The notes beneath the pieces are model-generated. The model saw only the letters and a program-made list of their open reading frames with translations. It was not told the DNA's origin and made no database searches. 64,000 bases of DNA, from the NCBI RefSeq assembly GCF_009712035.1, contig NZ_VILB01000009.1:1-64000 (forward strand), read 5' to 3'. The translations under genes and the position numbers were made by a program. This document shows positions 1 to 64,000 of this stretch, piece by piece. This DNA comes from Anabaena sp. UHCC 0187. Lineage in GTDB: Bacteria > Cyanobacteriota > Cyanobacteriia > Cyanobacteriales > Nostocaceae. The stretch's first letter is position 1; each line of letters starts with the position of its first letter.

Positions 1-186
1 CCAATATAGCAACCTCTCCTTTTCCTGTCAAGGGTTTGGGAAAATATTTTTTTGGGAGGGGTGATTTCATGGATTGAAAAGCTGGAAACGTTGATGAGAG
101 AGGACTTTTCCCTAGTGGCGTTTGTTTTCCCTGGTTCAGATTGTTTTAGTAATAAGGCTATATTTTTTGGGGTGAGGTGGATTAGA
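1..186. other. Window edge, no gene seen
   Basis: Short stretch downstream of the minus-strand protease gene. I see no convincing coding sequence or RNA gene; a reading frame on the plus strand here is only a shadow of the protease region. Confidence 0.5.
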
Positions 187-1665
187 TCATTGCCAATAGC
201 TGTCGTTATAGTCATTATATTGTTTACCAAAACTATCTTCACTGTTGCTGCTTGGTGGGGTGTTGTAAAAATCTAGTGTGAATCTGGTGAAGGGTTGTGC
301 CAGACTTTGACCGTAGTAGTTAAACTGCTGTACTGTTAGTGTTGCCACATCGCCGAAATGCAACTGCAACTGATTTTCGCTCTGGGAGACAACTATAGGA
401 GGAAAGGGAGTAGAGGTTGGTGTTGGGGATTGTAGCTTGAAAGGCAATTGTGAAATTACATTAATTAGTTGCAGAGGGAAAAAAGAGTCTAGTGGGGGGA
501 AGAGAGACGGCATTTTCAAGCCTGGCTGTGAAGGTGTTGTTGGCTCTGGAGGATTGGTGCTATTTGCAGATGTGCTTGTAATAATTTGGCGAACTTGGCT
601 TTCAGTTAGGTTGGGGTTAGCACTAAGCATGAGAGCGACGACACCAGCAATATGAGGGGCTGCCATGGAAGTGCCATTGTAATTGGCATATTGATTATTC
701 GGTATTGTGGAGTAAACATCAACGCCTGGGGCGGTAACATAGGTGATTTCTTGAGAACCAGAACGGTTGGAAAAGTCTGCAAGGTTATTATTTTGATCTA
801 CTGCACCTACGGCAATTCCAGAATTATAGGCGTAGCGGGCGGGATAGGATGGCACTGAATCACCATTATTCCCGGCTGCCATAACAACAATTACGTTTTT
901 GCTACTGGCATATTCGATAGCTGACTTGAGAGTATCGTTGGAGGAATTACCTCCTAGACTGAGATTAATGACATTTGCGCCATTATCAACTGCATAATAA
1001 ATGCCTTTAGCGATGTTTGAGTAAGAACCTGAGCCATTGGCATCTAGGACTTTGACTGGCATAATTTTGGAGTTATAGGCAATGCCAGTAACACCAATAC
1101 CGTTGTTTTCTGCGGCTATAGTTCCAGAAACATGGGTGCCATGACCATTGTTGTCTAAAATATTGTTATTGCTACTATCAAAATTCCAACCTTGAACATC
1201 GTCAATATAGCCGTTGCCATCATCATCTATGCCGTTCCCAGCTATTTCTTTGCTATTAGTCCAAATATTATTTTTTAAGTCTTGATGGTTGTAATCTACG
1301 CCAGTGTCTAGAACCGCGACAATGATTCCTTGTCCTGTATGTCCATTATTCCAGGCTGTGGGAGCTTTGATCAGATCCGCTCCCCAATTATTACCCCCCA
1401 AGTTAGGAGCATCCGCATAGGGACTAACACCTGCGGCGTTACTCACTGCTAATCCGGCATTTACTAAGCCATAACCATTGTTTGAACTATAGCTGCTGCT
1501 ACTGACAACAGATTCGGTTGCTGCTAAATTATGTTGGGAAGAAGAACTATGATTAACCGAACTTATAATATTATCAGTAGGATTTTGAAAGGCATTGAGT
1601 TGAGAAATAGGAATATAATTGATTTCTTTTTGAGATGGGAAGTTTGGAGAAATATCAAATGACAT
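187..1665 (-). CDS. Subtilisin-like serine protease (S8 family)
   Basis: A 492-residue S8 peptidase with the complete triad: Asp120 in VAVLDTGVDYNH, His175 in NGHGTHVSGT and Ser333 in GTSMAAPHIAG, with the oxyanion Asn near 266 (AAGNNG). A DDDGNGYIDD segment around 147-156 looks like a calcium-binding loop, which is common in this family. There is no signal peptide; the first 90 residues are Ser/Asn rich and could be a propeptide or spacer. After the catalytic domain (to about 370) comes a Pro-rich linker and a roughly 60-residue beta-type tail of unknown role. The Asn/Ser-rich composition is typical of cyanobacterial secreted S8 enzymes. The substrate is unknown. It appears monocistronic with a long AT-rich upstream region. 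Confidence 0.93.
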   Translation of the reverse strand: MSFDISPNFPSQKEINYIPISQLNAFQNPTDNIISSVNHSSSSQHNLAATESVVSSSSYSSNNGYGLVNAGLAVSNAAGVSPYADAPNLGGNNWGADLIKAPTAWNNGHTGQGIIVAVLDTGVDYNHQDLKNNIWTNSKEIAGNGIDDDGNGYIDDVQGWNFDSSNNNILDNNGHGTHVSGTIAAENNGIGVTGIAYNSKIMPVKVLDANGSGSYSNIAKGIYYAVDNGANVINLSLGGNSSNDTLKSAIEYASSKNVIVVMAAGNNGDSVPSYPARYAYNSGIAVGAVDQNNNLADFSNRSGSQEITYVTAPGVDVYSTIPNNQYANYNGTSMAAPHIAGVVALMLSANPNLTESQVRQIITSTSANSTNPPEPTTPSQPGLKMPSLFPPLDSFFPLQLINVISQLPFKLQSPTPTSTPFPPIVVSQSENQLQLHFGDVATLTVQQFNYYGQSLAQPFTRFTLDFYNTPPSSNSEDSFGKQYNDYNDSYWQ

Positions 1666-2290
1666 AGGTATTTAAGCCCTAAAAATAGCAATATTTTGTG
1701 TAACAATCTAAATTTGTCAAAATCTGCAAATACAATATCTTGAAATTGCCAGTTATTCCCCTTTGTTAATTATTACTATGAATTGCCAAGGCAAAAAGAT
1801 ATTTTAATTACGAATAACCTAATGTTTGATGAATAATATCAATAGCCAGAATAAGTTAGAATTTGATGACATATAATCCACATTCCAGACTTTATTTTGT
1901 AACATAAATACGGAGGTTAAACTTTTCCCTAACTCTTAAATAAAAATATTTAATTTAATTATTAATTGATTAAAATTTACGCACCTTGTATTTGGTATTT
2001 TCTGTTAGTACGTAAGTTCTATTAATATAGACCGTAAAGGATAAGGAAATTTAAAATAAACCTTTTAACCTTGATCCCTGATAATTTTTAGACAAAAACA
2101 AGTATGTAGACACTCCGATAATCATTTACAAATATGACAAGAATATAAAGACATAATAAAGTTTGTTTATAGCTAATAATCGCTACAACCCGTATCCAAT
2201 AATGACTTTGTGCCTTTCAGGGCTATTTTGGACAACAAGCAAGATATATAAGTGTGATAACTAGTCCTACGGTACTGAAGATGAAGGCAC
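1666..2290. other. AT-rich divergent intergenic region
   Basis: About 625 bases between the divergent protease gene and the small Cys-rich gene. It is very AT-rich and holds no ORF or RNA gene I can support. Both flanking promoters must lie here, but I cannot place a specific -10 or operator with confidence. Confidence 0.5.
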
Positions 2291-2605
2291 ATGAAACTAA
2301 TTAAGCATTTAACATCTACCTGTCGTTATTGTCGTTATTATCAACCACAGGGTCGCCGTGGTGGTATGTGTGAAAAATTGAGCGCACCAGTCCAAGGGGT
2401 TTGGAAAGCCTGTCCTTTGGCTCTAGCAGCTTTTGCACCTGTTTGGGAAACTTTAGAAGATGCTTGGAGTTTACCAGTGGCCAGACCTGTTTTTTCGGCT
2501 TCGCAAGCTCTCCCGAAGGATTTAGATCATCTGACAGTAGCTTCTGTTGAAGATATTCCTACTTCCGCTACACAAGCAGTAAAAAATCAGAGCGTACTAA
2601 TTTAA
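2291..2605 (+). CDS. Small Cys-rich cyanobacterial protein
   Basis: A 104-residue protein with no function I recognise. Its N-terminal half carries four cysteines (Cys11, Cys14, Cys27, Cys41) in a CRYCRYYQ...MCEK...ACPLA arrangement that could bind a metal ion; this is inference from spacing only. The second half is Ala/Pro rich and less ordered. A short palindromic stretch at about 2495-2519 within the gene resembles small dispersed repeats of Nostocales and may have been inserted in frame. The start at 2291 is the first ATG in frame. A strong hairpin lies downstream, shared with menB. Confidence 0.65.
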   Translation: MKLIKHLTSTCRYCRYYQPQGRRGGMCEKLSAPVQGVWKACPLALAAFAPVWETLEDAWSLPVARPVFSASQALPKDLDHLTVASVEDIPTSATQAVKNQSVLI

Positions 2606-2697
2606 TTACCCACAATTACTGTCATCAATTTTTTGTCCACTTTAATAAGATTTGACTTACAAATTTTCACTACTAATTCTAATTTAGACGTTTTCAG

Positions 2698-2726
2698 AAA
2701 TCGCACCTGTCAGGAAGGTGCGATTT
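2698..2726. terminator. Bidirectional hairpin terminator
   Basis: Perfect 11-base inverted repeat (AAATCGCACCT / AGGTGCGATTT) with a 7-base loop, lying between the 3' ends of the convergent Cys-rich gene and menB. The plus-strand side is followed by TTTTGG. It probably terminates both transcripts. Confidence 0.75.
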
Positions 2727-2736
2727 TGGTATAAAT

Positions 2737-3570
2737 TTAAGGCAACCAGGGAAAATCCCGAAAGTTAGGGGGACGCTTTTCTAAAAACGCTTGTTTTCCT
2801 TCTGCGCCTTCTTCTGTCATGTAATAAAGAAGAGTAGCGTTACCGGCAAGTTCTTGTAAACCAGCTTGTCCGTCGCAGTCGGCGTTAAATGCTGATTTGA
2901 GACAACGAATGGCTATGGGACTTTTTTCTAAGACTTCTTGCGCCCATTTTATCCCTTCTATTTCTAGTTGTTCTATGGGGACGACGGTATTAACTAAGCC
3001 CATTTCTAAGGCTTCTTGGGCGTTATATTGACGACAGAGAAACCATATTTCCCTTGCTTTTTTTTGTCCTACTATTCTGGCTAGATAACTAGCACCAAAA
3101 CCACCGTCAAAACTGCCTACTTTTGGTCCTGTTTGCCCAAAAATGGCATTATCAGCCGCAATAGTTAGGTCACAGATTAAATGGAGAACATGACCTCCAC
3201 CAATAGCATAGCCCGCGACTAGGGCAATAACGACTTTCGGCATGGAACGAATGAGACGTTGCAAGTCTAAGACGTTTAACCGGGGAATACCGGCTTCATC
3301 TACATAACCTGCTTGTCCCCGGACACTTTGATCACCTCCTGAACAAAAGGCGTATTTACCGTCTGTGTGGGGTCCTGCACCAGTAAATAAGACTACGCCA
3401 ATACTGGTATCTTCCTTGGCATCCCAAAAGGCTTCGTATAGTTCAAATACGGTTTTGGGACGGAATGCGTTCCGTTTGTGGGGACGGTTAATGGTGATTT
3501 TGGCGATACCGTCGGTTTTTTGGTAGATGATGTCTTCGTAGGTTTTGACGGTTTTCCAGTCGAGTTGCAT
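2737..3570 (-). CDS. menB: 1,4-dihydroxy-2-naphthoyl-CoA synthase
   Basis: A 277-residue crotonase-fold enzyme that cyclises o-succinylbenzoyl-CoA in naphthoquinone synthesis; in cyanobacteria this supplies phylloquinone for photosystem I. MenB features are visible: an N-terminal YEDIIYQ strand, [13 protein letters not shown], the oxyanion-hole region [11 protein letters not shown], and [14 protein letters not shown], then [10 protein letters not shown] with the conserved Asp-Gly region. The C-terminus [12 protein letters not shown] is characteristic of MenB. Length matches the family. Start is ATG at 3570. It is not next to other men genes here and ends at the shared hairpin near 2700. Confidence 0.97.
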
Positions 3571-3618
3571 ATTCTGAAGAAAGATTGAGAAATATTTTAA
3601 TATAGCAAGAAATAGACT

Positions 3619-3668
3619 AGGGTTTCAGGCTTTTAAATTGGGGTTTAAAACCCATAGCCCGAAACCCT
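3619..3668. repeat. Palindromic intergenic repeat
   Basis: Nested inverted repeats upstream of menB: outer arms AGGGTTTC.GGC and GCC.GAAACCCT, each with one unpaired base, with an inner GGGTTTAAAACCC palindrome. The layout looks like a dispersed palindromic element rather than a terminator, because it sits upstream of both divergent or tandem starts. Function unknown. Confidence 0.55.
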
Positions 3669-3833
3669 GATTCTGCGAGTGTTGTCAAAAATTGGCGCAG
3701 GTATTGTCAATTTTTTCAAAATCAAATAGGAGTCTTGTATTTACCAATACTGTTAACCGTAACTAGGTAAAACAGATTTGTCTACAGTCTTAATGATCCG
3801 TAAAAATCTGGGCTACAGATATGGATAGATAAC

Positions 3834-4730
3834 TCACGCGGAATACTTACTGGCAGAAAAAGATTCTGATGTAGAATCAGTAGTGGTAATGGGCAGAATT
3901 AATCCTTCTCTAGCCATAATTGCACCGGAAAAACACGCGTGAGCTTCTTCACCTATACGATCTAAAAACTCATCATTGTGGGCTGGATCGTGGTGATAAA
4001 TTGCTAAGGTTTTGACATTGGCAGCTTTGGCCATTTTTACAGCTTCTTGCCAAGTGGAATGTCCCCAGCCAATTTTTGATGATTTAGGGTTGCGGTATTC
4101 TTCGTCAGTATATGTAGAATCATAAATGAGTACGTCAGCATTGCGAGCTAACCACAATACATTTTCATCTAAATGATCTGCATAATGTTCTGTATCGGTA
4201 ATATAAACAGCAGCACCACCTTGCCAGTTAACTCGATATCCTACTGCTTCACCTGGATGATTTAAATGAGCAGTTTCTATGATAATGTCGTCAATATGGA
4301 TGGGCTGTCCTGGCTGAACGTTATGAAAGGTCAAGTTAGACCCCATAATCTGTAAAGGTACAGGGAAGTTAGGATGCAGCATTTGGCCATTAAGCCGCTG
4401 TTCTATGGTTGAACCATCTGGGGCGATCGCTCCATAAATATCAAATTTATTACCACTGATAAAAGCTGGCGTAAAAAAGGGAAATCCTTGAATATGATCC
4501 CAGTGGGAATGGGTAAAAAATATATGACCTTCTACTGGCATTTGGGACAATAAGGACTTTCCTAAAACGTGTAATCCTGTGCCAGCATCAAAAACTAAGC
4601 GTTTACCGCCTACCTGCATGGAGACGCAAGGAGTATTACCTCCGTAGCGAACGGTATCTAAACCTGGGCAGGGGATGCTGCCCCTAACGCCCCAAAATTG
4701 TACGTTAAATTGGTTATCTATCCTAGACAT
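3834..4730 (-). CDS. MBL-fold metal-dependent hydrolase
   Basis: Metallo-beta-lactamase-fold protein of about 298 residues. The metal-binding motif THSHWDHIQG is present, together with an N-terminal FWGVRGSIPCPG, a GGNTPC strand and later TAHLNHPGEAVGYR, YITDTEH and IYHHDPAHND ligands. The WGVRGS-start subgroup is close to phosphodiesterase/PhnP-like and RNase Z-like hydrolases, often annotated as cAMP phosphodiesterase class or metal-dependent hydrolase; the substrate is not known. I place the start at the ATG at 4730 (MSRIDNQF) because the longer frame would need a TTG and adds 16 unconserved residues. Confidence 0.88.
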   Translation of the reverse strand: MSRIDNQFNVQFWGVRGSIPCPGLDTVRYGGNTPCVSMQVGGKRLVFDAGTGLHVLGKSLLSQMPVEGHIFFTHSHWDHIQGFPFFTPAFISGNKFDIYGAIAPDGSTIEQRLNGQMLHPNFPVPLQIMGSNLTFHNVQPGQPIHIDDIIIETAHLNHPGEAVGYRVNWQGGAAVYITDTEHYADHLDENVLWLARNADVLIYDSTYTDEEYRNPKSSKIGWGHSTWQEAVKMAKAANVKTLAIYHHDPAHNDEFLDRIGEEAHACFSGAIMAREGLILPITTTDSTSESFSASKYSA

Positions 4731-5048
4731 GGGTATTGCTGGCTGGCTGGACTGGGCATGGGAATCATGAAAACACAAAACTTCTTGCTTACTTAAGTGT
4801 ATGCTGTTTTACAAATTTTGTTGTTAAAACAACATTCTCTAGTTGGAAAGTGCTTGTACTTCTGTGGCAAGTGAAGCTACTTTAACAAGAGTTTAGTCAG
4901 AATAAGCGATTAAGAATTAATTATCTAACTCTTTTATTCCTAAGTCTTATTGTATACCGTTTACTACATTTACTTAAGTAGTGGTTAGTAAAGATTGAGT
5001 TAAGTTACTGAAAATAAGTCTCTTTACTGTGGACAAACCTGCCTAAAT

Positions 5049-5846
5049 CTACGGAAATTTAAATTCCCATGTAGATAGCTGATTAAGTCCATGACCATAA
5101 GTCAGGTTATATTGCAAGGGAGTAATACTAATACATTGTTTTTGGATGGCATGAACATCAAGGGGAATGTGGGTTGGTAAATTTAACTCTATGGGTGGTT
5201 CTACATCCTCTATCACCTCTCCAGTTAACCAGTAGTAAGTTTTACCTCTGGGATCAGTTCGCTTATCAAAAACATCTACGTAGCGTCTTACTCCTTGTCT
5301 AGTGAAAGTGACACCAGCAATTTCTTCCCAAGCTAAGGGGGGAATATTGACGTTAAGTAACATTAAATCTGGAAGCGGTTGAGCGGCAATTTTGGCAACG
5401 AGGATTTCGGCAAATTTGGCCGCTGGTTGAAAGTCTTTGTGAGTATGACTAGTTAAACTAAAAGCAATACTAGGAATACCTTCTATTAAACCTTCCATGG
5501 CTGCTGAAACAGTACCGGAGTAGAGGATTTCTGTCCCCAAGTTTGCGCCTTGGTTAATTCCAGATAGCACTAAGTCGGGGGGAGAATCTAATAAAGCCCA
5601 TAATGCCAATTTTACACAATCTGAAGGCGTACCATCACAAGCCCAAGCTTTAATATCAGGATCAAAAACAGATTCTACTATTTCGGCGCGAATTGGTTGC
5701 AGTAAGGTTAATCCGTGTCCAGTTGCCGATCGCTCTCGATCTGGACAAACTACTGTCACTTCATGACCCGCTGCTGCTAAGGTATTGGCTAAAGTCCGAA
5801 TACCCAGGGCAGAAATCCCATCATCGTTACTAATTAGTAATTTCAT
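5049..5846 (-). CDS. surE: 5'/3'-nucleotidase SurE
   Basis: A 265-residue SurE nucleotidase that dephosphorylates nucleoside monophosphates (also exopolyphosphatase activity in the family). The metal site is visible: N-terminal ISNDDGI with the two adjacent Asp residues, then [20 protein letters not shown] and [10 protein letters not shown] followed by [11 protein letters not shown]. Length is typical. The ATG at 5846 begins [10 protein letters not shown], the usual SurE start. Tandem short repeats (TTAGT/CATTAGT type) lie just upstream. Gap to the MBL gene is about 320 bases, so it is probably a separate transcript. Confidence 0.97.
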
Positions 5847-5849
5847 TTG

Positions 5850-5910
5850 TTAGTTGTCAGTGGCCATTAGTTATTAGTCATTAGTTTCAACTTAGTTGTC
5901 AGTGTTTTCC
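5850..5910. repeat. Short tandem heptamer-like repeat
   Basis: Degenerate TTAGTTGTCAGTGG / CATTAGTTATTAGTCATTAG units between surE and the hpsE-like gene. This kind of short tandemly repeated repetitive sequence is common between genes in heterocyst-forming cyanobacteria. Confidence 0.6.
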
Positions 5911-6065
5911 GTCACACACCAGAAAAAATAAAGAGTTTTCAGTACATATTTACTATAACTATAATAAATTATTTTTACAAATACTAAAACCCTCATTATA
6001 TAGGGTATACTCAGGTAAATATACTTTGAAATTTTTGTATCCAACCGTTATATATATACCTGTCC

Positions 6066-7046
6066 ATGGTTGATTTTACTGTTGCTATTCGTACATATAA
6101 TGGAGAAAAATATTTACCTGGTTTGTTAGATAAGTTGCGATCGCAGATCAATACAGACAGCATTTCCTGGGAAATAGTCATTGTTGATAATAACAGTACA
6201 GACAATACTGCGAAAATTATTCAAGAATATCAGTCAGACTGGCCAGAATCATACCCCATTAAATATTATTTGGAACCTCGACAGGGAGCATCTTATGCCA
6301 GACAAACAGCTATTAAAGAAGCTAAAAGTCCACTGGTAGGCTTTCTGGATGATGATAACTTACCTTCTCCTGGCTGGGTAGCTTCTGCCTGTGCTTTTGG
6401 GTTTACTCATCCCCAAGCAGGGGCTTACAATGGTCTAATTCACGGTATTTATGAAACTGAACCTCCTAAAAATTTTGAGAAAATAGCTTCATATTTGGCA
6501 ATTATAGAATGGACGGAAACAGAACCATTTTGTTTTAATTCAACAGAAAAAGGCGGACTTTTACCACCAGGAGCGGGTATAGTTATTAGAAAGCAAGCTT
6601 GGGTAGAAAATGTTCCCGATAATTTAGAATTAACAGGCCCTGTAAGTGGTTCTTTAATAGCAAAAGGTGAAGATATAGAAGCATTGTTGTATATCAGAAA
6701 TGCCGGTTGGGAAATTTGGTTTAATCCAGAAATGCACATCTACCATCAAATTCCTAAAAATCGTTTAGAGAAAGAATATTTAATCAGATTGTTACGGGGT
6801 GTTGGTTTAAGTCGTCATCGGACTAGAATGTTAGGATATAAACCTTGGCAAAGACCTTTAGTCATTCCTTTATATATGGCTAACGATCTGCGGAAAGTAA
6901 TTAGTCACCGACTCAAATATGGAAAAGAATTAGAAAGTGATATTGTGGCAGCTAGTGAAATGGAAATGTATTTGGGAAGTTTGGAAAGTCACTGGCAAGG
7001 ATTAGGGGGATTTTTGAGCTTTAAAAAAGCTGAGAAAAAAACATAA
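6066..7046 (+). CDS. hpsE: HpsE-like glycosyltransferase, family 2
   Basis: A 326-residue GT-A fold glycosyltransferase that probably adds a sugar during hormogonium or exopolysaccharide synthesis. Visible features: N-terminal DFTVAIRTYNGEKYLPGLLD, nucleotide-binding IVIVDNNSTDNT, EPRQGASYARQ and the metal-binding FLDDDNLPSPGW. The long C-terminal part with PPGAGIVIRK, GEDIEAL and PWQRPLV matches the HpsE subfamily described in Nostoc. It heads a run of same-strand glycosyltransferase genes, with only about 50 bases before the next start, suggesting co-transcription. The acceptor sugar is unknown. Confidence 0.85.
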   Translation: MVDFTVAIRTYNGEKYLPGLLDKLRSQINTDSISWEIVIVDNNSTDNTAKIIQEYQSDWPESYPIKYYLEPRQGASYARQTAIKEAKSPLVGFLDDDNLPSPGWVASACAFGFTHPQAGAYNGLIHGIYETEPPKNFEKIASYLAIIEWTETEPFCFNSTEKGGLLPPGAGIVIRKQAWVENVPDNLELTGPVSGSLIAKGEDIEALLYIRNAGWEIWFNPEMHIYHQIPKNRLEKEYLIRLLRGVGLSRHRTRMLGYKPWQRPLVIPLYMANDLRKVISHRLKYGKELESDIVAASEMEMYLGSLESHWQGLGGFLSFKKAEKKT

Positions 7047-7097
7047 AGTATCTTTGTGGGTAGTGCGGTAAAAGAGCAAATTAAATTTTATCAAAAA

Positions 7098-8276
7098 ATG
7101 GCAAACTCAAATAATCAGCTTCAAAAGAAAAGAATTAAATTAGGGGTTATTGCTAATGAGTTTTTTGACCTATCATCGGGAAGAATGGGGGGATTTGGTT
7201 GGGCAAGTCGTCAAGTAGCAAATTGTTTTGGAAGCGATTGCAATTTAGGAATTGATGTAGTTTTTTTATCCGGTGAAACCTACGGTCAACCTGGACAATC
7301 GCCAACTAAAATTCATAATACTCCCATTATTTTACGTGATCGAAACAGACTAGAATACTGTCGTAGGATCTGGGCTGAGGGTTTCGATTTAATATTATCA
7401 ATTGACTATCGCCCCAGCTATCGTTCTCTATTTTGGTTATTACCTCGTACCCCCATTATTGTTTGGGTAAGAGACCCTAGACCACCGGAAGATATGGCTA
7501 AAATTAATACGGCCAGGATTCCCGGTTTTGAAGATATTCAACCCCAAGGACTTAAATCTCCTGATTGTACCTCTTTAGCTGGAGTTGTTAATGTCTCAAA
7601 GTGGTTGCGTCGTCCTGTTTTATTTGCCACTCCTGCTCCTTTTTTAAAAGATAAAGTTTTAGGAACTTATGGAGTGCAACCACCAGAAGTAACTTTTTTA
7701 CCTAATATTATTGATCTTGAACCAGGAGAAGTGGTAAAGAGTGAAAAACCGACAGTTGTATTTCTAGCACGTCTTGACCCCTATAAACGACCGTGGTTAT
7801 TTGCAGAATTAGCTCGCCATTTTCCTGATGTGGAGTTTATTTTTCTGGGTAAACCTCATTTTGAAGGTGAAGGTGCTTGGGAAGCCAATTCTTTACCAAG
7901 TAATGTGCGCTTGATGGGTCATGTAGATGGGGAGGAAAAGGTTCGGATTCTTTCGGAAGCTTGGGTTTTGATTAATACTTCCATTCACGAAGGTTTAGCA
8001 GTTAGTTTTCAGGAATCCCTGAAGTGTGAAACTCCTCTTTTGAGTTGTTTAGACCCGGAAAATGTAGTTTCTCGGTTTGGCATTTATGTGGGGCGTTATG
8101 ATGGTACGGGAATGGAAGCAATACCTAAGTTTGTAGAAGGTTTGAAAACTCTTTTAGAGGATAAAGAGTTGCGAACTAGGTTGGGTAAAGAAGGGCGGAA
8201 ATGGGTGACAGAGAATCATAATAAAGAACGCTTTGTCAAGGTATTTTATGAGCTTTGTAGCAAGGTAGGTGTTTGA
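7098..8276 (+). CDS. GT4 glycosyltransferase, copy 1
   Basis: About 392-residue GT-B glycosyltransferase. The C-terminal donor-binding half shows VFLARLDPYKRPWLFAELA, FLGKPHFEGEG and the GT4-type HEGLAVSFQESLKCETPLLS element with the two Glu residues. It is a near-identical duplicate of the gene at 10420-11601, differing mainly near the N-terminus, around GETYGQPGQ and at scattered sites. I take the ATG at 7098 (MANSNNQL); the GTG at 7056 would add 14 residues absent from the paralogue. It lies downstream of the hpsE-like gene and is followed by a sulfotransferase. Substrate unknown. Confidence 0.88.
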   Translation: MANSNNQLQKKRIKLGVIANEFFDLSSGRMGGFGWASRQVANCFGSDCNLGIDVVFLSGETYGQPGQSPTKIHNTPIILRDRNRLEYCRRIWAEGFDLILSIDYRPSYRSLFWLLPRTPIIVWVRDPRPPEDMAKINTARIPGFEDIQPQGLKSPDCTSLAGVVNVSKWLRRPVLFATPAPFLKDKVLGTYGVQPPEVTFLPNIIDLEPGEVVKSEKPTVVFLARLDPYKRPWLFAELARHFPDVEFIFLGKPHFEGEGAWEANSLPSNVRLMGHVDGEEKVRILSEAWVLINTSIHEGLAVSFQESLKCETPLLSCLDPENVVSRFGIYVGRYDGTGMEAIPKFVEGLKTLLEDKELRTRLGKEGRKWVTENHNKERFVKVFYELCSKVGV

Positions 8277-8351
8277 GTTCAGGATGAAGTTTGAATAAAT
8301 AATAAATATTGTGGTAAATCAACTTAATTATCAAAGGGAAATACTAAGTCT

Positions 8352-9263
8352 ATGACAATGCCAAATTTCTTGATTATCGGTGCTGCTAAATCTGGAACAA
8401 CTGCACTTGATCACTATCTAAAACAACATCCGCAAATTTATATGAGTCCAGTTAAAGAACTTAATTTTTTTGCTCTTGAAGGAGAAGATTGTGAAAAATT
8501 TAAAAAAAATTTCCTGAAAAATAGTAATTACCCCAACTTTATTACTGATATTGAAACCTACTGTAGTTTTTTTAAAAAAGTATCCCAAGAAATTGCAATT
8601 GGAGAATCCTCACCTTTATATCTTTTACATCCAAAAGCTTCTGAAAGGATAAAACACTACATACCTAAAGTAAAGATAATCGCCATAATTCGAGATCCTG
8701 TTGAAAGAGCATATTCAGATTTTTTATTTACTAGAAGTAGAGGTAGTGAACCTATTACTGATTTTCATGAAGCACTAAAAGCTGAAAAAGACAGAATAGA
8801 GAAAAATTATTGGTTTCGTTGGTATTATAAGCAGAGAGGATTTTATTTTACTCAACTTAAGCGCTATTTCGATCTGTTTGATAAAGAGCAAATTAAAATT
8901 TATCTCCATGAAGACCTTAAATCTGATTCTCTTGGCGTAGTGCAAGATATTTTTCAGTTTATTGGTGTAGATGATACCTTTATCCCAAACACGGAGCAAA
9001 AACATAATGTTACATACGTTCCTAAAAACATCACCTTAAATAACTTAATTAAACCTTCTCACCCTATTTCCTCAAGATTAAGGTCACTTTTACCATCCTC
9101 TCTACGTCAGAGTATTAAAAGCCAACTTATTAACTTTAACCGCAAGAAAGTAACTCCTCTTCTACCAGAAATTAGAAAGCAATTGATTGAAGAATATCGA
9201 GAGGATATTTTGCAACTTCAAGATTTAATTGGAAAAGATTTGTCTAAATGGCTGAAAGTATAA
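8352..9263 (+). CDS. Sulfotransferase family protein
   Basis: A 303-residue PAPS-dependent sulfotransferase. The 5'-phosphosulfate binding loop is GAAKSGTTAL at residues 10-19 and the 3'-phosphate motif is IIRDPVERAYSDF near 115. Length and KELNFFA/ESSPLY motifs fit bacterial carbohydrate sulfotransferases. Its place between two glycosyltransferase genes suggests sulfation of a surface polysaccharide. The gene is more AT-rich than its neighbours and fills the slot that the FkbM methyltransferase fills in the second copy of the module, so it may have been exchanged. It overlaps the next gene by 16 bases. Confidence 0.9.
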   Translation: MTMPNFLIIGAAKSGTTALDHYLKQHPQIYMSPVKELNFFALEGEDCEKFKKNFLKNSNYPNFITDIETYCSFFKKVSQEIAIGESSPLYLLHPKASERIKHYIPKVKIIAIIRDPVERAYSDFLFTRSRGSEPITDFHEALKAEKDRIEKNYWFRWYYKQRGFYFTQLKRYFDLFDKEQIKIYLHEDLKSDSLGVVQDIFQFIGVDDTFIPNTEQKHNVTYVPKNITLNNLIKPSHPISSRLRSLLPSSLRQSIKSQLINFNRKKVTPLLPEIRKQLIEEYREDILQLQDLIGKDLSKWLKV

Positions 9264-10177
9264 AGATGCTAGAAAAATCATTGGTATCCGTAGTAATTCC
9301 TACTCATAATCGCCTTAAATATTTGCAGGAAGCGATCGCCAGTGTCAAGGGACAAACCTGTGATAATTGGGAGCTAATTATTGTTGACGATTGTTCCTCC
9401 GATGGAACATGGGAATGGCTTTTAGAACTGAAAGATCCGCAAGTGCAAGTTTTTCGCCAGAATCAACAGTCTTTTAGATCGGGAGCGTGTAACCGGGGTA
9501 TTGCAGAGGCAGTAGGAGAGTTTATCATGTTCTTTGATGACGATGATCGCTTGCGTCCCAATGCTTTGGCAAACCTAGTCGAATCATTAATCAAAAACCC
9601 CGATTTAGTAGCAACTGTTGGTGCAAGATGGAAGTTTAAGGAGGGAGTGTACGCGATGAAGATCGAGCATCCAATTATTCCTTTCAAACGCATAATTTGG
9701 CCAGAATTACTAGCAGGCTGGTCTGCTGTTTCTGGTCAGAACTTATACCGGACTACCACAGTCAGGGAAGTGGGTGGATTTAATCAGAATCTGCGCCGCG
9801 CACAAGATCGTGATTTATGGCTGAAAGTTGCGAGACTCGGTTCCGTAGTGCTAATACCTGCGATCGCGCTCGAATATAGAGTTCACCCTGGACAGTCCCT
9901 ACCGAAGAATATTATAGAAATACGAGAAAGCATATTCAACGCATTTATTGCTAGTCTTCCCCTGGAAGAACAACCCAGAGGAAAACTAATTCGAGAAAGC
10001 GCCCATTTGTCCCAAAAAGCTGAAGAAGAATACAGAAAAGCTAACTACAAAACAGCTTTTAGTTGTTATTTACAAGCCTGTCGAGTTGCACCAGAGTTAG
10101 CTTTTTCACCACTGACAGGACCCCCACTAGCTCGCGGTATTGCTAAGTCTTTACTCCGTTCCCTGCTGCCAAAATAA
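9248..10177 (+). CDS. Family 2 glycosyltransferase, copy 1
   Basis: A 309-residue GT2 enzyme: VSVVIPTHNRLKYLQEAIAS, ELIIVDDCSSDGTWEW, metal-binding FFDDDDRLRPNAL and a catalytic-region RDLWLKVARLG. The last 80 residues (EEYRKANYKTAFSCYLQACR) look like a single TPR-like helical hairpin. Its paralogue at 12483-13418 is moderately similar over the catalytic domain but almost identical over the last 80 residues, pointing to gene conversion or recent recombination. Start could be 9248 (overlapping the sulfotransferase) or the ATG at 9266; the latter leaves no overlap. Confidence 0.9.
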   Translation: MAESIKMLEKSLVSVVIPTHNRLKYLQEAIASVKGQTCDNWELIIVDDCSSDGTWEWLLELKDPQVQVFRQNQQSFRSGACNRGIAEAVGEFIMFFDDDDRLRPNALANLVESLIKNPDLVATVGARWKFKEGVYAMKIEHPIIPFKRIIWPELLAGWSAVSGQNLYRTTTVREVGGFNQNLRRAQDRDLWLKVARLGSVVLIPAIALEYRVHPGQSLPKNIIEIRESIFNAFIASLPLEEQPRGKLIRESAHLSQKAEEEYRKANYKTAFSCYLQACRVAPELAFSPLTGPPLARGIAKSLLRSLLPK

Positions 10178-10180
10178 CTC

Positions 10181-10403
10181 ATGAAATCAACAGTAATCAT
10201 CTACCGTGATCAATTAACCCCTTATTCATAAACTTTTAGCCCGTTTTCGTAAGCTTATGCTACACTGGCTTCAGTATCATAATGTAGTTGCGACGGATGT
10301 AGTGGCTGCTGGAGAAAGAGAACTTATATTATATAGTTTGTTGAGTCCTTTTTATTTTTGGAAAAATTGGATTGTGAAAAAACGCTTTGATAACAACTCA
10401 TGA
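10181..10403 (+). pseudogene. Fused glycosyltransferase gene remnants
   Basis: Two gene fragments. From 10181 the sequence matches the first 22 codons of the GT4 gene at 13422 (MKSTVIIYRDQLTPYS), but a GAA-to-TAA change at 10229 stops it after 16 codons and similarity ends near 10240. From about 10239 a different frame runs 54 codons to a TGA at 10401; it ends in FYFWKNWIVKKRFDNNS and looks like the C-terminal tail of another protein I cannot identify. This is where the duplicated module was joined to the next copy. Confidence 0.8.
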
Positions 10404-10419
10404 ATAATCATTAATAACT

Positions 10420-11601
10420 ATGGATAAAAGAATCAAGATAGGACTCGTTGCTAATGAATTTTTTGACCTGTCATCGGGAAGAATGGGGGGATTTGGTTGG
10501 GCAAGTCGTCAAGTAGCAAATTGTTTTGGGAGCGATAGCGAAGCGCTCCGCAGGAATCGCAATTTAGGAATTGATGTGGTTTTTTTAGCAGGTGAAACCT
10601 ATGCTAAACCTGGACAATTGGTAGATAAAATCCATAATACTCCTATTATTTTACGCGATAGAAACAGACTAGAATACTGTCGGAGGATCTGGGCTGAGGG
10701 TTTCGATTTAATATTATCAATTGACTATCGCCCCAGCTATCGTTATCTATTTTGGTTATTACCTCGTACCCCCATTATTGTTTGGGTAAGAGACCCTAGA
10801 CCACCGGAAGATATGGCTAAAATTAATACGGCTCGTATTCCCGGTTTTGAAGATATTCAACCCCAAGGACTTAAATCTGCTGATTGTACCTCTTTAGCTG
10901 GAGTTGTTAATGTCTCAAAGTGGTTGCGTCGTCCTGTTTTATTTGCCACTCCTGCTCCTTTTTTAAAAGATAAAGTTTTAGGAACTTATGGAGTGCAACC
11001 ACCAGAAGTAACTTTTTTACCTAATATTATTGATCTTGAACCAGGAGAAGTGGTAAAGAGTGAAAAACCGACAGTTGTATTTCTAGCACGTCTTGACCCC
11101 TATAAACGACCGTGGTTATTTGCAGAATTAGCTCGCCATTTTCCTGATGTGGAGTTTATTTTTCTGGGTAAACCTCATTTTGAAGGTAAAGGTGCTTGGG
11201 AACCCAATTCTTTACCAAATAACGTCCGCTTGATGGGTCATGTAGATGGGGAGGAAAAGGTTCGGATTCTTTCGGAAGCTTGGGTTTTGATTAATACTTC
11301 CATTCACGAAGGTTTAGCAGTTAGTTTTCAAGAAGCATTGAAATGTGAAACTCCTCTTTTGAGTTGTTTAGATCCCGAAAATGTAGTTTCTCGGTTTGGC
11401 ATTTATGTGGGGCGTTATGATGGTACGGGCATGGAAGCAATACCTAAGTTTGTAGAAGGTTTGAAAACTCTTTTAGAGGATAAAGAGTTGCGGACTAGGT
11501 TGGGTAAAGAAGGGCGGAAATGGGTGACAGAGAATCATAATCAAGAACGCTTTGTCAAGGTATTTTATGAGATGTGTCGTAATGTTGGTGTGTCTGTATG
11601 A
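10420..11601 (+). CDS. GT4 glycosyltransferase, copy 2
   Basis: A 393-residue GT-B enzyme, the close duplicate of the gene at 7098-8276. Blocks such as SYRYLFWLLPRTPIIVWVRD and VVNVSKWLRRPVLFATPAPF are the same in both, and long DNA stretches (about 10680-11170) are nearly base-identical. It carries seven extra codons after SDS (EALRRNR) that coincide with a 29-base dispersed palindrome at 10532-10560, absent from copy 1. Both copies keep the donor-site motif HEGLAVSFQEALKCETPL. Probably transfers a sugar in the same polysaccharide pathway; acceptor unknown. Confidence 0.9.
   Translation: MDKRIKIGLVANEFFDLSSGRMGGFGWASRQVANCFGSDSEALRRNRNLGIDVVFLAGETYAKPGQLVDKIHNTPIILRDRNRLEYCRRIWAEGFDLILSIDYRPSYRYLFWLLPRTPIIVWVRDPRPPEDMAKINTARIPGFEDIQPQGLKSADCTSLAGVVNVSKWLRRPVLFATPAPFLKDKVLGTYGVQPPEVTFLPNIIDLEPGEVVKSEKPTVVFLARLDPYKRPWLFAELARHFPDVEFIFLGKPHFEGKGAWEPNSLPNNVRLMGHVDGEEKVRILSEAWVLINTSIHEGLAVSFQEALKCETPLLSCLDPENVVSRFGIYVGRYDGTGMEAIPKFVEGLKTLLEDKELRTRLGKEGRKWVTENHNQERFVKVFYEMCRNVGVSV
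10532..10560. repeat. 29-base dispersed palindrome in coding sequence
   Basis: GCGATAGCGAAGCGCTCCGC followed by AGGAATCGC. The same element with two base changes lies at 31449-31477 between genes. Relative to copy 1 of the glycosyltransferase it adds a net 21 bases, keeping the frame. It resembles the small dispersed repeats known from Nostoc-group genomes. Confidence 0.8.
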
Positions 11602-11665
11602 TTATTCGATAAATGATAAATATTGTGGTGCTTAAAACTAATTATAAAAGGAGAATGCTAATTCC

Positions 11666-12424
11666 ATGAAAAGTTATCTTAAAAAAATAATTGAGAAATT
11701 AGGTTATCGAATCTATCAAACAAAAATATTACCAAAAGGTATTGATTTAGTTTTAGATATCAATAGAAGAACAATAAATCCAATTCGGACAATCTTTGAT
11801 GTAGGTGCAAATATTGGACAAACAGCACAATATTATCATCAACAATTTCCCGAAGCAAAAATTTTGTCATTTGAACCAGTAGCAGAAACTTTTAGAATCT
11901 TAGAAAGTAATACAAAAAAATTAAGTAGAGTTCATTGTTTTAATAATGGATTTGGTGAGCATGATCAAAAAATGAAAATCTTTTTAAAGCAAGATTCAGG
12001 GAATAATTCATTAGTTGATTCTATTAACATAGATCAAAATTTGGGCGGTGAAATTATTGATGTAAAAACAATAGATGGTTTTTGTAAACTTAATAATGTT
12101 AACAATATTGATTTACTTAAAACTGATGCTGAAGGCTATGATCTGCAAGTAATTAAAGGCGCAGAAGATTACTTAAATGCAAAGAAAATTTCATTTATAC
12201 TCAGCGAAGTTGGCTTTTATAAGAAAGATTCAGGGCATACATTTTTTATGGATTTACATGATTATTTAATTGATAAAGATTATCAACTTGTAGATTTATA
12301 TGATACAACTCCTGCTTTTTACCTTCCTAATAAATTTGGGTTTTGTAATGCTCTGTTTATAGATTCTCAAATAGCCCAGGAATGGTGTAAATGGAAAAAT
12401 AATAAATGGCGAACTCGTTATTAA
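11666..12424 (+). CDS. FkbM family methyltransferase
   Basis: A 252-residue SAM-dependent methyltransferase. Motif I is FDVGANIGQTAQYY near residue 50, followed by the acidic ribose-binding SFEPVAETFRIL; the FkbM hallmark DLLKTDAEGYDLQVIKGAED follows near 150. These enzymes O-methylate sugars or polyketides; here a sugar of the surface polysaccharide is most likely. It occupies the middle position of module copy 2, where copy 1 has a sulfotransferase, and the short leaders of both share ATAAATATTGTGGT. A purine-rich AAAGGAGAATG ribosome site precedes the start. Confidence 0.92.
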   Translation: MKSYLKKIIEKLGYRIYQTKILPKGIDLVLDINRRTINPIRTIFDVGANIGQTAQYYHQQFPEAKILSFEPVAETFRILESNTKKLSRVHCFNNGFGEHDQKMKIFLKQDSGNNSLVDSINIDQNLGGEIIDVKTIDGFCKLNNVNNIDLLKTDAEGYDLQVIKGAEDYLNAKKISFILSEVGFYKKDSGHTFFMDLHDYLIDKDYQLVDLYDTTPAFYLPNKFGFCNALFIDSQIAQEWCKWKNNKWRTRY

Positions 12425-12482
12425 TTGCTTTAATTTTTTTTTGTCTTAAAAATATCCTTCATCTTTCCACAAAGAATTTTTT

Positions 12483-13418
12483 ATGGTAAAAGATACAATT
12501 ACTTCACAACAATTAGTATCCGTAATTATTACAACTTATAACCGACTGAATTTTCTTCAAGAAGCAGTTGATAGTGTTAAAACTCAGACATTCAAAAACT
12601 GGGAATTAATTGTGATTGATGATGCTTCTTCCGATGGGACATGGGATTGGCTTACAGAATTACAAAATGAAAAAATACGAGTTTTTCGACAGGAACAAAA
12701 CTCAGAACGATCTGCTGCGCGGAATCGAGGTTTGAGTGAGGCCAAAGGAGAATTGATTATGTTTTTGGATGACGATGATCGTCTCCGACCTAATGCACTG
12801 GACAACTTAGTCAAACCATTCAGCAGTGACTCTCAGCTAGTGGCTACAGTGGGTGCTAGATGGAAGTTTAAAGATGGAGTGTATGCTATAAGAATTGAGC
12901 ATCCGATGATTAGGTTTAAGCGAGTTATCTGGCCAGAACTACTAGCTGGCTGGTCTTCTATTTCTGGTCAGAATTTATATCGAACTGCATCAGTTAGAAA
13001 GGTGGGTGGATTTAATCTGGAAATCCGCCAAGTAGAAGATCGAGATTTATGGTTGCGAGTTGCTAGGTTAGGAACTGTGTTATTACTTCCTGCAATCTCA
13101 CTTGAATACCGAGTTCATACTAATCAGTCAATGCAGTCCCTCCCGACTAATATTGTGGAACTTCGAGAAGATGTTTTTCAAGCGTTTATTGCTAGTCTTC
13201 CCCTTGAAGAACAGCCCAGAGGAAAACGCATTCGAGAAAGCGCCCATTTGTCCCAAAAAGCTGAAGAAGAATACAGAAAAGGCAACTATAAAACGGCTTT
13301 TAGTTGTTATTTACAAGCCTGTCGAGTTGCACCAGAATTAGCTGTTTCGCCACTTACAGGACTTCCACTAGCTCGCGGTATTGCTAAGTCTTTACTCCGT
13401 TCCCTGCTGCCAAAATAA
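12483..13418 (+). CDS. Family 2 glycosyltransferase, copy 2
   Basis: A 311-residue GT2 enzyme, paralogue of 9248-10177. Catalytic motifs: VSVIITTYNRLNFLQEA, ELIVIDDASSDGTWDW, metal-binding FLDDDDRLRPNAL and RDLWLRVARLG. The last 80 residues (SLPLEEQPRGKRIRESAHLS onward) are nearly the same as copy 1 at both protein and DNA level, whereas the first two thirds have diverged. It ends 3 bases before the next GT4 start, so the two are probably translated from one mRNA. Substrate unknown. Confidence 0.9.
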   Translation: MVKDTITSQQLVSVIITTYNRLNFLQEAVDSVKTQTFKNWELIVIDDASSDGTWDWLTELQNEKIRVFRQEQNSERSAARNRGLSEAKGELIMFLDDDDRLRPNALDNLVKPFSSDSQLVATVGARWKFKDGVYAIRIEHPMIRFKRVIWPELLAGWSSISGQNLYRTASVRKVGGFNLEIRQVEDRDLWLRVARLGTVLLLPAISLEYRVHTNQSMQSLPTNIVELREDVFQAFIASLPLEEQPRGKRIRESAHLSQKAEEEYRKGNYKTAFSCYLQACRVAPELAVSPLTGLPLARGIAKSLLRSLLPK

Positions 13419-13421
13419 CTC

Positions 13422-14633
13422 ATGAAACCAACAGTAATCATCTACCGTGATCAATTAATCCCTTATTCAGAAACTTTTATCCCGGCACAAGTTGAGAACT
13501 TCTCATCTTACAATGGATTCTACGTTGGCAATACCCGATTGTCTAGTGCTAAATCCATGATTTCACCAAAAAAAACTATTATTTTGGGAGAACTAGTTTC
13601 CCCTCCTGAACTTTGGAAAACCGCCTATAAATTAGCTGAATTCTGTCATCCTAATTGGATAAAACACCTGCAAGCCTTATCCCCCATCTTAATTCATGCT
13701 CACTTTGGTTTAGATGGTGTATTAGCCCTACCCTTAGCCAAAAAATTAAGAATACCTTTAATTGTTACTTTTCATGGTTATTATGCAACAGCAGATATTG
13801 ATTTAACTCAAAGAAAAACTTGGTATGATTATAGTTTAGATTATGTAAAAAGACGCGGACAATTTTTTCGAGAACTGTATGTTAGAAAACGCAATCGCCT
13901 CTTTCAAGAAGCTGATTGTTTTATTGCTGTTTCTGAATTTATTCGCTCGAAATTAATTGAAAAAGGATGTCCCCCAGAAAAAATTAAAGTTCACTACATC
14001 GGTATAGATATAGATAAATTTATTCCTGTTCCTAATATTCAACGCGAACCTGTAGTATTATTTGTTGGACGCTTCGTTGAAAAGAAAGGATGTGAATACT
14101 TAATTCGCGCCATGGCTCAAGTCCAAAAAATAATGCCTAATGTGGAATTAGTTATGATTGGAGATGGACCTTTGCGTTCTACCTTAGAAAATATAGCTGC
14201 AAATTCACTCAATCGCTACCGTTTTCTAGGAGTACAACCTCCTGAAATTGTAAAAGAATGGATGACGCGATCGCTTTTGCTATGTGCGCCCAGTATCACA
14301 ACTCTTCAAGGAGAATCAGAGGGACTTCCGATAGTTATCCTAGAAGCGATGGCTATGGGATTACCTGTAGTAAGTTCTATTCATGCGGGTATTCCTGAAG
14401 CAATAATTCATGAACAAACAGGTTTATTAACCCAAGAAAGAGACTGGGAAACTATAGCAAAATCGATCTTAACCTTGCTTGAGAATCAAAAATTGCGGGA
14501 TAGTTTAGCAATAGCTGGGCGTTCTTGTGTAGAACAAAAATTTAATTTGAAGTCAAATACTGCACAGTTAGAAGAAACATACAATAGTATCTTGGGAAGT
14601 TTTTCTAGTAGTGAAATAATGTCTATTGATTAG
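13422..14633 (+). CDS. GT4 glycosyltransferase (colanic-acid type)
   Basis: A 403-residue GT-B enzyme, full length. N-terminal half: IYRDQLIPYSETFIPAQVE, HAHFGLDGVLALPLAK and VTFHGYYAT; C-terminal donor-binding half: VLFVGRFVEKKGCEYLIRAM, VMIGDGPLR and the GT4 signature GESEGLPIVILEAMAMGLPV. Similar proteins build exopolysaccharide repeat units. It begins 3 bases after the GT2 gene. A dead copy of its first codons survives at 10181 after GT2 copy 1, showing that the duplication once reached into this gene. Last gene of the polysaccharide cluster. Confidence 0.92.
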   Translation: MKPTVIIYRDQLIPYSETFIPAQVENFSSYNGFYVGNTRLSSAKSMISPKKTIILGELVSPPELWKTAYKLAEFCHPNWIKHLQALSPILIHAHFGLDGVLALPLAKKLRIPLIVTFHGYYATADIDLTQRKTWYDYSLDYVKRRGQFFRELYVRKRNRLFQEADCFIAVSEFIRSKLIEKGCPPEKIKVHYIGIDIDKFIPVPNIQREPVVLFVGRFVEKKGCEYLIRAMAQVQKIMPNVELVMIGDGPLRSTLENIAANSLNRYRFLGVQPPEIVKEWMTRSLLLCAPSITTLQGESEGLPIVILEAMAMGLPVVSSIHAGIPEAIIHEQTGLLTQERDWETIAKSILTLLENQKLRDSLAIAGRSCVEQKFNLKSNTAQLEETYNSILGSFSSSEIMSID

Positions 14634-14689
14634 TCACCTTGAAAGAGCTAGTCCTAAAATTATTCCCATTCCCTGTTCCCTGCTATAGA

Positions 14690-14732
14690 CTAATGACTAA
14701 CGACTAATCACCAATGACTAATGACTAATAAT
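14690..14732 (+). repeat. Tandem ACTAATG heptamer repeat
   Basis: Units of the form GACTAATGACTAACGACTAA run directly into the pheS start, so the first pheS codons (ATG ACT AAT AAT) appear to derive from or overlap the repeat. Typical short tandem repeat of filamentous cyanobacteria. Confidence 0.7.
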
Positions 14733-15713
14733 TTAGAGGATCAACTTTTAGCATTACGCCAAGAAGGAGAAACAGCGATCGCATCTGCCGATACCCTGGA
14801 ACGCCTAGAAGAACTCAGAGTTAACTATTTGGGCAAAAAAGGGCAATTGGGGGCTTTATTGCGGAGTATGGGGCAAATGAGCGCGGAAGAACGTCCTAAA
14901 ATTGGGGCGATCGCTAACACGGTCAAAGAAGCCATCCAAAACAGCTTAGACCAACAACGCACATCCTTGGAATCTGCTCAAATTCAGGTACAGCTAGAGG
15001 CGGAAACCATAGATGTCACCATGCCCGGTATTTACCGTCCTCAAGGTCGGATTCATCCCCTCAACGGCATTATTGACCAAACCCTAGATATCTTTGTTGG
15101 CATGGGTTACACCGTTGCCCAAGGATCGGAAATGGAAACAGATTACTACAATTTCGAGGCTCTGAATACCCCCCCAGATCATCCAGCCCGTGATATGCAG
15201 GATACCTTCTATTTACCAGATGGTAATTTGCTGCGGACTCATACTTCCTCGGTGCAAATTCGCTACATGGAAAAGGAAGAACCACCTATTCGAGTTGTTG
15301 CCCCAGGTCGAGTATATCGCAGAGATGATGTAGACGCGACCCACTCAGCAGTTTTTCATCAAATTGAACTTTTAGCAATAGATGAAGGACTAACTTTTAC
15401 AGACCTTAAAGGAACTGTCAAGGTATTTTTACAATCAATATTTGGCGACTTACCAATTCGGTTTCGTGCCAGTTATTTCCCCTTTACTGAACCTTCAGCC
15501 GAAGTAGATTTACAGTGGAAAGGACGTTGGTTAGAAGTCATGGGTTGCGGTATGGTTGACCCCAATGTATTGAAATCTGTGGGTTATGATCCTGAAGTTT
15601 ATAGCGGCTTTGCGGCTGGTTTTGGTGTAGAACGTTTTGCGATGGTATTACACCAAATTGATGATATTCGCCGTTTATATAATAGCGATTTGCGTTTCTT
15701 ACAACAATTTTAA
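14721..15713 (+). CDS. pheS: Phenylalanyl-tRNA synthetase, alpha subunit
   Basis: A 330-residue class II synthetase catalytic subunit that charges tRNA-Phe as an alpha2beta2 enzyme with PheT (not in this window). N-terminal coiled coil ([20 protein letters not shown]) is followed by [20 protein letters not shown], motif 2 ([20 protein letters not shown]) and the C-terminal motif 3 region [28 protein letters not shown] and the Phe pocket are intact. Length is normal. The start at 14721 lies inside a heptamer repeat; no Shine-Dalgarno is obvious. A GC hairpin follows the stop. Confidence 0.97.
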
Positions 15714-15718
15714 TGTAG

Positions 15719-15737
15719 GGGTGGGGTTTCCCCGCCC
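15719..15737 (+). terminator. pheS terminator hairpin
   Basis: GGGTGGGG-TTT-CCCCGCCC: an 8-pair stem (one T-G wobble) with a 3-base loop immediately after the pheS stop, followed by TTAATAATTA. Likely intrinsic terminator, possibly working for the convergent Uma2 remnant as well. Confidence 0.75.
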
Positions 15738-15744
15738 TTAATAA

Positions 15745-16236
15745 TTATGAACCAAAACTTAACCAACTAAAAATTTCCTTAACAGTTAATTCTAAATTTA
15801 TATTTTCCAGAATCGGTAATTTATCATCACCGTCATATATTTCTATTTTTTGTCCAGGAAATACAGCTAATACACTTTCTTCTTCTGGATTTAATAACCA
15901 ACCTAATTCAGTTCCATGTCGAGAACAATGTAATAAGTTAGTTAATACTTTTTTCTGTGGTTGTTCAGGAGAAAGAATTTGTATTACCCAGTCAGGATGA
16001 ATTTCAAAGCGGTTAGCAATTCTCCCAGATTCAGTTTTGGGAATTCTTTCCCACCGGAACACCGCAATATCAGGCACAATCGTACTACCACCAAAAGTAC
16101 AGCGTAATTCTGGGAAAGCATAAGCAATCTTTGGCGTTTCCGCTACTTGATTGATATTAGTACAAAATTTAATCTTAAGAATCCCCTTCTCTTTAGAGCG
16201 GGGAGTGTTAAATTTTCTCAAAAATATTTGTTTCAA
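15745..16236 (-). pseudogene. Decayed Uma2-family endonuclease-like gene
   Basis: A 163-residue frame. From about residue 28 it follows the cyanobacterial Uma2/DUF820 pattern (ETPKIAYAFPELRCTFGG, VPDIAVF, HPDWVIQILSP, ELGWLLNPEEESVLAVF). The usual N-terminal 40-60 residues are missing and replaced by unrelated sequence, and the catalytic Glu normally found in PDWVIEILSP is Gln here. Uma2 proteins have a PD-(D/E)XK nuclease fold, so truncation plus loss of this residue suggests an inactive remnant. It could still be expressed, but I see no ribosome site at 16236. Confidence 0.7.
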
Positions 16237-16323
16237 AGGGCATTAAATAAACCAGTCATTCATACAAAATTTGTACCAGTTTTGCAAGTGGCACAAACTT
16301 GTAGAGACAACCGCAGTTTTTAC

Positions 16324-18111
16324 CTAACTCCGCTGCCAAATTTTAATCGTTTTATCCAAACTTCCACTGACTAACATTTCGCCAGAAGCTGTAAAGGATA
16401 AAGCTGTAACTGTATTACCATGACCTGTAAATGTGCCTAATAATTCCCCAGATTGTAAATGCCACAATTTGATGGTCTTATCAGCGCTACCACTGGCAAT
16501 AATTTGTTCGTCAGGACTTAAAGCAACTGCATTAACACTATCTCGATGTCCTTTGAGGGTGTGAACTAATTCCCCAGTGGCTAAATTCCAAACGCGAACA
16601 GTTTGATCTTGACTACCACTGACTAAAAATTTAGCATCAGCACTCATGGCTAAAGTAGTGACAATATGGGAATGACCCATCAGGTTGTATATTGGCTGTG
16701 TATCCGGCAATTTTTTCTGATTGAGTGTTGAGGATGTTTCCCAAACTTTGATTTTCCGATAACTACCTGTAATCAAAATTTTTCCATCTTGACTCAACAC
16801 CATGGAATGGGCTGCTGTATCATCTAAAGATAGGGTATTTTCGACTTGGCGATCGCGCAAATTCCAAAATAAAATTTTGCGATCATGACCACCAGTAGCT
16901 AACATCTTACCATCGGGTGTAAATGCCACACAACGCACATCCCCATGATGTTTATGCAGAATATCAATTAAATCTAAAGCGCCAGTATGCCAAATTTTCA
17001 CAGTGGAATCTGCACCTACACTCACTAATGTTTGGCCGTCGGTACTAAAAGCCAGGGAATTAACTTCATCTACTTTGGTAGAAATCAGCCAAGGATATTC
17101 TGATAATGTCTCGATTAATTCACCTTTGGCTAAATCCCATAATTTTGTTTCTCCCCGACTACCACTAGCTAAAATGGGAATTGTTTTCACATTTTTACAA
17201 TCGCCATCTTTAACTACTAAAGTTTTCACAGCATAGGCTAAACAGTTGATACCTCTGGTATGTCCAATCAATGTTTGCCAACATTCCCAATCACCAACAA
17301 TTTTCTTTTTGGGATGATCTGATGGTAAGGTTTGGATTGTTTCTACCATCATTTTCTCATCATTTATTGGTAGATCATCTGGCTGTCCACCAAGGGATTG
17401 TAAATACCAATTTAATCCCCCTGCATACAATAAACTACTAGGAGTTAGATATATCTTTGATTCTGGAGATTCTAGTTGATCTGTGGGTAAAAAACCAGTA
17501 ATCACGGTTTGTTTATGGTATCCTAATTCGTTATTTCCTGGATAAAACAAACACAGAAAAATTAATACTTGGTGGTTATTGATATCTTGTTGACTAACAG
17601 ACCAACGGATTTTATCTTTTTTAATGCCGTTAAAACTTTCTCCATCTGCTACGTGAACTTGAATACTCACTTTTGGGTTATTAGCTAACAAATAAGTAAA
17701 TTTACTTTCACCACGTAAATTTCCCTCGTCATCTAAAACCATATTTTCTAAAGTGTCTTGTGGCACTTTTCTCACCAATTTTCCTAACCGTTCCGTGATC
17801 ATCCGCTCGACAATTTGTTCACGGACAAGATAATCTTCGGCTTGACGTTGAAAATAGGTAGGAAAGGGAATTACCCAATCAGGATATTCAGGATATTCAG
17901 GTGGTATTGGTGGCGGATTTTTGGCGAGAATTTTCGCTTGTTGACGGGAACATTCGAGAATTTTCGTTAATGAATCTCCTCCAAATGCCATAACTTCACT
18001 GTGATAACCTTTAACTCGACTTTCTAGAAGAGAAAGATCCGCAGTTTTGGGTTTTTTTACCCGGTTTAAGAAGTCAGTCTGTTGCGCTTTTAATAAACTA
18101 ATCCAATTCAT
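16324..18111 (-). CDS. WD40-repeat protein
   Basis: About 595 residues. The N-terminal 230 residues form a domain I do not recognise, including a KNPPPIPPEYPEYPDWVIPF segment; the remainder is a beta-propeller with about six or seven WD40 repeats, the clearest being LMGHSHIVTTLAMSADAKFL, LKGHRDSVNAVALSPDEQII and FTGHGNTVTALSFTASGEML, each closing with a (V/I)KIW or (V/I)RVWNL strand. WD40 propellers are protein-interaction platforms; no enzyme activity is implied. Start uncertain: ATG at 18111 (MNWISLLK) is preferred, 18117 and 18138 are possible. It ends close to the Uma2 remnant. Confidence 0.88.
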   Translation of the reverse strand: MNWISLLKAQQTDFLNRVKKPKTADLSLLESRVKGYHSEVMAFGGDSLTKILECSRQQAKILAKNPPPIPPEYPEYPDWVIPFPTYFQRQAEDYLVREQIVERMITERLGKLVRKVPQDTLENMVLDDEGNLRGESKFTYLLANNPKVSIQVHVADGESFNGIKKDKIRWSVSQQDINNHQVLIFLCLFYPGNNELGYHKQTVITGFLPTDQLESPESKIYLTPSSLLYAGGLNWYLQSLGGQPDDLPINDEKMMVETIQTLPSDHPKKKIVGDWECWQTLIGHTRGINCLAYAVKTLVVKDGDCKNVKTIPILASGSRGETKLWDLAKGELIETLSEYPWLISTKVDEVNSLAFSTDGQTLVSVGADSTVKIWHTGALDLIDILHKHHGDVRCVAFTPDGKMLATGGHDRKILFWNLRDRQVENTLSLDDTAAHSMVLSQDGKILITGSYRKIKVWETSSTLNQKKLPDTQPIYNLMGHSHIVTTLAMSADAKFLVSGSQDQTVRVWNLATGELVHTLKGHRDSVNAVALSPDEQIIASGSADKTIKLWHLQSGELLGTFTGHGNTVTALSFTASGEMLVSGSLDKTIKIWQRS

Positions 18112-18144
18112 CTGCATGATAATGGCACACCATTGCATACCCAA

Positions 18145-18764
18145 GATAACTTATACTAATGCAATAATTACTCAATTGATAACCTTTAGTTAATTAAATA
18201 TTAAGTAATTATTGCAGTCTAATAGAATACAAAAACTAGCGGAATTCAATGGTAAATATCAACCCCTAGGGTGATTAAGCATTGGTTACTTTGATGTAGT
18301 GGGTTATAGAGATTTCGATGATTTCCATAAATTCTAACTAACTTAACTAATAATTTACTGTTTCTAGAGAAACACTTCTTGATCCCATAGAGGTGTAACA
18401 TTTTTCATGTCACTTTTTTATTTATTTTTTGTTTTTGAAGATAATTTTTAGATGAAATAATAAGGTATATTTACTATATTTAGTAAAAATTAATTTTTCG
18501 TAAAAGAAGAATGTTGATAAAAATATTACAGGAGTTCGCGGTAAGCGTAAAGCCCAGTGGCTTTAGCCCTGAGAGTGTCAATTCTAGAACTTCTATTTTT
18601 TGCCTATCTAAGTACGGAAACCATCGCGCTGGAGAGCATTCATGCCAACCGGGCAGCATTTATTGTTAGCTTAAGTCATATCTTTGTCAGTGAACCAATA
18701 CTGGCTGTGTTAGTTACCTCTACGGACAAATATTAAGACATAAAAGCACTGGTTATACCAGTGC
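18145..18764. other. Long intergenic region with gene relic
   Basis: About 620 bases. AT-rich to 18520, then a palindromic stretch with AAGCCCAGTGGCTTTAGCCC near 18549-18568, then a possible protein relic at 18602-18736 (separate entry) and a terminator for the ferredoxin operon. No RNA gene recognised. Confidence 0.55.
18602..18736 (+). pseudogene. Possible transporter C-terminal relic
   Basis: An open stretch of 44 codons ending in TAA, without a start codon: ALESIHANRAAFIVSLSHIF is its core. The pattern of small residues plus NRAAFIVSL resembles the last helices of EamA/DMT permeases, where a similar RAA.I.SL motif occurs. Base composition is richer in GC than the surrounding spacer, suggesting former coding sequence. 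Weak evidence. Confidence 0.3.
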
Positions 18765-18766
18765 TT
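18744..18766 (-). terminator. Terminator of ferredoxin operon
   Basis: Perfect 10-base inverted repeat AAGCACTGGT / ACCAGTGCTT with a 3-base loop, overlapping the stop codon of the ferredoxin gene and followed on the minus strand by TTATGT (TTTT at the stem edge). Probable intrinsic terminator. Confidence 0.75.
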
Positions 18767-19220
18767 AATAACTAGACTTTTTTAACTTTTGTTTTTTCCG
18801 GCGTTTTTCTACAGTGGCTACCCCATGTTCTACTGGATAACCAGCTATGGGAATTACCTGATATTGTCTTTCTGCTTCTAAATTTTTCAGATCAGTATAA
18901 TCAACCCAGTGGATACAATCAACAGGACAGGTATCTATTGCTTCTTGAATTACCTCTTCTGTGTCGGCATCTTGACGAATTACACGCGATCGCCCATAAT
19001 CTTCTTCAATAAAAAAAGTATTTCGGGCAACATGGGCGCAATGTTTACAGCCAATACAGGTAATTTCATCTACATAAACGCCTTTCTGCCGCACCATACC
19101 GCCTAATTCCGGTTCTAAACCAGAACGTTCGGGAATATCTCGCAAAAAACTCCCTAATTCTGGTTCTAAGCCAGAACGGTTATGTTCTTGTTCTTCTGGT
19201 GACGGCAGGAAATTAGACAT
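18765..19220 (-). CDS. 4Fe-4S ferredoxin with repeated N-terminus
   Basis: A 151-residue protein. The ferredoxin core (residues 47-110) binds one [4Fe-4S] cluster through Cys55, Cys58, Cys61 (CIGCKHC) and Cys98 (CPVDC), with an extra Cys102. The N-terminus carries a duplicated RSGLEPELG motif (residues 15-23 and 32-40), and the C-terminus is very basic (EKRRKKQKLKKS). This is a cyanobacterial ferredoxin family of unassigned partner. It starts within the stop of the upstream Ycf35 gene (TAATG overlap), so translation is probably coupled. Third gene of a DUF2997-Ycf35-ferredoxin operon. Confidence 0.92.
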   Translation of the reverse strand: MSNFLPSPEEQEHNRSGLEPELGSFLRDIPERSGLEPELGGMVRQKGVYVDEITCIGCKHCAHVARNTFFIEEDYGRSRVIRQDADTEEVIQEAIDTCPVDCIHWVDYTDLKNLEAERQYQVIPIAGYPVEHGVATVEKRRKKQKLKKSSY

Positions 19221-19606
19221 TAGGCACTCCAGCGTTGTACTACTAGGCGAATAGAACCATCTGCATTTTTTTGTTGTTCGGCTACTTGGAAGCCAACTTT
19301 AGTAGTTTCTTTAACTACCGTTTGATAAGCATAACGTTGGGTAACTTGACGAATAAACCCATCTACAGATAGATTTTGTTGCCAATATTGTAAATCTGCA
19401 ACTAATTCGTATTCTTGACCATTCCATCTAAAACCAATATCATAACCGTTGTGCTGCTCAATTGTTACTTCGGCAGCATGGGTTTGACCACGATAACCGC
19501 GCACCTCACTAGGTCCAGGTTTCCAGTCTATTCCCAAGTCGGAAAGGGCATCTTGCAAGGATTCCAGATTACGGATTTGTGTCTTGATTTGGCTAAAGTG
19601 TGACAT
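19220..19606 (-). CDS. ycf35: Ycf35 / DUF1257 protein
   Basis: A 128-residue protein of the DUF1257 family, known as Ycf35 in algal plastids and conserved in cyanobacteria; its biochemical role is not established. Recognisable segments: MSHFSQIKTQIRNLESLQDA, a central GYDIGFRWNGQEYELVADLQ and YAYQTVVKETTKVGFQVAEQ. It sits between a DUF2997 gene and a ferredoxin gene with the same orientation and tight spacing, so a shared role in a redox or plastid-type process is inferred. Length matches plastid homologues. Confidence 0.93.
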   Translation of the reverse strand: MSHFSQIKTQIRNLESLQDALSDLGIDWKPGPSEVRGYRGQTHAAEVTIEQHNGYDIGFRWNGQEYELVADLQYWQQNLSVDGFIRQVTQRYAYQTVVKETTKVGFQVAEQQKNADGSIRLVVQRWSA

Positions 19607-19644
19607 AGTGGTTTGTAATCAATGAAATTAACTAGTTGGAAAAT

Positions 19645-19854
19645 TTACCATTCGCTGTGGGCGGATTGTGTATTCACCAGATGGTTTTGCGGCGTATTGG
19701 TAGCGAAAAACTCCGAGGTTGGCTCATTACTCAACACTCTTCCTAGCTGGGCTTCTATAGCTGCTGTGACTTCAGCACAAGATGCACCGATAATGCCGGT
19801 GACTTTTTCTTGGACTCGACCATCTGGATAAATGATGAATTCTAATGTTTCCAT
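19645..19854 (-). CDS. DUF2997 protein
   Basis: A 69-residue protein beginning METLEFIIYPDGRVQEKVTG, then GASCAEVTAAIEAQLGRVL, the pattern of the small DUF2997 family (also seen beside ycf35 in plastids and cyanobacteria). Function unknown. I choose the ATG at 19854; the longer frame to 19869 would need a TTG. It is the first gene of the three-gene operon, about 40 bases upstream of ycf35. Confidence 0.85.
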   Translation of the reverse strand: METLEFIIYPDGRVQEKVTGIIGASCAEVTAAIEAQLGRVLSNEPTSEFFATNTPQNHLVNTQSAHSEW

Positions 19855-19951
19855 GTTCAAAAAAGCCAACCTCGATAGTACAATTGAACTTTGCTGGTTT
19901 ACCAGACTTGCTCAAAATTTAGCGATAGGAACTTAGAGACAAATTTGCCAT

Positions 19952-20146
19952 TTGTTTCATAATGTTCCATATCTAAACATATATTTTTCAGAATTTTTAC
20001 AAAAATTATTATTTTTATTAGTATTTACTACTTTGGGAATTTTGTCCAGAAATATTCCTAACCTAAGAAATTGGGTCACGGCTATGCTGTATTTAATTCT
20101 GCTTTTGATTACTCAATCGCTGCTAATTCCATTTAAACCAATTTAA
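19952..20146 (+). CDS. Possible small membrane protein
   Basis: A 64-residue frame with two hydrophobic stretches (KLLFLLVFTTLGILS and AMLYLILLLITQSLLIPF) separated by NIPNLRNW, as in a two-helix membrane protein. The only usable start is TTG at 19952 and there is no clear ribosome site, so it may be a decayed gene or not expressed. I do not recognise a family. It lies divergent from the DUF2997 operon. Confidence 0.3.
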   Translation: MFHNVPYLNIYFSEFLQKLLFLLVFTTLGILSRNIPNLRNWVTAMLYLILLLITQSLLIPFKPI

Positions 20147-20196
20147 GCAAGAGATTGTGATAAAATTGATTTTAATTTCAGATGGAGGAAATAATT

Positions 20197-20781
20197 ATGA
20201 TTTCATCACCTTTGATATTACATTTTCCCTCATCAATGCAAATGACAGATGAAGAATTTTTTGATTTCTGTCAAGAAAACCGGGAATTACGCATTGAGAG
20301 AAATCAGTTTGGAGAAATATCAATTATGTCACCCGCAGGTTCAGAAACAGGAAATCGTAATTTTAACTTAGCTGGACAGTTATATGTGTGGTCAGAAAAA
20401 GATAACACAGGTATTTGCTTTGACTCTAGCACAGGATTTACACTTTCCACGGGTGCAGAACGTTCTCCTGATGCTTCCTGGATAAAGTTAGAAAGATGGA
20501 ATAAACTCACACCAAAGCAACAGAAAAAATTTGCTCTTATTTGTCCTGATTTTGTGATTGAATTAAGGTCAGCTTCTGATAACTTGCAGCCTTTAAAAGA
20601 CAAAATGCAGGAATATATGCAAGAACCAGAAATAAAATTAGGTTTATTAATTGACCGTAAAAATCGCCGAGTTTATATTTATCGTCCTGGACAAATAGAG
20701 GAATGTTTGGAAAATCCTGACACTGTTAATTGTGATCCTGTTTTATCAGGATTTGTTTTGAATATGGGGAAAATTTGGTAG
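20197..20781 (+). CDS. Uma2-family endonuclease-like protein
   Basis: A 194-residue Uma2 (DUF820) protein with a PD-(D/E)XK nuclease-like fold: SPAGSETGNRNFNLAGQLYV, GFTLSTGAERSPDASWI (Asp), CPDFVIELRS (catalytic Glu region) and KMQEYMQEP. The catalytic positions look intact, unlike the remnant at 15745. These proteins are extremely numerous in cyanobacteria and their cellular role is unclear. The ATG at 20197 is preferred because GGAGG lies 9 bases upstream, inside the longer 20182 frame. It is followed after 14 bases by higB. Confidence 0.88.
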   Translation: MISSPLILHFPSSMQMTDEEFFDFCQENRELRIERNQFGEISIMSPAGSETGNRNFNLAGQLYVWSEKDNTGICFDSSTGFTLSTGAERSPDASWIKLERWNKLTPKQQKKFALICPDFVIELRSASDNLQPLKDKMQEYMQEPEIKLGLLIDRKNRRVYIYRPGQIEECLENPDTVNCDPVLSGFVLNMGKIW

Positions 20782-20795
20782 TTATAAACAGGAAG

Positions 20796-21095
20796 ATGCA
20801 CGTTATTAGTTTTAGAATAGTAAGAGAATATGCAGAAAATCATGCAGATTGTCAGGAATCACTGAACAACTGGTATAAGATTGCTAGTAAAGCTAAATGG
20901 TCAAATTTAGTTGAAGTACAGCAGGTGTTTCCGAAAGCTGAAGCTGTTAGGAATTTTACAGTTTTCAATATTAAAGGCAATAAATACCGTTTGATTGTTA
21001 GCATAGATTACGAAGGTCAATTAATTTATATTAAATATATCCTCACTCACGCGGAATACGATAAGGACAATTGGAAAAATGACCCTTACTTTTAA
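20796..21095 (+). CDS. higB: HigB-type toxin (mRNA interferase)
   Basis: A 99-residue RelE/HigB-fold toxin, predicted to cleave mRNA on ribosomes when its antitoxin is lost. Typical HigB sequence: an N-terminal strand VISFRIVREYAENHADCQES, LNNWYKIASKAKWSNLVEVQ, NFTVFNIKGNKYRLIVSIDY and YIKYILTHAEYDKDNWKNDP. The basic Lys/Arg residues and the C-terminal HAEYD are family features. Start ATG 20796 follows AGGAAG. Its end overlaps the higA start by 17 bases, the toxin-first order normal for higBA. Confidence 0.93.
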   Translation: MHVISFRIVREYAENHADCQESLNNWYKIASKAKWSNLVEVQQVFPKAEAVRNFTVFNIKGNKYRLIVSIDYEGQLIYIKYILTHAEYDKDNWKNDPYF

Positions 21096-21480
21096 TCCAG
21101 AGAAATACAAGGAATTATTAACAGCATATCTTCCCAAAATTATCAAGACTGAAGCTGAAAATGAACAAGCTTTAGCTATTGTCGAAGATTTAATGCACCG
21201 GAAACGCAGTCCTGAAGAAGATGAACTTTATCAATTGTTAATTACTTTAATTGAAAAATTTGAACAAGAATATTATCAGATAAATCAACAACATGATCCT
21301 CAATCTATGTTGTTATTTCTTTTGGATGAATCTGGTAAAAGCAAAGTTAATTTACAAGCGGTTTTGGGTTCAGAAAGCGTAGTTGATAATATTTTAAATG
21401 GAAAGCAGAAAATAACTTTAGAGTTAGCGCAAAAACTGGGAGATTTTTTTCATGTAGAAGCAGGTTTATTTCATGAATAG
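21079..21480 (+). CDS. higA: HigA-type antitoxin
   Basis: A 133-residue antitoxin that neutralises HigB and probably represses the operon. It has an N-terminal helical region ending in HRKRSPEEDELYQLLITLI, as in HigA proteins with a dedicated toxin-binding N-terminus, and a C-terminal helix-turn-helix, SKVNLQAVLGSESVVDNILN, then KQKITLELAQKLGDFFHVEA. It overlaps higB by 17 bases, implying coupled translation. Together with the preceding Uma2 gene it forms a three-gene run. Confidence 0.93.
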   Translation: MTLTFNPEKYKELLTAYLPKIIKTEAENEQALAIVEDLMHRKRSPEEDELYQLLITLIEKFEQEYYQINQQHDPQSMLLFLLDESGKSKVNLQAVLGSESVVDNILNGKQKITLELAQKLGDFFHVEAGLFHE

Positions 21481-21503
21481 GATTTATTCGTCCTGAATAT
21501 CGG
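21481..21503 (+). repeat. Relic of xisI 3' end
   Basis: GATTTATTCGTCCTGAATAT plus CGG, directly after higA, repeats with one change the end of the following xisI gene at 21812-21833, where it encodes GFIRPEYR. It looks like the left-over 3' end of a second, lost xisI gene. Confidence 0.6.
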
Positions 21504-21525
21504 CTTTTCAGGAGGTAATTGTACA

Positions 21526-21861
21526 ATGGATAAGTTAGATAAATACAGGAAAATTATAGTTAGTGTTGTCAAAAAACACGCTCAATATAAACCTAGTCAT
21601 GGAAAAATTGAGGCTTTATGTATTTGTGATCAAGAATCTGATAATTATTTGTTAATGGATACGGGTTGGGATAAAACAGGTAGAGTTCATGCAGTGGTAT
21701 TTCATCTGCGAATTATTGATGGTAAAATCTGCATTGAATGGGATGGTATGGAAAGGGGTATAACTGGGGAATTATTGGAATTAGGAGTAGAAAAGGATGA
21801 TATTATTTTAGGGTTTATTCGTCCTGAATATCGTCAGTTTAGTGATTTTTCTGTAGCTTAA
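21526..21861 (+). CDS. xisI: XisI-family protein (orphan)
   Basis: A 111-residue member of the XisI family (controlling factor for excision of the fdxN element in Anabaena). Family features: MDKLDKYRKIIVSVVKKHAQ, DNYLLMDTGWDKTGRVHAVV, GKICIEWDGMERGITGELLE and the terminal GFIRPEYRQF. Normally xisI follows xisH, but no xisH is present here. A strong AGGAGG lies 10 bases before the ATG. XisI homologues are common in cyanobacteria without any excision element, so a direct role in excision here is doubtful. Confidence 0.92.
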   Translation: MDKLDKYRKIIVSVVKKHAQYKPSHGKIEALCICDQESDNYLLMDTGWDKTGRVHAVVFHLRIIDGKICIEWDGMERGITGELLELGVEKDDIILGFIRPEYRQFSDFSVA

Positions 21862-22144
21862 TATAAGGTTTTGATTGAAAATAAATAATTTATTACGCTA
21901 AACAGCGTTGCTTTTAGCTTTAGTTGTTTATATTGGTATTCAGTGGGGCATAAAATAGTGTTGGCGTTGTAGTTCGTCATACTTTGATGCAACGTTAGCA
22001 CTCCCGACCATTTGCGGAGTTAAGTTGGGGCGTTGTATAAAATTGATATTGTGCTTGATTGAAAACTTGGTGTTGCTGAATCAGAGTAGGAAAAGCTCAC
22101 GAAAACTTGTATACTCTTATATATTTAATTTTCAGCAACTCAGT

Positions 22145-24124
22145 ATGACTCAGCACCCAGAAATAGATTACAGGCACGTTTTATCTGAACTTTCGGTTAA
22201 CCGCAAAGATCCTTGTGAAGTCATTCGTGAATTGATATCTAACTCTTATGATGCTCAAGCCTCGAGAATCGAGATTTACCCTTTATTGAATTATAGTGGC
22301 TTTATATTTTTTGACAATGGTATTGGTTTAAGCGAAACAAAAGAATTTAATGGAATAACTCCCTATAGAGCATTTTTTTCAATTGGTAAGTCTACTAAAA
22401 TTCAAGGTGAAGCTATTGGTTACAAATGCCAAGGTTCAAAGTTATGTTTTGCGTCTAAAAAATTTACTTTAATTACACGCTGTAAGAATGAAGATAAATG
22501 GCGGTCAAGGTCAATAGATAACCCTAAAGACAATTTAAGCCCTCAATATGATATTCAATCTAATGTAGATAGTAATCCTTGGCAAACACTGAAAGATTTA
22601 TTTCCTATACCTAAAAAACAAACAACCAATATTTTAAATAATTTGAATGAAGACTTCTTTAATAAAAATTTTACATCAGGGACGATGATTATTGTCCAAT
22701 CATTAGATGTAGAAAAATTTTCAAGCTATTACAATTCAGAAGAAGATGAAATTACAAAATGGTCATATCTTAAAAATTATATTCGCTTTAATACCAGACA
22801 CGGAGATATGAGAATCCTCCGTTCTAGTGAAACAGATTTTCCTGAGAGTAAAGCAACAATGTTTCAGCAGTGTCCTGGATATAATGACCAATGCGAGTTA
22901 TATCTATGGACAGAAGATACTAGCAGAAAAAAAGAATTCCTACAAAAAATTGAAGCAGGTTATCCATATCTACATAAGCCTAATGACATGGATAAATCAT
23001 TAATTAGGACTCCTGCTGAAGTTTCAACTTTAAATGCTGGTAGGTTTTCGGCTCGTGGTGCTGCTACATTTAGTTTTGAAGGTATCACTTATTGTTTAGC
23101 TTTAGCAATTGATGGTAATCGTCGTTGTCATGAAAAATATGAAGAATTAGACAGAAAAGGTAAGAAAAAATCAGGAATTAGATTAACAGATCAAAGAGGT
23201 TTATTTATTTGTTCAGAAGGCATAAAAATTTGCCGTTACAATGAAATTTTTGAACATTCTAAACTAGCAGATTACGTTGGTCTTGGAATGTCTAATGCAC
23301 AATCTCACTACATTTTCATGATAAATGGTAGTTTTGATGTAGTAACTAACAGAAATTCATTAACTGAAACCGCTTTGAGAATTCTAAATGATGATAATTT
23401 TATTGAAAAAATAAAACAGTTTTTTGATGCGGCAAAAGCTAATATGCAAGTTTTTCGTGAACTTGTTGATAGGCTAAATAAAGAGACTCAAGATGTGAAA
23501 TTAGAGGCTTATACTCGAAAATTAAATGCACTAAAACAAGGGATTAAAGATAGACCCATATTTATGGTAGATGATGATGATATAGAACAACTAAAGGGAA
23601 AGTGGCTTGTAGAACCTGGAATTGGAGAAGAGTATTCAGTAGGAACTTTGTATGCAATGTTTGCTCACCTTGTTCCATTGGATTCACTTTATTCTGATAT
23701 TTGGTTACGTCCAAGAACTTTTTCCAGCATGGGGATTGATAGTATTGCTGTTAGCATAGGGGAAAATACTTTAGGAGAGAAAGTTCATAAAGCTCTTGAG
23801 TATAAATATATTTTTTCTCCAAGTGATGAATTTAATCACCCTTTAATACTCACTGCTCAAATTGTTTGTTGGGATATGCCAAGTGGACAAGAAAAAGATA
23901 ATATCAGTGACTCATATAACTTCTTTGGTGAAATCTCATACACTGAAGAACTAAATCAAATAGGCTACGAAATCATCAATATTCGTAGCCGAGAAGGTGA
24001 ATTTTATCCTGGTAAAGTGAAAGTTATTAGTCTCAAGAGACTACTAGACAAAACTTTTAATTGTAAATGGTTTACTCCACCGCCATTACCTGCTTCTACA
24101 ACAAAAAAAGTAAGAAAAAAGTAA
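22145..24124 (+). CDS. GHKL-family ATPase, possible defence protein
   Basis: About 659 residues. The N-terminal GHKL (HSP90/MutL-type) ATPase fold is clear: N-box EVIRELISNSYDA (Glu29, Asn33, Asp36), G1 box FFDNGIGL (Asp57) and a G2-like GYKCQGSKL loop. The middle is like a MORC/HSP90 second domain. The last 120 residues contain EKVHKALEYKYIFSP, FNHPLILTAQIVCWD and GEISYTEEL; the Glu-x-Lys and QIVCWD strands suggest a nuclease-like fold, but this is inference. I start at ATG 22145, not the longer 22025 frame, because MTQHPEIDYR fits a GHKL start. Stands alone after higBA and xisI. Confidence 0.75.
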   Translation: MTQHPEIDYRHVLSELSVNRKDPCEVIRELISNSYDAQASRIEIYPLLNYSGFIFFDNGIGLSETKEFNGITPYRAFFSIGKSTKIQGEAIGYKCQGSKLCFASKKFTLITRCKNEDKWRSRSIDNPKDNLSPQYDIQSNVDSNPWQTLKDLFPIPKKQTTNILNNLNEDFFNKNFTSGTMIIVQSLDVEKFSSYYNSEEDEITKWSYLKNYIRFNTRHGDMRILRSSETDFPESKATMFQQCPGYNDQCELYLWTEDTSRKKEFLQKIEAGYPYLHKPNDMDKSLIRTPAEVSTLNAGRFSARGAATFSFEGITYCLALAIDGNRRCHEKYEELDRKGKKKSGIRLTDQRGLFICSEGIKICRYNEIFEHSKLADYVGLGMSNAQSHYIFMINGSFDVVTNRNSLTETALRILNDDNFIEKIKQFFDAAKANMQVFRELVDRLNKETQDVKLEAYTRKLNALKQGIKDRPIFMVDDDDIEQLKGKWLVEPGIGEEYSVGTLYAMFAHLVPLDSLYSDIWLRPRTFSSMGIDSIAVSIGENTLGEKVHKALEYKYIFSPSDEFNHPLILTAQIVCWDMPSGQEKDNISDSYNFFGEISYTEELNQIGYEIINIRSREGEFYPGKVKVISLKRLLDKTFNCKWFTPPPLPASTTKKVRKK

Positions 24125-24185
24125 ACCTATAAAGTAATAAATATTACTTGTTATTCACTTTATATTGTCATCCTAATCAGTTACG

Positions 24186-24222
24186 TAAGCACAACCATCA
24201 TCTATATGAATTATTGTGCTTA
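24186..24222 (+). terminator. Hairpin after GHKL gene
   Basis: Inverted repeat TAAGCACAA / TTGTGCTTA (9 pairs, 19-base loop) about 60 bases after the GHKL stop, followed by TCCTTTCTTT. Possible terminator. Confidence 0.5.
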
Positions 24223-24293
24223 TCCTTTCTTTGCTCATAGATAATCTCTGTAATTTTAGGAAAATTCTAACATAAGCAGATGTAGAACTATAT

Positions 24294-24442
24294 GTCTGAA
24301 TCAGGATTTACAGGATTTGAGGATTCTCAGGATTTTGTACCTAAATATTAAAAATAAACACGGCAATTGATGTATTCAAAACAAGTAAATTATCAATAAA
24401 TCATCCTGTTAATCCTTTAATCCTGTAAATCCTGATTCAGAC
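24294..24442. repeat. MITE-like inverted-repeat element
   Basis: Perfect 24-base terminal inverted repeats: left arm 24294-24317 starts GTCTGAATCAGGATTTACAG, right arm 24419-24442 is its exact complement. Imperfect AGGATT/AATCCT repeats continue inward and the total length is about 149 bases. No coding capacity. This has the form of a non-autonomous miniature transposable element. Confidence 0.8.
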
Positions 24443-24569
24443 AAATTCCATGTTTCCTTCCATACTCAGCGAGCATTACCACCCTTCACTATTGGAAATC
24501 TTCTTTAATGTCAGCCGATTTTCCCCCAGAAACACATAAACTAGCGATTGGGTTATTAGTAAACTGTAA

Positions 24570-25904
<1,335 letters not shown>

Positions 25905-25907
25905 GGA

Positions 25908-25980
25908 ATTGGTAATTGGTGATTGGTGATTGGTGATTGGTGATTGTAAACACCATTACCCATTACCCATTACCCATTAC
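25908..25980. repeat. Double heptamer tandem repeat
   Basis: Two adjacent arrays of opposite strand sense: about five TTGGTGA-type units then four CATTACC units, between convergent eno and argC. The arrays could pair as a long stem. Typical cyanobacterial short tandem repeat. Confidence 0.8.
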
Positions 25981-25984
25981 CAAA

Positions 25985-27043
25985 TTAAGGATAAAACCCA
26001 ACTTTAGGTAATCCCAAGGTTTCATCCCAGCCTAGCATCAGGTTCATACATTGAATTGCTTGTCCAGCTTGACCTTTAATCAAGTTGTCAATGGCTGACA
26101 TAACGATAACACGCCCGGTGCGGGGATCAACTTCTATGCCGATATAACAATTGTTACTGCCACACGCCCATTTAGTTTGGGGATAAGTGCCACTATTGCA
26201 GATTTTCACCCAAGGGGAATTACGATAAAAGGCACTGTAGATGGTAATCAGGTCATCACGAACTAAACCGGGATCGCGCATGGTGGCGTACACAGTGGCT
26301 AAAATCCCCCGCACCATGGGGATGAGGTGGGGTGTAAATTGGATTTTTACGTCATGACCTGCCAATTCACTACAAATTTGCTCAATTTCTGGCGTGTGAC
26401 GGTGTCTACCGACGTTATAAGCACCTAGAGAATTATCAGCTTCGGCTAACAACAGGTTAACTTTGGCTTGTCTACCACCGCCAGATGTGCCGGATTTAGC
26501 GTCAATGATAGCTGTTTCCGGAACGATTAAACCTTGTTTTAAAAGTGGGGACAATGCCAGTAAACTGGCTGTAGGATAGCAACCGGGACAGCCGACAAGA
26601 TTTGATTCGGCAATGCGATCGCGGTACAATTCTGGTAAACCATAAACTGCTGTCGCGGCTATAGTGCGATCGCTTCTTTCTGTACCATACCAATCTGTAT
26701 AAGTTTTCAAATCACCAAAGCGATAATCAGCACTCAGATCCAGTACCTTACAACCTTTTTCTATAAGTTGGGGAGCAATTTGGCAAGCCAGTCCATTGGG
26801 TAAAGACAGAAATACCACTTCACAACGACTAGCAATAATATCCGGTTGTACTGCTTCAATGGGCAAATTTACTATATTACCGAACTGTGGGTAAAGGTCA
26901 GCAAAGGATTTACCCGCACTGCTTTCACCACCTAAATAAACAATTTCCACTTCAGGATGATCCATCAGCAGTCGTACTAGCTGCACTCCGCCATACCCTG
27001 ACGCGCCAACAATTCCAACTGGTACGCGTCTTAAATTTCCCAT
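25985..27043 (-). CDS. argC: N-acetyl-gamma-glutamyl-phosphate reductase
   Basis: A 352-residue NADPH-dependent reductase of arginine biosynthesis that makes N-acetylglutamate semialdehyde. Rossmann [17 protein letters not shown] at the N-terminus and the catalytic Cys in [20 protein letters not shown] are clear, then [12 protein letters not shown] and the HRHTPEI segment. Full length with ATG at 27043. Not linked to other arg genes here. The divergent ribBA lies 330 bases upstream. Confidence 0.97.
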
Positions 27044-27374
27044 GATCTTAAATCCTTATCCACTTTTAGTTATCTATTATCAGTGATCAGCAGTCAAGCT
27101 ACTAACTAATTACTAATGACTTCTGATTGAACTTTCGCAGCATTGTATAGCAAAGAGTATCTTTTAGCGTATCTATAATTAGAAATATCTTTAAGAACCA
27201 ATCACATTCGTATTGTGTAAAAAATCATTCTCAGTAAATATCATGTTGTTTAGGTGACAAAAAATTTCTTGTCATTTAGTCAATTTCTCACAAAATCCCT
27301 AATTCCGATAAACAAGCTACAATTTACAATAAGAAATTGTTAAAAAACTTTACGTTGATAGCTGGAAATTTTCT
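27044..27374. other. Divergent promoter region argC/ribBA
   Basis: About 330 bases between divergent argC and ribBA. AT-rich, with no ORF, tRNA or riboswitch pattern that I recognise; in particular I could not find an FMN-riboswitch core before ribBA. Promoters for both genes should be here. Confidence 0.5.
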
Positions 27375-29102
27375 GTGTCACAGCCTAATATTACCCAAAC
27401 CTTTAAATTTGATTCTATTGATGCCGCTTTGGCCGACCTCAAAGCCGGTCGTGTCATTGTCGTCGTAGATGACGAAAATCGAGAAAACGAAGGCGATTTA
27501 ATTTGTGCTGCCCAATTTGCCACCCCAGACATGATTAACTTCATGGCGGTAGAAGCCAGAGGGCTGATTTGTCTAGCCATGACAGGCGATCGCCTCGATG
27601 AACTAGACTTACCATTAATGGTCAGCAAGCTCACAGATACTAACCAAACCGCCTTTACTGTTAGTATTGATGCTGGTCCCCATTTGGGCGTTAGCACTGG
27701 TATTTCCGCCGAAGACCGCGCCCGCACTATCCAAGTCACCCTCAACCCAGCCACCAAACCGGAAGAATTACGACGACCGGGGCATATTTTCCCCCTGCGG
27801 GCTAGACCGGGAGGCGTACTCAAACGGGCAGGACATACAGAAGCCGCTGTAGACTTATCCAGACTAGCTGGACTGTATCCAGCCGGGGTAATTTGCGAAA
27901 TTCAAAACCCTGATGGTTCAATGGCGCGGTTACAGCAGTTAGTGGAATATGCTAAAAATCATCACCTGAAAATTATTAGCATTGCGGATTTAATTAGTTA
28001 TCGTCTCCAGAATGATCGCTTGATATACCGAGAAATTGTTACCAAACTACCTAGCCAATTCGGTCAATTTGATATTTACGGCTACCGTCACACCCTAGAT
28101 AATACAGAACACGTCGCCATTGTCAAGGGAGATCCGGCAAATTTTGGAGATGAAGCCGTGATGGTGCGAATGCACTCAGAATGTTTAACAGGAGATGCTT
28201 TGGGATCTTTGCGTTGCGACTGTCGGATGCAGTTACAAGCCGCCTTGAAAATGATTGAAGATGCGGGTCAAGGTGTCGTTGTTTACCTGCGTCAAGAAGG
28301 ACGGGGAATCGGCTTAGTTAACAAGCTGAAAGCCTATTCTTTACAAGATATGGGCTTGGATACCGTCGAAGCAAATGAGCGGTTAGGGTTTCCCGCAGAT
28401 TTGCGTGATTATGGCATGGGGGCGCAAATTCTCATGGATTTGGGCATCAAAAAAATCCGTTTGATTACCAATAATCCCCGGAAAATTGCTGGTGTTAAGG
28501 GTTATGGCTTAGAAGTTGTAGATCGTGTTCCCCTGTTAATTGAGTCTAATGATTTCAATTCCTATTACCTAGCTACCAAGGCCAAGAAATTGGGACATAT
28601 GCTGTTACAAACTTATCTAGTCACAGTAGCGATACATTGGCAAGATGAACCGGAATCCGTGACTGAACGCTATGAACGGTTGGAGAAATTACGGCATTTA
28701 TCAAAAAATCACCATTTACTGTTACAGGAAGAAGCCCGGCCATTGGGAATCGCTTTATTTGATCAACCATCTTTAACTGTACATCTAGGTTTTGACCAAG
28801 CTAATATTGCTGAATCCAATTGGTATCAACAAAAAGGCCATCCTTATCTGCAAGCAATCTGCCAGATTTTAGATGAAATCGTAACTTTACCCTATATTCA
28901 GAAAATGGAATTTCTGATTGCGACAGGTAACGATCCTTTGAGTAATTTGCAAGTACAGTTAGATAGGCAAATTTTCTCTGATGGTGTACTACCTTCATCT
29001 TTACAAGATAACTTGCAGACTCAGCAAATTTACAGCTTTATTAATACTCTTATGTCTAAAGACACTGAGATGATTGGTGGAGTCGAGGGATCAAATCCAT
29101 AA
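27375..29102 (+). CDS. ribBA: RibBA bifunctional riboflavin enzyme
   Basis: A 575-residue fusion. Residues 1-215 are 3,4-dihydroxy-2-butanone 4-phosphate synthase (VDDENRENEGDLICAAQFAT, RPGHIFPLRARPGGVLKRAG, GHTEAAVDL); residues 216-420 are GTP cyclohydrolase II with the zinc cysteines in MHSECLTGDALGSLRCDCR and the RQEGRGIGL loop. A further 150-residue C-terminal extension, common in cyanobacterial RibBA, has no known function. Both reactions feed riboflavin synthesis. The start is GTG at 27375, which gives the usual MSQPNITQ-type N-terminus. Confidence 0.97.
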   Translation: MSQPNITQTFKFDSIDAALADLKAGRVIVVVDDENRENEGDLICAAQFATPDMINFMAVEARGLICLAMTGDRLDELDLPLMVSKLTDTNQTAFTVSIDAGPHLGVSTGISAEDRARTIQVTLNPATKPEELRRPGHIFPLRARPGGVLKRAGHTEAAVDLSRLAGLYPAGVICEIQNPDGSMARLQQLVEYAKNHHLKIISIADLISYRLQNDRLIYREIVTKLPSQFGQFDIYGYRHTLDNTEHVAIVKGDPANFGDEAVMVRMHSECLTGDALGSLRCDCRMQLQAALKMIEDAGQGVVVYLRQEGRGIGLVNKLKAYSLQDMGLDTVEANERLGFPADLRDYGMGAQILMDLGIKKIRLITNNPRKIAGVKGYGLEVVDRVPLLIESNDFNSYYLATKAKKLGHMLLQTYLVTVAIHWQDEPESVTERYERLEKLRHLSKNHHLLLQEEARPLGIALFDQPSLTVHLGFDQANIAESNWYQQKGHPYLQAICQILDEIVTLPYIQKMEFLIATGNDPLSNLQVQLDRQIFSDGVLPSSLQDNLQTQQIYSFINTLMSKDTEMIGGVEGSNP

Positions 29103-29199
29103 AAGTTGGTGAGAGGTGTTACCCTAAATGTTAAAGTTGCCAAAATATTAATCAGTCGGCAACTTTATCTTTGAGACGCTAGGCAAACAGCGAGTATCA

Positions 29200-31389
29200 A
29201 TGTTGAAGAAACTACAGAAAACACAAATTTATCTGCTTGCTGGTGCTGGACTATGTGCCTTTTTAGCCGGGGCTATGGTATCAGCCCCCCAAGCTGGCAA
29301 AACCCTGAGCCAATGGTTGAACTTGAGTCAGAGTAAGCCGGAAAAACTATCTGAGGCTAACAAGGCCAAGTCAGTTGTATTTTCTCTATTGTCTCAATCT
29401 GTACCAGAAAGATTAACAAAACTCACGGAAATTGCCGAAAAGGGTAGTTCCCCAGATCGGGAACGCGCTCGTTATCTGTTGGCCAGTGATTATGTGGAAA
29501 CCTCTCAAGGGAAAAAAGCCCTGGATTTATTGACAGGACTGGAAAAAGACTATCCTGTATTAGCACCTTATATTTTACTTAAACAAGCCCAAGCACATGA
29601 TATTTTAGGCGAAGATAAAAAAGCTTCGGATTTGCGCCAAAAGGTACTCAAAGAATATGCTAAAGAAGCAGCGGTAGTTAAAGCTATCTATGCGATCGCT
29701 CAACCAAAGTTATATGATCAAGCGATCGCTAAATTTCCCTCCCATCCCCTCACCTGGGAAATTATCCGCAAACGCTTAAAAGATAATCCTAATCAGCCTA
29801 ATTTACAATTAGTCTTAGCAAAATACGCCGCTGACGAACCGGGAATTGTGGGTGTATTAAATCAGTTAGTGAAACAGCCACAACTCAAACCCGCAGATTG
29901 GGAACTCATTGGTTCAGTCTACTGGAACAATAATCAATTTACTCAAGCTAAGGATGCTTATATTCAAGCACCCAAAACCGCTACCAGTCTCTACCGGATT
30001 GCCAGAGGATTACAATTAAATAAAGAGCAAGATAAAGCCATTGCTGTTTATAAACAACTACTGCAAAAATTTCCTACTGCTACAGAAACAGGCACAGCCC
30101 TATTAAGATTGTCGGAAATTGCTAAAGGTAAAGACTCCATTCCCTATCTTGACCAAATAATTAGTAAATTTCCTGAACAAGCACCTCAAGCATTAGTCAA
30201 AAAAGGTACTCTGCTGGACAGTCTCCAGGATAATCAGTCAGCTAACACCACATGGAAATTATTACTAGGTAAATATGGCAGCACTGATGAAGCCGCAGAA
30301 TTTCGCTGGAAAATAGCCCAAACTAAAGCTAAAAGTAATGATTATTTAGGTGCATGGCAATGGGCGCAACCAATTACCATTAATAACAAAACAAGCATTT
30401 TAGCCCCTAGAGCCGGGTTTTGGGTCGGTAAATGGGCCATGACTCTGGGCAAGCAACAGGAAGCTATTACTGCTTATAAGGGTGTAATTAGCGAATTTCC
30501 CTACTCTTATTATGCCTGGCGTTCTGCGAGTATTTTGGGTTTAAATGTGGGTAATTTTGATAACCTGCGCGTGATGAACCCGACAATTATCCCCCCACAA
30601 CGTCCTGTACCTCCAGCGGGTTCTCAGACTTTTCAAGAATTGTATTTACTAGGACAAGATCGTGATGCTTGGTGGCAATGGGAAACAGAATTTAAAAGTA
30701 AAAATCAGCCTAGTGTCGCGGAACAATTTACTGAAGGTTTGCTCAGATTAACAAAAGGTGAATATCTCATTGGTATTGACAAAATTGCCAAATTAGAAGA
30801 CCGGAAAACACCCACAGAAAAAGCCGAATATCAAGCTTTAAGCCGACAAAGTATTTACTGGCAAGCCCGTTATCCTTTCCCCTATTTTAAAGAAATTGAA
30901 AAATGGTCTACTTCCCGTCAACTTAATCCTCTGTTAGTTACAGCCTTGATGCGCCAAGAATCTCGCTTTCAGGCGAAAATTAAATCCTCTGTCGGCGCTA
31001 CTGGTTTAATGCAAGTTATGCCCAGTACAGCCGCTTGGATAGCCCCACAAATCAATTTAGATATCAAAAAACTCAACCTGGAAAATCCCAACGATAACAT
31101 CATATTGGGAACTTGGTATCTTGATTATACTCATCAACAATATGGTAATAATTCCATGTTAGCGATCGCTAGTTATAATGCCGGGCCTGGTAACGTTGCC
31201 AAATGGCTACGAACCATACCTAAACAAGATCCAGATGAGTTTGTCGAAGAAATTCCTTTTGATGAAACTAAAAATTATGTCCGTCAAGTTTTTGGTAATT
31301 ACTGGAATTATCTGCGGCTTTATAACCCTGAAGTTTCTGCCATAGTCTCCAAATACTCGGAAGAACACCCGGAATTACCACCGAAATAA
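29200..31389 (+). CDS. Soluble-type lytic murein transglycosylase
   Basis: A 729-residue exported protein. Residues 8-28 form a signal or anchor helix (IYLLAGAGLCAFLAGAMVSA); residues 30-560 are tetratricopeptide-like helical repeats, as in the Slt70 superhelical ring; the SLT catalytic domain starts near 577, with LVTALMRQESRFQAKIKSSV (catalytic Glu in RQES), GATGLMQVMP and ASYNAGPGNVAKW. It cleaves peptidoglycan between MurNAc and GlcNAc. About 100 bases after ribBA, likely its own promoter. Confidence 0.94.
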   Translation: MLKKLQKTQIYLLAGAGLCAFLAGAMVSAPQAGKTLSQWLNLSQSKPEKLSEANKAKSVVFSLLSQSVPERLTKLTEIAEKGSSPDRERARYLLASDYVETSQGKKALDLLTGLEKDYPVLAPYILLKQAQAHDILGEDKKASDLRQKVLKEYAKEAAVVKAIYAIAQPKLYDQAIAKFPSHPLTWEIIRKRLKDNPNQPNLQLVLAKYAADEPGIVGVLNQLVKQPQLKPADWELIGSVYWNNNQFTQAKDAYIQAPKTATSLYRIARGLQLNKEQDKAIAVYKQLLQKFPTATETGTALLRLSEIAKGKDSIPYLDQIISKFPEQAPQALVKKGTLLDSLQDNQSANTTWKLLLGKYGSTDEAAEFRWKIAQTKAKSNDYLGAWQWAQPITINNKTSILAPRAGFWVGKWAMTLGKQQEAITAYKGVISEFPYSYYAWRSASILGLNVGNFDNLRVMNPTIIPPQRPVPPAGSQTFQELYLLGQDRDAWWQWETEFKSKNQPSVAEQFTEGLLRLTKGEYLIGIDKIAKLEDRKTPTEKAEYQALSRQSIYWQARYPFPYFKEIEKWSTSRQLNPLLVTALMRQESRFQAKIKSSVGATGLMQVMPSTAAWIAPQINLDIKKLNLENPNDNIILGTWYLDYTHQQYGNNSMLAIASYNAGPGNVAKWLRTIPKQDPDEFVEEIPFDETKNYVRQVFGNYWNYLRLYNPEVSAIVSKYSEEHPELPPK

Positions 31390-31448
31390 TAGGGGAAAGG
31401 AGAAAATTTTTCCCAATCCCCGCAATCAAATTTTAACTTCAAAAATAG

Positions 31449-31477
31449 GCGATAGTGAAGCACTCCGCAGGAATCGC
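31449..31477. repeat. 29-base dispersed palindrome, intergenic copy
   Basis: GCGATAGTGAAGCACTCCGC plus AGGAATCGC: 27 of 29 bases match the element inserted inside the GT4 gene at 10532-10560. Confidence 0.8.
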
Positions 31478-31647
31478 TATTAATTTAGATAAAACCTATA
31501 TACAGCAATGGTTTTGGACATCTAAAAGGGATATTTAATCACAACGGGAGCGGTAGAACCTAAATCATCAACAATTCGCAATATTAGTGGAAGCTTGATG
31601 GAAGTGAGGTTAAAATTACAGGCAATGTCTAAATCTGAATTAGAACT

Positions 31648-32070
31648 ATGAAGACGGCTGAAAAACTGGCGGCTGGTTGGCTACTAACACTCGGATTCAT
31701 GTTTTTAGCGATATCAGTATCAGAAGCAATAGATAAATCAGCACAATCAGGAATCACTGTATATCCTGTAGAGGGGGAACAGGTATTTTCACCTCCCAAT
31801 GCGGCTGGGGAGAGTAAAGATACCATTGTGGGAGGGATAATTTTTGGTGTTCCTAGCGCCATATTGGGGAGTTGGTTAGCATTAGGATTGTATAAACAAA
31901 GTCAACAAGAGAAAAAAGCCTTAAAGCAACAAAACAACGAACAATTACAAGCGCAATTTTATCAAATGTTACTACAAAATCAAGGACGAGTAACTTTGCT
32001 AAGTTTTGCAATGCAGTCTCAATTACCAGCAGCGGAAGCTAAACAATATTTAGAGTGCGATTCGTTGTGA
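31648..32070 (+). CDS. Membrane protein gene, 5' part before intron
   Basis: This frame of 140 codons is the first part of a gene split by the group II intron at 32055. Two membrane segments (AAGWLLTLGFMFLAISVSEA and IIFGVPSAILGSWLALGLY) flank an extracytoplasmic loop, followed by a Gln-rich cytoplasmic region ending SQLPAAEAKQYL. The last five codons shown are intron sequence. The rest of the protein (about 25 residues) lies at 34263-34338 beyond the intron. Function unknown; the C-terminal part looks like a winged-helix-like tail but this is a guess. Confidence 0.75.
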   Translation: MKTAEKLAAGWLLTLGFMFLAISVSEAIDKSAQSGITVYPVEGEQVFSPPNAAGESKDTIVGGIIFGVPSAILGSWLALGLYKQSQQEKKALKQQNNEQLQAQFYQMLLQNQGRVTLLSFAMQSQLPAAEAKQYLECDSL

Positions 32071-32574
32071 GTGAATCACGGTACTCAGTCCGTAAATAAT
32101 CTCACCAACCTAATCCAATCAGGGAGAAAGGTTGAACTCTCGGTCTGATATGGGTGAAAGTCCCATCTACCAGACTCAGGTATGACTCCCTACCTGCCCA
32201 CACTGACTAGACTCGGTTTCTAGAGGGTGAAGCTGGGAACAGGACGCAATCAGACATCCGTTATGGGATGACACTTGGCGTTAATGGGGAGTTCCCACGG
32301 TGAAACAGAGCCTAGAAAAGCAACCTAATTGTAAGCAGGGCATAACATCAAAATCCCTGACTGAACTGGAGCTAATTCCCGCCGCATAGCCAAAGATAGC
32401 GGCAAGAGTCTAGGGAATCCAGTGGTTGAAATGGCTACACCTAAAGGAACTAACAATCAACCGAGGGAACGAATAAAAACGGATTGAGGGTCTAAGGGCG
32501 GTCGAACCCTAAGTAGGCTGGACGAGCAGCGGAATCCCTTCAATTCGGGTAGGACAGACCGTAATTGGTCTGAG

Positions 32575-34176
32575 GTGTTCAGAATACACAAATGGTCGCA
32601 GAGCATGATTAGACACAGTGGCAACACTAGTGAATCCTGGAAAATGTTACCTTGGAAGCAATTCCGTCGTAACTTATTCCGCCTACAAAAACGAGTGTAT
32701 AAAGCGGTTCAAGTTGGCGACAGGCGCAAAGCCAAGTCCCTACAAAAGCTGATTCTGAAATCAACCGCAGCAAGATTACTGGCTATTCGTCAAGTAACAC
32801 AGCTAAATGCTGGGAAAAAGACAGCGGGAGTTGACGGTAAGACCGCGCTCACATTCGAGCAAAGGTTTCAACTGAGTGAAAAGCTCAGAACTGAATGTAG
32901 CGACTGGAAACACCAGGGATTACGTGAAATACCCATCCCAAAAAAGGACGGTAAAACCCGAATTCTCAAAGTCCCCACTATTGCAGATAGAGCATATCAA
33001 TGCCTTGTCAAATACGCATTAGAACCAGCACACGAAGCAACATTCCACGCATACAGCTACGGGTTCAGGACGGGACGCTCGGCACATGATGCACAAAAAA
33101 TCTTGTTCCTCAACCTCCGCTCAATTTGCAATGGAATAGATAAACGAGTGATAGAACTCGATATCGAAAAATGCTTTGACAGGATAAATCACACCGCCAT
33201 CATGGATAGACTCATCGCTCCTTATAGCATAAGACAGGGAATTTTTCGCTGTCTCAAAGCCGGAGTCAACCCAGAGTTTCCCGAACAAGGAACACCTCAA
33301 GGGGGCGTGGTAAGTCCACTCTTAGCTAACATCGCCTTAAACGGAATTGAAAGTATTCATAGATACCACACTCAAGGTTACAGAATTACAGACAAAACCT
33401 CAAAGGAAAAGATTATTGAGCCAACAATCCGCTACGCAGATGACATGGTAATAATACTCCGACCCCAAGACGATGCCACAGAAATACTTGACAAAATCAG
33501 TCAGTTCCTAGCAGAGCGGGGAATGAAAGTCAGTGAGAAAAAGACAAAGCTAACCGCCGCGACAGATGGGTTTGATTTCCTCGGCTGGAATTTCAAAGTC
33601 CAGAATAACGGAAAGTTTAGATGTGTCCCTTCAGTGGATAACTTCAAAGCCTTCCGCAAGAAAGTAAAACACATTGTCAACAACTCGAATTATGGTGCTA
33701 CCACAAAGGCTAAGAAATTAGCCCCTGTAGTTAGAGGTTGGAGGAATTACCACCGCTTCTGCAAGATGGATGGGTCAAAGTTCTCCTTATGGCGCACCAG
33801 TTACAGAGCATTCAAGGTATTCAACAAAGAAACTAAACAGAATCGCCATGTCTGTAAGCAATTAATAGATAAGGCATTCCCAGCAGTTTCCTACTCCGAA
33901 AATAAACACGCCAATGTCAAAGGTGAGAAATCGCCATACGACGGAGATTTAACCTACTGGAGCGAACGCAACAGTAAGTTATATGACGGTTATACCTCTA
34001 AAGCCCTCAAACGGCAAAACCATAAATGTGGTCATTGTGGGTTAAAAATGCTCAGTGACGAGAAGGTACATTTACATCATATAGATGGAAACCACCAAAA
34101 CTGGAAACCAAAAAACCTTCTAGCAATTCATGAAAGCTGCCACGATTATATTCACATGAGCAAAAGCGAAAGCTAA
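32575..34176 (+). CDS. ltrA: Group II intron reverse transcriptase/maturase
   Basis: A 533-residue intron-encoded protein that splices and mobilises the host intron. Reverse transcriptase motifs: RILKVPTIADRAYQCLVKYA, YSYGFRTGRSAHDAQ, IELDIEKCFDRINH, GTPQGGVVSPLLANIAL and the catalytic IRYADDMVIIL. A maturase (X) region follows, with RGWRNYHRFC, and the C-terminus is an HNH endonuclease (CGHCGLKM, LHHIDGNHQNWKPKNLLAIH, HESCHDYIH). Start: GTG at 32575, or ATG at 32605. All catalytic residues look intact, so the intron may be active. Confidence 0.95.
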   Translation: MFRIHKWSQSMIRHSGNTSESWKMLPWKQFRRNLFRLQKRVYKAVQVGDRRKAKSLQKLILKSTAARLLAIRQVTQLNAGKKTAGVDGKTALTFEQRFQLSEKLRTECSDWKHQGLREIPIPKKDGKTRILKVPTIADRAYQCLVKYALEPAHEATFHAYSYGFRTGRSAHDAQKILFLNLRSICNGIDKRVIELDIEKCFDRINHTAIMDRLIAPYSIRQGIFRCLKAGVNPEFPEQGTPQGGVVSPLLANIALNGIESIHRYHTQGYRITDKTSKEKIIEPTIRYADDMVIILRPQDDATEILDKISQFLAERGMKVSEKKTKLTAATDGFDFLGWNFKVQNNGKFRCVPSVDNFKAFRKKVKHIVNNSNYGATTKAKKLAPVVRGWRNYHRFCKMDGSKFSLWRTSYRAFKVFNKETKQNRHVCKQLIDKAFPAVSYSENKHANVKGEKSPYDGDLTYWSERNSKLYDGYTSKALKRQNHKCGHCGLKMLSDEKVHLHHIDGNHQNWKPKNLLAIHESCHDYIHMSKSES

Positions 34177-34185
34177 GAACATCGG

Positions 34186-34219
34186 GAGCCGGATGCCGTG
34201 AAAGTGGCACGTCCGGATC
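34186..34219 (+). ncRNA. Group II intron domain V
   Basis: 34-base hairpin with the conserved AGC catalytic triad near its 5' end and a GAAA tetraloop (CCGTGAAAGTGG). This is the ribozyme active-site domain. Confidence 0.9.
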
Positions 34220-34262
34220 TAACAGAGAGGAGCGCGGGATAATACCCGCCTTCGACTCTACC

Positions 34263-34338
34263 TAAGAAAGCTAAAGAATTCAATGCAAATTTTCAAGTAA
34301 ATGAAGAAGGGGCTGTATCATATCATTTTGATGTTTAA
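34263..34338 (+). CDS. 3' exon of intron-split membrane protein
   Basis: Coding sequence for about 25 residues after the intron. If the exons join after TTAGA (32054) and before TAAGAAAGC (34263), the product reads on as LDKKAKEFNANF and then ...EEGAVSYHFDV before a TAA at 34336. This is a plausible end for a protein whose 5' part stops inside the intron. It starts no ORF of its own. The next gene begins 8 bases later. Confidence 0.7.
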
Positions 34339-34346
34339 TAGCTCTA

Positions 34347-34727
34347 ATGACACAGTTTTTCTTAACTATAGCCGCCATTTTTGGCGGTTTGTCTGTTGCT
34401 GGTGGTGCTTTTGGCGCTCATGCTTTGCGGGAAAAAATTAGCGAACGGGCTTTAGAAATATTTGATACTGGCGCTCGTTATCAAATGTATCATGCGATCG
34501 CACTTTTGTTAGTTGCCATTCTCATGAGTCGCTTAGAAAATCCACCGACTACGCTTTTAGTTAGTGGTTGGTTATTTATTATTGGTGTGGTGATTTTTTC
34601 CGGGAGTTTGTATGCTCTGGGTTTAACAGGTATCAAATCCTTGGGAGCAGTTGCACCATTGGGAGGATTAGCATTAATGGTTGGTTGGGGTGCTTTGGCT
34701 GTGGCTGGTGCAACTATCAAGTTTTGA
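34347..34727 (+). CDS. DUF423 membrane protein
   Basis: A 126-residue DUF423 (YgdD/TMEM256-like) membrane protein of unknown function, with four predicted helices. Family motifs: GGLSVAGGAFGAHALREKIS at the N-terminus, GARYQMYHAIALLLVA, IFSGSLYALGLTG and AVAPLGGLALMVGWGALA. Length and topology are standard. It follows the 3' exon of the intron-split gene by 8 bases, so the two probably share a transcript, whose continuity depends on intron splicing or on a promoter within the intron. Confidence 0.93.
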   Translation: MTQFFLTIAAIFGGLSVAGGAFGAHALREKISERALEIFDTGARYQMYHAIALLLVAILMSRLENPPTTLLVSGWLFIIGVVIFSGSLYALGLTGIKSLGAVAPLGGLALMVGWGALAVAGATIKF

Positions 34728-34798
34728 CAAATAGGTGTTTTTTAGGGAAAATATTGTGAAGAAGTAGACAAGATGAATCGTAAAGATTCAGTGATAAG

Positions 34799-34869
34799 AT
34801 CCCCGACTTCTTTTGTTTATTGTGTCCATAAATGAATAAATGAAAAATTGATCTCAGAAGTCGGGGATC
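34799..34869. repeat. Inverted repeat between convergent genes
   Basis: GATCCCCGACTTCT (34799) and AGAAGTCGGGGATC (34856) form a 14-base inverted repeat about 43 bases apart, between the convergent DUF423 and ftsW genes. It could terminate both; similar AAGTCGGGGATCT palindromes recur in cyanobacterial genomes. Confidence 0.7.
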
Positions 34870-34910
34870 TGGGTATGCAATATTTCTATAGCTGAATACT
34901 TACGATGAAT

Positions 34911-36098
34911 CTAAAAAAGTCGTCTTCTTGTCCGAGTTTCAGATGGTGTTCGTCGCAAAGGGACTACTTCTGCTTCACTACCCTCCCTAGCTACTCGAAT
35001 TAATAAAGCAGAAGATACTAAACTGGCAACCATCGAATTACCACCATAACTAAACATAGGTAAAGGTAAGCCTGTAGTTGGTAACGCACCTGTAGTTACA
35101 CCAATATGTAATAATGATTGGCCAACCATGACTACTACTACACCAATTGCAACTAATTTAGATGTGAGATTTTTGGATTTGAGGGCAATAATTAATCCTA
35201 AAGTTGCAAATACAGCTAACATGATTAATAGTAAAATACCGCCAATAAAGCCAAATTCTTCTGAAAAAATTGCGAAAATAAAATCAGTATCTTGAATTGG
35301 TAAATAGAATAACTTTTGTTGAGAAAGTCCAAATCCAGACCCCCAAGTTTGACCTGAACCTACAGCTAATAAACTTTGTACTAACTGATAACCATCTCCT
35401 GTGGCATCAGCCCAAGGATTCATAAAGGACATAATACGTTTACGTTGATATTCTTTGATACTAATACTGATTAATGCTAACAGCACCCCACCAAAAGCTG
35501 TTCCTCCCAGGTATTTATATGGTATTCCTGCTGCTAGGGCAATAAACCAAATTGTCATGCCGCAAAGTGCTGTTGTACTTAAGTTAGGTTGGGCCAGAAT
35601 TCCTAAGAGGACAAGACCGAAAACACCCAACCAAGACAAACGAATTCCCCAAGATTGTTTTTCCCACTGGCCAAAAAGTGTCGCACTTTGTAAAACTAAA
35701 AAAGGTTTAATTAATTCCGATGGTTGAATAGGAATTGGGCCAATAGCTATCCACCTAGCAGCATCAAAAGCTTTTCTTCCTAATCCTGGTATTAAAGTCA
35801 TAAAAATCAACATCAGGAAAAATATCAAAAACCAATGAGCTACCCCCAACATTTTCCGCAATGGCAAATTAACAATGATGTTGAAAATAATTAAAGAAGC
35901 TATAGCCCAAATAATTTGACGTTTGAAATAATATAAACCGTCACCTTGACGTTCATCAGCAACGGGATAGGATGCAGAAAAGAGGATGATTAAGCCAATA
36001 AACATCCACATTAATGTTAGCCAGCGTAATAATCGGGCTTCTAAACCCCAGCTAGAAACGGAATTATCAAAAATTGGTATTAAACGGAGTAGGTTCAC
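34911..36098 (-). CDS. ftsW: Septal SEDS glycosyltransferase FtsW
   Basis: A 395-residue SEDS-family peptidoglycan polymerase with about ten membrane helices, acting with a septal penicillin-binding protein in cell division. Features: WLTLMWMFIGLIILFSASYP, WIAIGPIPIQPSELIKPFLV, GYQLVQSLLAVGSGQ, GFGLSQQKLFYLPIQDTDFI with the catalytic-site Asp, SEEFGFIG and the C-terminal LPTTGLPLPMFSYGGNS. I call it FtsW rather than RodA from the overall pattern, but the two are not always separable by eye. The C-terminus is Arg rich. A heptamer array lies directly upstream. Confidence 0.9.
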   Translation of the reverse strand: MNLLRLIPIFDNSVSSWGLEARLLRWLTLMWMFIGLIILFSASYPVADERQGDGLYYFKRQIIWAIASLIIFNIIVNLPLRKMLGVAHWFLIFFLMLIFMTLIPGLGRKAFDAARWIAIGPIPIQPSELIKPFLVLQSATLFGQWEKQSWGIRLSWLGVFGLVLLGILAQPNLSTTALCGMTIWFIALAAGIPYKYLGGTAFGGVLLALISISIKEYQRKRIMSFMNPWADATGDGYQLVQSLLAVGSGQTWGSGFGLSQQKLFYLPIQDTDFIFAIFSEEFGFIGGILLLIMLAVFATLGLIIALKSKNLTSKLVAIGVVVVMVGQSLLHIGVTTGALPTTGLPLPMFSYGGNSMVASLVSSALLIRVAREGSEAEVVPLRRTPSETRTRRRLF

Positions 36099-36101
36099 AA
36101 T

Positions 36102-36138
36102 TTGGTAATTGGTAATTGGTAATTGGTAAATTGGTAAT
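36102..36138. repeat. TTGGTAA tandem repeat
   Basis: Four consecutive TTGGTAA heptamers (36102-36129) plus one further unit after a one-base offset, upstream of ftsW. Confidence 0.85.
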
Positions 36139-36210
36139 TTTCTTCTTTCTTCTTTCTTCTCCTGACTCCTGACTTCTGCCTCCTGAATCCTTCTACAAGA
36201 AATTCTGTAT

Positions 36211-37320
36211 TTAAATCAAAACTAAATTATCTCTGTGAATCACAGTATCAGCCCCCTCATAACCTAAAATTGCCGGAATTTCCCGTGAATGTCGTCCGCA
36301 AATTTGCTGCAATTCCTTGCTATTATAATTCACCAATCCTCTAGCAATTTCATGGCCATCAATATCACATAATTGCACCGCTTCTTGATTGTCAAATTCC
36401 CCTTCTACGGCTTTAATTCCCGCTGCTAATAGGGATTTTCCGGCTTTTAGAACTGCTAAAATCGCTCCCTGATCTAAATATAATTTTCCCCCCGGAATCA
36501 AACCATAAGCTATCCAGCGTTTGCGGGCTGAAGTTGGTTCTGGTTGGGGTGCAAAGTGTGTACCGATGAGTTCCCCTTGAATAATTTTTTCAATGTTCCG
36601 GGGAAACTGTCCTTGAGTAATGACTGTACGGATACCAGCAGCGATCGCAATTCTAGCCGCAGAAATTTTAGTCATCATTCCCCCAGTTCCCCATTGAGAA
36701 CCCTGTCCACCAGTTTGAATCTGTAAATCTGTCAGTTCTTGCATACTACTAACTAAACTAATCGGTTTAGCATCGGGTACGGAACGAGGATCGGCTGAGT
36801 ATAATTTATCAACATCCGTTAACAAAAATAGCCAATCTGCTTCTACTAAACTGGCTACTAATGCAGACAGGGTATCATTATCTCCAAATTTTAATTCTTC
36901 TACAGCTACTGTATCATTTTCATTGACTATGGGAATTACACCTAAACCCAATAATTCTTGAAAGGTATTATTAGCATTAAGATAGCGGCTACGTTGTACC
37001 AAATCTGCCCTTGTTAATAACACTTGAGCAATTGGTTGTTGCAAAATACTAAATAAATCATCATATATACGCATTAATCTACCTTGCCCAACTGCTGCTA
37101 CAGCCTGTTTTAAAGCTATGGTTTTGGGACGTTCCGTTAAACCTAACCGCGCACAACCGACTCCCACAGCACCGGAGGAAACTAAAATTACCCGGTGTCC
37201 CTGTCGTCTTAAATCACAAAGAGTTTCTGCTAAAGTAGCAATGCTAGAAAGGGCTAATTGTCCGGTTTCTGGTTGGGTTAGGCTAGAAGTACCGATTTTA
37301 ACAACAATTGTTTTGGTCAT
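36211..37320 (-). CDS. proB: Glutamate 5-kinase
   Basis: A 369-residue kinase for the first step of proline synthesis. Amino-acid-kinase core: [58 protein letters not shown] and the [20 protein letters not shown] segment. A C-terminal PUA domain (about 280-369) is present, with [13 protein letters not shown] and [18 protein letters not shown]. Full length. The later step, proC, is also in this window at 62111, but not nearby. ATG at 37320. Confidence 0.97.
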
Positions 37321-37608
37321 TTGTCAGTTATTAGTTGTCCCCAAAAAATTATACAGCGCCAATCCCTCTATGGTGAAGGTTGACGCTGTACGGATTTATA
37401 TTTATCTGTTATCTGCTAGGGTCTTTTTTGGCTGACCCTGATGTTATTAACAGTAATAATCGCTGATCTTGTGCAAACTATAGATTTTCTTAACTATTTT
37501 TTTATATTTATTTCCTTGACAAATTATAAATCTTTGTGAATATTTGTATCCAAAAACTAAAAATCACTTATAAACATACCACCAAATATGTTTGTTAATT
37601 TTTAATTT

Positions 37609-38133
37609 TTAATTTTTCATTCTAATGGATGCGCCTAATATCTCTGATATCCAAACTTCAATGTTGCGGATAGGATGGGAACGGAGGGCTGTAAAATCGG
37701 GATGGATAATTGGCTCAACTAAAATTGTAAACATTCCTAGACGATTACCGGCTAAGACATCTGTAAACAAGCGATCGCCTACCATGCCTACTTGATGTGC
37801 TGGTAAATTCATCTCTTGCAACGCTGCCCGAATTTTCCGACGGGAGGGTTTAGCTGCACCTAAATAGTAAGGTAAATTGAGAGAACGGGCAATACCACCA
37901 ATTCGCGCTTCACTTAAATTATTACTGACTAACCACAATGCTGTACAAGTACGAATTTCTTCTATCCATGCTTGCAGTTCCGGGAAAGTAGAACTTGTTG
38001 TCATAGGTACTAAAGTTTCATCCACATCTAATACCAGCCCTTTCAGCCCATATTGTTTAATTACATCTGGTGTCAGTGTTAAAACTGAACCGGCTAACAT
38101 CAAGTTAGGCTCTAATAGATGGTTGCGAGTCAT
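37609..38133 (-). CDS. YqeG-family HAD phosphatase
   Basis: About 174 residues of the HAD subfamily IIIA, YqeG type. HAD motif I is GLVLDVDETLVPM, motif II is WLVSNNLSEARI, and motif III/IV is the AAKPSRRKIRAAL followed by VGMVGDRLFTDVLAGNRLGM. The Asp nucleophile and the GDR...TD acid residues are intact. In plants the relative is a phosphatidylglycerophosphate phosphatase; here the substrate is inferred at best. Start at ATG 38133; an upstream ATG at 38151 would add six residues. Confidence 0.9.
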   Translation of the reverse strand: MTRNHLLEPNLMLAGSVLTLTPDVIKQYGLKGLVLDVDETLVPMTTSSTFPELQAWIEEIRTCTALWLVSNNLSEARIGGIARSLNLPYYLGAAKPSRRKIRAALQEMNLPAHQVGMVGDRLFTDVLAGNRLGMFTILVEPIIHPDFTALRSHPIRNIEVWISEILGASIRMKN

Positions 38134-38175
38134 AGTTTTATCTTCTTTCATAAAGGTAAGAGGTAAGAGTAATTA

Positions 38176-38210
38176 AATTACCAATTACCAATTACCAATT
38201 ACCAATTACC
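38176..38210. repeat. AATTACC tandem repeat
   Basis: Five exact AATTACC heptamers between the YqeG and DUF3727 genes; same unit as the reverse complement of the arrays near 36102. Confidence 0.85.
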
Positions 38211-38212
38211 AA

Positions 38213-38785
38213 TTACTCAACTTCATTAAACAGATGTTCTTCTAACAGGGGTTGAAATTTACGGAACTCTTCAGGAGAAAGTAGTTCTGGTTCACCATTT
38301 TTTGTAATTCTGGCAAAAAAGAGCAGAGGATCAAGGGGAGTATAAATTGCATACTCTTGTTCATCATGATAAAAAGTGGCAATTTCCATTAATTGCTCTG
38401 GTTCTAAACCGTTTTCTTCATCGTCAAGTTCTAAAGTGAAGAATTTCGATTCATCTTCAGGAGGCAACTCACCTGCTACAGTCAAGGCATAAGCAGTATT
38501 CTTGAGAATCAGGTTTTGCTCAGAAAGCACAGCTTGAGCAGTGCCAAAAATTTCGTCAATGATATCATCATCTTCCACCAAGACGGCTTCTTCTTCGTCG
38601 CCATCAGCTTGCCAGGCAAAAATTTCTATTGGTGCATCCACAGGGAGAAGGAGAACATATTTTTCTCCCTCTACTGAGAGATTATGCTCAATGTAACATT
38701 CTAGTGTCCGTTTTAGTTCATCTGTTAAAATCAGAGAACTTTCGGAATCGGGATCATTGTCTTCAGAAAAGGGAGATGAATTCAT
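38213..38785 (-). CDS. DUF3727 protein
   Basis: A 190-residue acidic protein of the DUF3727 family, conserved in cyanobacteria and chloroplasts with no assigned function. Segments: LTDELKRTLECYIEHNLSVE, YVLLLPVDAPIEIFAWQ, ENGLEPEQLMEIATFYHDEQ and YTPLDPLLFFAR. No membrane segment. ATG at 38785 (MNSSPFSED) is preferred over an upstream codon. It lies in a same-strand run with ruvX and the GNAT gene upstream. Confidence 0.9.
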   Translation of the reverse strand: MNSSPFSEDNDPDSESSLILTDELKRTLECYIEHNLSVEGEKYVLLLPVDAPIEIFAWQADGDEEEAVLVEDDDIIDEIFGTAQAVLSEQNLILKNTAYALTVAGELPPEDESKFFTLELDDEENGLEPEQLMEIATFYHDEQEYAIYTPLDPLLFFARITKNGEPELLSPEEFRKFQPLLEEHLFNEVE

Positions 38786-38912
38786 AGCTGAATTATGTAA
38801 TTTTAACAATACTCTTAAATATGGAAATCATTAAACCGTTAAATGACAGCCGATGTCAACCATAAATTCAGAGATACAAGCAATAGTTTTTAGAATACCA
38901 TGTTAAAAGGAA

Positions 38913-39413
38913 TCACTCATCGGTAAATGCTACTGATCTCTGTACAGAACTGCGTCTAGCATCTAGCCATTGTTGTAAAATCAATGCAGCAGCCTTACGA
39001 TCAATTAAACCCTTATTCCTAGACGGGGAACGATTCTCAGCTATTATCAGTTGTTCTGCTTGATAAGAAGTTAATCTTTCATCCATATATTCCAAAGGAA
39101 GTTTGAGCGCAGTCGCTAGTCTAGCGGCAAATTTCTGGACATGACGGGCTTGAAACCCTATAGTACCGTCCATTGAATAAGGTAAACCAACAACGAGAAT
39201 TTGTACCTGTCGCTCATTGACTATTTGTTGAATTTTCTCTACATCTTCAACAAAAGACTTACGCTCAATTGTTGTAATCCCTGTAGCAATTAGACCAGTC
39301 CCATCACATCCCGCTAACCCGATGCGTTTACTACCAACATCCACGCCCAAAGCGGAGATAAATGATTTTGATTGCTGTTGAGAGATCACGCTATTGTTGC
39401 TCCTGGGGTTCAT
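38913..39413 (-). CDS. ruvX: Putative Holliday junction resolvase RuvX/YqgF
   Basis: About 166 residues of the RNase H-like YqgF/RuvX family, implicated in rRNA maturation and Holliday junction handling. Motifs: ALGVDVGSKRIGLAGCDG with the first catalytic Asp, VVGLPYSMDGTIGFQA, YMDERLTSYQAEQ with the second acidic cluster, and the C-terminal DRKAAALILQQWLD. I start at the ATG at 39413 (MNPRSNNS), which overlaps the upstream GNAT stop by 23 bases and suggests coupling. Confidence 0.93.
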   Translation of the reverse strand: MNPRSNNSVISQQQSKSFISALGVDVGSKRIGLAGCDGTGLIATGITTIERKSFVEDVEKIQQIVNERQVQILVVGLPYSMDGTIGFQARHVQKFAARLATALKLPLEYMDERLTSYQAEQLIIAENRSPSRNKGLIDRKAAALILQQWLDARRSSVQRSVAFTDE

Positions 39414-40635
39414 CTGCGGCTGAGTCTGACTGACAAGGTGTATCCATATTAGAGGTTTTATGGGTGAAAGCCACAATTTCTGACTGCATCGGTATAGCTC
39501 TTTCTGGCTGTACCTGCTGTGTTTGCGGCACCCATGACATCCCCCCAGGGATAGGTTTCCGAGTTGGTTGGAGTCCTTGTAACATTTCTTGCCACTGAAT
39601 CCCTTCTAGGGAGACAAATTTCGATTCTCGCAGTTTATGCCAGACTGAGCGAGACATGATCAGGGTATGTTCTCTGCGTTTAGCCCCAATGCGCTCTAAA
39701 TATGCTTCTCTCTCTGGTTGATAGTCTGAAGAAGCTAATTGTAATCCTTGTTGGGGAAAATCTTGAGCAATGCGGGCTAATTGAGATAATAGTTCAGGAT
39801 ATAACCAAGTATAAGCCGGATGAACCGTAAGAGTTGCTACATGAGGCTTGCTACCTGTGCGATCAAGTTGCACCTGAAAATAACCAATGGCTGCTTTCCG
39901 CTGGGGTTCAAAGACATAACCACTCACTACCTCACTTTTCGTCATCCACTGCTTGAGGGCATCAGCAATAGCCCCAAACAAAGTGGTTTTAAAGTCGTGG
40001 GTGTGCCGGTCAAATACTTGCCTTACCAAAGGAGGCATTGATGCTGTATCTAGTTGATATAGCAAGGGAGCATCAGCATTACTCACCGGTAATAGGTTGG
40101 GTAAATCTGGTTCGGTTTGGATTAATTCGGCTAATAACTGGGGACTAATTTCCCAGTAGGTCATTTCTGCCAGCCGTTGAAATCCATTGTGCCGATACAG
40201 GGCTAAGGCATCAACGTCATTGATATTAACTTCTAATATCCACGTCCGCGCTTCTAAAATTGATTCAAAGCAATGGCGTAGTAGTTGGGAACCTACTCCC
40301 ATCCTATCGCCAGTACCTTCTAACATCACTTTATCAATGCGCCAAGTGCTGCGGGTTCGGTTAAATGGTGATACTTGAATCATTCCCAAAAGTATCCGTC
40401 CCTGTTCAGCAACATAGCCCCAGAAGCGGTACTGTAATGGGTTGGGAAACCAACTTAAGAATTTGAGTAACCCATACCAGCGTCGTAGCCATTGCATTTG
40501 CTGCACGGCTGCACCAGCTTCTTGGGGAGAAAGATGGGACAATGATTCTTGAGTTAAGCGATCAATTCCGTCCAAATCCCTATGTTGGACTGGTCGGATA
40601 ACAACGCTGAGGTTTCGAGGGAGTAGTGAAGTCAT
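39391..40635 (-). CDS. GNAT-family N-acetyltransferase
   Basis: A 414-residue protein with an N-terminal GNAT acetyl-CoA domain: SVVIRPVQHRDLDGIDRLTQ, VMLEGTGDRMGVGSQLLRHC (acetyl-CoA loop) and ALYRHNGFQRLAEMTYWE. The following 230 residues are like a second, diverged GNAT-type half without clear cofactor motifs. Substrate unknown. It overlaps the 3' neighbour ruvX. Cyanobacterial members of this size are consistently found next to ruvX, to my recollection, but I cannot verify this here. Confidence 0.85.
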   Translation of the reverse strand: MTSLLPRNLSVVIRPVQHRDLDGIDRLTQESLSHLSPQEAGAAVQQMQWLRRWYGLLKFLSWFPNPLQYRFWGYVAEQGRILLGMIQVSPFNRTRSTWRIDKVMLEGTGDRMGVGSQLLRHCFESILEARTWILEVNINDVDALALYRHNGFQRLAEMTYWEISPQLLAELIQTEPDLPNLLPVSNADAPLLYQLDTASMPPLVRQVFDRHTHDFKTTLFGAIADALKQWMTKSEVVSGYVFEPQRKAAIGYFQVQLDRTGSKPHVATLTVHPAYTWLYPELLSQLARIAQDFPQQGLQLASSDYQPEREAYLERIGAKRREHTLIMSRSVWHKLRESKFVSLEGIQWQEMLQGLQPTRKPIPGGMSWVPQTQQVQPERAIPMQSEIVAFTHKTSNMDTPCQSDSAADEPQEQQ

Positions 40636-40858
40636 TTTGATTCAAGCCGCCATTTAACCTTTAAAAAATATGATTGGTGATGTAATACTGCAATTATTTT
40701 AACGGCTTTTTTCTCTTAGGTCTTGCTCCCAAAGAGTGATTTTCTTAACTAAATGTGTAAAAAAATATAAAAAGCAGAAGTTGCCAGTATACCCTTGGGG
40801 TGAAAACTACAATATCTGCTTCTATTCTATGTTAATTCTGGTGAAAATGCTTTTAAAT

Positions 40859-41065
40859 CTATAGACCTTGACGAGAAGCGAATTTTTCAAAGTCTGCTTG
40901 GGTTTGATGAAGTAATTGCTGACGACTATCTTCTACTTTCTGTTTAAAGCTGGGAACCACGTTGCGAGCTTGTAGTGTCATATGCAACTGTAAATGAGCA
41001 ACATATTCACTAATATCTTGATTATCTACAGTTGCGCCCGTTAGTACATTTGATTCCATTGCCAC
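40859..41065 (-). CDS. Small conserved cyanobacterial protein
   Basis: A 68-residue mostly helical protein (DISEYVAHLQLHMTLQARNV, then QKVEDSRQQLLHQTQADFEK). No family I recognise. A good AAGGAG site precedes it by 6 bases if it starts at the GTG at 41065, and by 12 if it starts at the ATG at 41059 (MESNVLTG). Monocistronic. Confidence 0.6.
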   Translation of the reverse strand: MAMESNVLTGATVDNQDISEYVAHLQLHMTLQARNVVPSFKQKVEDSRQQLLHQTQADFEKFASRQGL

Positions 41066-41196
41066 TGGGTTCTCCTTTGTGTAATCGCTTGACTAGATCA
41101 AAAGCTATCACGTTTTTTACTTAGCTTCTGATTTCGCAATGAAGTGTAATGAACAGGGAACAGGGGGGAGACTTATCTTCTTCTTTCTTCTTTCTT

Positions 41197-41260
<64 letters not shown>

Positions 41261-41261
41261 C

Positions 41262-42476
41262 TTACTCCATGACGGCTAATACGGATTTTGGTAATAGTTT
41301 TTCTTTAAACCAAATAATTCTCGCGGGAACATTATCTAGTTTGACTCCGGCTTTTTCTAAGTTCAATCTTTCGGAAATTGCTAAAATCAAATTATCACAA
41401 TTAGCCTTTCTGACTTGAGCAAATTTCTTTTGTAAATATTCTGGTCGCCAATAACCAACAATTTCTAATATAAATACCCGTCCGTCAGGATGAACTAGGC
41501 GAAAATCGGGAATCATTACACTTCCAGGAATGGGAATTAAATCCACTTCTCTTTCTAAGATCCAACCACTTTTTAAAGCATCCCACTTACTAGCAAAAGA
41601 TTCCTCTAACATACTATCATAGGGTTTACCTGGGGGATAGTGAGAGACTAATCCACATTCAGAATTAAGGGTAAAACGTCCTATTCTCGGTTCATTTGTG
41701 TAAAAATCACGGGTTTGCAAGGTTGCAGATAAACTCCATTTCGTGACATGAAGTAGTGCGGGAATTAACTTAGCTATGGCTAAACCATAACGGGTACTGG
41801 AAGTAAATAAACTGGTAGGCCCATCTACACTAATTGTAAAACCATGATCGGCATCACCTTCAATATAAGCCATTAATTGAAATAGCTTTAAATAACGAAA
41901 TAGAAGTTTATATTCTCCGGGAACATTACGATGAGCATTTAATACTAATTGACTAGCTTTATAAAAAACTCCTTGAATTTGAGATAAATTATAACGATGT
42001 AAAACGTCTTCTGGTTTAGGAGCATCAAAAGCAGTTAAAATTTTATTTTCTGATAAATCAGCATAAAGTCCATTTCTAATTTGAGCAGGTAAAACTTCTT
42101 GATTAAGTTCTTGGCTTAAATCATCAGCAATTTTATTTAAAGTAATCTCCGTTGATTCCCGACTAGAAACGGATTTTGCTGCTAAAGCAAATACTTTTGC
42201 TCTTAACATAGGTGGTTCGAGGGGACTAACTATTTCAAAGGTGCAAAAACCACTTTTAATAATATAAGCCAAACCCCGCTTCATGCGGTAATCTGTAGTA
42301 TCTCCTTCAAAGTCTGCTAATTGACGTTCTAATAATCCTTGAGTTTTTCCCACTGCTTCCTGAAAAAAGCTAATTAATTCAGTCGCTAAACTCAAATGTT
42401 TTTGATCAAGTTTCAGTCTCTTTGGGATGATTTCCTCGCCGTTTTGGCGGTGTATCAGTAAATCCGTTGGTAACAT
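41262..42476 (-). CDS. DUF790 nuclease (Bax1-like)
   Basis: A 404-residue DUF790 protein, the family of archaeal Bax1, a RecB-like nuclease that partners XPB helicase. N-terminal PTDLLIHRQNGEEIIPKRL; the C-terminal nuclease region has VDLIPIPGSVMIPDFRLVHP, VFILEIVGYWRPEYLQKKFA with PD..(E)-type residues (IPDF, LEIVGYW) and LILAISERLNL. It overlaps the upstream helicase gene by 71 bases, so the pair is surely co-expressed. A helicase-nuclease machine for DNA repair or defence is inferred. Confidence 0.9.
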   Translation of the reverse strand: MLPTDLLIHRQNGEEIIPKRLKLDQKHLSLATELISFFQEAVGKTQGLLERQLADFEGDTTDYRMKRGLAYIIKSGFCTFEIVSPLEPPMLRAKVFALAAKSVSSRESTEITLNKIADDLSQELNQEVLPAQIRNGLYADLSENKILTAFDAPKPEDVLHRYNLSQIQGVFYKASQLVLNAHRNVPGEYKLLFRYLKLFQLMAYIEGDADHGFTISVDGPTSLFTSSTRYGLAIAKLIPALLHVTKWSLSATLQTRDFYTNEPRIGRFTLNSECGLVSHYPPGKPYDSMLEESFASKWDALKSGWILEREVDLIPIPGSVMIPDFRLVHPDGRVFILEIVGYWRPEYLQKKFAQVRKANCDNLILAISERLNLEKAGVKLDNVPARIIWFKEKLLPKSVLAVME

Positions 42477-43962
42477 CTTTCTTTTTAGTTGAATAATTAA
42501 TTTCTAACTGTTCTGCTGCTTTTAAATCGCTTTTCTTTTCACTATTATAAACAACTTGTAAATTTGCTCTTTGCGGTTTTTCTTCTTGACTATTATTTTC
42601 TCCTCTGCGTCTGGCTGAAGTTGCCTCCTCGCTGGTGTCTTCGGCTATGACTTCATATAAAATTGCTTGTTTATTTTCTGTATTACCTTTTCGTAATATT
42701 CTCCCTAAACGTTGAATATATTCCCTAGTTGAACCTGTTCCTGATAAGATAATTGCAATACTAGCTGCGGGAACATCTACACCTTCATTTAAGACATTAG
42801 AAGCCACTAAAGTATTATATTCACCTGATTTAAATTTAGTTAATATTTCATGCCTTTCCTTAACTGGTGTTTGATGAGTAATTGCCGGAATTAATAAATC
42901 TTGGGAAATGCGGTAAACTGTGGCATTATCAGCGGTAAAAATTAAAATTCTTTCGGGATAATGGGTGGCTAATAAATCTACAAGTACCCGGATTTTACCG
43001 TCAGTCCCCAAAGCGATTTCTTTGGCTTGACGATGTGATAACATTGCTCTCCGTCCAGGTTGAGAACGCGCACTCATTTGCACAAACATTTGCCAACCAG
43101 GGAGACTTCCTAAAGAGATTTTTGATTGCTTTAAAAAATCGTTACGAGTTTGAATTAATTGGTTATATTTTTCCCGTTCTAATTGAGATAATTTAACTTT
43201 AATTTGCACAATTTCATGGGCTGCTAAAGCTTTTCCTGCTAAATCTTCAGCGCATTTGCGATAAACTTCTTTACCAATCAGAATATTTAAATCAGAGTGT
43301 TTACCATCTGTGCGTTCTGGGGTTGCGGAAAGTCCTAACCGATAGGGAGCGATGGCATATTCGGCAATAACTCTGTTAAAATCTGTAGGCAAATGGTGAC
43401 ATTCATCAAAAATTATCAAAGCATATTTATTACCTAAACTCTCTGCGTGAATAGCCGCACTATCATAGGTAGCAACTAAAATCGCTGTTCTATCCCGCGA
43501 ACCACCTCCCAGTAAACCTACTTCCGCGTCAGGAAAAGCCGCTACTAAGTGAGCATACCACTGGTGCATTAAGTCCAAGGTAGGGACGACAATTAACGTC
43601 GTGCGTGGTGTGGCTTGCATCGCCATTTGCGCTAAATACGTCTTACCTGCCGCGGTGGGTAGCACAACTACCCCCTGTCGTCCTAACCGTTTCCAAGCCG
43701 CTAACGCCTCATTTTGGTGGGGATAGGGACTCATTTCCAAACTAGCCACCAACTCTAAGGGATAAAAAGCTTTAGCTTCATCAATAAAATCTGTGGCTTC
43801 CGCTTGGAGGGCTTCAACTAAGGAACGGTATCTAATTGCGGGAATCCGAAATTTTTCAATTCTATCATCCCAAATTGCATAGTCTATCCAAGTTTTACTT
43901 CGTGGTGGTGGGTGTAAAATTAACGTACCACGATCAAAAGTTAAAGTCGGGTGACGAACCAT
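42406..43962 (-). CDS. XPB-like DEAD/DEAH helicase
   Basis: A 518-residue SF2 helicase: Walker A LPTAAGKTYLAQMA near 101-110, DECH box LIIFDECHHLPTDF, SATPERTDGKHSD, and in domain 2 ILIFTADNATVYRI, VASNVLNEGVDVPAASIAII and the QRLGRILRKG motif VI. The compact two-RecA architecture and its DUF790 partner fit the XPB-Bax1 pair known from archaea and some bacteria. The C-terminal 100 residues are charged and low complexity and overlap the start of the DUF790 gene. No N-terminal domain like that of eukaryotic XPB is seen. Confidence 0.9.
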   Translation of the reverse strand: MVRHPTLTFDRGTLILHPPPRSKTWIDYAIWDDRIEKFRIPAIRYRSLVEALQAEATDFIDEAKAFYPLELVASLEMSPYPHQNEALAAWKRLGRQGVVVLPTAAGKTYLAQMAMQATPRTTLIVVPTLDLMHQWYAHLVAAFPDAEVGLLGGGSRDRTAILVATYDSAAIHAESLGNKYALIIFDECHHLPTDFNRVIAEYAIAPYRLGLSATPERTDGKHSDLNILIGKEVYRKCAEDLAGKALAAHEIVQIKVKLSQLEREKYNQLIQTRNDFLKQSKISLGSLPGWQMFVQMSARSQPGRRAMLSHRQAKEIALGTDGKIRVLVDLLATHYPERILIFTADNATVYRISQDLLIPAITHQTPVKERHEILTKFKSGEYNTLVASNVLNEGVDVPAASIAIILSGTGSTREYIQRLGRILRKGNTENKQAILYEVIAEDTSEEATSARRRGENNSQEEKPQRANLQVVYNSEKKSDLKAAEQLEINYSTKKKDVTNGFTDTPPKRRGNHPKETET

Positions 43963-44011
43963 TTATTTTCTCTCAATCCGGTTACACTGATTTAACTACT
44001 CATAACGCAAA

Positions 44012-45310
44012 ATGGGCAAGATGACTAATATCAATGCTATCAGAACCCAGCTAGAGGCAATTGTCAGCCCAGAAGTATTCGATTTCGAGACTGACGAAGA
44101 TTTTGCACAATCCTACAGAGAACAGCGGAAAACTTTCCTACTTAACCGCATGAAATTACAAGCCAAACTAATGATGATAATTGGCTTAACTCTGACTGCT
44201 TTTTTTATGTGGGTAAATGAAGGCATACCTCAAAAAATATCCGCTTTCAAAATTGGGTTATTACTTGAATTTTTTATTGTTGTCTGCTGGTTATTATGTA
44301 AAACACCTCTAGCCCGTCGTTATTTAGATATATTTTTTTTAGGATTATGTTGGTCTGTAACTTGTACTATTCAAATTTTTACAGCTTTATCATTTAATTA
44401 TGTTGAACCAATGACAAATATTTGGAACTTGATGTTTATTACTCAAGCCACAATTATTCCTGTCAAATGGCGGATACATTTAATAGGACAAGTGGGAACG
44501 ATGGTTTGTTATTTAGGATTATATACAATTTATAAACCCAAGTTTCAATTTCTAATTTCCCATTACATAGAACAAGGTTTATATTTATTTTGGACAGGAA
44601 CAATTTGTGTTTTTTCAGTTTATTTATATGAGAAACTCAAGAAAAAGGAATTTCGAGCGAAAAGAGAATTAGAAATAGCCCAAGAACAATCAGAACGGTT
44701 ATTATTAAATATTTTACCTGCGGTAATTGCTAAACAATTAAAACTACAACCGACAACTATTGCTGACAGTTTTCATGCAGTGACAGTATTATTTGCTGAT
44801 ATTGTTGGTTTTACAGAATTATCAAGTCGGACATCACCAGCAGAATTAGTAGAATTATTAAATCAAATATTTTGTTTATTTGACGAATTAGCAGAAATTC
44901 ATGGCATAGAAAAAATTAAGACAATTGGTGATGCTTATATGGCTGTTGCTGGTTTACCTAATTATCGCAGTGATCATGCTTTAGCTATAGCAAATATGGC
45001 ATTAGATATGCAAAAATCTGTGATTGAGTTTAATAAACAAAATAACCTATCTTTTCAGATTCGGGTGGGGATTAGTACAGGGCCAGTAGTTGCTGGGGTA
45101 ATTGGTTTAAAGAAATTTGCCTATGATTTGTGGGGTGATACGGTGAATACAGCCAGTCGCATGGAATCCCACGGTATACCAGATAATATCCAAATTTGTG
45201 AAGCTACTTATCAGTTGTTGAAAGATAAGTATTTGTTGGAAAAACGGGGTTTAATTAAAATTAAAGGCAAAGGGGAAATGATGACTTATTTACTACAAGG
45301 AGTAAAGTGA
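44012..45310 (+). CDS. Class III adenylate cyclase, membrane-bound
   Basis: A 432-residue protein with about six hydrophobic segments in residues 50-210, then a coiled linker (EKLKKKEFRAKRELEIAQEQ) and a class III cyclase domain: VTVLFADIVGFTELSSRTSP with both metal Asp residues, IEKIKTIGDAYMAVAG and FAYDLWGDTVNTASRME. The Lys in EKIKTIGD and Asp in YDLWGD are the adenine-specifying pair, so cAMP rather than cGMP is the expected product. It is divergent from the XPB-like gene. ATG at 44012 or 44021. Confidence 0.94.
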   Translation: MGKMTNINAIRTQLEAIVSPEVFDFETDEDFAQSYREQRKTFLLNRMKLQAKLMMIIGLTLTAFFMWVNEGIPQKISAFKIGLLLEFFIVVCWLLCKTPLARRYLDIFFLGLCWSVTCTIQIFTALSFNYVEPMTNIWNLMFITQATIIPVKWRIHLIGQVGTMVCYLGLYTIYKPKFQFLISHYIEQGLYLFWTGTICVFSVYLYEKLKKKEFRAKRELEIAQEQSERLLLNILPAVIAKQLKLQPTTIADSFHAVTVLFADIVGFTELSSRTSPAELVELLNQIFCLFDELAEIHGIEKIKTIGDAYMAVAGLPNYRSDHALAIANMALDMQKSVIEFNKQNNLSFQIRVGISTGPVVAGVIGLKKFAYDLWGDTVNTASRMESHGIPDNIQICEATYQLLKDKYLLEKRGLIKIKGKGEMMTYLLQGVK

Positions 45311-45413
45311 TATAGCAGGATTCAGGAAGAAGGAACAAGGGGTTAAAGTTTCTTGGTGGATGGCTTTTTCTATAAATGTTATCCCTCCTTCCAGTCAATA
45401 CCACTTTATTCTC

Positions 45414-46505
45414 CTATCGAGGTAGAAGAATCCGAATAATAGTTTGCTTACCAGGTATACTCTCAATGGAAAACTGTCCTCCATATAGTTCCACTGTTCT
45501 CTTAGCAATTGATAGTCCTAAACCAGAACCTTGTTGTTCGTAAATTTTACGTTCAAATTGGACATAACCACCAATGTTAGAAATTTGCTCTTGAGTCAGT
45601 CCCCGACCGTAATCAATTATATACAAATGAAAATCATCATCACTGGGATAGCCTATAATTTTCACTGTTGTATTTGGCAAGGAAAACTTAAAAGCATTAT
45701 CAATTAATTCTTCAAGAATTTTACTCAACTTCACTTCAGAGATTTTGACTACAGTATCAGAAATTTCTATCTCTAAATCTGCTTCTCTATCTACATCTTT
45801 AGCAATTTTTAAAGCGATCTTTTCAACTGCTGATTTGACAAAACTTTTAACCTGATTATTGCGAATATCAGTAACTTTTTGGGGATTTGACATTGAGATT
45901 TCTAGGTCTGCATACATGAGAAAGTTGATGGTAAGTTTGTGCAGACGCAGAGCAGATTTATGAATTAATTCCAGCATTTCTAAACTTTCTTCATTGTCAA
46001 TGGAATCATTTTCAAGAATTAATAAACTTGACAATCCTAAAATATGATTCAGAGGGGTATTAATTTCATGGGGTAGTGCATGACTAATACAAATACTTAA
46101 CTCATCTAATTTTTCCTGATTTTTTTGGTTTACCACCTCTTGTTTATTTAATCGAGTAGCAATTGATTGCAGTAATTCGTTAGCGCGAAAAGGTTTAGTT
46201 AAATAATCATCTGCCCCCAATTCCATCCCTTTACGTAAATCAGAAGGTTGTGATTTAGCTGTAAGAAATATAAAAGGAATTGTCATGGTGGAACTATCCT
46301 GACGTAGTTGGTCTAAGACACCATAACCATCTAATTCAGGCATCATCAAATCACAAATAATTAGGTCGGGTTTATTATCTTTTGCTAACTCTAAACCCTG
46401 CAATCCATTTTCTGCAACTATAGCGTGAAAATCCGATAATTCTAATATTTCCCGGATATTATTTCTGATATTAGGTTCATCTTCGATCACTAAAATTTTC
46501 TTCAT
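45414..46505 (-). CDS. Response regulator-histidine kinase hybrid
   Basis: A 363-residue protein. Residues 1-120 are a receiver domain (VIEDEPNIRNNIREI, phosphoacceptor Asp52 in LIICDLMMPELDGYG, Lys in FLTAKSQ). Residues 135-215 are a HisKA-like dimerisation region with candidate His146 in HALPHEINTPLNHI. Residues 230-363 are a HATPase domain: ELIDNAFKFSLPNTTV, YIIDYGRGL and QQGSGLGLSIAKR. Receiver-first order suggests it works as an internal relay or in response to another kinase. Partner unknown. Confidence 0.93.
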   Translation of the reverse strand: MKKILVIEDEPNIRNNIREILELSDFHAIVAENGLQGLELAKDNKPDLIICDLMMPELDGYGVLDQLRQDSSTMTIPFIFLTAKSQPSDLRKGMELGADDYLTKPFRANELLQSIATRLNKQEVVNQKNQEKLDELSICISHALPHEINTPLNHILGLSSLLILENDSIDNEESLEMLELIHKSALRLHKLTINFLMYADLEISMSNPQKVTDIRNNQVKSFVKSAVEKIALKIAKDVDREADLEIEISDTVVKISEVKLSKILEELIDNAFKFSLPNTTVKIIGYPSDDDFHLYIIDYGRGLTQEQISNIGGYVQFERKIYEQQGSGLGLSIAKRTVELYGGQFSIESIPGKQTIIRILLPR

Positions 46506-46966
46506 TTTTTCTGTCCTTGATTTTAGGTAGTTAATTTTTATTTACTTTAGACAAAATCTGCAAATAAGCAGATATAAAATTAGGTATACTATGTGTTATT
46601 TTTGGTCTATTTTACCTCTTGATTCCTAGAATTTTTGAAATATTCTCTTGGTAAAGTATGACTAAAGAACTATTTTTGCATCACATCACAATGGTTTTAT
46701 TTCAGCCAAGTTAATTCATGATTGGTTTCTACTCCTTGAGAAATGCTAGTAAAATCTAAATTTAGGTATATTTTCTTATCTCAACTAAGGTGTCCCGAAG
46801 ATATACAAAACGCTGAAACTACATACATTACTGTATACTGATATAGCATAACATTATACCATTTGTAAATATTCTCTCAGCAATGATATTGATCAAGCCC
46901 AATTCTCAACCTTCAAACCTGCTACAGCTACAATTAAAATTGTTGTGATGTTCTCTATTTGCTAAA
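46506..46966. other. Divergent intergenic region
   Basis: About 460 bases between the divergent hybrid kinase and TPR genes. AT-rich; no ORF, tRNA or clear structured RNA found. Promoters of both genes are presumably here. Confidence 0.5.
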
Positions 46967-48811
46967 GTGTCAGACTCTTTGCCATTACGCGAGCATTATC
47001 TCGCTTTGATTGATAACATTATCGAAACCACTCTCAAGGGTAAGATTAGCTCTGTGGAGCAGGTTTATCAAATGTTACTCAAAGGTATTACTTCCGGGAC
47101 AGGGGAGGTGTTTGAGTTAGTTTTAAGCGATCGCTTGAATGCTCTACAATCTCAAGTAGACAACGAAACCGATGAACTGAAAAAAGCCAAGGCTACCCGG
47201 AGTTTACGCGCTGCTAAAACGATTCAAACTCAATGGCAACGGTGGCAAGAACAAAATAAAGCCACTGAAGCGATATCTTTATATATGCGCGAAATTACCA
47301 CAGCCCCCCCAGATGAGCGATTAACGGCTTTGTTGCGGGCTACCGATCCTAATTTGAAGTATCCCTTAAATGTGTCCCAGCTTCAACAGTTAGCTAAATC
47401 CTTACAACAATTTGCCAGTGCTAATCAAGATTTCCAAGAAATTGCTGACGGTATTAATCGTGGTATAGCTGCATGGCAAAAAATCCAAGGAAATTTACTT
47501 AATTGGATGTATGAACGCAAAAGTTCTTTAGGATTTGGCGGTGTACCCGGAGAAAATAGTCCTTGGGCAAGTTGGGCTAAAGTCGTAAATAGTGAAGTTC
47601 CCCAAGCGTTTTTTCATACCCTAGCCGTAGAACAATCAGCCTTAGAGTTTGCCCAAAAACAGCAGCAAATTAGTTTGAGTAATTGGGTAGAATTAGCAAT
47701 AGTTTTACAGCTTTTACAAAGAGGTTTAATTAATTGGTTTGACCAACAAGCTTATGATATTCAAGCAGGTCCTAAATTATCTATTTCCACATTTTTAACC
47801 TTTGCCGTAATTTGGAGTCAATTAGCCAGCGGTTTTCAAAATCAAGCAGCAATATATAGCAATGGTGCATCCCAAATCATGCTGCAAATTTTGCGAACCT
47901 TTGCCCAACGTCCTTATTTTCCTCTCTATGGGGGGATTTTTGCCTCTTTTTCTGGTAGTTATTTACGAGATGCTTTAGATTATTTAGATGCCCCCTTGCG
48001 TTCGGCAGAAGGTACTCAGGAAAAAGCCCGAATTTTGACATTGTTGGGTTATTCTCAGCGGGGTTTGGGCAGATATGATCGCTCCCTTGATTTTCATCAA
48101 CAAGCTGTAGAAATAGCCAGAAATTCCGGAGATAAAATCTGTGAAATTGCCAATCTTAACCACCTAAGCCGAACTTATGTGCAACAACAAAATTATGGTG
48201 AAGCAATTAATTACAGTCAACGGGCATTAATTTTTAGTAGACAAACTGGAGACAAAACTGGAGAAGCTAACGCTTTAGTCAACTTAGGTTATAGCGAAGT
48301 TATGCAAGCCAAGGAAACAGAAATTAGTGAACCTGAAGTTTATGAATCATCCATTAACTATTTAGAACAGGGTTTAAAACTAGCAGAAAAATTAAATGAT
48401 TTGCAAAGTCAAGCTTTATGTTTTAGTAGTTTAGGGATTGCTTATTTAGTTACCGGACAATATGCGACAGCAATTAAATATTTAGAAAATGCCTTTAGAG
48501 CATCCCAAGTTTCTGGTGATTTGTATTTACAAGGGAGGAATTTAGGATATTTAGCTGAAGCTAATTATCATATTGCTAATTATGAAAAAGCCAGTTATAC
48601 TGGTGGTCTGGGAATGTACCTGTTAGAACAGATTGCTTCTGATGAGTGGCGAAAACCTGCTGGTTTATTGACTATTATTAGAGGACAAATTGGTACAGAC
48701 AAATTTCAATTATTACTGCAACAAAATCGCCCCAAAATGATTGCCATTATTGGTGTTGATGGCTATGATTATATTCCTACATTGTTAGTGAAATATCAAG
48801 AAGAGATGTAA
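46967..48811 (+). CDS. TPR-repeat protein
   Basis: A 614-residue protein. Residues 1-330 are an all-helical region I do not recognise, including KLYLxxREITTAPPDE-like and WFDQQAYDIQAGPKLS segments. Residues 340-560 hold tetratricopeptide repeats: ILTLLGYSQRGLGRYDRSLD, CEIANLNHLSRTYVQQQNYG, GEANALVNLGYSEVMQAKET and SSLGIAYLVTGQYATAIKYL. Probably a scaffold protein. Start is a GTG at 46967. No partner genes adjacent. Confidence 0.85.
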   Translation: MSDSLPLREHYLALIDNIIETTLKGKISSVEQVYQMLLKGITSGTGEVFELVLSDRLNALQSQVDNETDELKKAKATRSLRAAKTIQTQWQRWQEQNKATEAISLYMREITTAPPDERLTALLRATDPNLKYPLNVSQLQQLAKSLQQFASANQDFQEIADGINRGIAAWQKIQGNLLNWMYERKSSLGFGGVPGENSPWASWAKVVNSEVPQAFFHTLAVEQSALEFAQKQQQISLSNWVELAIVLQLLQRGLINWFDQQAYDIQAGPKLSISTFLTFAVIWSQLASGFQNQAAIYSNGASQIMLQILRTFAQRPYFPLYGGIFASFSGSYLRDALDYLDAPLRSAEGTQEKARILTLLGYSQRGLGRYDRSLDFHQQAVEIARNSGDKICEIANLNHLSRTYVQQQNYGEAINYSQRALIFSRQTGDKTGEANALVNLGYSEVMQAKETEISEPEVYESSINYLEQGLKLAEKLNDLQSQALCFSSLGIAYLVTGQYATAIKYLENAFRASQVSGDLYLQGRNLGYLAEANYHIANYEKASYTGGLGMYLLEQIASDEWRKPAGLLTIIRGQIGTDKFQLLLQQNRPKMIAIIGVDGYDYIPTLLVKYQEEM

Positions 48812-48868
48812 TTGAAAATAAATCATAGATTTAAATTGCACAACTGGGACAGGCAAGACTTGTACTGA

Positions 48869-48930
48869 GCAGTTCGACAAGCTCACTGTAACACTTGTCG
48901 ATAGCGCAGCGTGGCGTTAGCCATAGTATG
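48869..48930. repeat. Short dispersed repeats after TPR gene
   Basis: Two adjoining palindromic motifs, GCAGTTCGACAAGCTCACTG and GATAGCGCAGCGTGGCGTTA, followed by GCCATAG, between convergent genes. The form is that of small dispersed repeats in Nostocales. Confidence 0.55.
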
Positions 48931-48976
48931 CCCGTCCCACAATGGTTTTATTTAAATATGGTGTGCATTTAGCTAA

Positions 48977-51658
48977 TTACTCCATTGCTTCATTTACAGG
49001 GAATCTATCAATCAATTGCATCGCCCGTTGAGCATTCCGCCGCAACATATCTGGTAAATTAGGAACATGAGGAATCTGGGATAATAAATCCAGGGTGCGG
49101 CGTAAAATTCGCACCACGTCCCCTTCATCTAAGGTGGTTTTCTCACATAATGCTTTCCACTCTACCCCTAATGCCCACTGTTCTACCAAGGAAATTAGAC
49201 TGATAAAACGAGTTTCCAAACCCACTGGTAAGGCTACCCCATGACGATACTGCACCTTTAATACAGAACGACGAATCGGTTGCAATGTTAGCCAAGCTGC
49301 ATCTGCTTCTGGAGATAGATTAAAGTCAACCTTAGTATCTGGACGAGGGCTTTCAGTCACCAAAGCGGCTATTACTGCTGCTAAGTTATGGGGACCAATA
49401 TTATCTAACTCTCCACTGGACAGAACTAAACCTAACCACAATTCATTCTCACCCCGAATAGCCGCAGCAATTTGTCCTAATTTTGTGGGGACTAAACTAT
49501 CTAAACATTCAAAGGATTGCAAGATTTCAATTAAACAGAGAAACTCTTCCCAATATCTTTGGGATTGTAATGATACTTGCTCTTGTAAATGTTCAAGTTC
49601 TGCTTCTAATTCGACACAACGCGCTCTATTTTTAAATATTTTGGCAATATTCCCCGATTTATAAATGGGATGGGTTTCTAACTGTTCTTGAACCGCAGTT
49701 AAGCGACTGAGTTGCTCCTGTACCTCTGTCGGTAGATGGTTAAATTCTTCAGGATTGGGTATACTCTGAGCGATCGCAATGGTGCTTTCATCACCACGGA
49801 TTGATTGTCCTCGTTTCAAGCTCAATTCTGAAGGTGGTATTAGCTCCGCTGGAACTTCTACCCGTGGCATTTCCGCATACATATCTAATATGTCTGCTGA
49901 AGTTGCTACATACCAACGGTTATTTTGCCCTAGGCAGACAAAGTAAGAGGTTTCACCCACACTCACAGCTTTGTCAACCAACACTACTGTTATCGGTAGG
50001 GGTGACATAGCGTTTCTGTCGTTGAGACTCAACATAGTTCCAGATATGGCAAAATCTAGCATCATTGCCAATTGTGCCTGTCTATCTTCCTGTGCTTGTT
50101 CTTGCAAGGTTTTGAAAATTTGCCGTTCTACTTTCAGCCGTTGACGCAATTTTTCATATTGCATCAATTCATTTTCATCAATAGCTGCCAATTGTGACTG
50201 AATTTGCGATAATTGTCCTTGAACTTGCGCCAGTTCTTCAAAATCTGGTTGCAAATGCAAGTTGGACATATATTGTCCAAAACTCCGTTCTATCAGTTCT
50301 CTGGCTTTTTCTATGGTGTGAGTTTGCAGCAGGTTCAATACCATGCCGTAACTGGGTGTAAACTGACTAACTAAAGGATCAGCCTTAGATGTAGCTAAAT
50401 ATGACGCTTCTTTTGCTCCTTCAAAGGGTGTCTGCAATGTCACTACATAACCTTGTAGATCCATGCCTCGACGACCAGCCCGTCCTGCCATTTGCAGGAA
50501 TTCCGAGGCATTGAGTAAGCGGTGTCCATTATCAGTCCGCTTAGACAAAGTAGAAATTACTGTTGTCCGGGCGGGCATATTAATTCCCGCTGCTAAGGTT
50601 TCCGTAGCAAATACGACTTTAATTAGTCCCTGTTGAAATAGTTCTTCGACTAATCCTTTCCATGCTGGTAAGATGCCGGCATGATGGGCAGCTATGCCTC
50701 GATACAGTGGGGCAACTTGTCCAGCCCTACCAGCATCGGGATTTTTGCGTAAAAATTCATCAATCTGTTGCCGCAGGATTTGGGATTCATCATTATTAAC
50801 TAACCATAAATCACCAACCTCTTCAACGGCTTTATCACAACCCCGACGACTGAAAATAAAGTAAATCGCGGGGAGCATATCCCGTTCTTGGAGTTGGCTC
50901 AGGGTATAAATAATACCGGGCGGTTCTGGTCTACCAGCTTTGCCTTTTTCCCAATATCCTTTTTTCGCCTTTTTGACTAAGCGGGGATTAATTTTGGTAT
51001 TGGTTTCATTTAATAACGGAAATAATCCTTTGGGATTACAAAAGTTAAATTCTAAGGGAACGGGGCGAAAATCCGAGTAAATTAGGTCTGTTGGCCCATG
51101 AACATGATTTAACCAACTGGTAAGTTGATCACTGTTGGCAACGGTAGCGGAAAGGGCTACAAGTTGGACGGCACGGGGACAGTAGATAATTGATTCTTCC
51201 CACACTGTACCCCGTTGGCGATCATTCATGTAGTGGCACTCATCTAGCACCACAGCCTCAACATCTGTCAAGGAGATCCCGATTTGTCCTATGGGTGTAC
51301 CATAGAGCATATTGCGGAAAATTTCTGTGGTCATGACCAAAATTGGTGCATCCCTGTGAATGGAAGCGTCTCCGGTGAGGAGTCCAACTTGATCAAAGCC
51401 AAATTTTTCGCGGAAGTCTCGAAGTTTTTGATTAGATAACGCCTTGAGGGGAGTGGTGTAAAACACCCGTTTCCCGCGAGATAAGGCGCGATAGATAGCA
51501 TATTCCCCGATGAGGGTCTTTCCTGAACCTGTGGGCGCACAGACAACTACTGAACGGTCAGCATTGAGGGAGGCGATCGCTTCTTTCTGGAATTGATCTA
51601 ATTCAAAGGGGAATATTGACTCAATGTCAATTTCATTAGCGAAGGGAGAATAATTCAC
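48977..51658 (-). CDS. Ski2/Mtr4-like RNA helicase
   Basis: An 893-residue SF2 helicase. Core motifs: VVCAPTGSGKTLIGEYAIYR (Walker A), TTPLKALSNQKLRDF, AVVLDECHYMNDRQRG (DECH), VALSATVANSDQL, VFATETLAAGINMPARTTVI and QMAGRAGRRGMD (motif VI). A long insert with coiled-coil and a C-terminal helical DSHCT-like domain (RRTLDLLSQIPHVPNLPDML) place it in the Ski2/Mtr4 group, which in eukaryotes feeds RNA to the exosome. Full-length cyanobacterial form; ATG at 51658. RNA turnover role inferred from the family. Confidence 0.92.
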   Translation of the reverse strand: MNYSPFANEIDIESIFPFELDQFQKEAIASLNADRSVVVCAPTGSGKTLIGEYAIYRALSRGKRVFYTTPLKALSNQKLRDFREKFGFDQVGLLTGDASIHRDAPILVMTTEIFRNMLYGTPIGQIGISLTDVEAVVLDECHYMNDRQRGTVWEESIIYCPRAVQLVALSATVANSDQLTSWLNHVHGPTDLIYSDFRPVPLEFNFCNPKGLFPLLNETNTKINPRLVKKAKKGYWEKGKAGRPEPPGIIYTLSQLQERDMLPAIYFIFSRRGCDKAVEEVGDLWLVNNDESQILRQQIDEFLRKNPDAGRAGQVAPLYRGIAAHHAGILPAWKGLVEELFQQGLIKVVFATETLAAGINMPARTTVISTLSKRTDNGHRLLNASEFLQMAGRAGRRGMDLQGYVVTLQTPFEGAKEASYLATSKADPLVSQFTPSYGMVLNLLQTHTIEKARELIERSFGQYMSNLHLQPDFEELAQVQGQLSQIQSQLAAIDENELMQYEKLRQRLKVERQIFKTLQEQAQEDRQAQLAMMLDFAISGTMLSLNDRNAMSPLPITVVLVDKAVSVGETSYFVCLGQNNRWYVATSADILDMYAEMPRVEVPAELIPPSELSLKRGQSIRGDESTIAIAQSIPNPEEFNHLPTEVQEQLSRLTAVQEQLETHPIYKSGNIAKIFKNRARCVELEAELEHLQEQVSLQSQRYWEEFLCLIEILQSFECLDSLVPTKLGQIAAAIRGENELWLGLVLSSGELDNIGPHNLAAVIAALVTESPRPDTKVDFNLSPEADAAWLTLQPIRRSVLKVQYRHGVALPVGLETRFISLISLVEQWALGVEWKALCEKTTLDEGDVVRILRRTLDLLSQIPHVPNLPDMLRRNAQRAMQLIDRFPVNEAME

Positions 51659-51927
51659 TCAATCATAATTTACAAGCAGACTATCCACTATCATAACGTG
51701 ATTAGTGATTTGCTACGTTGAGAGGAAAAGCCCAAGTTGTGAAGGGATGACTGAGCTTTTTTTAATTACTTTACTATTTCAGCAATTTTGCGGAGAACTT
51801 GACAGGCAGATTCTAATTCGCTTTGGTTGGATAGTGGGGCTTTGCTCACCAGAGGCAATTATCTTTTGTTTATTCTCTTGTCAAGAGCTAAAATGCTTGT
51901 CATGCAAGCTCAATCAAAGATTATTAT
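51659..51927. other. Leader region of restriction-modification operon
   Basis: 270 bases between the divergent helicase and endonuclease genes. Contains a stretch that reads on the minus strand (51766-51849) as a short helical tail, possibly a gene relic, but nothing I can name. Promoter presumably here. Confidence 0.4.
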
Positions 51928-52959
51928 ATGCCGAATTACGCTAGAGACATAACTACTTTACAGTCCTACGCTGCAATGTGGTGGACTGAAAGTTTAAAGG
52001 ATGAAAATGCGACAATAAGTGTTATTCCTAGATTACTTGAGACACAAGAAGATTTCATTTCAATTTTACAATTGAGTAAAAAGAACCCCATGCAAGTCTT
52101 CGAGCTTGTCGAAGCAGCGAAGTTTCCCGCAAACTTATTCCTAAAACACTTGGTTATTATTTCGGACTATGGTGGTGAACCCATTCAAAGACTGGGAAAA
52201 AGTTTCACAGATATTTTTACTAAAAGAGATAAGACGGGTAAACCAGTCATGGATTATGTCTGGAGAGGAACAAATTACCAGTATGTCTTTGAGTCAATGC
52301 CCGTCAAAGGTTTAGGTAATGAAAAGCTTGATATTGATGGAAATGGGTTGCAATCAGATAAACCTTTTGACAGCCTTAAACGTGACATGACGATGATTTT
52401 GCTTCATGCCAGCACTTCTGATGTATCCGAACAAGCTGGTTTAGAGGTTTGTCTTCTGGGTTCTTTGCTTGGTGATGAAGCTGGTTTAGAGCGTCATATA
52501 AAGCAAAGATATATAGTTGTCAGTCGAATAACAGGTGGTGCAAATGCAAATTCTTTAGGACAATTAGCACAACGTTACATTGTCAAGTACCTGAAAGAAA
52601 AATTGGGAAATGAATTCAATATTACCAGTAATGGATCAATTATATTGCAGGGTTATGGTAAAACCACTGGAATGCCCTTTGATGTAGTTGTCACGAAAGG
52701 AGGTAAAAGTGTGGGAATTGAAGTTAGTTTTCAAGTAACAACCAACAGCACAATAGAAAGAAAAGCAGGACAAGCAGCCGAAAGACAAGCTCTGATCAAC
52801 GCTGCTGGTCACAAAATAGCCTATGTTATTGATGGGGCTGGAAATTTCCAACGCTCTGCTGCTATCTCTACAATTTGCAAGCATAGCCATTGTACAGTTG
52901 CCTATTCTGATAGTGAGTTTGACATTTTAGCTGATTTTTTGCGTGAGAGTTTGCCATGA
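51928..52959 (+). CDS. Restriction endonuclease, type II-like
   Basis: A 343-residue protein directly upstream of, and overlapping, a C5-cytosine methyltransferase. The nuclease-like core appears to be Asp252 (MPFDVVVTKG) and Glu265 in VGIEVSFQVTT, a PD-(D/E)XK pattern with a non-Lys third position, followed by a helix rich in charged residues. The N-terminal half includes GKPVMDYVWRGTNYQYVFES and is unfamiliar. I infer restriction activity from position. Start ATG 51928; it ends in an ATGA overlap with the methyltransferase. The recognition site is unknown. Confidence 0.75.
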   Translation: MPNYARDITTLQSYAAMWWTESLKDENATISVIPRLLETQEDFISILQLSKKNPMQVFELVEAAKFPANLFLKHLVIISDYGGEPIQRLGKSFTDIFTKRDKTGKPVMDYVWRGTNYQYVFESMPVKGLGNEKLDIDGNGLQSDKPFDSLKRDMTMILLHASTSDVSEQAGLEVCLLGSLLGDEAGLERHIKQRYIVVSRITGGANANSLGQLAQRYIVKYLKEKLGNEFNITSNGSIILQGYGKTTGMPFDVVVTKGGKSVGIEVSFQVTTNSTIERKAGQAAERQALINAAGHKIAYVIDGAGNFQRSAAISTICKHSHCTVAYSDSEFDILADFLRESLP

Positions 52960-54275
52960 TTCGTTTTATTGATCTTTTTGCAGGTATTGGTGGAATGCGC
53001 CTCGGTTTTCAGCAAGCGTGTGATGTTTTGGGCATAGAATCTCAATGTGTACTTAGCTCTGAAATTGATAAAAAAGCTATTGAAACTTATATACTAAACT
53101 TTGATGATAAACCGACTGGAGACATCCGAGAAATTGATCTAATACCTGAATTTGATTTTATGCTTGCTGGTTTTCCCTGCCAATCTTTCTCGTATGCGGG
53201 TAAACAACAAGGCTTTGGAGATACCAGAGGAACGCTCTTTTTTGAAATTGAAAGACTACTAAAAATTCATAAACCACAAGGTTTTATGCTTGAAAATGTC
53301 CGTGGTTTAACAACACATGATCAAGGTAGAACCTTTAAAACAATTATTCATGCTTTGGAACAAATTGGTTACGGTGTTCATTATCTTTTACTCAACAGTA
53401 GTAAATTTGGTGTACCACAGAATCGTGTTCGTATATACATATTAGGGCTACTTGGTAAAAAGCCAATAATTACACTTATGTCAGATAGAGGTGCTACTGA
53501 CTCTCATACTTTTAAGAAACAGCAACATCAGCTAAGTCTTTTTGATCATACTGATGCAGTTATCAAGGTTAAACATATTCTGGAAAAAAAATGTTCTGAA
53601 AATTATTATCTCTCAAAACAATTTGAACAGCAACTTTTTGATGCTGTAGATGGTCAATTTGAAAAACTTCATGGTATTCGGCTTATTGACTTTCGTGGAG
53701 GCAATTCTATCCATTCTTGGCATTTAGGTATTAAAGGCAAGTGTACGCAGGATGAGCGTGATTTTATGGATGCCTTAATATCCCATAGAAGGCATAAAAA
53801 ATTCGGTGATCACCAAGATGGTAAAAGCTTAACTATAGAACAAATTAAGACATTTTTCGATCATGAAAATATCGAAAATATTATTAATTCACTCATGGAA
53901 AAAAAATATCTTAAAGAAATGAATGAAAGGTATAATCCTGTGAGTGGAAATATGTCTTTTGAAGTTTTTAAATTTCTCGATCCAGAGAGTATTTCCATAA
54001 CCCTGACATCATCAGATGCGAATAAGTTGGGTGTAGTCCAAAATGGGCGACCCAGAAGAATAACGCCTCGTGAATGTGCAAGATTACAAGGCTTTCCAGA
54101 GTCTTATATTCTTCATTCAGATGATAGTGCAACGTATAAACAATTTGGTAATGCTGTAAGTGTGCCTGTAATTCAAGCAATTTTAGAGGACTTCATAGCA
54201 AATAATACTCTCACAAAAGTAACTTTTTGTTCTCCTGCGATAGCTCCGCTCGCGGAAGGCAACACATCCAGGTAA
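52956..54275 (+). CDS. C5-cytosine DNA methyltransferase
   Basis: A 439-residue m5C methyltransferase. Motif I FIDLFAGIGGMRLGF, motif IV GFPCQSFSYAGKQQ with catalytic Cys75, motif VI MLENVRGL, motif VIII PQNRVRIYILG, motif IX RRITPRECARLQGFP and motif X YKQFGNAVSVPVI are all present, with a target-recognition region between about 190 and 340 (e.g. FRGGNSIHSWHLGIKGK). Partner of the upstream endonuclease. The last about 15 residues, after IANNTLTKV, derive from a dispersed palindrome at 54237-54260, so the natural C-terminus may have been replaced. Confidence 0.95.
   Translation: MIRFIDLFAGIGGMRLGFQQACDVLGIESQCVLSSEIDKKAIETYILNFDDKPTGDIREIDLIPEFDFMLAGFPCQSFSYAGKQQGFGDTRGTLFFEIERLLKIHKPQGFMLENVRGLTTHDQGRTFKTIIHALEQIGYGVHYLLLNSSKFGVPQNRVRIYILGLLGKKPIITLMSDRGATDSHTFKKQQHQLSLFDHTDAVIKVKHILEKKCSENYYLSKQFEQQLFDAVDGQFEKLHGIRLIDFRGGNSIHSWHLGIKGKCTQDERDFMDALISHRRHKKFGDHQDGKSLTIEQIKTFFDHENIENIINSLMEKKYLKEMNERYNPVSGNMSFEVFKFLDPESISITLTSSDANKLGVVQNGRPRRITPRECARLQGFPESYILHSDDSATYKQFGNAVSVPVIQAILEDFIANNTLTKVTFCSPAIAPLAEGNTSR
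54237..54260. repeat. Palindromic repeat at island junction
   Basis: TGCGATAGCTCCGCTCGCGG followed by AAGGC. It forms the 3' end of the methyltransferase frame on one side and the exact point where the hicB fragment stops on the other. Similar in form to the 29-base element at 10532, though a different sequence. Confidence 0.65.
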
Positions 54276-54338
54276 ATCTGGAATGTATGCAGAATAGTTA
54301 CTACCTGCCCACTCGTAAACTACTGCATAGTTTTTCAT
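54258..54338 (-). pseudogene. hicB antitoxin fragment
   Basis: The minus strand encodes MKNYAVVYEWAGSNYSAYIP, then DLPGCVA, the N-terminal half of a HicB-family antitoxin, with GGAGG 7 bases before the ATG at 54338. It is cut off abruptly at the palindromic repeat, after which the frame is unrelated. HicB antitoxins pair with HicA; no hicA is present here, so this is a gene remnant. Confidence 0.75.
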
Positions 54339-54402
54339 CGCTTGTCCTCCAGTTGTGCTTGAGAGAAAATGCTCACATTGAGCGCAAAAGCACAAGTTGT
54401 GA

Positions 54403-54531
54403 GGTCAAGGACAAGTTGCTGAAAATCTTGCTAATATCTCTGCTCAAGAAATTAGTATTCCTACCATTGTTCTTTTTGAATTACAAGTTGGCATTGCTAA
54501 GTCCACTTCACCCGCAAAAGCGCAAACTTGA
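54403..54531 (+). pseudogene. vapC (PIN-domain) toxin fragment
   Basis: An open stretch of 42 codons without a start: VAENLANISAQEISIPTIVL, then FELQVGIAKSTSPAKAQT before a TGA at 54529. The ISIPTIVLFELxxGIAKS pattern is the central part of VapC-type PIN toxins. The N-terminus with the first acidic residue and the C-terminus with the last acidic residues are missing. It lies directly before the VWA-system genes. Confidence 0.75.
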
Positions 54532-54584
54532 AGACTCTTTGTGTGATAATTCTGATACACATTATTTAATGGGCTATAGGGTTT

Positions 54585-55733
54585 GTGACTTTGACAAAAA
54601 TTACCCCTGGACAACCACTGACTGATACGCAAAGAAATGGCTTACAGTTAGTATCCCTGTGGGGTGGGGGTAAACGTGATGTTGTTTTAGCTATTGATGT
54701 CACGGAAAGTGTAGGTTTAAATGATCAAGGCCGGATTCGTTTACGTCAGATAGTGGCAGACAGTCTCAAACCTGGTGATTCTGTTTATGTTGTTCCCTTT
54801 GCTCAAAATTTAGTTTTTGATGAGATTATATCTGTTGAAAATCCATTAGGAAAACCTATATATTTTAGAGATAAAAATTCAGAAAATATTAATAAAGTAT
54901 TAGCAAAAATTCCTTTTAATTCTGACCCTAACCGCTATGGAACAGATATTCAAAGAGCAGAGTTAACAGTATATCAAGGTATTGCCCAGATTAATCAAAA
55001 TCGAGTTTCCAACAATCAACCAATTAAGCCGCAATCGGTTGTTTGGATTACTGATGCACCGTTATCTACTAAACCAGGAATTACTTCCGAAGTTTGGATA
55101 GAAACTCCTGCTAATAGTCCTTTCAGAATTGCGACATCACCGGAAAGTCAGGAAAGACAGGGTTGGATTAAGGCTTTATCATTCAAAGAGCGATCGCTCA
55201 TCATTAAAAACCAAGATAATAAAGATTATAAACTATCTGTAGTAGACCTTAATCCTACAGTTCAAGAAATTTGCACACCAGCACCAGGAGGACAAGAAAC
55301 TTGTTTAGTTAATCCTTATTTATTCAAACAGCTATGGCTGCCTAGTTTAATTTTATTATTAATATTTGCATCAATGGTAGGGAGTATATTAAAATATGCT
55401 AAATTACAGAAAAAATGGGATTTACGAGTCAAGCTTGAAAGTAATGGAGAATATGAAGAACAAATATGTAGACTACCCAACAATAAAAAAATCGCCATTG
55501 GTGAATATGATCCTAGCTGTGTAGATTCTATTGACTGTCCAGGTGGAGAAATCAGAGCTTATTTAGAACGGAAAGGAGAAAAACTTTATTTAGTTCCCAA
55601 GGAAGATACAAAAATTCAACTTAACAACAGAAAAGTTACATCACGAACTCTCATATCAAGTGCTAATTTTACTCTAAATTGTCCAGATTCACGCCAAAAA
55701 GACTACGAAATATCTATCAAAATCAAGAAATAG
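54585..55733 (+). CDS. VWA protein with membrane anchor, system gene 1
   Basis: A 382-residue protein. Residues 30-225 are a von Willebrand A-like domain with a MIDAS motif Asp38-x-Thr40-x-Ser42 (LAIDVTES), GTDIQRAELT near 119 and VVWITDAPL near 152. Cys230 and Cys240 could form a disulfide, implying this part is outside the cytoplasm. One membrane helix (250-270, LILLLIFASMVGSILKYA) leads to a cytoplasmic tail that resembles an FHA-like beta domain (KKIAIGEYDPS, IQLNNRKV). Only a GTG at 54585 serves as start and no signal peptide precedes it, so the gene may have lost its 5' end. 18 bases before gene 2. Confidence 0.75.
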   Translation: MTLTKITPGQPLTDTQRNGLQLVSLWGGGKRDVVLAIDVTESVGLNDQGRIRLRQIVADSLKPGDSVYVVPFAQNLVFDEIISVENPLGKPIYFRDKNSENINKVLAKIPFNSDPNRYGTDIQRAELTVYQGIAQINQNRVSNNQPIKPQSVVWITDAPLSTKPGITSEVWIETPANSPFRIATSPESQERQGWIKALSFKERSLIIKNQDNKDYKLSVVDLNPTVQEICTPAPGGQETCLVNPYLFKQLWLPSLILLLIFASMVGSILKYAKLQKKWDLRVKLESNGEYEEQICRLPNNKKIAIGEYDPSCVDSIDCPGGEIRAYLERKGEKLYLVPKEDTKIQLNNRKVTSRTLISSANFTLNCPDSRQKDYEISIKIKK

Positions 55734-55751
55734 TTTATAGGAGAAAAATCC

Positions 55752-58700
55752 ATGACTCAAGCATCTACAAATGAAACCCAGTATAGAGGAATTAATCGGA
55801 CAATTTGTATCGGTTTAGGTGGAACTGGTAGAGATGTATTAATGCGAATTAGAAGATTAATTGTTGACCGTTATGGAGACTTAAATAACTTACCAATTGT
55901 TAGTTTTGTTCATATAGACACAGATAAAGCAGCAACACAAGTCACAGGGATTAGAACAGGAAGTACCTATCATGGTGTTGATCTGAGTTTTAAAGAATCT
56001 GAAAAAGTCAGCGCTACCATGTCATCGAAAGATGTCACCATGTTTGTAGAAGGACTAGAACGGCGTTCAGAATATAATAGTTATGGTCCTTATGATCATA
56101 TTGGAATCTGGTTTCCGCCTCAATTATTGCGGAATATTAAAGCAGTAGAAGAAGGTGCAAAAGGTATCAGACCTGTAGGAAGATTAGCCTTTTTTCACAA
56201 CTATCAAAAAGTAAAAACAGCAATTGAAACAGCAGAAAGACGCACCAGAGGACATGAAGCTTTATTGCTGAAATCCGGCTTTAAAATAGATCCAGGATTA
56301 AGTATTTTTGTTGTTGGTTCTCTTTGTGGTGGTACAGGAAGCGGGATGTTTTTAGATATTGCTTATAGTCTGAGAAATCTTTATGGTGAACAAGGCGCTC
56401 GCATTTTTGGCTATTTAGTAATTAGTCCAGAATTGTATGGTAATACTACTAGAATGATTGCGAATACCTATGCTGCATTAAAAGAACTAAATCATTACAG
56501 TAATCCTGGTACAGAATTTGCAGCTTGTTATGATATTGAAAATTTATCAATTATTCAAGAAAAACGTCCACCTTTTGATTATGCTTATTTGCTATCTCAT
56601 CAAACAGGGGGAGAATATGAAATACTTACCCAAGGTAAGCTATGTAATGTAATTGCTCATAAAATAGGTTTAGAATTTTCTGGTGAATTAGCTCCAGTGA
56701 TTAAAGGAAATCGAGATAATTTTCTACAACACCTAATTCAATCGGACAAACATCCTCGTCCTAATAGCCAGATATACTTAACATTTGGACTATCGGCAAT
56801 TTATTTTCCTCGTGATACTATCATTCAAATAGCCTTAACAAAAGTTAGTTCAGAATTAATCAAATTCTGGTTAAATGGTAAAGGTCAAAGTCCTGATCCT
56901 ATCAACTTACTTGAACAATTTTTAATTCAACATCACTGGCATAATGATTTAGTAAAACGAGATGGATTAACTAATAAATTAGCGGAGTCTGTAGAAGAAT
57001 CTAACAAGACTTTTAGTAATAGTATCAAAACTTGGCAGACTAAATTATCAAGGTTAATCTCCGAATCTAAAAATAAAGATGATCGTGTAAATATTCGTCA
57101 GCAGTTAGCGACAGAATTTTATAAACAATTTCGCACTGTGCAACCAGGAGAAACAGAAAGTATTCGCGGTTATTGGTTAACTAAATTGATACAAGCTGCT
57201 CCTAAAATCATCAAAGAACTTAGCACGAATATTGATGATTATTTAATTAAGTTACTTACACCAATAGAGGCTAACTTTGCTATTAAAAATGGTCGTAATT
57301 GGTTAGAAGCATTGCAATATGAATTGCATAAATATCAACGTGATTTGCAAGAATCAATAGCTGACTTGGGGGGAATGAAACGCATAGAAGACGTAGAAAG
57401 AAAGTGGGATAATACTGACCAAATTATTGAAGAACTGGAAAATAGATTTATCCTGATTGGCAATTTAAAGAATAATCAATTTCAAGACGAATGTAAAAAA
57501 GCTATCCAGGAAGTTTGTAAACTAATTAGGCATAATTTTGATTTAACAGTTATCCAAGAAACACTAAAAATTGTTAGTCAGTTACAAAAGCACGTTCAAG
57601 AAAGAGAAAAAGAAGTTGCTGCTTTTAGCAGTTTAGTAGAAGACTTACAAAGTGCTTATGAAAAAGAGGAACGAGAATTAAAACAATTAAATTTTGATGA
57701 AATGAGTGGAGAGGCAATTTTTGATAGTGAAGATATAGAGCTTTGCTATCAGACAATGTTACCAGAAAATGATCTGCGTCCGCAATTAGTCTTAGCAAGT
57801 TCAGCAATTACAGAAACATCGGGTAAAGGTTCATCTTTGGCATTTTTCCTAAATATAGAAAGAGCTACATACTCCCAGCTAAAACAAGAAATTGATCCCA
57901 CAGTTGTTAAAATATTTGCTTTTCGTGGTAGCAATATTGTCAATTCTGTAATTAAACGCTTCATGCGAAAATATTCATCATCTGCTGGTTCAACTCGTTT
58001 AACACAAATTATGCAGGAAGCTCAACCCTTACTGCGGTTAAATTTGAATGATCCTTATTTCCGAGACGAGGATGATAAAAGTAGTAAATTAGTAGGATAT
58101 AAAGATACAGATGAATCAGATGTGACAGATTTCAAAAAACTCCTCACACAAGATTTAGGGATTTCTACAAGTGTTTTAAAAGCAATACAAGCAGATGATG
58201 AAATCTTAATTGTCAATGAGTATGCAGGGTTTCCATTGAGATTAATTAGTAGTTTGGAAAGAATGAGAAATCCATATTTACGAGAACAAAGTTCTGGAAC
58301 ATCTTTTTTACATAATGATTCTCGTGCTTCTTTTCCTGATATCATTCCCCCAGATGCTAGAAGAATGGAAGAACTGGAGGATATTTTTTATCCTTGTTTA
58401 GCATTAGAATTGTTACAAGAAAATCAGAAAAATAAGGAATTAGAATTTCAACATTATGATTCTTTCCAAGATAGTTACTATACTGCTGCTGTCAGTGAAA
58501 ACTGGATGGAAGCCTTGGAAGATTTGGCAAATAACCGCAATATGGCGGATACTTTGCAGAAGATTTTAGATGATACAATTTCTAAAATGCAAAATAATCC
58601 GAAATTATGGGAAAATGAATATCTGCCGAAACTACGTCAATTTCCAGATAAGTTGAAGCAAATACCCGAAGATAGTCAAAATTTTCCCTATATACAAAAA

Positions 58701-59003
58701 GTATATGTCTCACCAGACAATATTCAACCTACAGTTAAGGAAGGGGTAATAAATCGTTTTTGGAAGAAAATGGAAGGTAAATTGAGAAATACAAATTCTC
58801 TTCCACCCACAGACAATATAGAAAATCAAAAAGCTCTTACTGGTGAAATAGTTCGTAATTTTTCTACAGAGAATAATAATCAAAATCAAGATAAATTACG
58901 TTCGGAATTAGCACGAGTTAAAGAATTGTTGGATGATGACTTGATTACTCAAGAAGATTATGAGATACAAAAGAAAAGAATATTACAGAAATATCTAACC
59001 TAA
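55752..59003 (+). CDS. Tubulin/FtsZ-like protein, system gene 2
   Basis: A 1083-residue protein of the bacterial tubulin-like (Tubulin_2) type. The N-terminal GTPase region has an early glycine loop (ICIGLGGTGRDVLMRI, 18-33) and the tubulin signature-like VGSLCGGTGSGMFLDIAY (188-205), which binds GTP phosphates in FtsZ and tubulin. The middle 600 residues are helical and coiled-coil rich. The last 35 residues (ELARVKELLDDDLITQEDYE onward) match the short C-terminal SHOCT pattern. It follows the VWA gene by 18 bases with AGGAG before the ATG. Predicted to form GTP-dependent filaments; this is inference. Confidence 0.85.
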   Translation: MTQASTNETQYRGINRTICIGLGGTGRDVLMRIRRLIVDRYGDLNNLPIVSFVHIDTDKAATQVTGIRTGSTYHGVDLSFKESEKVSATMSSKDVTMFVEGLERRSEYNSYGPYDHIGIWFPPQLLRNIKAVEEGAKGIRPVGRLAFFHNYQKVKTAIETAERRTRGHEALLLKSGFKIDPGLSIFVVGSLCGGTGSGMFLDIAYSLRNLYGEQGARIFGYLVISPELYGNTTRMIANTYAALKELNHYSNPGTEFAACYDIENLSIIQEKRPPFDYAYLLSHQTGGEYEILTQGKLCNVIAHKIGLEFSGELAPVIKGNRDNFLQHLIQSDKHPRPNSQIYLTFGLSAIYFPRDTIIQIALTKVSSELIKFWLNGKGQSPDPINLLEQFLIQHHWHNDLVKRDGLTNKLAESVEESNKTFSNSIKTWQTKLSRLISESKNKDDRVNIRQQLATEFYKQFRTVQPGETESIRGYWLTKLIQAAPKIIKELSTNIDDYLIKLLTPIEANFAIKNGRNWLEALQYELHKYQRDLQESIADLGGMKRIEDVERKWDNTDQIIEELENRFILIGNLKNNQFQDECKKAIQEVCKLIRHNFDLTVIQETLKIVSQLQKHVQEREKEVAAFSSLVEDLQSAYEKEERELKQLNFDEMSGEAIFDSEDIELCYQTMLPENDLRPQLVLASSAITETSGKGSSLAFFLNIERATYSQLKQEIDPTVVKIFAFRGSNIVNSVIKRFMRKYSSSAGSTRLTQIMQEAQPLLRLNLNDPYFRDEDDKSSKLVGYKDTDESDVTDFKKLLTQDLGISTSVLKAIQADDEILIVNEYAGFPLRLISSLERMRNPYLREQSSGTSFLHNDSRASFPDIIPPDARRMEELEDIFYPCLALELLQENQKNKELEFQHYDSFQDSYYTAAVSENWMEALEDLANNRNMADTLQKILDDTISKMQNNPKLWENEYLPKLRQFPDKLKQIPEDSQNFPYIQKVYVSPDNIQPTVKEGVINRFWKKMEGKLRNTNSLPPTDNIENQKALTGEIVRNFSTENNNQNQDKLRSELARVKELLDDDLITQEDYEIQKKRILQKYLT

Positions 59004-59075
59004 AATAGCCTTTTTATGGGTAGTTAATCACTACCCACTTTTAATAATCTTCCTACACTACCAAAGGTCATTTTT

Positions 59076-60686
59076 ATGCCACCATTACCACCTTACTTAA
59101 TTTTTGTCACTGTTTTTCTGGTTGTCATTCCATCTCTAATTACTATTTTTCTTCGTGTATCTCTTTATCGCTATTTGATAACTTCGACTAATAAAATCCA
59201 AAGATTAATTAACACGGGACTACGCGGAGAACAACCAAAAATTGTTCAAACATTAGAAGATAGATTTCAGCAAGCTAGTAAACAGTTAGAACAGGTAAAT
59301 ACAGGAGCATTAATAGATCAAATTTATAGTCAGGAAAAAATAAATGGTAAGGGATTAACCTGTGAACAAATAGATTATTTATGTCGAATTTTACCAAATT
59401 TATTGTTAGCATTTGGATTATTAGGAACTTTTTTAGGTATCACCATTAATTTATCTACTTTGAGTCAAACAATTAATCAAGTTAATGCAAGTGATGTTAG
59501 TAATTTAGTTACTGAATTAAAGAAACCATTGGAAGGAATGAGCATTGCATTTACTACCAGTTTAACAGGACTATTTTTTAGTGCTGTGTTAACAGTATTC
59601 AATTTTCTTTTTAATAGTGGACTTGCTAAATATCGTCTGATTAGTTCTTTAGAAGATTATCTAGATAATATTTATCTTCCTGAAATTCAGGGTGATAATC
59701 GTCTTGATAAAATAGTCAATAAAATGGTATCCCAACAAGATGTATTTTTAACAAATTTCGGGGAAACAGTGCGGGAAGCTGTAGAAAAATCTATGGGAAA
59801 AGTAGCACAGCAAATTGCTGACGGAAATAAAGAAGCTACAGAATTAGCTAAACAAGTTTATGAAAGATTTACGGAAGCATCTGGTGTTATATCTAGTGCT
59901 GCTAATGAATTTAAAAATTCTATGACAGAGTTAAATTCAACATCTCAGATATTTAAAGAGTCGGCTGAAACTTTCAATGAAAGTCAGTTTCCTTTAAAAT
60001 TATCATTAGCTACAGTAGATTTGAGTAATACACAGCAAAAATTTTCGGAATCAGCAACAAGTTTAGCTCAAACAACGGAATTGATTATAAATGCCTTAAT
60101 TGAAATAGAAAATTGTAGTCAAAGTTTAATTAATTTAGGGGAAGATATTAAAGGTATTCATCAAACCTCAATTCAAGTATTAGATTTACATCAAACCAAC
60201 CAAAATCTTTTAGGTGAAATTATTCCTCAACTTCAAGAAGGAGCTAATAGCTATGAAAAGGCAGTTAATAAACTGGATGCTTTAGATCAAAAAGTACATG
60301 ATAAAGTTAATAATTTAGATGAATTAATAACAGCTATTAATCATTTATTGGAAACCGTAAAAATATATACTTCAGAAGTTAATTTTAGCATTGCAAATAA
60401 CCCACAAATTCAAACTTTTGTGGATAGTATAGAAGGATATGTCCAGCAATTTAGTCTTGAATTTGCTAATATTCAATCAGATTTAATCAAATCCTTAGAA
60501 AATAATAATTCCCAACTAATTTCCGAGTACCAAACTGTGAGTAATACTATAATTCAAGGAATTAATAAACAAACCAGTATCAATACGCAAGGTTTTCAAA
60601 GGGTCATCGGTAATCTTCAGGAATGTAATAAAAATCTTTATGATACAAAAAATTCTATTATCAGACTCAAAAAAGAGGGCGAATAG
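59076..60686 (+). CDS. MotA/ZorA-like membrane protein, system gene 3
   Basis: A 536-residue protein. Membrane helices lie at about 7-27 (FVTVFLVVIPSLITIFL), 106-126 (LPNLLLAFGLLGTFLGITIN) and 153-180 (GMSIAFTTSLTGLFFSAVLT). The GLLGTFLGI and GMxxAFxTSLxGL motifs are those of MotA/TolQ/ExbB proton-channel proteins and ZorA. After residue 200 a coiled coil of about 330 residues follows, as in ZorA tails. Likely forms the channel of a stator with the next gene. 72 bases after the tubulin-like gene. Confidence 0.88.
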   Translation: MPPLPPYLIFVTVFLVVIPSLITIFLRVSLYRYLITSTNKIQRLINTGLRGEQPKIVQTLEDRFQQASKQLEQVNTGALIDQIYSQEKINGKGLTCEQIDYLCRILPNLLLAFGLLGTFLGITINLSTLSQTINQVNASDVSNLVTELKKPLEGMSIAFTTSLTGLFFSAVLTVFNFLFNSGLAKYRLISSLEDYLDNIYLPEIQGDNRLDKIVNKMVSQQDVFLTNFGETVREAVEKSMGKVAQQIADGNKEATELAKQVYERFTEASGVISSAANEFKNSMTELNSTSQIFKESAETFNESQFPLKLSLATVDLSNTQQKFSESATSLAQTTELIINALIEIENCSQSLINLGEDIKGIHQTSIQVLDLHQTNQNLLGEIIPQLQEGANSYEKAVNKLDALDQKVHDKVNNLDELITAINHLLETVKIYTSEVNFSIANNPQIQTFVDSIEGYVQQFSLEFANIQSDLIKSLENNNSQLISEYQTVSNTIIQGINKQTSINTQGFQRVIGNLQECNKNLYDTKNSIIRLKKEGE

Positions 60687-60724
60687 CAAAGTAAATCATA
60701 TTCATTCACAAAGACATTTAACTT

Positions 60725-61468
60725 ATGGCACGTCGTTCACGCTACACTGAATACAATGAAGATTTAAATGTTTGGCAAGCATTTACAGATTTGATGTCTA
60801 ATGCTTTTATGATATTAGTTTTATTTTTATTTCTGACTATTATTATATCGCAAATCACTAAAGATAAAAATAAACCTGCTCAAAATTCAGTCACTTTAGC
60901 TGTGAAAGTCAAACAATTAGAGGATCAAGTAAAATATTTAAAAACCAAAATAAAGCCAGAAAAACAATCAACAGATACACCCCCAATCATAGTTATCAAA
61001 GATCAAGGTGATTATAGATTCGCTTCTGGTAGTGCGGAAATTCCTGCGAAAATGTCAATTTATATATTGAATCAAATAGTGCCGGAAATAGAAAAAAGGA
61101 CTAAACAATATGGTATTAATGTTGTGGAAATCATTGGACATACAGACGGACAAGCTAATGGTAAAGTAATTAGTAATTTAGATGTAAATTTAGAAAATGT
61201 AGCTAGTGGTAATTTAAAAGTAGGAAAACTACAAGCAGGTTCTAATGCTGATTTGGGATTAATGCGGGCTTTGTCAGTTGTCACGGTCTTGGGTGAGATC
61301 CAAAAAAAACAAGGTAAACTATCTGGACTATCATTTCGTGCTTATTCTGCGGCACAATTAATATTACCAAATGGACAATTTGCAGGGATAGCGCGGAAAG
61401 AGGATGTCACCCGAAGACGAATTGAAATACGCTTTACCCGCTTGGGAGAAGTCCAAGAAGTTCGCTAA
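60725..61468 (+). CDS. MotB/ZorB-like OmpA protein, system gene 4
   Basis: A 247-residue protein with a single helix at 20-43 (FTDLMSNAFMILVLFLFLTI) containing Asp22, the position of the proton-carrying Asp in MotB and ZorB. After a coiled linker (LAVKVKQLEDQVKYLKTKIK), residues 95-245 form an OmpA-like peptidoglycan-binding domain (VEIIGHTDGQANGK, ADLGLMRALSVVTVL, TRRRIEIRF). It follows the MotA-like gene by 38 bases. Together they would make an ion-driven stator anchored to the cell wall. Confidence 0.9.
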   Translation: MARRSRYTEYNEDLNVWQAFTDLMSNAFMILVLFLFLTIIISQITKDKNKPAQNSVTLAVKVKQLEDQVKYLKTKIKPEKQSTDTPPIIVIKDQGDYRFASGSAEIPAKMSIYILNQIVPEIEKRTKQYGINVVEIIGHTDGQANGKVISNLDVNLENVASGNLKVGKLQAGSNADLGLMRALSVVTVLGEIQKKQGKLSGLSFRAYSAAQLILPNGQFAGIARKEDVTRRRIEIRFTRLGEVQEVR

Positions 61469-61530
61469 AAAATCACATTGATACTGGTAGATTGGATCAA
61501 CAACCTCACCTCTTACCCTTACTTTGAATT

Positions 61531-62037
61531 ATGCCAAATCTTCACGAACTAATTGACAGTAATTTCCATCATCCACACTACGGACGATTACTACAGCATC
61601 GTGATCATCGTAATCCCAGTATTTTACACTACTCCGTACAACTTAATGATTGGGATTCTCTAGCGTGGGAACCAATTCATGCTGGTAAAGAAAAAGATAC
61701 TGGAAGGCTGGCAATTTGGCCTATTGATTGGAATCATTTTCAACCTGACCAAGCACGAAGTTGGCACAGAGAACAGATACATCAGGCTTTGCATATTTCT
61801 GTGAAAGAGTTTCACGAAAACTGGCACTATGAACTTTATCGCTTCAATTGCGAACATTGGGCGCGAGTTGTATCAACAGGAGACTGTAGATGCTACCAGA
61901 TTGCTGAGTTCAAAAAGTTGCAAGACATTCCTGTTCTCGGTTTTCTGATTGTAGGTTTTGCTGGAGCAGTAACAGGCGCATGGGAACATAATGGATATGC
62001 TCAAAAAGTAGTTGAAAAAGTTTGTAGTGCAGCATAA
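61531..62037 (+). CDS. LRAT-like NCEH protein
   Basis: A 168-residue protein with the FNCEHWARVVSTG segment (Cys107) typical of lecithin retinol acyltransferase-like, NlpC/P60-related papain folds. The usual upstream HHGI-type His motif is not seen; His33 in ILHYS or another residue may replace it. A hydrophobic C-terminal stretch (IPVLGFLIVGFAGAVTGAW, 131-149) could bind a membrane. It lies 62 bases after the OmpA gene in the same direction and may be part of the system or only a passenger. Activity uncertain. Confidence 0.6.
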   Translation: MPNLHELIDSNFHHPHYGRLLQHRDHRNPSILHYSVQLNDWDSLAWEPIHAGKEKDTGRLAIWPIDWNHFQPDQARSWHREQIHQALHISVKEFHENWHYELYRFNCEHWARVVSTGDCRCYQIAEFKKLQDIPVLGFLIVGFAGAVTGAWEHNGYAQKVVEKVCSAA

Positions 62038-62048
62038 TAATCTATCCC

Positions 62049-62102
62049 TTTCAAGGTGAATAAAAACTTGAGTGAAAAAAAGATTTTCGAGTCACCTTGA
62101 AA
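62049..62102. terminator. Inverted repeat between convergent genes
   Basis: TTTCAAGGTGA (62049-62059) and TCACCTTGAAA (62092-62102) form an 11-base inverted repeat with a 32-base loop. It lies between the LRAT-like gene and proC, which converge, and may terminate either. Confidence 0.55.
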
Positions 62103-62110
62103 AGTTATTA

Positions 62111-62932
62111 TCACCCTTTCCCCAATTCTTGAGCGCGTTCTTTTGAGGCTTTCACGGCTTCAATAACAGCGGAACGAAAACCGGCTTTTTCCAAGGCGCT
62201 GACACCGGCAATAGTTGTCCCACCAGGACTGGTAACTCTGTCTTTGAGTTCAGCGGGATGGATTTTTGTTTCTTGTATTAGTGTGGCTGTTCCTAAGACT
62301 GTTTGTACAGCTAGTTGTTTAGCGATCGCTCTTGGTAAACCCACAGCCACACCACCATCGGCTAAAGCTTCGATCATCAATGCCACATAAGCCGGGCCAC
62401 TGCCAGATAATCCTGTCACCGCATCCATGAGGCTTTCCGGTACTTCCACAACTTCCCCCACAGCGGTGAAAATCTGCTGTGCTGTTTGTTGGTGATGGGG
62501 ATGAGTATATGCACCTAAAGAAATTGCCGTTACCCCTGCGCCTACTGTGGCGGGAGTATTAGGCATAGCCCGAATTATGGGAACTTGGGGAAAGGCTGCT
62601 TCCAATTGTTTTAAAGTTACACCCGCCAGTATAGAAATAATTAGGGGTGAATGTTCTGTGGGGAGAATATCTGCTAATTCTTGGGCGATCGCACTAAATA
62701 TTTGGGGTTTAATTGCCAACATCACCGCTGTTTTTGCTTCCCCTAACACTAGGCTGTTATCTGTGGTGACAACTACCTCATATTTCTGCTCTAAATAACT
62801 GCGGCGTTCAGCTTGGGGTTCACTGACGATGATTTCTGAACCTTGATAAATACCACTGATAATAAGGCGGGATAATAGAGCTTCTCCCATTACCCCACCG
62901 CCAATTAAGCCAAATTTTATATTCATTTTCAT
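62111..62932 (-). CDS. proC: Pyrroline-5-carboxylate reductase
   Basis: A 273-residue NADPH-dependent enzyme completing proline synthesis. Rossmann start FGLIGGGVMGEALLSRLI, then AVMLAIKPQIFSAI, IIRAMPNTPATVGAGVTA, the conserved AVTGLSGSGPAYVALMIEAL and the C-terminal RVTSPGGTTIAGVSALEKAG. Full length; ATG at 62932. It is downstream of sepF on the same strand, an arrangement usual in cyanobacteria. Confidence 0.97.
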   Translation of the reverse strand: MKMNIKFGLIGGGVMGEALLSRLIISGIYQGSEIIVSEPQAERRSYLEQKYEVVVTTDNSLVLGEAKTAVMLAIKPQIFSAIAQELADILPTEHSPLIISILAGVTLKQLEAAFPQVPIIRAMPNTPATVGAGVTAISLGAYTHPHHQQTAQQIFTAVGEVVEVPESLMDAVTGLSGSGPAYVALMIEALADGGVAVGLPRAIAKQLAVQTVLGTATLIQETKIHPAELKDRVTSPGGTTIAGVSALEKAGFRSAVIEAVKASKERAQELGKG

Positions 62933-63022
62933 TAGTCACTAGTTAGTGGTCAATTATTAATAGTTAATCATCCTTGTCAATTAATTGGGGATTTAAAACT
63001 ATGAACTAATGACTAATTTAGC

Positions 63023-63625
63023 CTACTGTGCCATGCGAGTGGGTTCATTTCCCCAAGTAGGAGTGGCTGCTGTGGCTGCGGGACGGACGGGACGGGCTGC
63101 TGGTTGGGGTACTTCATGGATTAAACCACCTTGGGTGCTAACTTGCACGCAACTGGGGGTAAACAAGAAGATGCTTTCACCAATTCGTTCTTGATGTCCG
63201 TCTAAGGCATAAGTACCACCAGCAACAAAGTCAACTGCTCGTTGAGCTTGGTCGGGGTCCATGATGGTCAAGTTCAATACTACTGATTTGCGTTCGCGCA
63301 GTGCTTGAATCGCCTGGGGCATTTCTTCAAATGTGCGAGGCTCAAGGACTAGAACTTCAGAGATTCCATTAATTGCGCCTGGCATACCAATAACGTTACT
63401 CATAGGTTTAGATACTGTTGCAGCTACTTCTTCTGTAGTTGTGGGTGAATTTTCCCGCCAACGCCGATTGGGAGGAGTAGTTTCCTGTGGGGCTGGTTGG
63501 GGATTTTCCTGTTGATAGATATTCTGATAATTATTGGCTGTATCAGCTTCTTCTTCGTAGTATTCGTATTCTACCTGCTCATTCAACCCTACAAAATCCC
63601 TGAGTTTAGAAAATATATTGCTCAT
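63023..63625 (-). CDS. sepF: Cell division protein SepF
   Basis: A 200-residue SepF (Cdv2 in cyanobacteria), which anchors and bundles FtsZ at mid-cell. The N-terminal membrane-targeting helix [15 protein letters not shown] is followed by an acidic linker and the SepF core: [40 protein letters not shown] and [20 protein letters not shown]. The C-terminal 35 residues are Pro/Ala rich. proC lies about 90 bases downstream. ATG at 63625. Confidence 0.96.
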
Positions 63626-64000
63626 GTTGTATGCTCCCGGATTAAAATTCCCCTAATTTTCCTGGCTATAAGTTACATTAAAGTCCCTTGTAGGCAGTAG
63701 TCGTAACTATAGTAGATGTTTGACGTAGCAATTGTACTACTGATTTTAGTCTTTAGTACAAATTCTCAATTATCAACAGATATTCATGTTAATGCCTGCA
63801 CATTAACGAATCTGTAACAATGAGTTAAAATTATAGCCTAATGATCCTTAAAAACAAAGGTGCTATTAAACCTTTTTAAATTCAGGATTACTGACAAGCG
63901 TATTATATTTTTTGACAATTAACAATAGTGGAAAATATAAGTTCTCAAATGATTGTCAATCATCCTGTCTGGGATCACAGCCCCAGTCATGACTAAGAGC
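63626..64000. other. Upstream region of sepF
   Basis: 375 bases to the window edge. AT-rich; no ORF or RNA gene seen. Should hold the sepF promoter. Confidence 0.5.

Follow-up and report, generated by a model that had tools for sequence, protein, structure and literature searches.

A conserved VWA, tubulin-like GTPase and ZorAB-type gene cassette in Anabaena, and its reading as a candidate ion-driven stator machine of the inner membrane

Four plus-strand genes lie at 54585-61468 of the window (the whole 64,000-nucleotide stretch of Anabaena DNA that was analysed), and encode a VWA protein (54585..55733, 382 amino acids (aa), GTG start), a Tubulin_2/FtsZl1 GTPase (55752..59003, 1083 aa), a ZorA/MotA-like channel subunit with a long coiled-coil tail (59076..60686, 536 aa) and a ZorB/MotB-like subunit with one membrane helix and an OmpA-type domain (60725..61468, 247 aa). 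They are followed on the same strand, as are all cassette features given below, by an LRAT-like ORF (61531..62037, 168 aa), and the gaps between the five ORFs are 18, 72, 38 and 62 bases. These coordinates match the preliminary description of the locus, which reported five same-strand genes with gaps of 18-72 bases; the motifs that it quoted (GSLCGGTGSGMF, GLLGTFLGI, Asp22 in FTDLMSNAFMI, and IGHTDGQ) are all present in the translations, and its observation of a VWA/tubulin-like/ZorA-like/ZorB-like cassette is confirmed as real.

The tubulin-like protein matches Pfam Tubulin_2 (PF13809) with E 2.3e-109, which upholds its earlier placement in the tubulin/FtsZ superfamily; the SHOCT-like tail described with it is weak, at 22.6 bits (under the cut-off of 27). 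Pfam SHOCT matches 16 of 39 aligned tubulin-like sequences at E<=0.01, and a SHOCT pattern is found in 3/47 sequences in its narrow version and 27/47 in its wider one. The GTPase domain (55803..56861) carries a T1 loop, GLGGTG, at aa 21-26 and a T4 loop, GSLCGGTGSG, at aa 189-198, and this GGTGSG-type GTP loop is almost invariant in 47 aligned sequences. An AlphaFold structure model (mean pLDDT 83.9), whose residues 14..850 are covered by a structural alignment to CetZ at 16 percent identity, predicts a nearly complete tubulin/CetZ fold, new here, which is split by a helical, coiled-coil insert of ~270 residues (56898..57701, aa about 383-650, the edges being approximate and taken from predicted secondary structure) and resumes in a predicted remainder of the C-terminal domain (57702..58301, aa about 651-850). 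The insert, the total length and the low identity all set the protein apart from CetZ and tubulin. Profile comparison with five FtsZ sequences saw the T3-T4 region alone (probability 9) and nothing of the C-terminal part, and the alignment found no relatives in a PDB sequence-profile search, only chance-like helical matches. Between predicted helices of the model, at the T7 place, sits an acidic motif ([DE]308 in 43/47 sequences, F309 in 47/47, E312 in 45/47) which may be equivalent to T7.

Assignment of the first gene product as a VWA protein is supported by MIDAS-type residues in its N-terminal domain and by weak structural matches of its model to VWA-containing proteins (E 4e-4 to 7e-3); it has no match in Pfam, including Pfam VWA, and its alignment retrieved zero relatives in the PDB sequence-profile search. 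The VWA MIDAS consensus is DxSxS, Thr, Asp: here the motif reads DxTxS, with D38, T40 and S42 found in 44/44 rows with letters, T120 in 43/44 and D157 in 42/44 (Glu in the other two). The C-terminus is predicted to consist of a membrane helix (55320..55406, aa 246-274 by hydropathy; helix 242-275 in the structure model) and then an FHA-type fold (55410..55730, aa 276-382), an arrangement also new here. Canonical FHA domains read IGR, with the Arg of the phosphothreonine-binding phosphate site, whereas most aligned rows of this fold have IG[E/D/S] there (the position being judged by eye), so that it apparently lacks the canonical Arg. No signal peptide was seen by eye at the GTG start used; despite this, the charge pattern (also by eye) favours a C-terminus on the inside.

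The likeness of the next two products to MotA/MotB and ZorAB, as first proposed, holds in the PADLOC matches of ZorA (E 1.5e-15) and ZorB (E 3.6e-9), and is fainter in Pfam, where MotA_ExbB on ZorA (14.2 bits) and OmpA on ZorB (16.2 bits) are both weak and below cut-off. The ZorA profile matches PDB ZorA and chains with MotA/TolQ/ExbB domains, and that of ZorB gives weak matches to MotB-like, PomB and ZorB chains; there is no match of ZorB to the NCBIfam ZorB models. The ZorA polar residues T118 (in register with the GTF motif of ZorA-type chains) and S162 are invariant where aligned, and provide the Thr/Ser ring facing an Asp that is expected of 5:2 ion-driven stators. In ZorB, the membrane Asp22 (codon 60788..60790) and the GHTD of the OmpA-type domain (within IGHTDGQ) are each found in 44/44 aligned sequences, so that ZorB possesses the membrane Asp, and a putative peptidoglycan-binding domain, as in Zorya. 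Polar residues and membrane Asp are likewise shared with MotAB/TolQR/ExbBD, from which the pair differs in its long coiled-coil tail and its tubulin and VWA partners.

On sequence grounds the PADLOC E-values point to a relationship with Zorya, and nothing more. Zorya membership is not upheld: the best NCBIfam match of ZorA, to ZorA_2, scores 45.2 bits against a cut-off of 100, and no ZorC, ZorD or ZorE was found beside the cassette. The absence of these effectors, already remarked upon, is borne out in the PADLOC family listings of eleven proteins encoded between 46967 and 63625 of the window (the best 25 of 65 families for the methylase and the best 25 of 43 for the helicase).

All four genes are present in 42 of 48 loci examined from other genomes, and in 41 of these 42 they keep the order VWA-tubulin-ZorA-ZorB on one strand; the cassette is therefore conserved far beyond chance. 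Aligned relatives show hardly any variation in the GTP-loop, MIDAS, membrane Asp and polar-ring residues. The preliminary description had tied its reading of a single system to the tubulin-like gene adjoining the stator pair and to conservation of Asp22 and the GTP loop, and with most loci showing the adjacency and both motifs conserved, a single system of VWA protein, tubulin-like protein and stator pair is supported by shared neighbourhoods and conserved residues alike. Across 195 genomes of the host's order (Cyanobacteriales), for which co-occurrence counts cover tubulin, VWA and ZorB, the tubulin-like gene has a patchy distribution (60/195), and 59 of these 60 genomes hold the VWA protein and 59 a ZorB homologue. 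Tubulin stands alone in two of the fetched loci (L058 and L073), and the genome of L058 (G026) has neither a VWA nor a ZorB match; in several genomes the tubulin gene is broken or split. Outside the order, four Deinococcus plasmids carry tubulin-like, ZorA-like and ZorB-like genes in the same order, with no homology detected between the N-terminal partner there and the VWA protein. On phages and plasmids no copy of the window-type tubulin was found that covers >80 percent of the query.

No fifth conserved neighbour emerged, any further gene cluster being limited to at most 8 of the 48 loci. The LRAT-like ORF, earlier counted as a fifth gene of the cassette, is dropped: its Pfam LRAT match is weak (16.7 bits, cut-off 24.3) and a homologue at E<=1e-4 is found in 0/48 loci. 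Similarly, downstream proC and sepF, and the BanI restriction-modification pair which adjoins the window copy, have no homologue in the 48 loci and were rejected as parts of the system. The upstream helicase (48977-51658, minus strand) was rejected as ZorD, having Pfam DEAD and DSHCT domains and no Zor family among its best 25 of 43 PADLOC families; its homologue occurs in 1/48 loci (L053).

PADLOC matches in the near flanks of the cassette (141 proteins of <900 aa, at most two genes from either side in 42 of the 48 loci, after removal of one VWA fragment) comprise 39 families, against 61 families in control flanks (130 proteins, taken from 14 loci in which a stator pair stands alone and not counting the stator genes themselves). 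This crude comparison, which counts families rather than proteins, lets one kinase match several models and tabulates the best 25 families, shows no visible excess around the cassette, nor any Zor family among the best 25 of its 39, and does not support placement in a defence island. Cassette genes follow gyrB with Spearman coefficients of 0.60-0.70 and 0/999 permutations as high (22 of 29 genomes, seven with <85 percent coverage being dropped and a thirtieth, G027, having no gyrB match); an earlier run, disturbed by long inserts (intein), gave 0.34-0.49, with 0 to 6 of 999 permutations as high. Inheritance of the cassette thus looks mainly vertical.

We propose that the locus as a whole is best explained by one inner-membrane ion-driven stator machine with a tubulin-type GTPase and a VWA adaptor, to which we give a probability of about 0.6; that the four genes form one functional unit is very probable. 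ZorA and ZorB would form a stator of the MotAB/ZorAB kind, held to peptidoglycan via the OmpA domain of ZorB, and that they make a working ion channel is quite likely. Ions passing Asp22 and the Thr/Ser ring would move a ZorA pentamer (in a 5:2 assembly) with its long cytoplasmic tail, which may act on, or be read by, a membrane-apposed tubulin-type GTPase with its large coiled-coil insert, and the VWA-membrane helix-FHA protein could be an adaptor holding or switching the tubulin at the membrane. We lean towards the stator being coupled directly to the tubulin-like protein, and it may pass force to a filament; given the predicted tubulin fold, one can expect filaments to form, and test for them. 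The known relatives of tubulin in prokaryotes act in cell division, plasmid segregation or cell shape, and we know of none that works with an ion-driven stator. At slightly less than even odds, the cassette could represent a new motor class of Cyanobacteria and Deinococcota, a rotary ion-driven stator partnered in the cytoplasm by a tubulin-family GTPase, coupling ion-motive force to GTP-driven polymer dynamics, in which the coiled-coil arm splitting the tubulin fold may reach the ZorA tail.

As to its job, the preliminary description offered defence or envelope remodelling. Mainly vertical inheritance and flanks that are not visibly defence-rich weaken the defence half, and favour envelope- or surface-linked work (surface motility, a pilus or envelope remodelling), which we suggest tentatively, phage sensing being the main rival. 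Such a rival would be a Zorya-like anti-phage system in which envelope damage or DNA injection is sensed by ZorAB, whose tail then triggers the tubulin-like GTPase (by filament or division block) as a new effector replacing the ZorC/D/E nucleases. The pair has the long tail and OmpA-type domain of ZorAB; according to PMC11890865, Zorya defence needs the ZorA tail and the peptidoglycan-binding domain, and long-tailed stators matter for signals into the cytoplasm. The patchy distribution, the broken or split tubulin genes and the BanI pair also fit, as do other Tubulin_2 genes which lie near brxL on Thermus and Meiothermus plasmids, with an HmaC-like gene nearby in Meiothermus. However, none of the 48 loci has a conserved effector nuclease beside the cassette or a copy of the BanI pair, and together with the flank and gyrB results this makes the anti-phage reading rather unlikely.

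Two other explanations concern the coupling. Two unrelated modules, a Tol-/Exb-like envelope stator and a VWA/tubulin-like membrane-remodelling pair, might share an operon and be co-expressed yet uncoupled. A ZorB match without window-type tubulin in 40/195 genomes (some matches being fragments) suggests a stator independent of tubulin, and ZorA-ZorB pairs also occur in loci without it, but the converse, tubulin without ZorB, is seen in only 1/60 genomes, and the tubulin-ZorA-ZorB order is identical in two phyla; we regard this as improbable. Alternatively, the tubulin-like protein could be a monomeric GTPase switch that gates the stator, forming no filament, with the VWA-FHA protein as scaffold. 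Its very large insert could block longitudinal contacts, and the main text of PMC2875224 mentions an FtsZl1 that forms no filaments, as a less likely option. Against such a switch, also unlikely, stands the T7-like motif: if it is indeed T7, its conservation is what would be expected were GTP hydrolysed at a subunit interface.

The stator machine that we prefer has a close precedent in the VWA/FtsZl1/OmpA membrane-remodelling system predicted by Makarova and Koonin in 2010 (PMC2875224); the text of that paper does contain this prediction, as the preliminary description stated. Shared with it are the Tubulin_2 GTPase with GGTGSG-type loop, the operonic VWA gene and the OmpA-family partner; the coiled coil and alpha-helical C-terminus of FtsZl1 are matched in our model by a helical insert and a helical end, with some strands between, and the cyanobacterial members form one clade there. 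In contrast, the ZorA-type channel is new to the comparison, as MotA, TolQ, proton channel and stator do not occur in that main text, and our model can be superposed on most of the CetZ fold whereas T6-H7 and the C-terminal domain of FtsZl1 could not be identified in 2010. Kinase and P-loop GTPase neighbours are reported there as frequent, not universal; in our 48 loci, where neighbours were clustered by homology, no fifth gene cluster of whatever kind recurs in more than 8. A 2023 paper (PMC9871819, in excerpt) describes Tubulin_2 proteins as being without FtsZ_C and Tubulin_C Pfam domains. Zorya types I and II (PMC11890865) share the long-tailed channel subunit, the OmpA-type subunit after it with its single TM helix and Asp, and the Thr/Ser ring; their partners differ from the tubulin-like GTPase and VWA protein found here, and our ZorA falls under the cut-offs.

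If our proposal is correct, a bacterial cytoskeletal protein is wired directly to an ion-powered motor, by a four-gene cassette found in many cyanobacteria, and the stator signal would have a cytoskeletal GTPase as its conserved recipient. The cassette renders the FtsZl1 prediction directly testable, with a candidate engine and a partner map, and offers ZorB D22N, tubulin E312 and VWA D38 as point-mutant targets. Among titles and abstract openings of the open-licence PMC literature we recognised no paper describing a stator-tubulin cassette, and found no experimental work on this one. A similar VWA and tubulin-like logic is seen in Synechocystis Sll0443-Sll0449 (Sll0445 being Tubulin_2; PMC9880817, in excerpt), if that operon is our locus L275, as gene order, not sequence, suggests. 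It differs in a small tubulin-like protein (about 500 aa), a lipoprotein-type VWA protein and extra genes, and the Synechocystis phenotype belongs to this separate subfamily; among the loci read, a ZorAB pair lies beside a Synechocystis-type tubulin only in genomes G155 and G007.

A tubulin match at E<=1e-10 was present in 89 of 195 genomes of the order. The window's own tubulin clade, assigned by hand from long matches of ~38-96 percent identity or fragments thereof, comprises 60 genomes, and the remaining matches, at 26-38 percent identity, belong to a paralogous group. Among cassette loci examined from 48 of the 59 other clade genomes, 42 carry all four genes found at 54585-61468 of the window (L059 being counted on a 49-bit VWA piece), and 41 of these, L047 being the exception, keep the order VWA protein, tubulin, ZorA, ZorB on one strand. 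Six loci are incomplete: contig ends truncate L033, L042 and L067; L053 holds VWA and tubulin genes, and L058 and L073 the tubulin alone, likewise by six-frame profile search. The GTDB set, whose 80 named loci overlap with these 48, has all four genes in 70 loci, 68 of them in order. ZorA length in cassettes ranges from 434 residues (L041 6753-8057) to 1076 (L172 7592-10822), a 395-residue contig-cut copy (L042) lying outside this range.

The preliminary description had added a fifth gene, encoding a small LRAT-like protein (61531-62037; Pfam LRAT 16.7 bits, below cut-off); at most 8 of the 48 loci share any fifth gene cluster. Neither this gene, nor the pair that immediately precedes the cassette (51928-54275), a type II restriction enzyme of BanI type (PF24447, E 2.7e-147) and a C5 cytosine methylase, nor proC (P5CR_dimer) and sepF (SepF, E 8.4e-27) just downstream on the minus strand (62111-63625), has a homologue at E<=1e-4 in the 48 relatives' cassette loci. 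SepF is an FtsZ anchor. The minus-strand DEAD/DSHCT helicase upstream (48977-51658) has a homologue in one of the 48 loci (L053). At 12 loci of other Tubulin_2 genes (L081-L092), VWA, ZorA and ZorB genes were not detected at E<=1e-4. Such paralogues are common in cyanobacteria, with a different preceding gene (VWA-like by eye) in 8 of the 12, and the window's own genome has a divergent second Tubulin_2 gene (contig C5 285033-285998, L092).

Across the 195 genomes the VWA protein occurs in 61, of which 59 also have the tubulin; the other two do not, and G026 is the only tubulin genome with no VWA protein. With cassette and stand-alone kinds pooled, ZorB matches were found in 99 genomes. Every one of the 61 VWA genomes is among them, as are 59 of the 60 with the tubulin; the other 40 ZorB-positive genomes lack the tubulin. 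The dependence therefore looks one-sided: tubulin and VWA accompany the stator (genome-wide by ZorB), which occurs also without both. Fisher p values for co-occurrence were 2e-46 and 7e-22, shared ancestry being ignored. Two genomes (G012, G133) have tubulin, VWA and ZorB partly unlinked. Stand-alone ZorA-ZorB pairs are real, and a ZorB tree of 60 rows requires the stand-alone label to have changed at least five times. Cyanobacterial ZorA-ZorB-like pairs without tubulin were seen at L208, L209 and L211-L220, some adjoining apparently hisS-like genes.

Across 21-22 genomes, cassette protein distances track those of gyrB (Spearman 0.60-0.70, a level reached in 0 of 999 permutations), and they remain correlated with one another once gyrB is accounted for (partial correlation 0.36-0.76); an earlier comparison with 29 genomes gave 0.34-0.49, perturbed by long gyrB inserts. 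Such in-frame inserts, presumably inteins, occur in many cyanobacterial gyrB genes (L236, L241, L249-L260) and disturb gyrB-based comparisons. The distribution of the tubulin is patchy and several copies are split or stop-containing (some possibly assembly errors), which counts against vertical, housekeeping-like descent.

Residue conservation was high in all four proteins. ZorB retains Asp22 and GHTD in 44 of 44 sequences, and ZorA T118 in 45/45 rows with a letter there and S162 in 46/46. In the VWA protein D38, T40 and S42 are kept in 44/44 rows with letters, T120 in 43/44 and D157 in 42/44. The tubulin (55752..59003) has almost invariant T1 GLGGTG and T4 SLCGGTGSG among 47 sequences, and a segment [DE]308-F309-x-x-E312 (43/47, 47/47 and 45/47 at the named positions). 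Predicted helices 294-307 and 314-325 flank this segment, and a predicted strand (342-351) follows; T7 occupies this place in the topology of tubulin and FtsZ, and we infer that the segment is T7. Cysteines 230 and 240 of the VWA protein (window 55272-55304), just before the membrane helix, are invariant in 45/45; as no signal peptide was seen by eye, its membrane topology is puzzling.

Zorya ZorAB is described, in part of PMC11890865, as a 5:2 complex in which ZorB binds peptidoglycan and both the ZorB Asp and the ZorA tail are needed; from this family knowledge the cassette pair would form a stator. In 2010, Tubulin_2 was already predicted to work with VWA and OmpA partners (PMC2875224). The present reading goes beyond that prediction: the OmpA protein would be subunit B of an ion-driven stator whose A subunit is encoded between it and the tubulin, and searching the main text of that paper for the relevant terms gave no counterpart. 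Both this link and the word tubulin are absent from the portions available of a stator review (PMC10341847), a stator-evolution paper (PMC12505986), a gliding review (PMC13104615) and a BREX survey (PMC12839542), and among the open-licence PMC titles and abstract openings listed we recognised no description of a stator-tubulin cassette.

We favour an envelope or surface-motility machine (probability roughly 0.4) over phage defence, to which the Zorya kinship of the stator might point and which we consider somewhat less likely: PADLOC families at E<=1e-15 numbered 39 among 141 cassette-flank proteins versus 61 among 130 proteins flanking stand-alone stator pairs, so that defence islands were not indicated by this crude comparison, which counts families and not proteins. 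In 39 of the 195 genomes there is a second, smaller tubulin-like family, which was accompanied, in the operons examined, by a VWA-type lipoprotein, in rows of about seven genes: L276 (G155) 2186-16099, L214 (G007) 272-8677 and L275 (G036) 5893-16133. In G155 the row closes with a window-type ZorA-ZorB pair, and in G007 a pair of that type adjoins it divergently; in G059 pair and row are on different contigs. The L275 row, of seven genes, is similar to Synechocystis sll0443-sll0449 (PMC2633013, in part) and, judged by gene order, may correspond to that unit. Part of PMC9880817 terms sll0445 Tubulin_2 and reports impaired phototaxis in sll0445-0447 mutants and association with pilus proteins.

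Outside the order, among 386 genomes of the phylum, only G252 had a tubulin match above 300 bits (733 bits), with all four cassette genes in order. The four Deinococcus plasmids on which the D. deserti protein has a full-length relative all carry a tubulin-like, then a MotA/ZorA-like, then an OmpA/ZorB-like gene, an IS630 element interrupting the D. radiophilus tubulin gene. Pairwise profile comparison with the window-type proteins gave E 6.8e-9 (probability 95.8, 71 columns) for ZorA and E 5.3e-4 (probability 30.5) for ZorB, these E-values being for a single comparison; the ZorB-like protein has the Asp motif FSDL.LN, and the two match PADLOC ZorA (E 1.6e-7) and ZorB (E 8.7e-6) models. On one plasmid NCBI annotation already names the neighbours tubulin-like, MotA/TolQ/ExbB and OmpA, uncommented. 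The gene two places upstream encodes, by eye, signal peptide, domain, membrane helix and small domain; homology to the VWA protein was undetected. Meiothermus and Thermus plasmids carry a row of vWA, tubulin-like, hypothetical and brxL genes (L204 1214-14410, with an HmaC-like gene upstream; L205 6404-14363) with no recognised stator, possibly a defence system with a tubulin-like member. Two Azospirillum records showed no clear stator, and one has OmpA-family genes close by.
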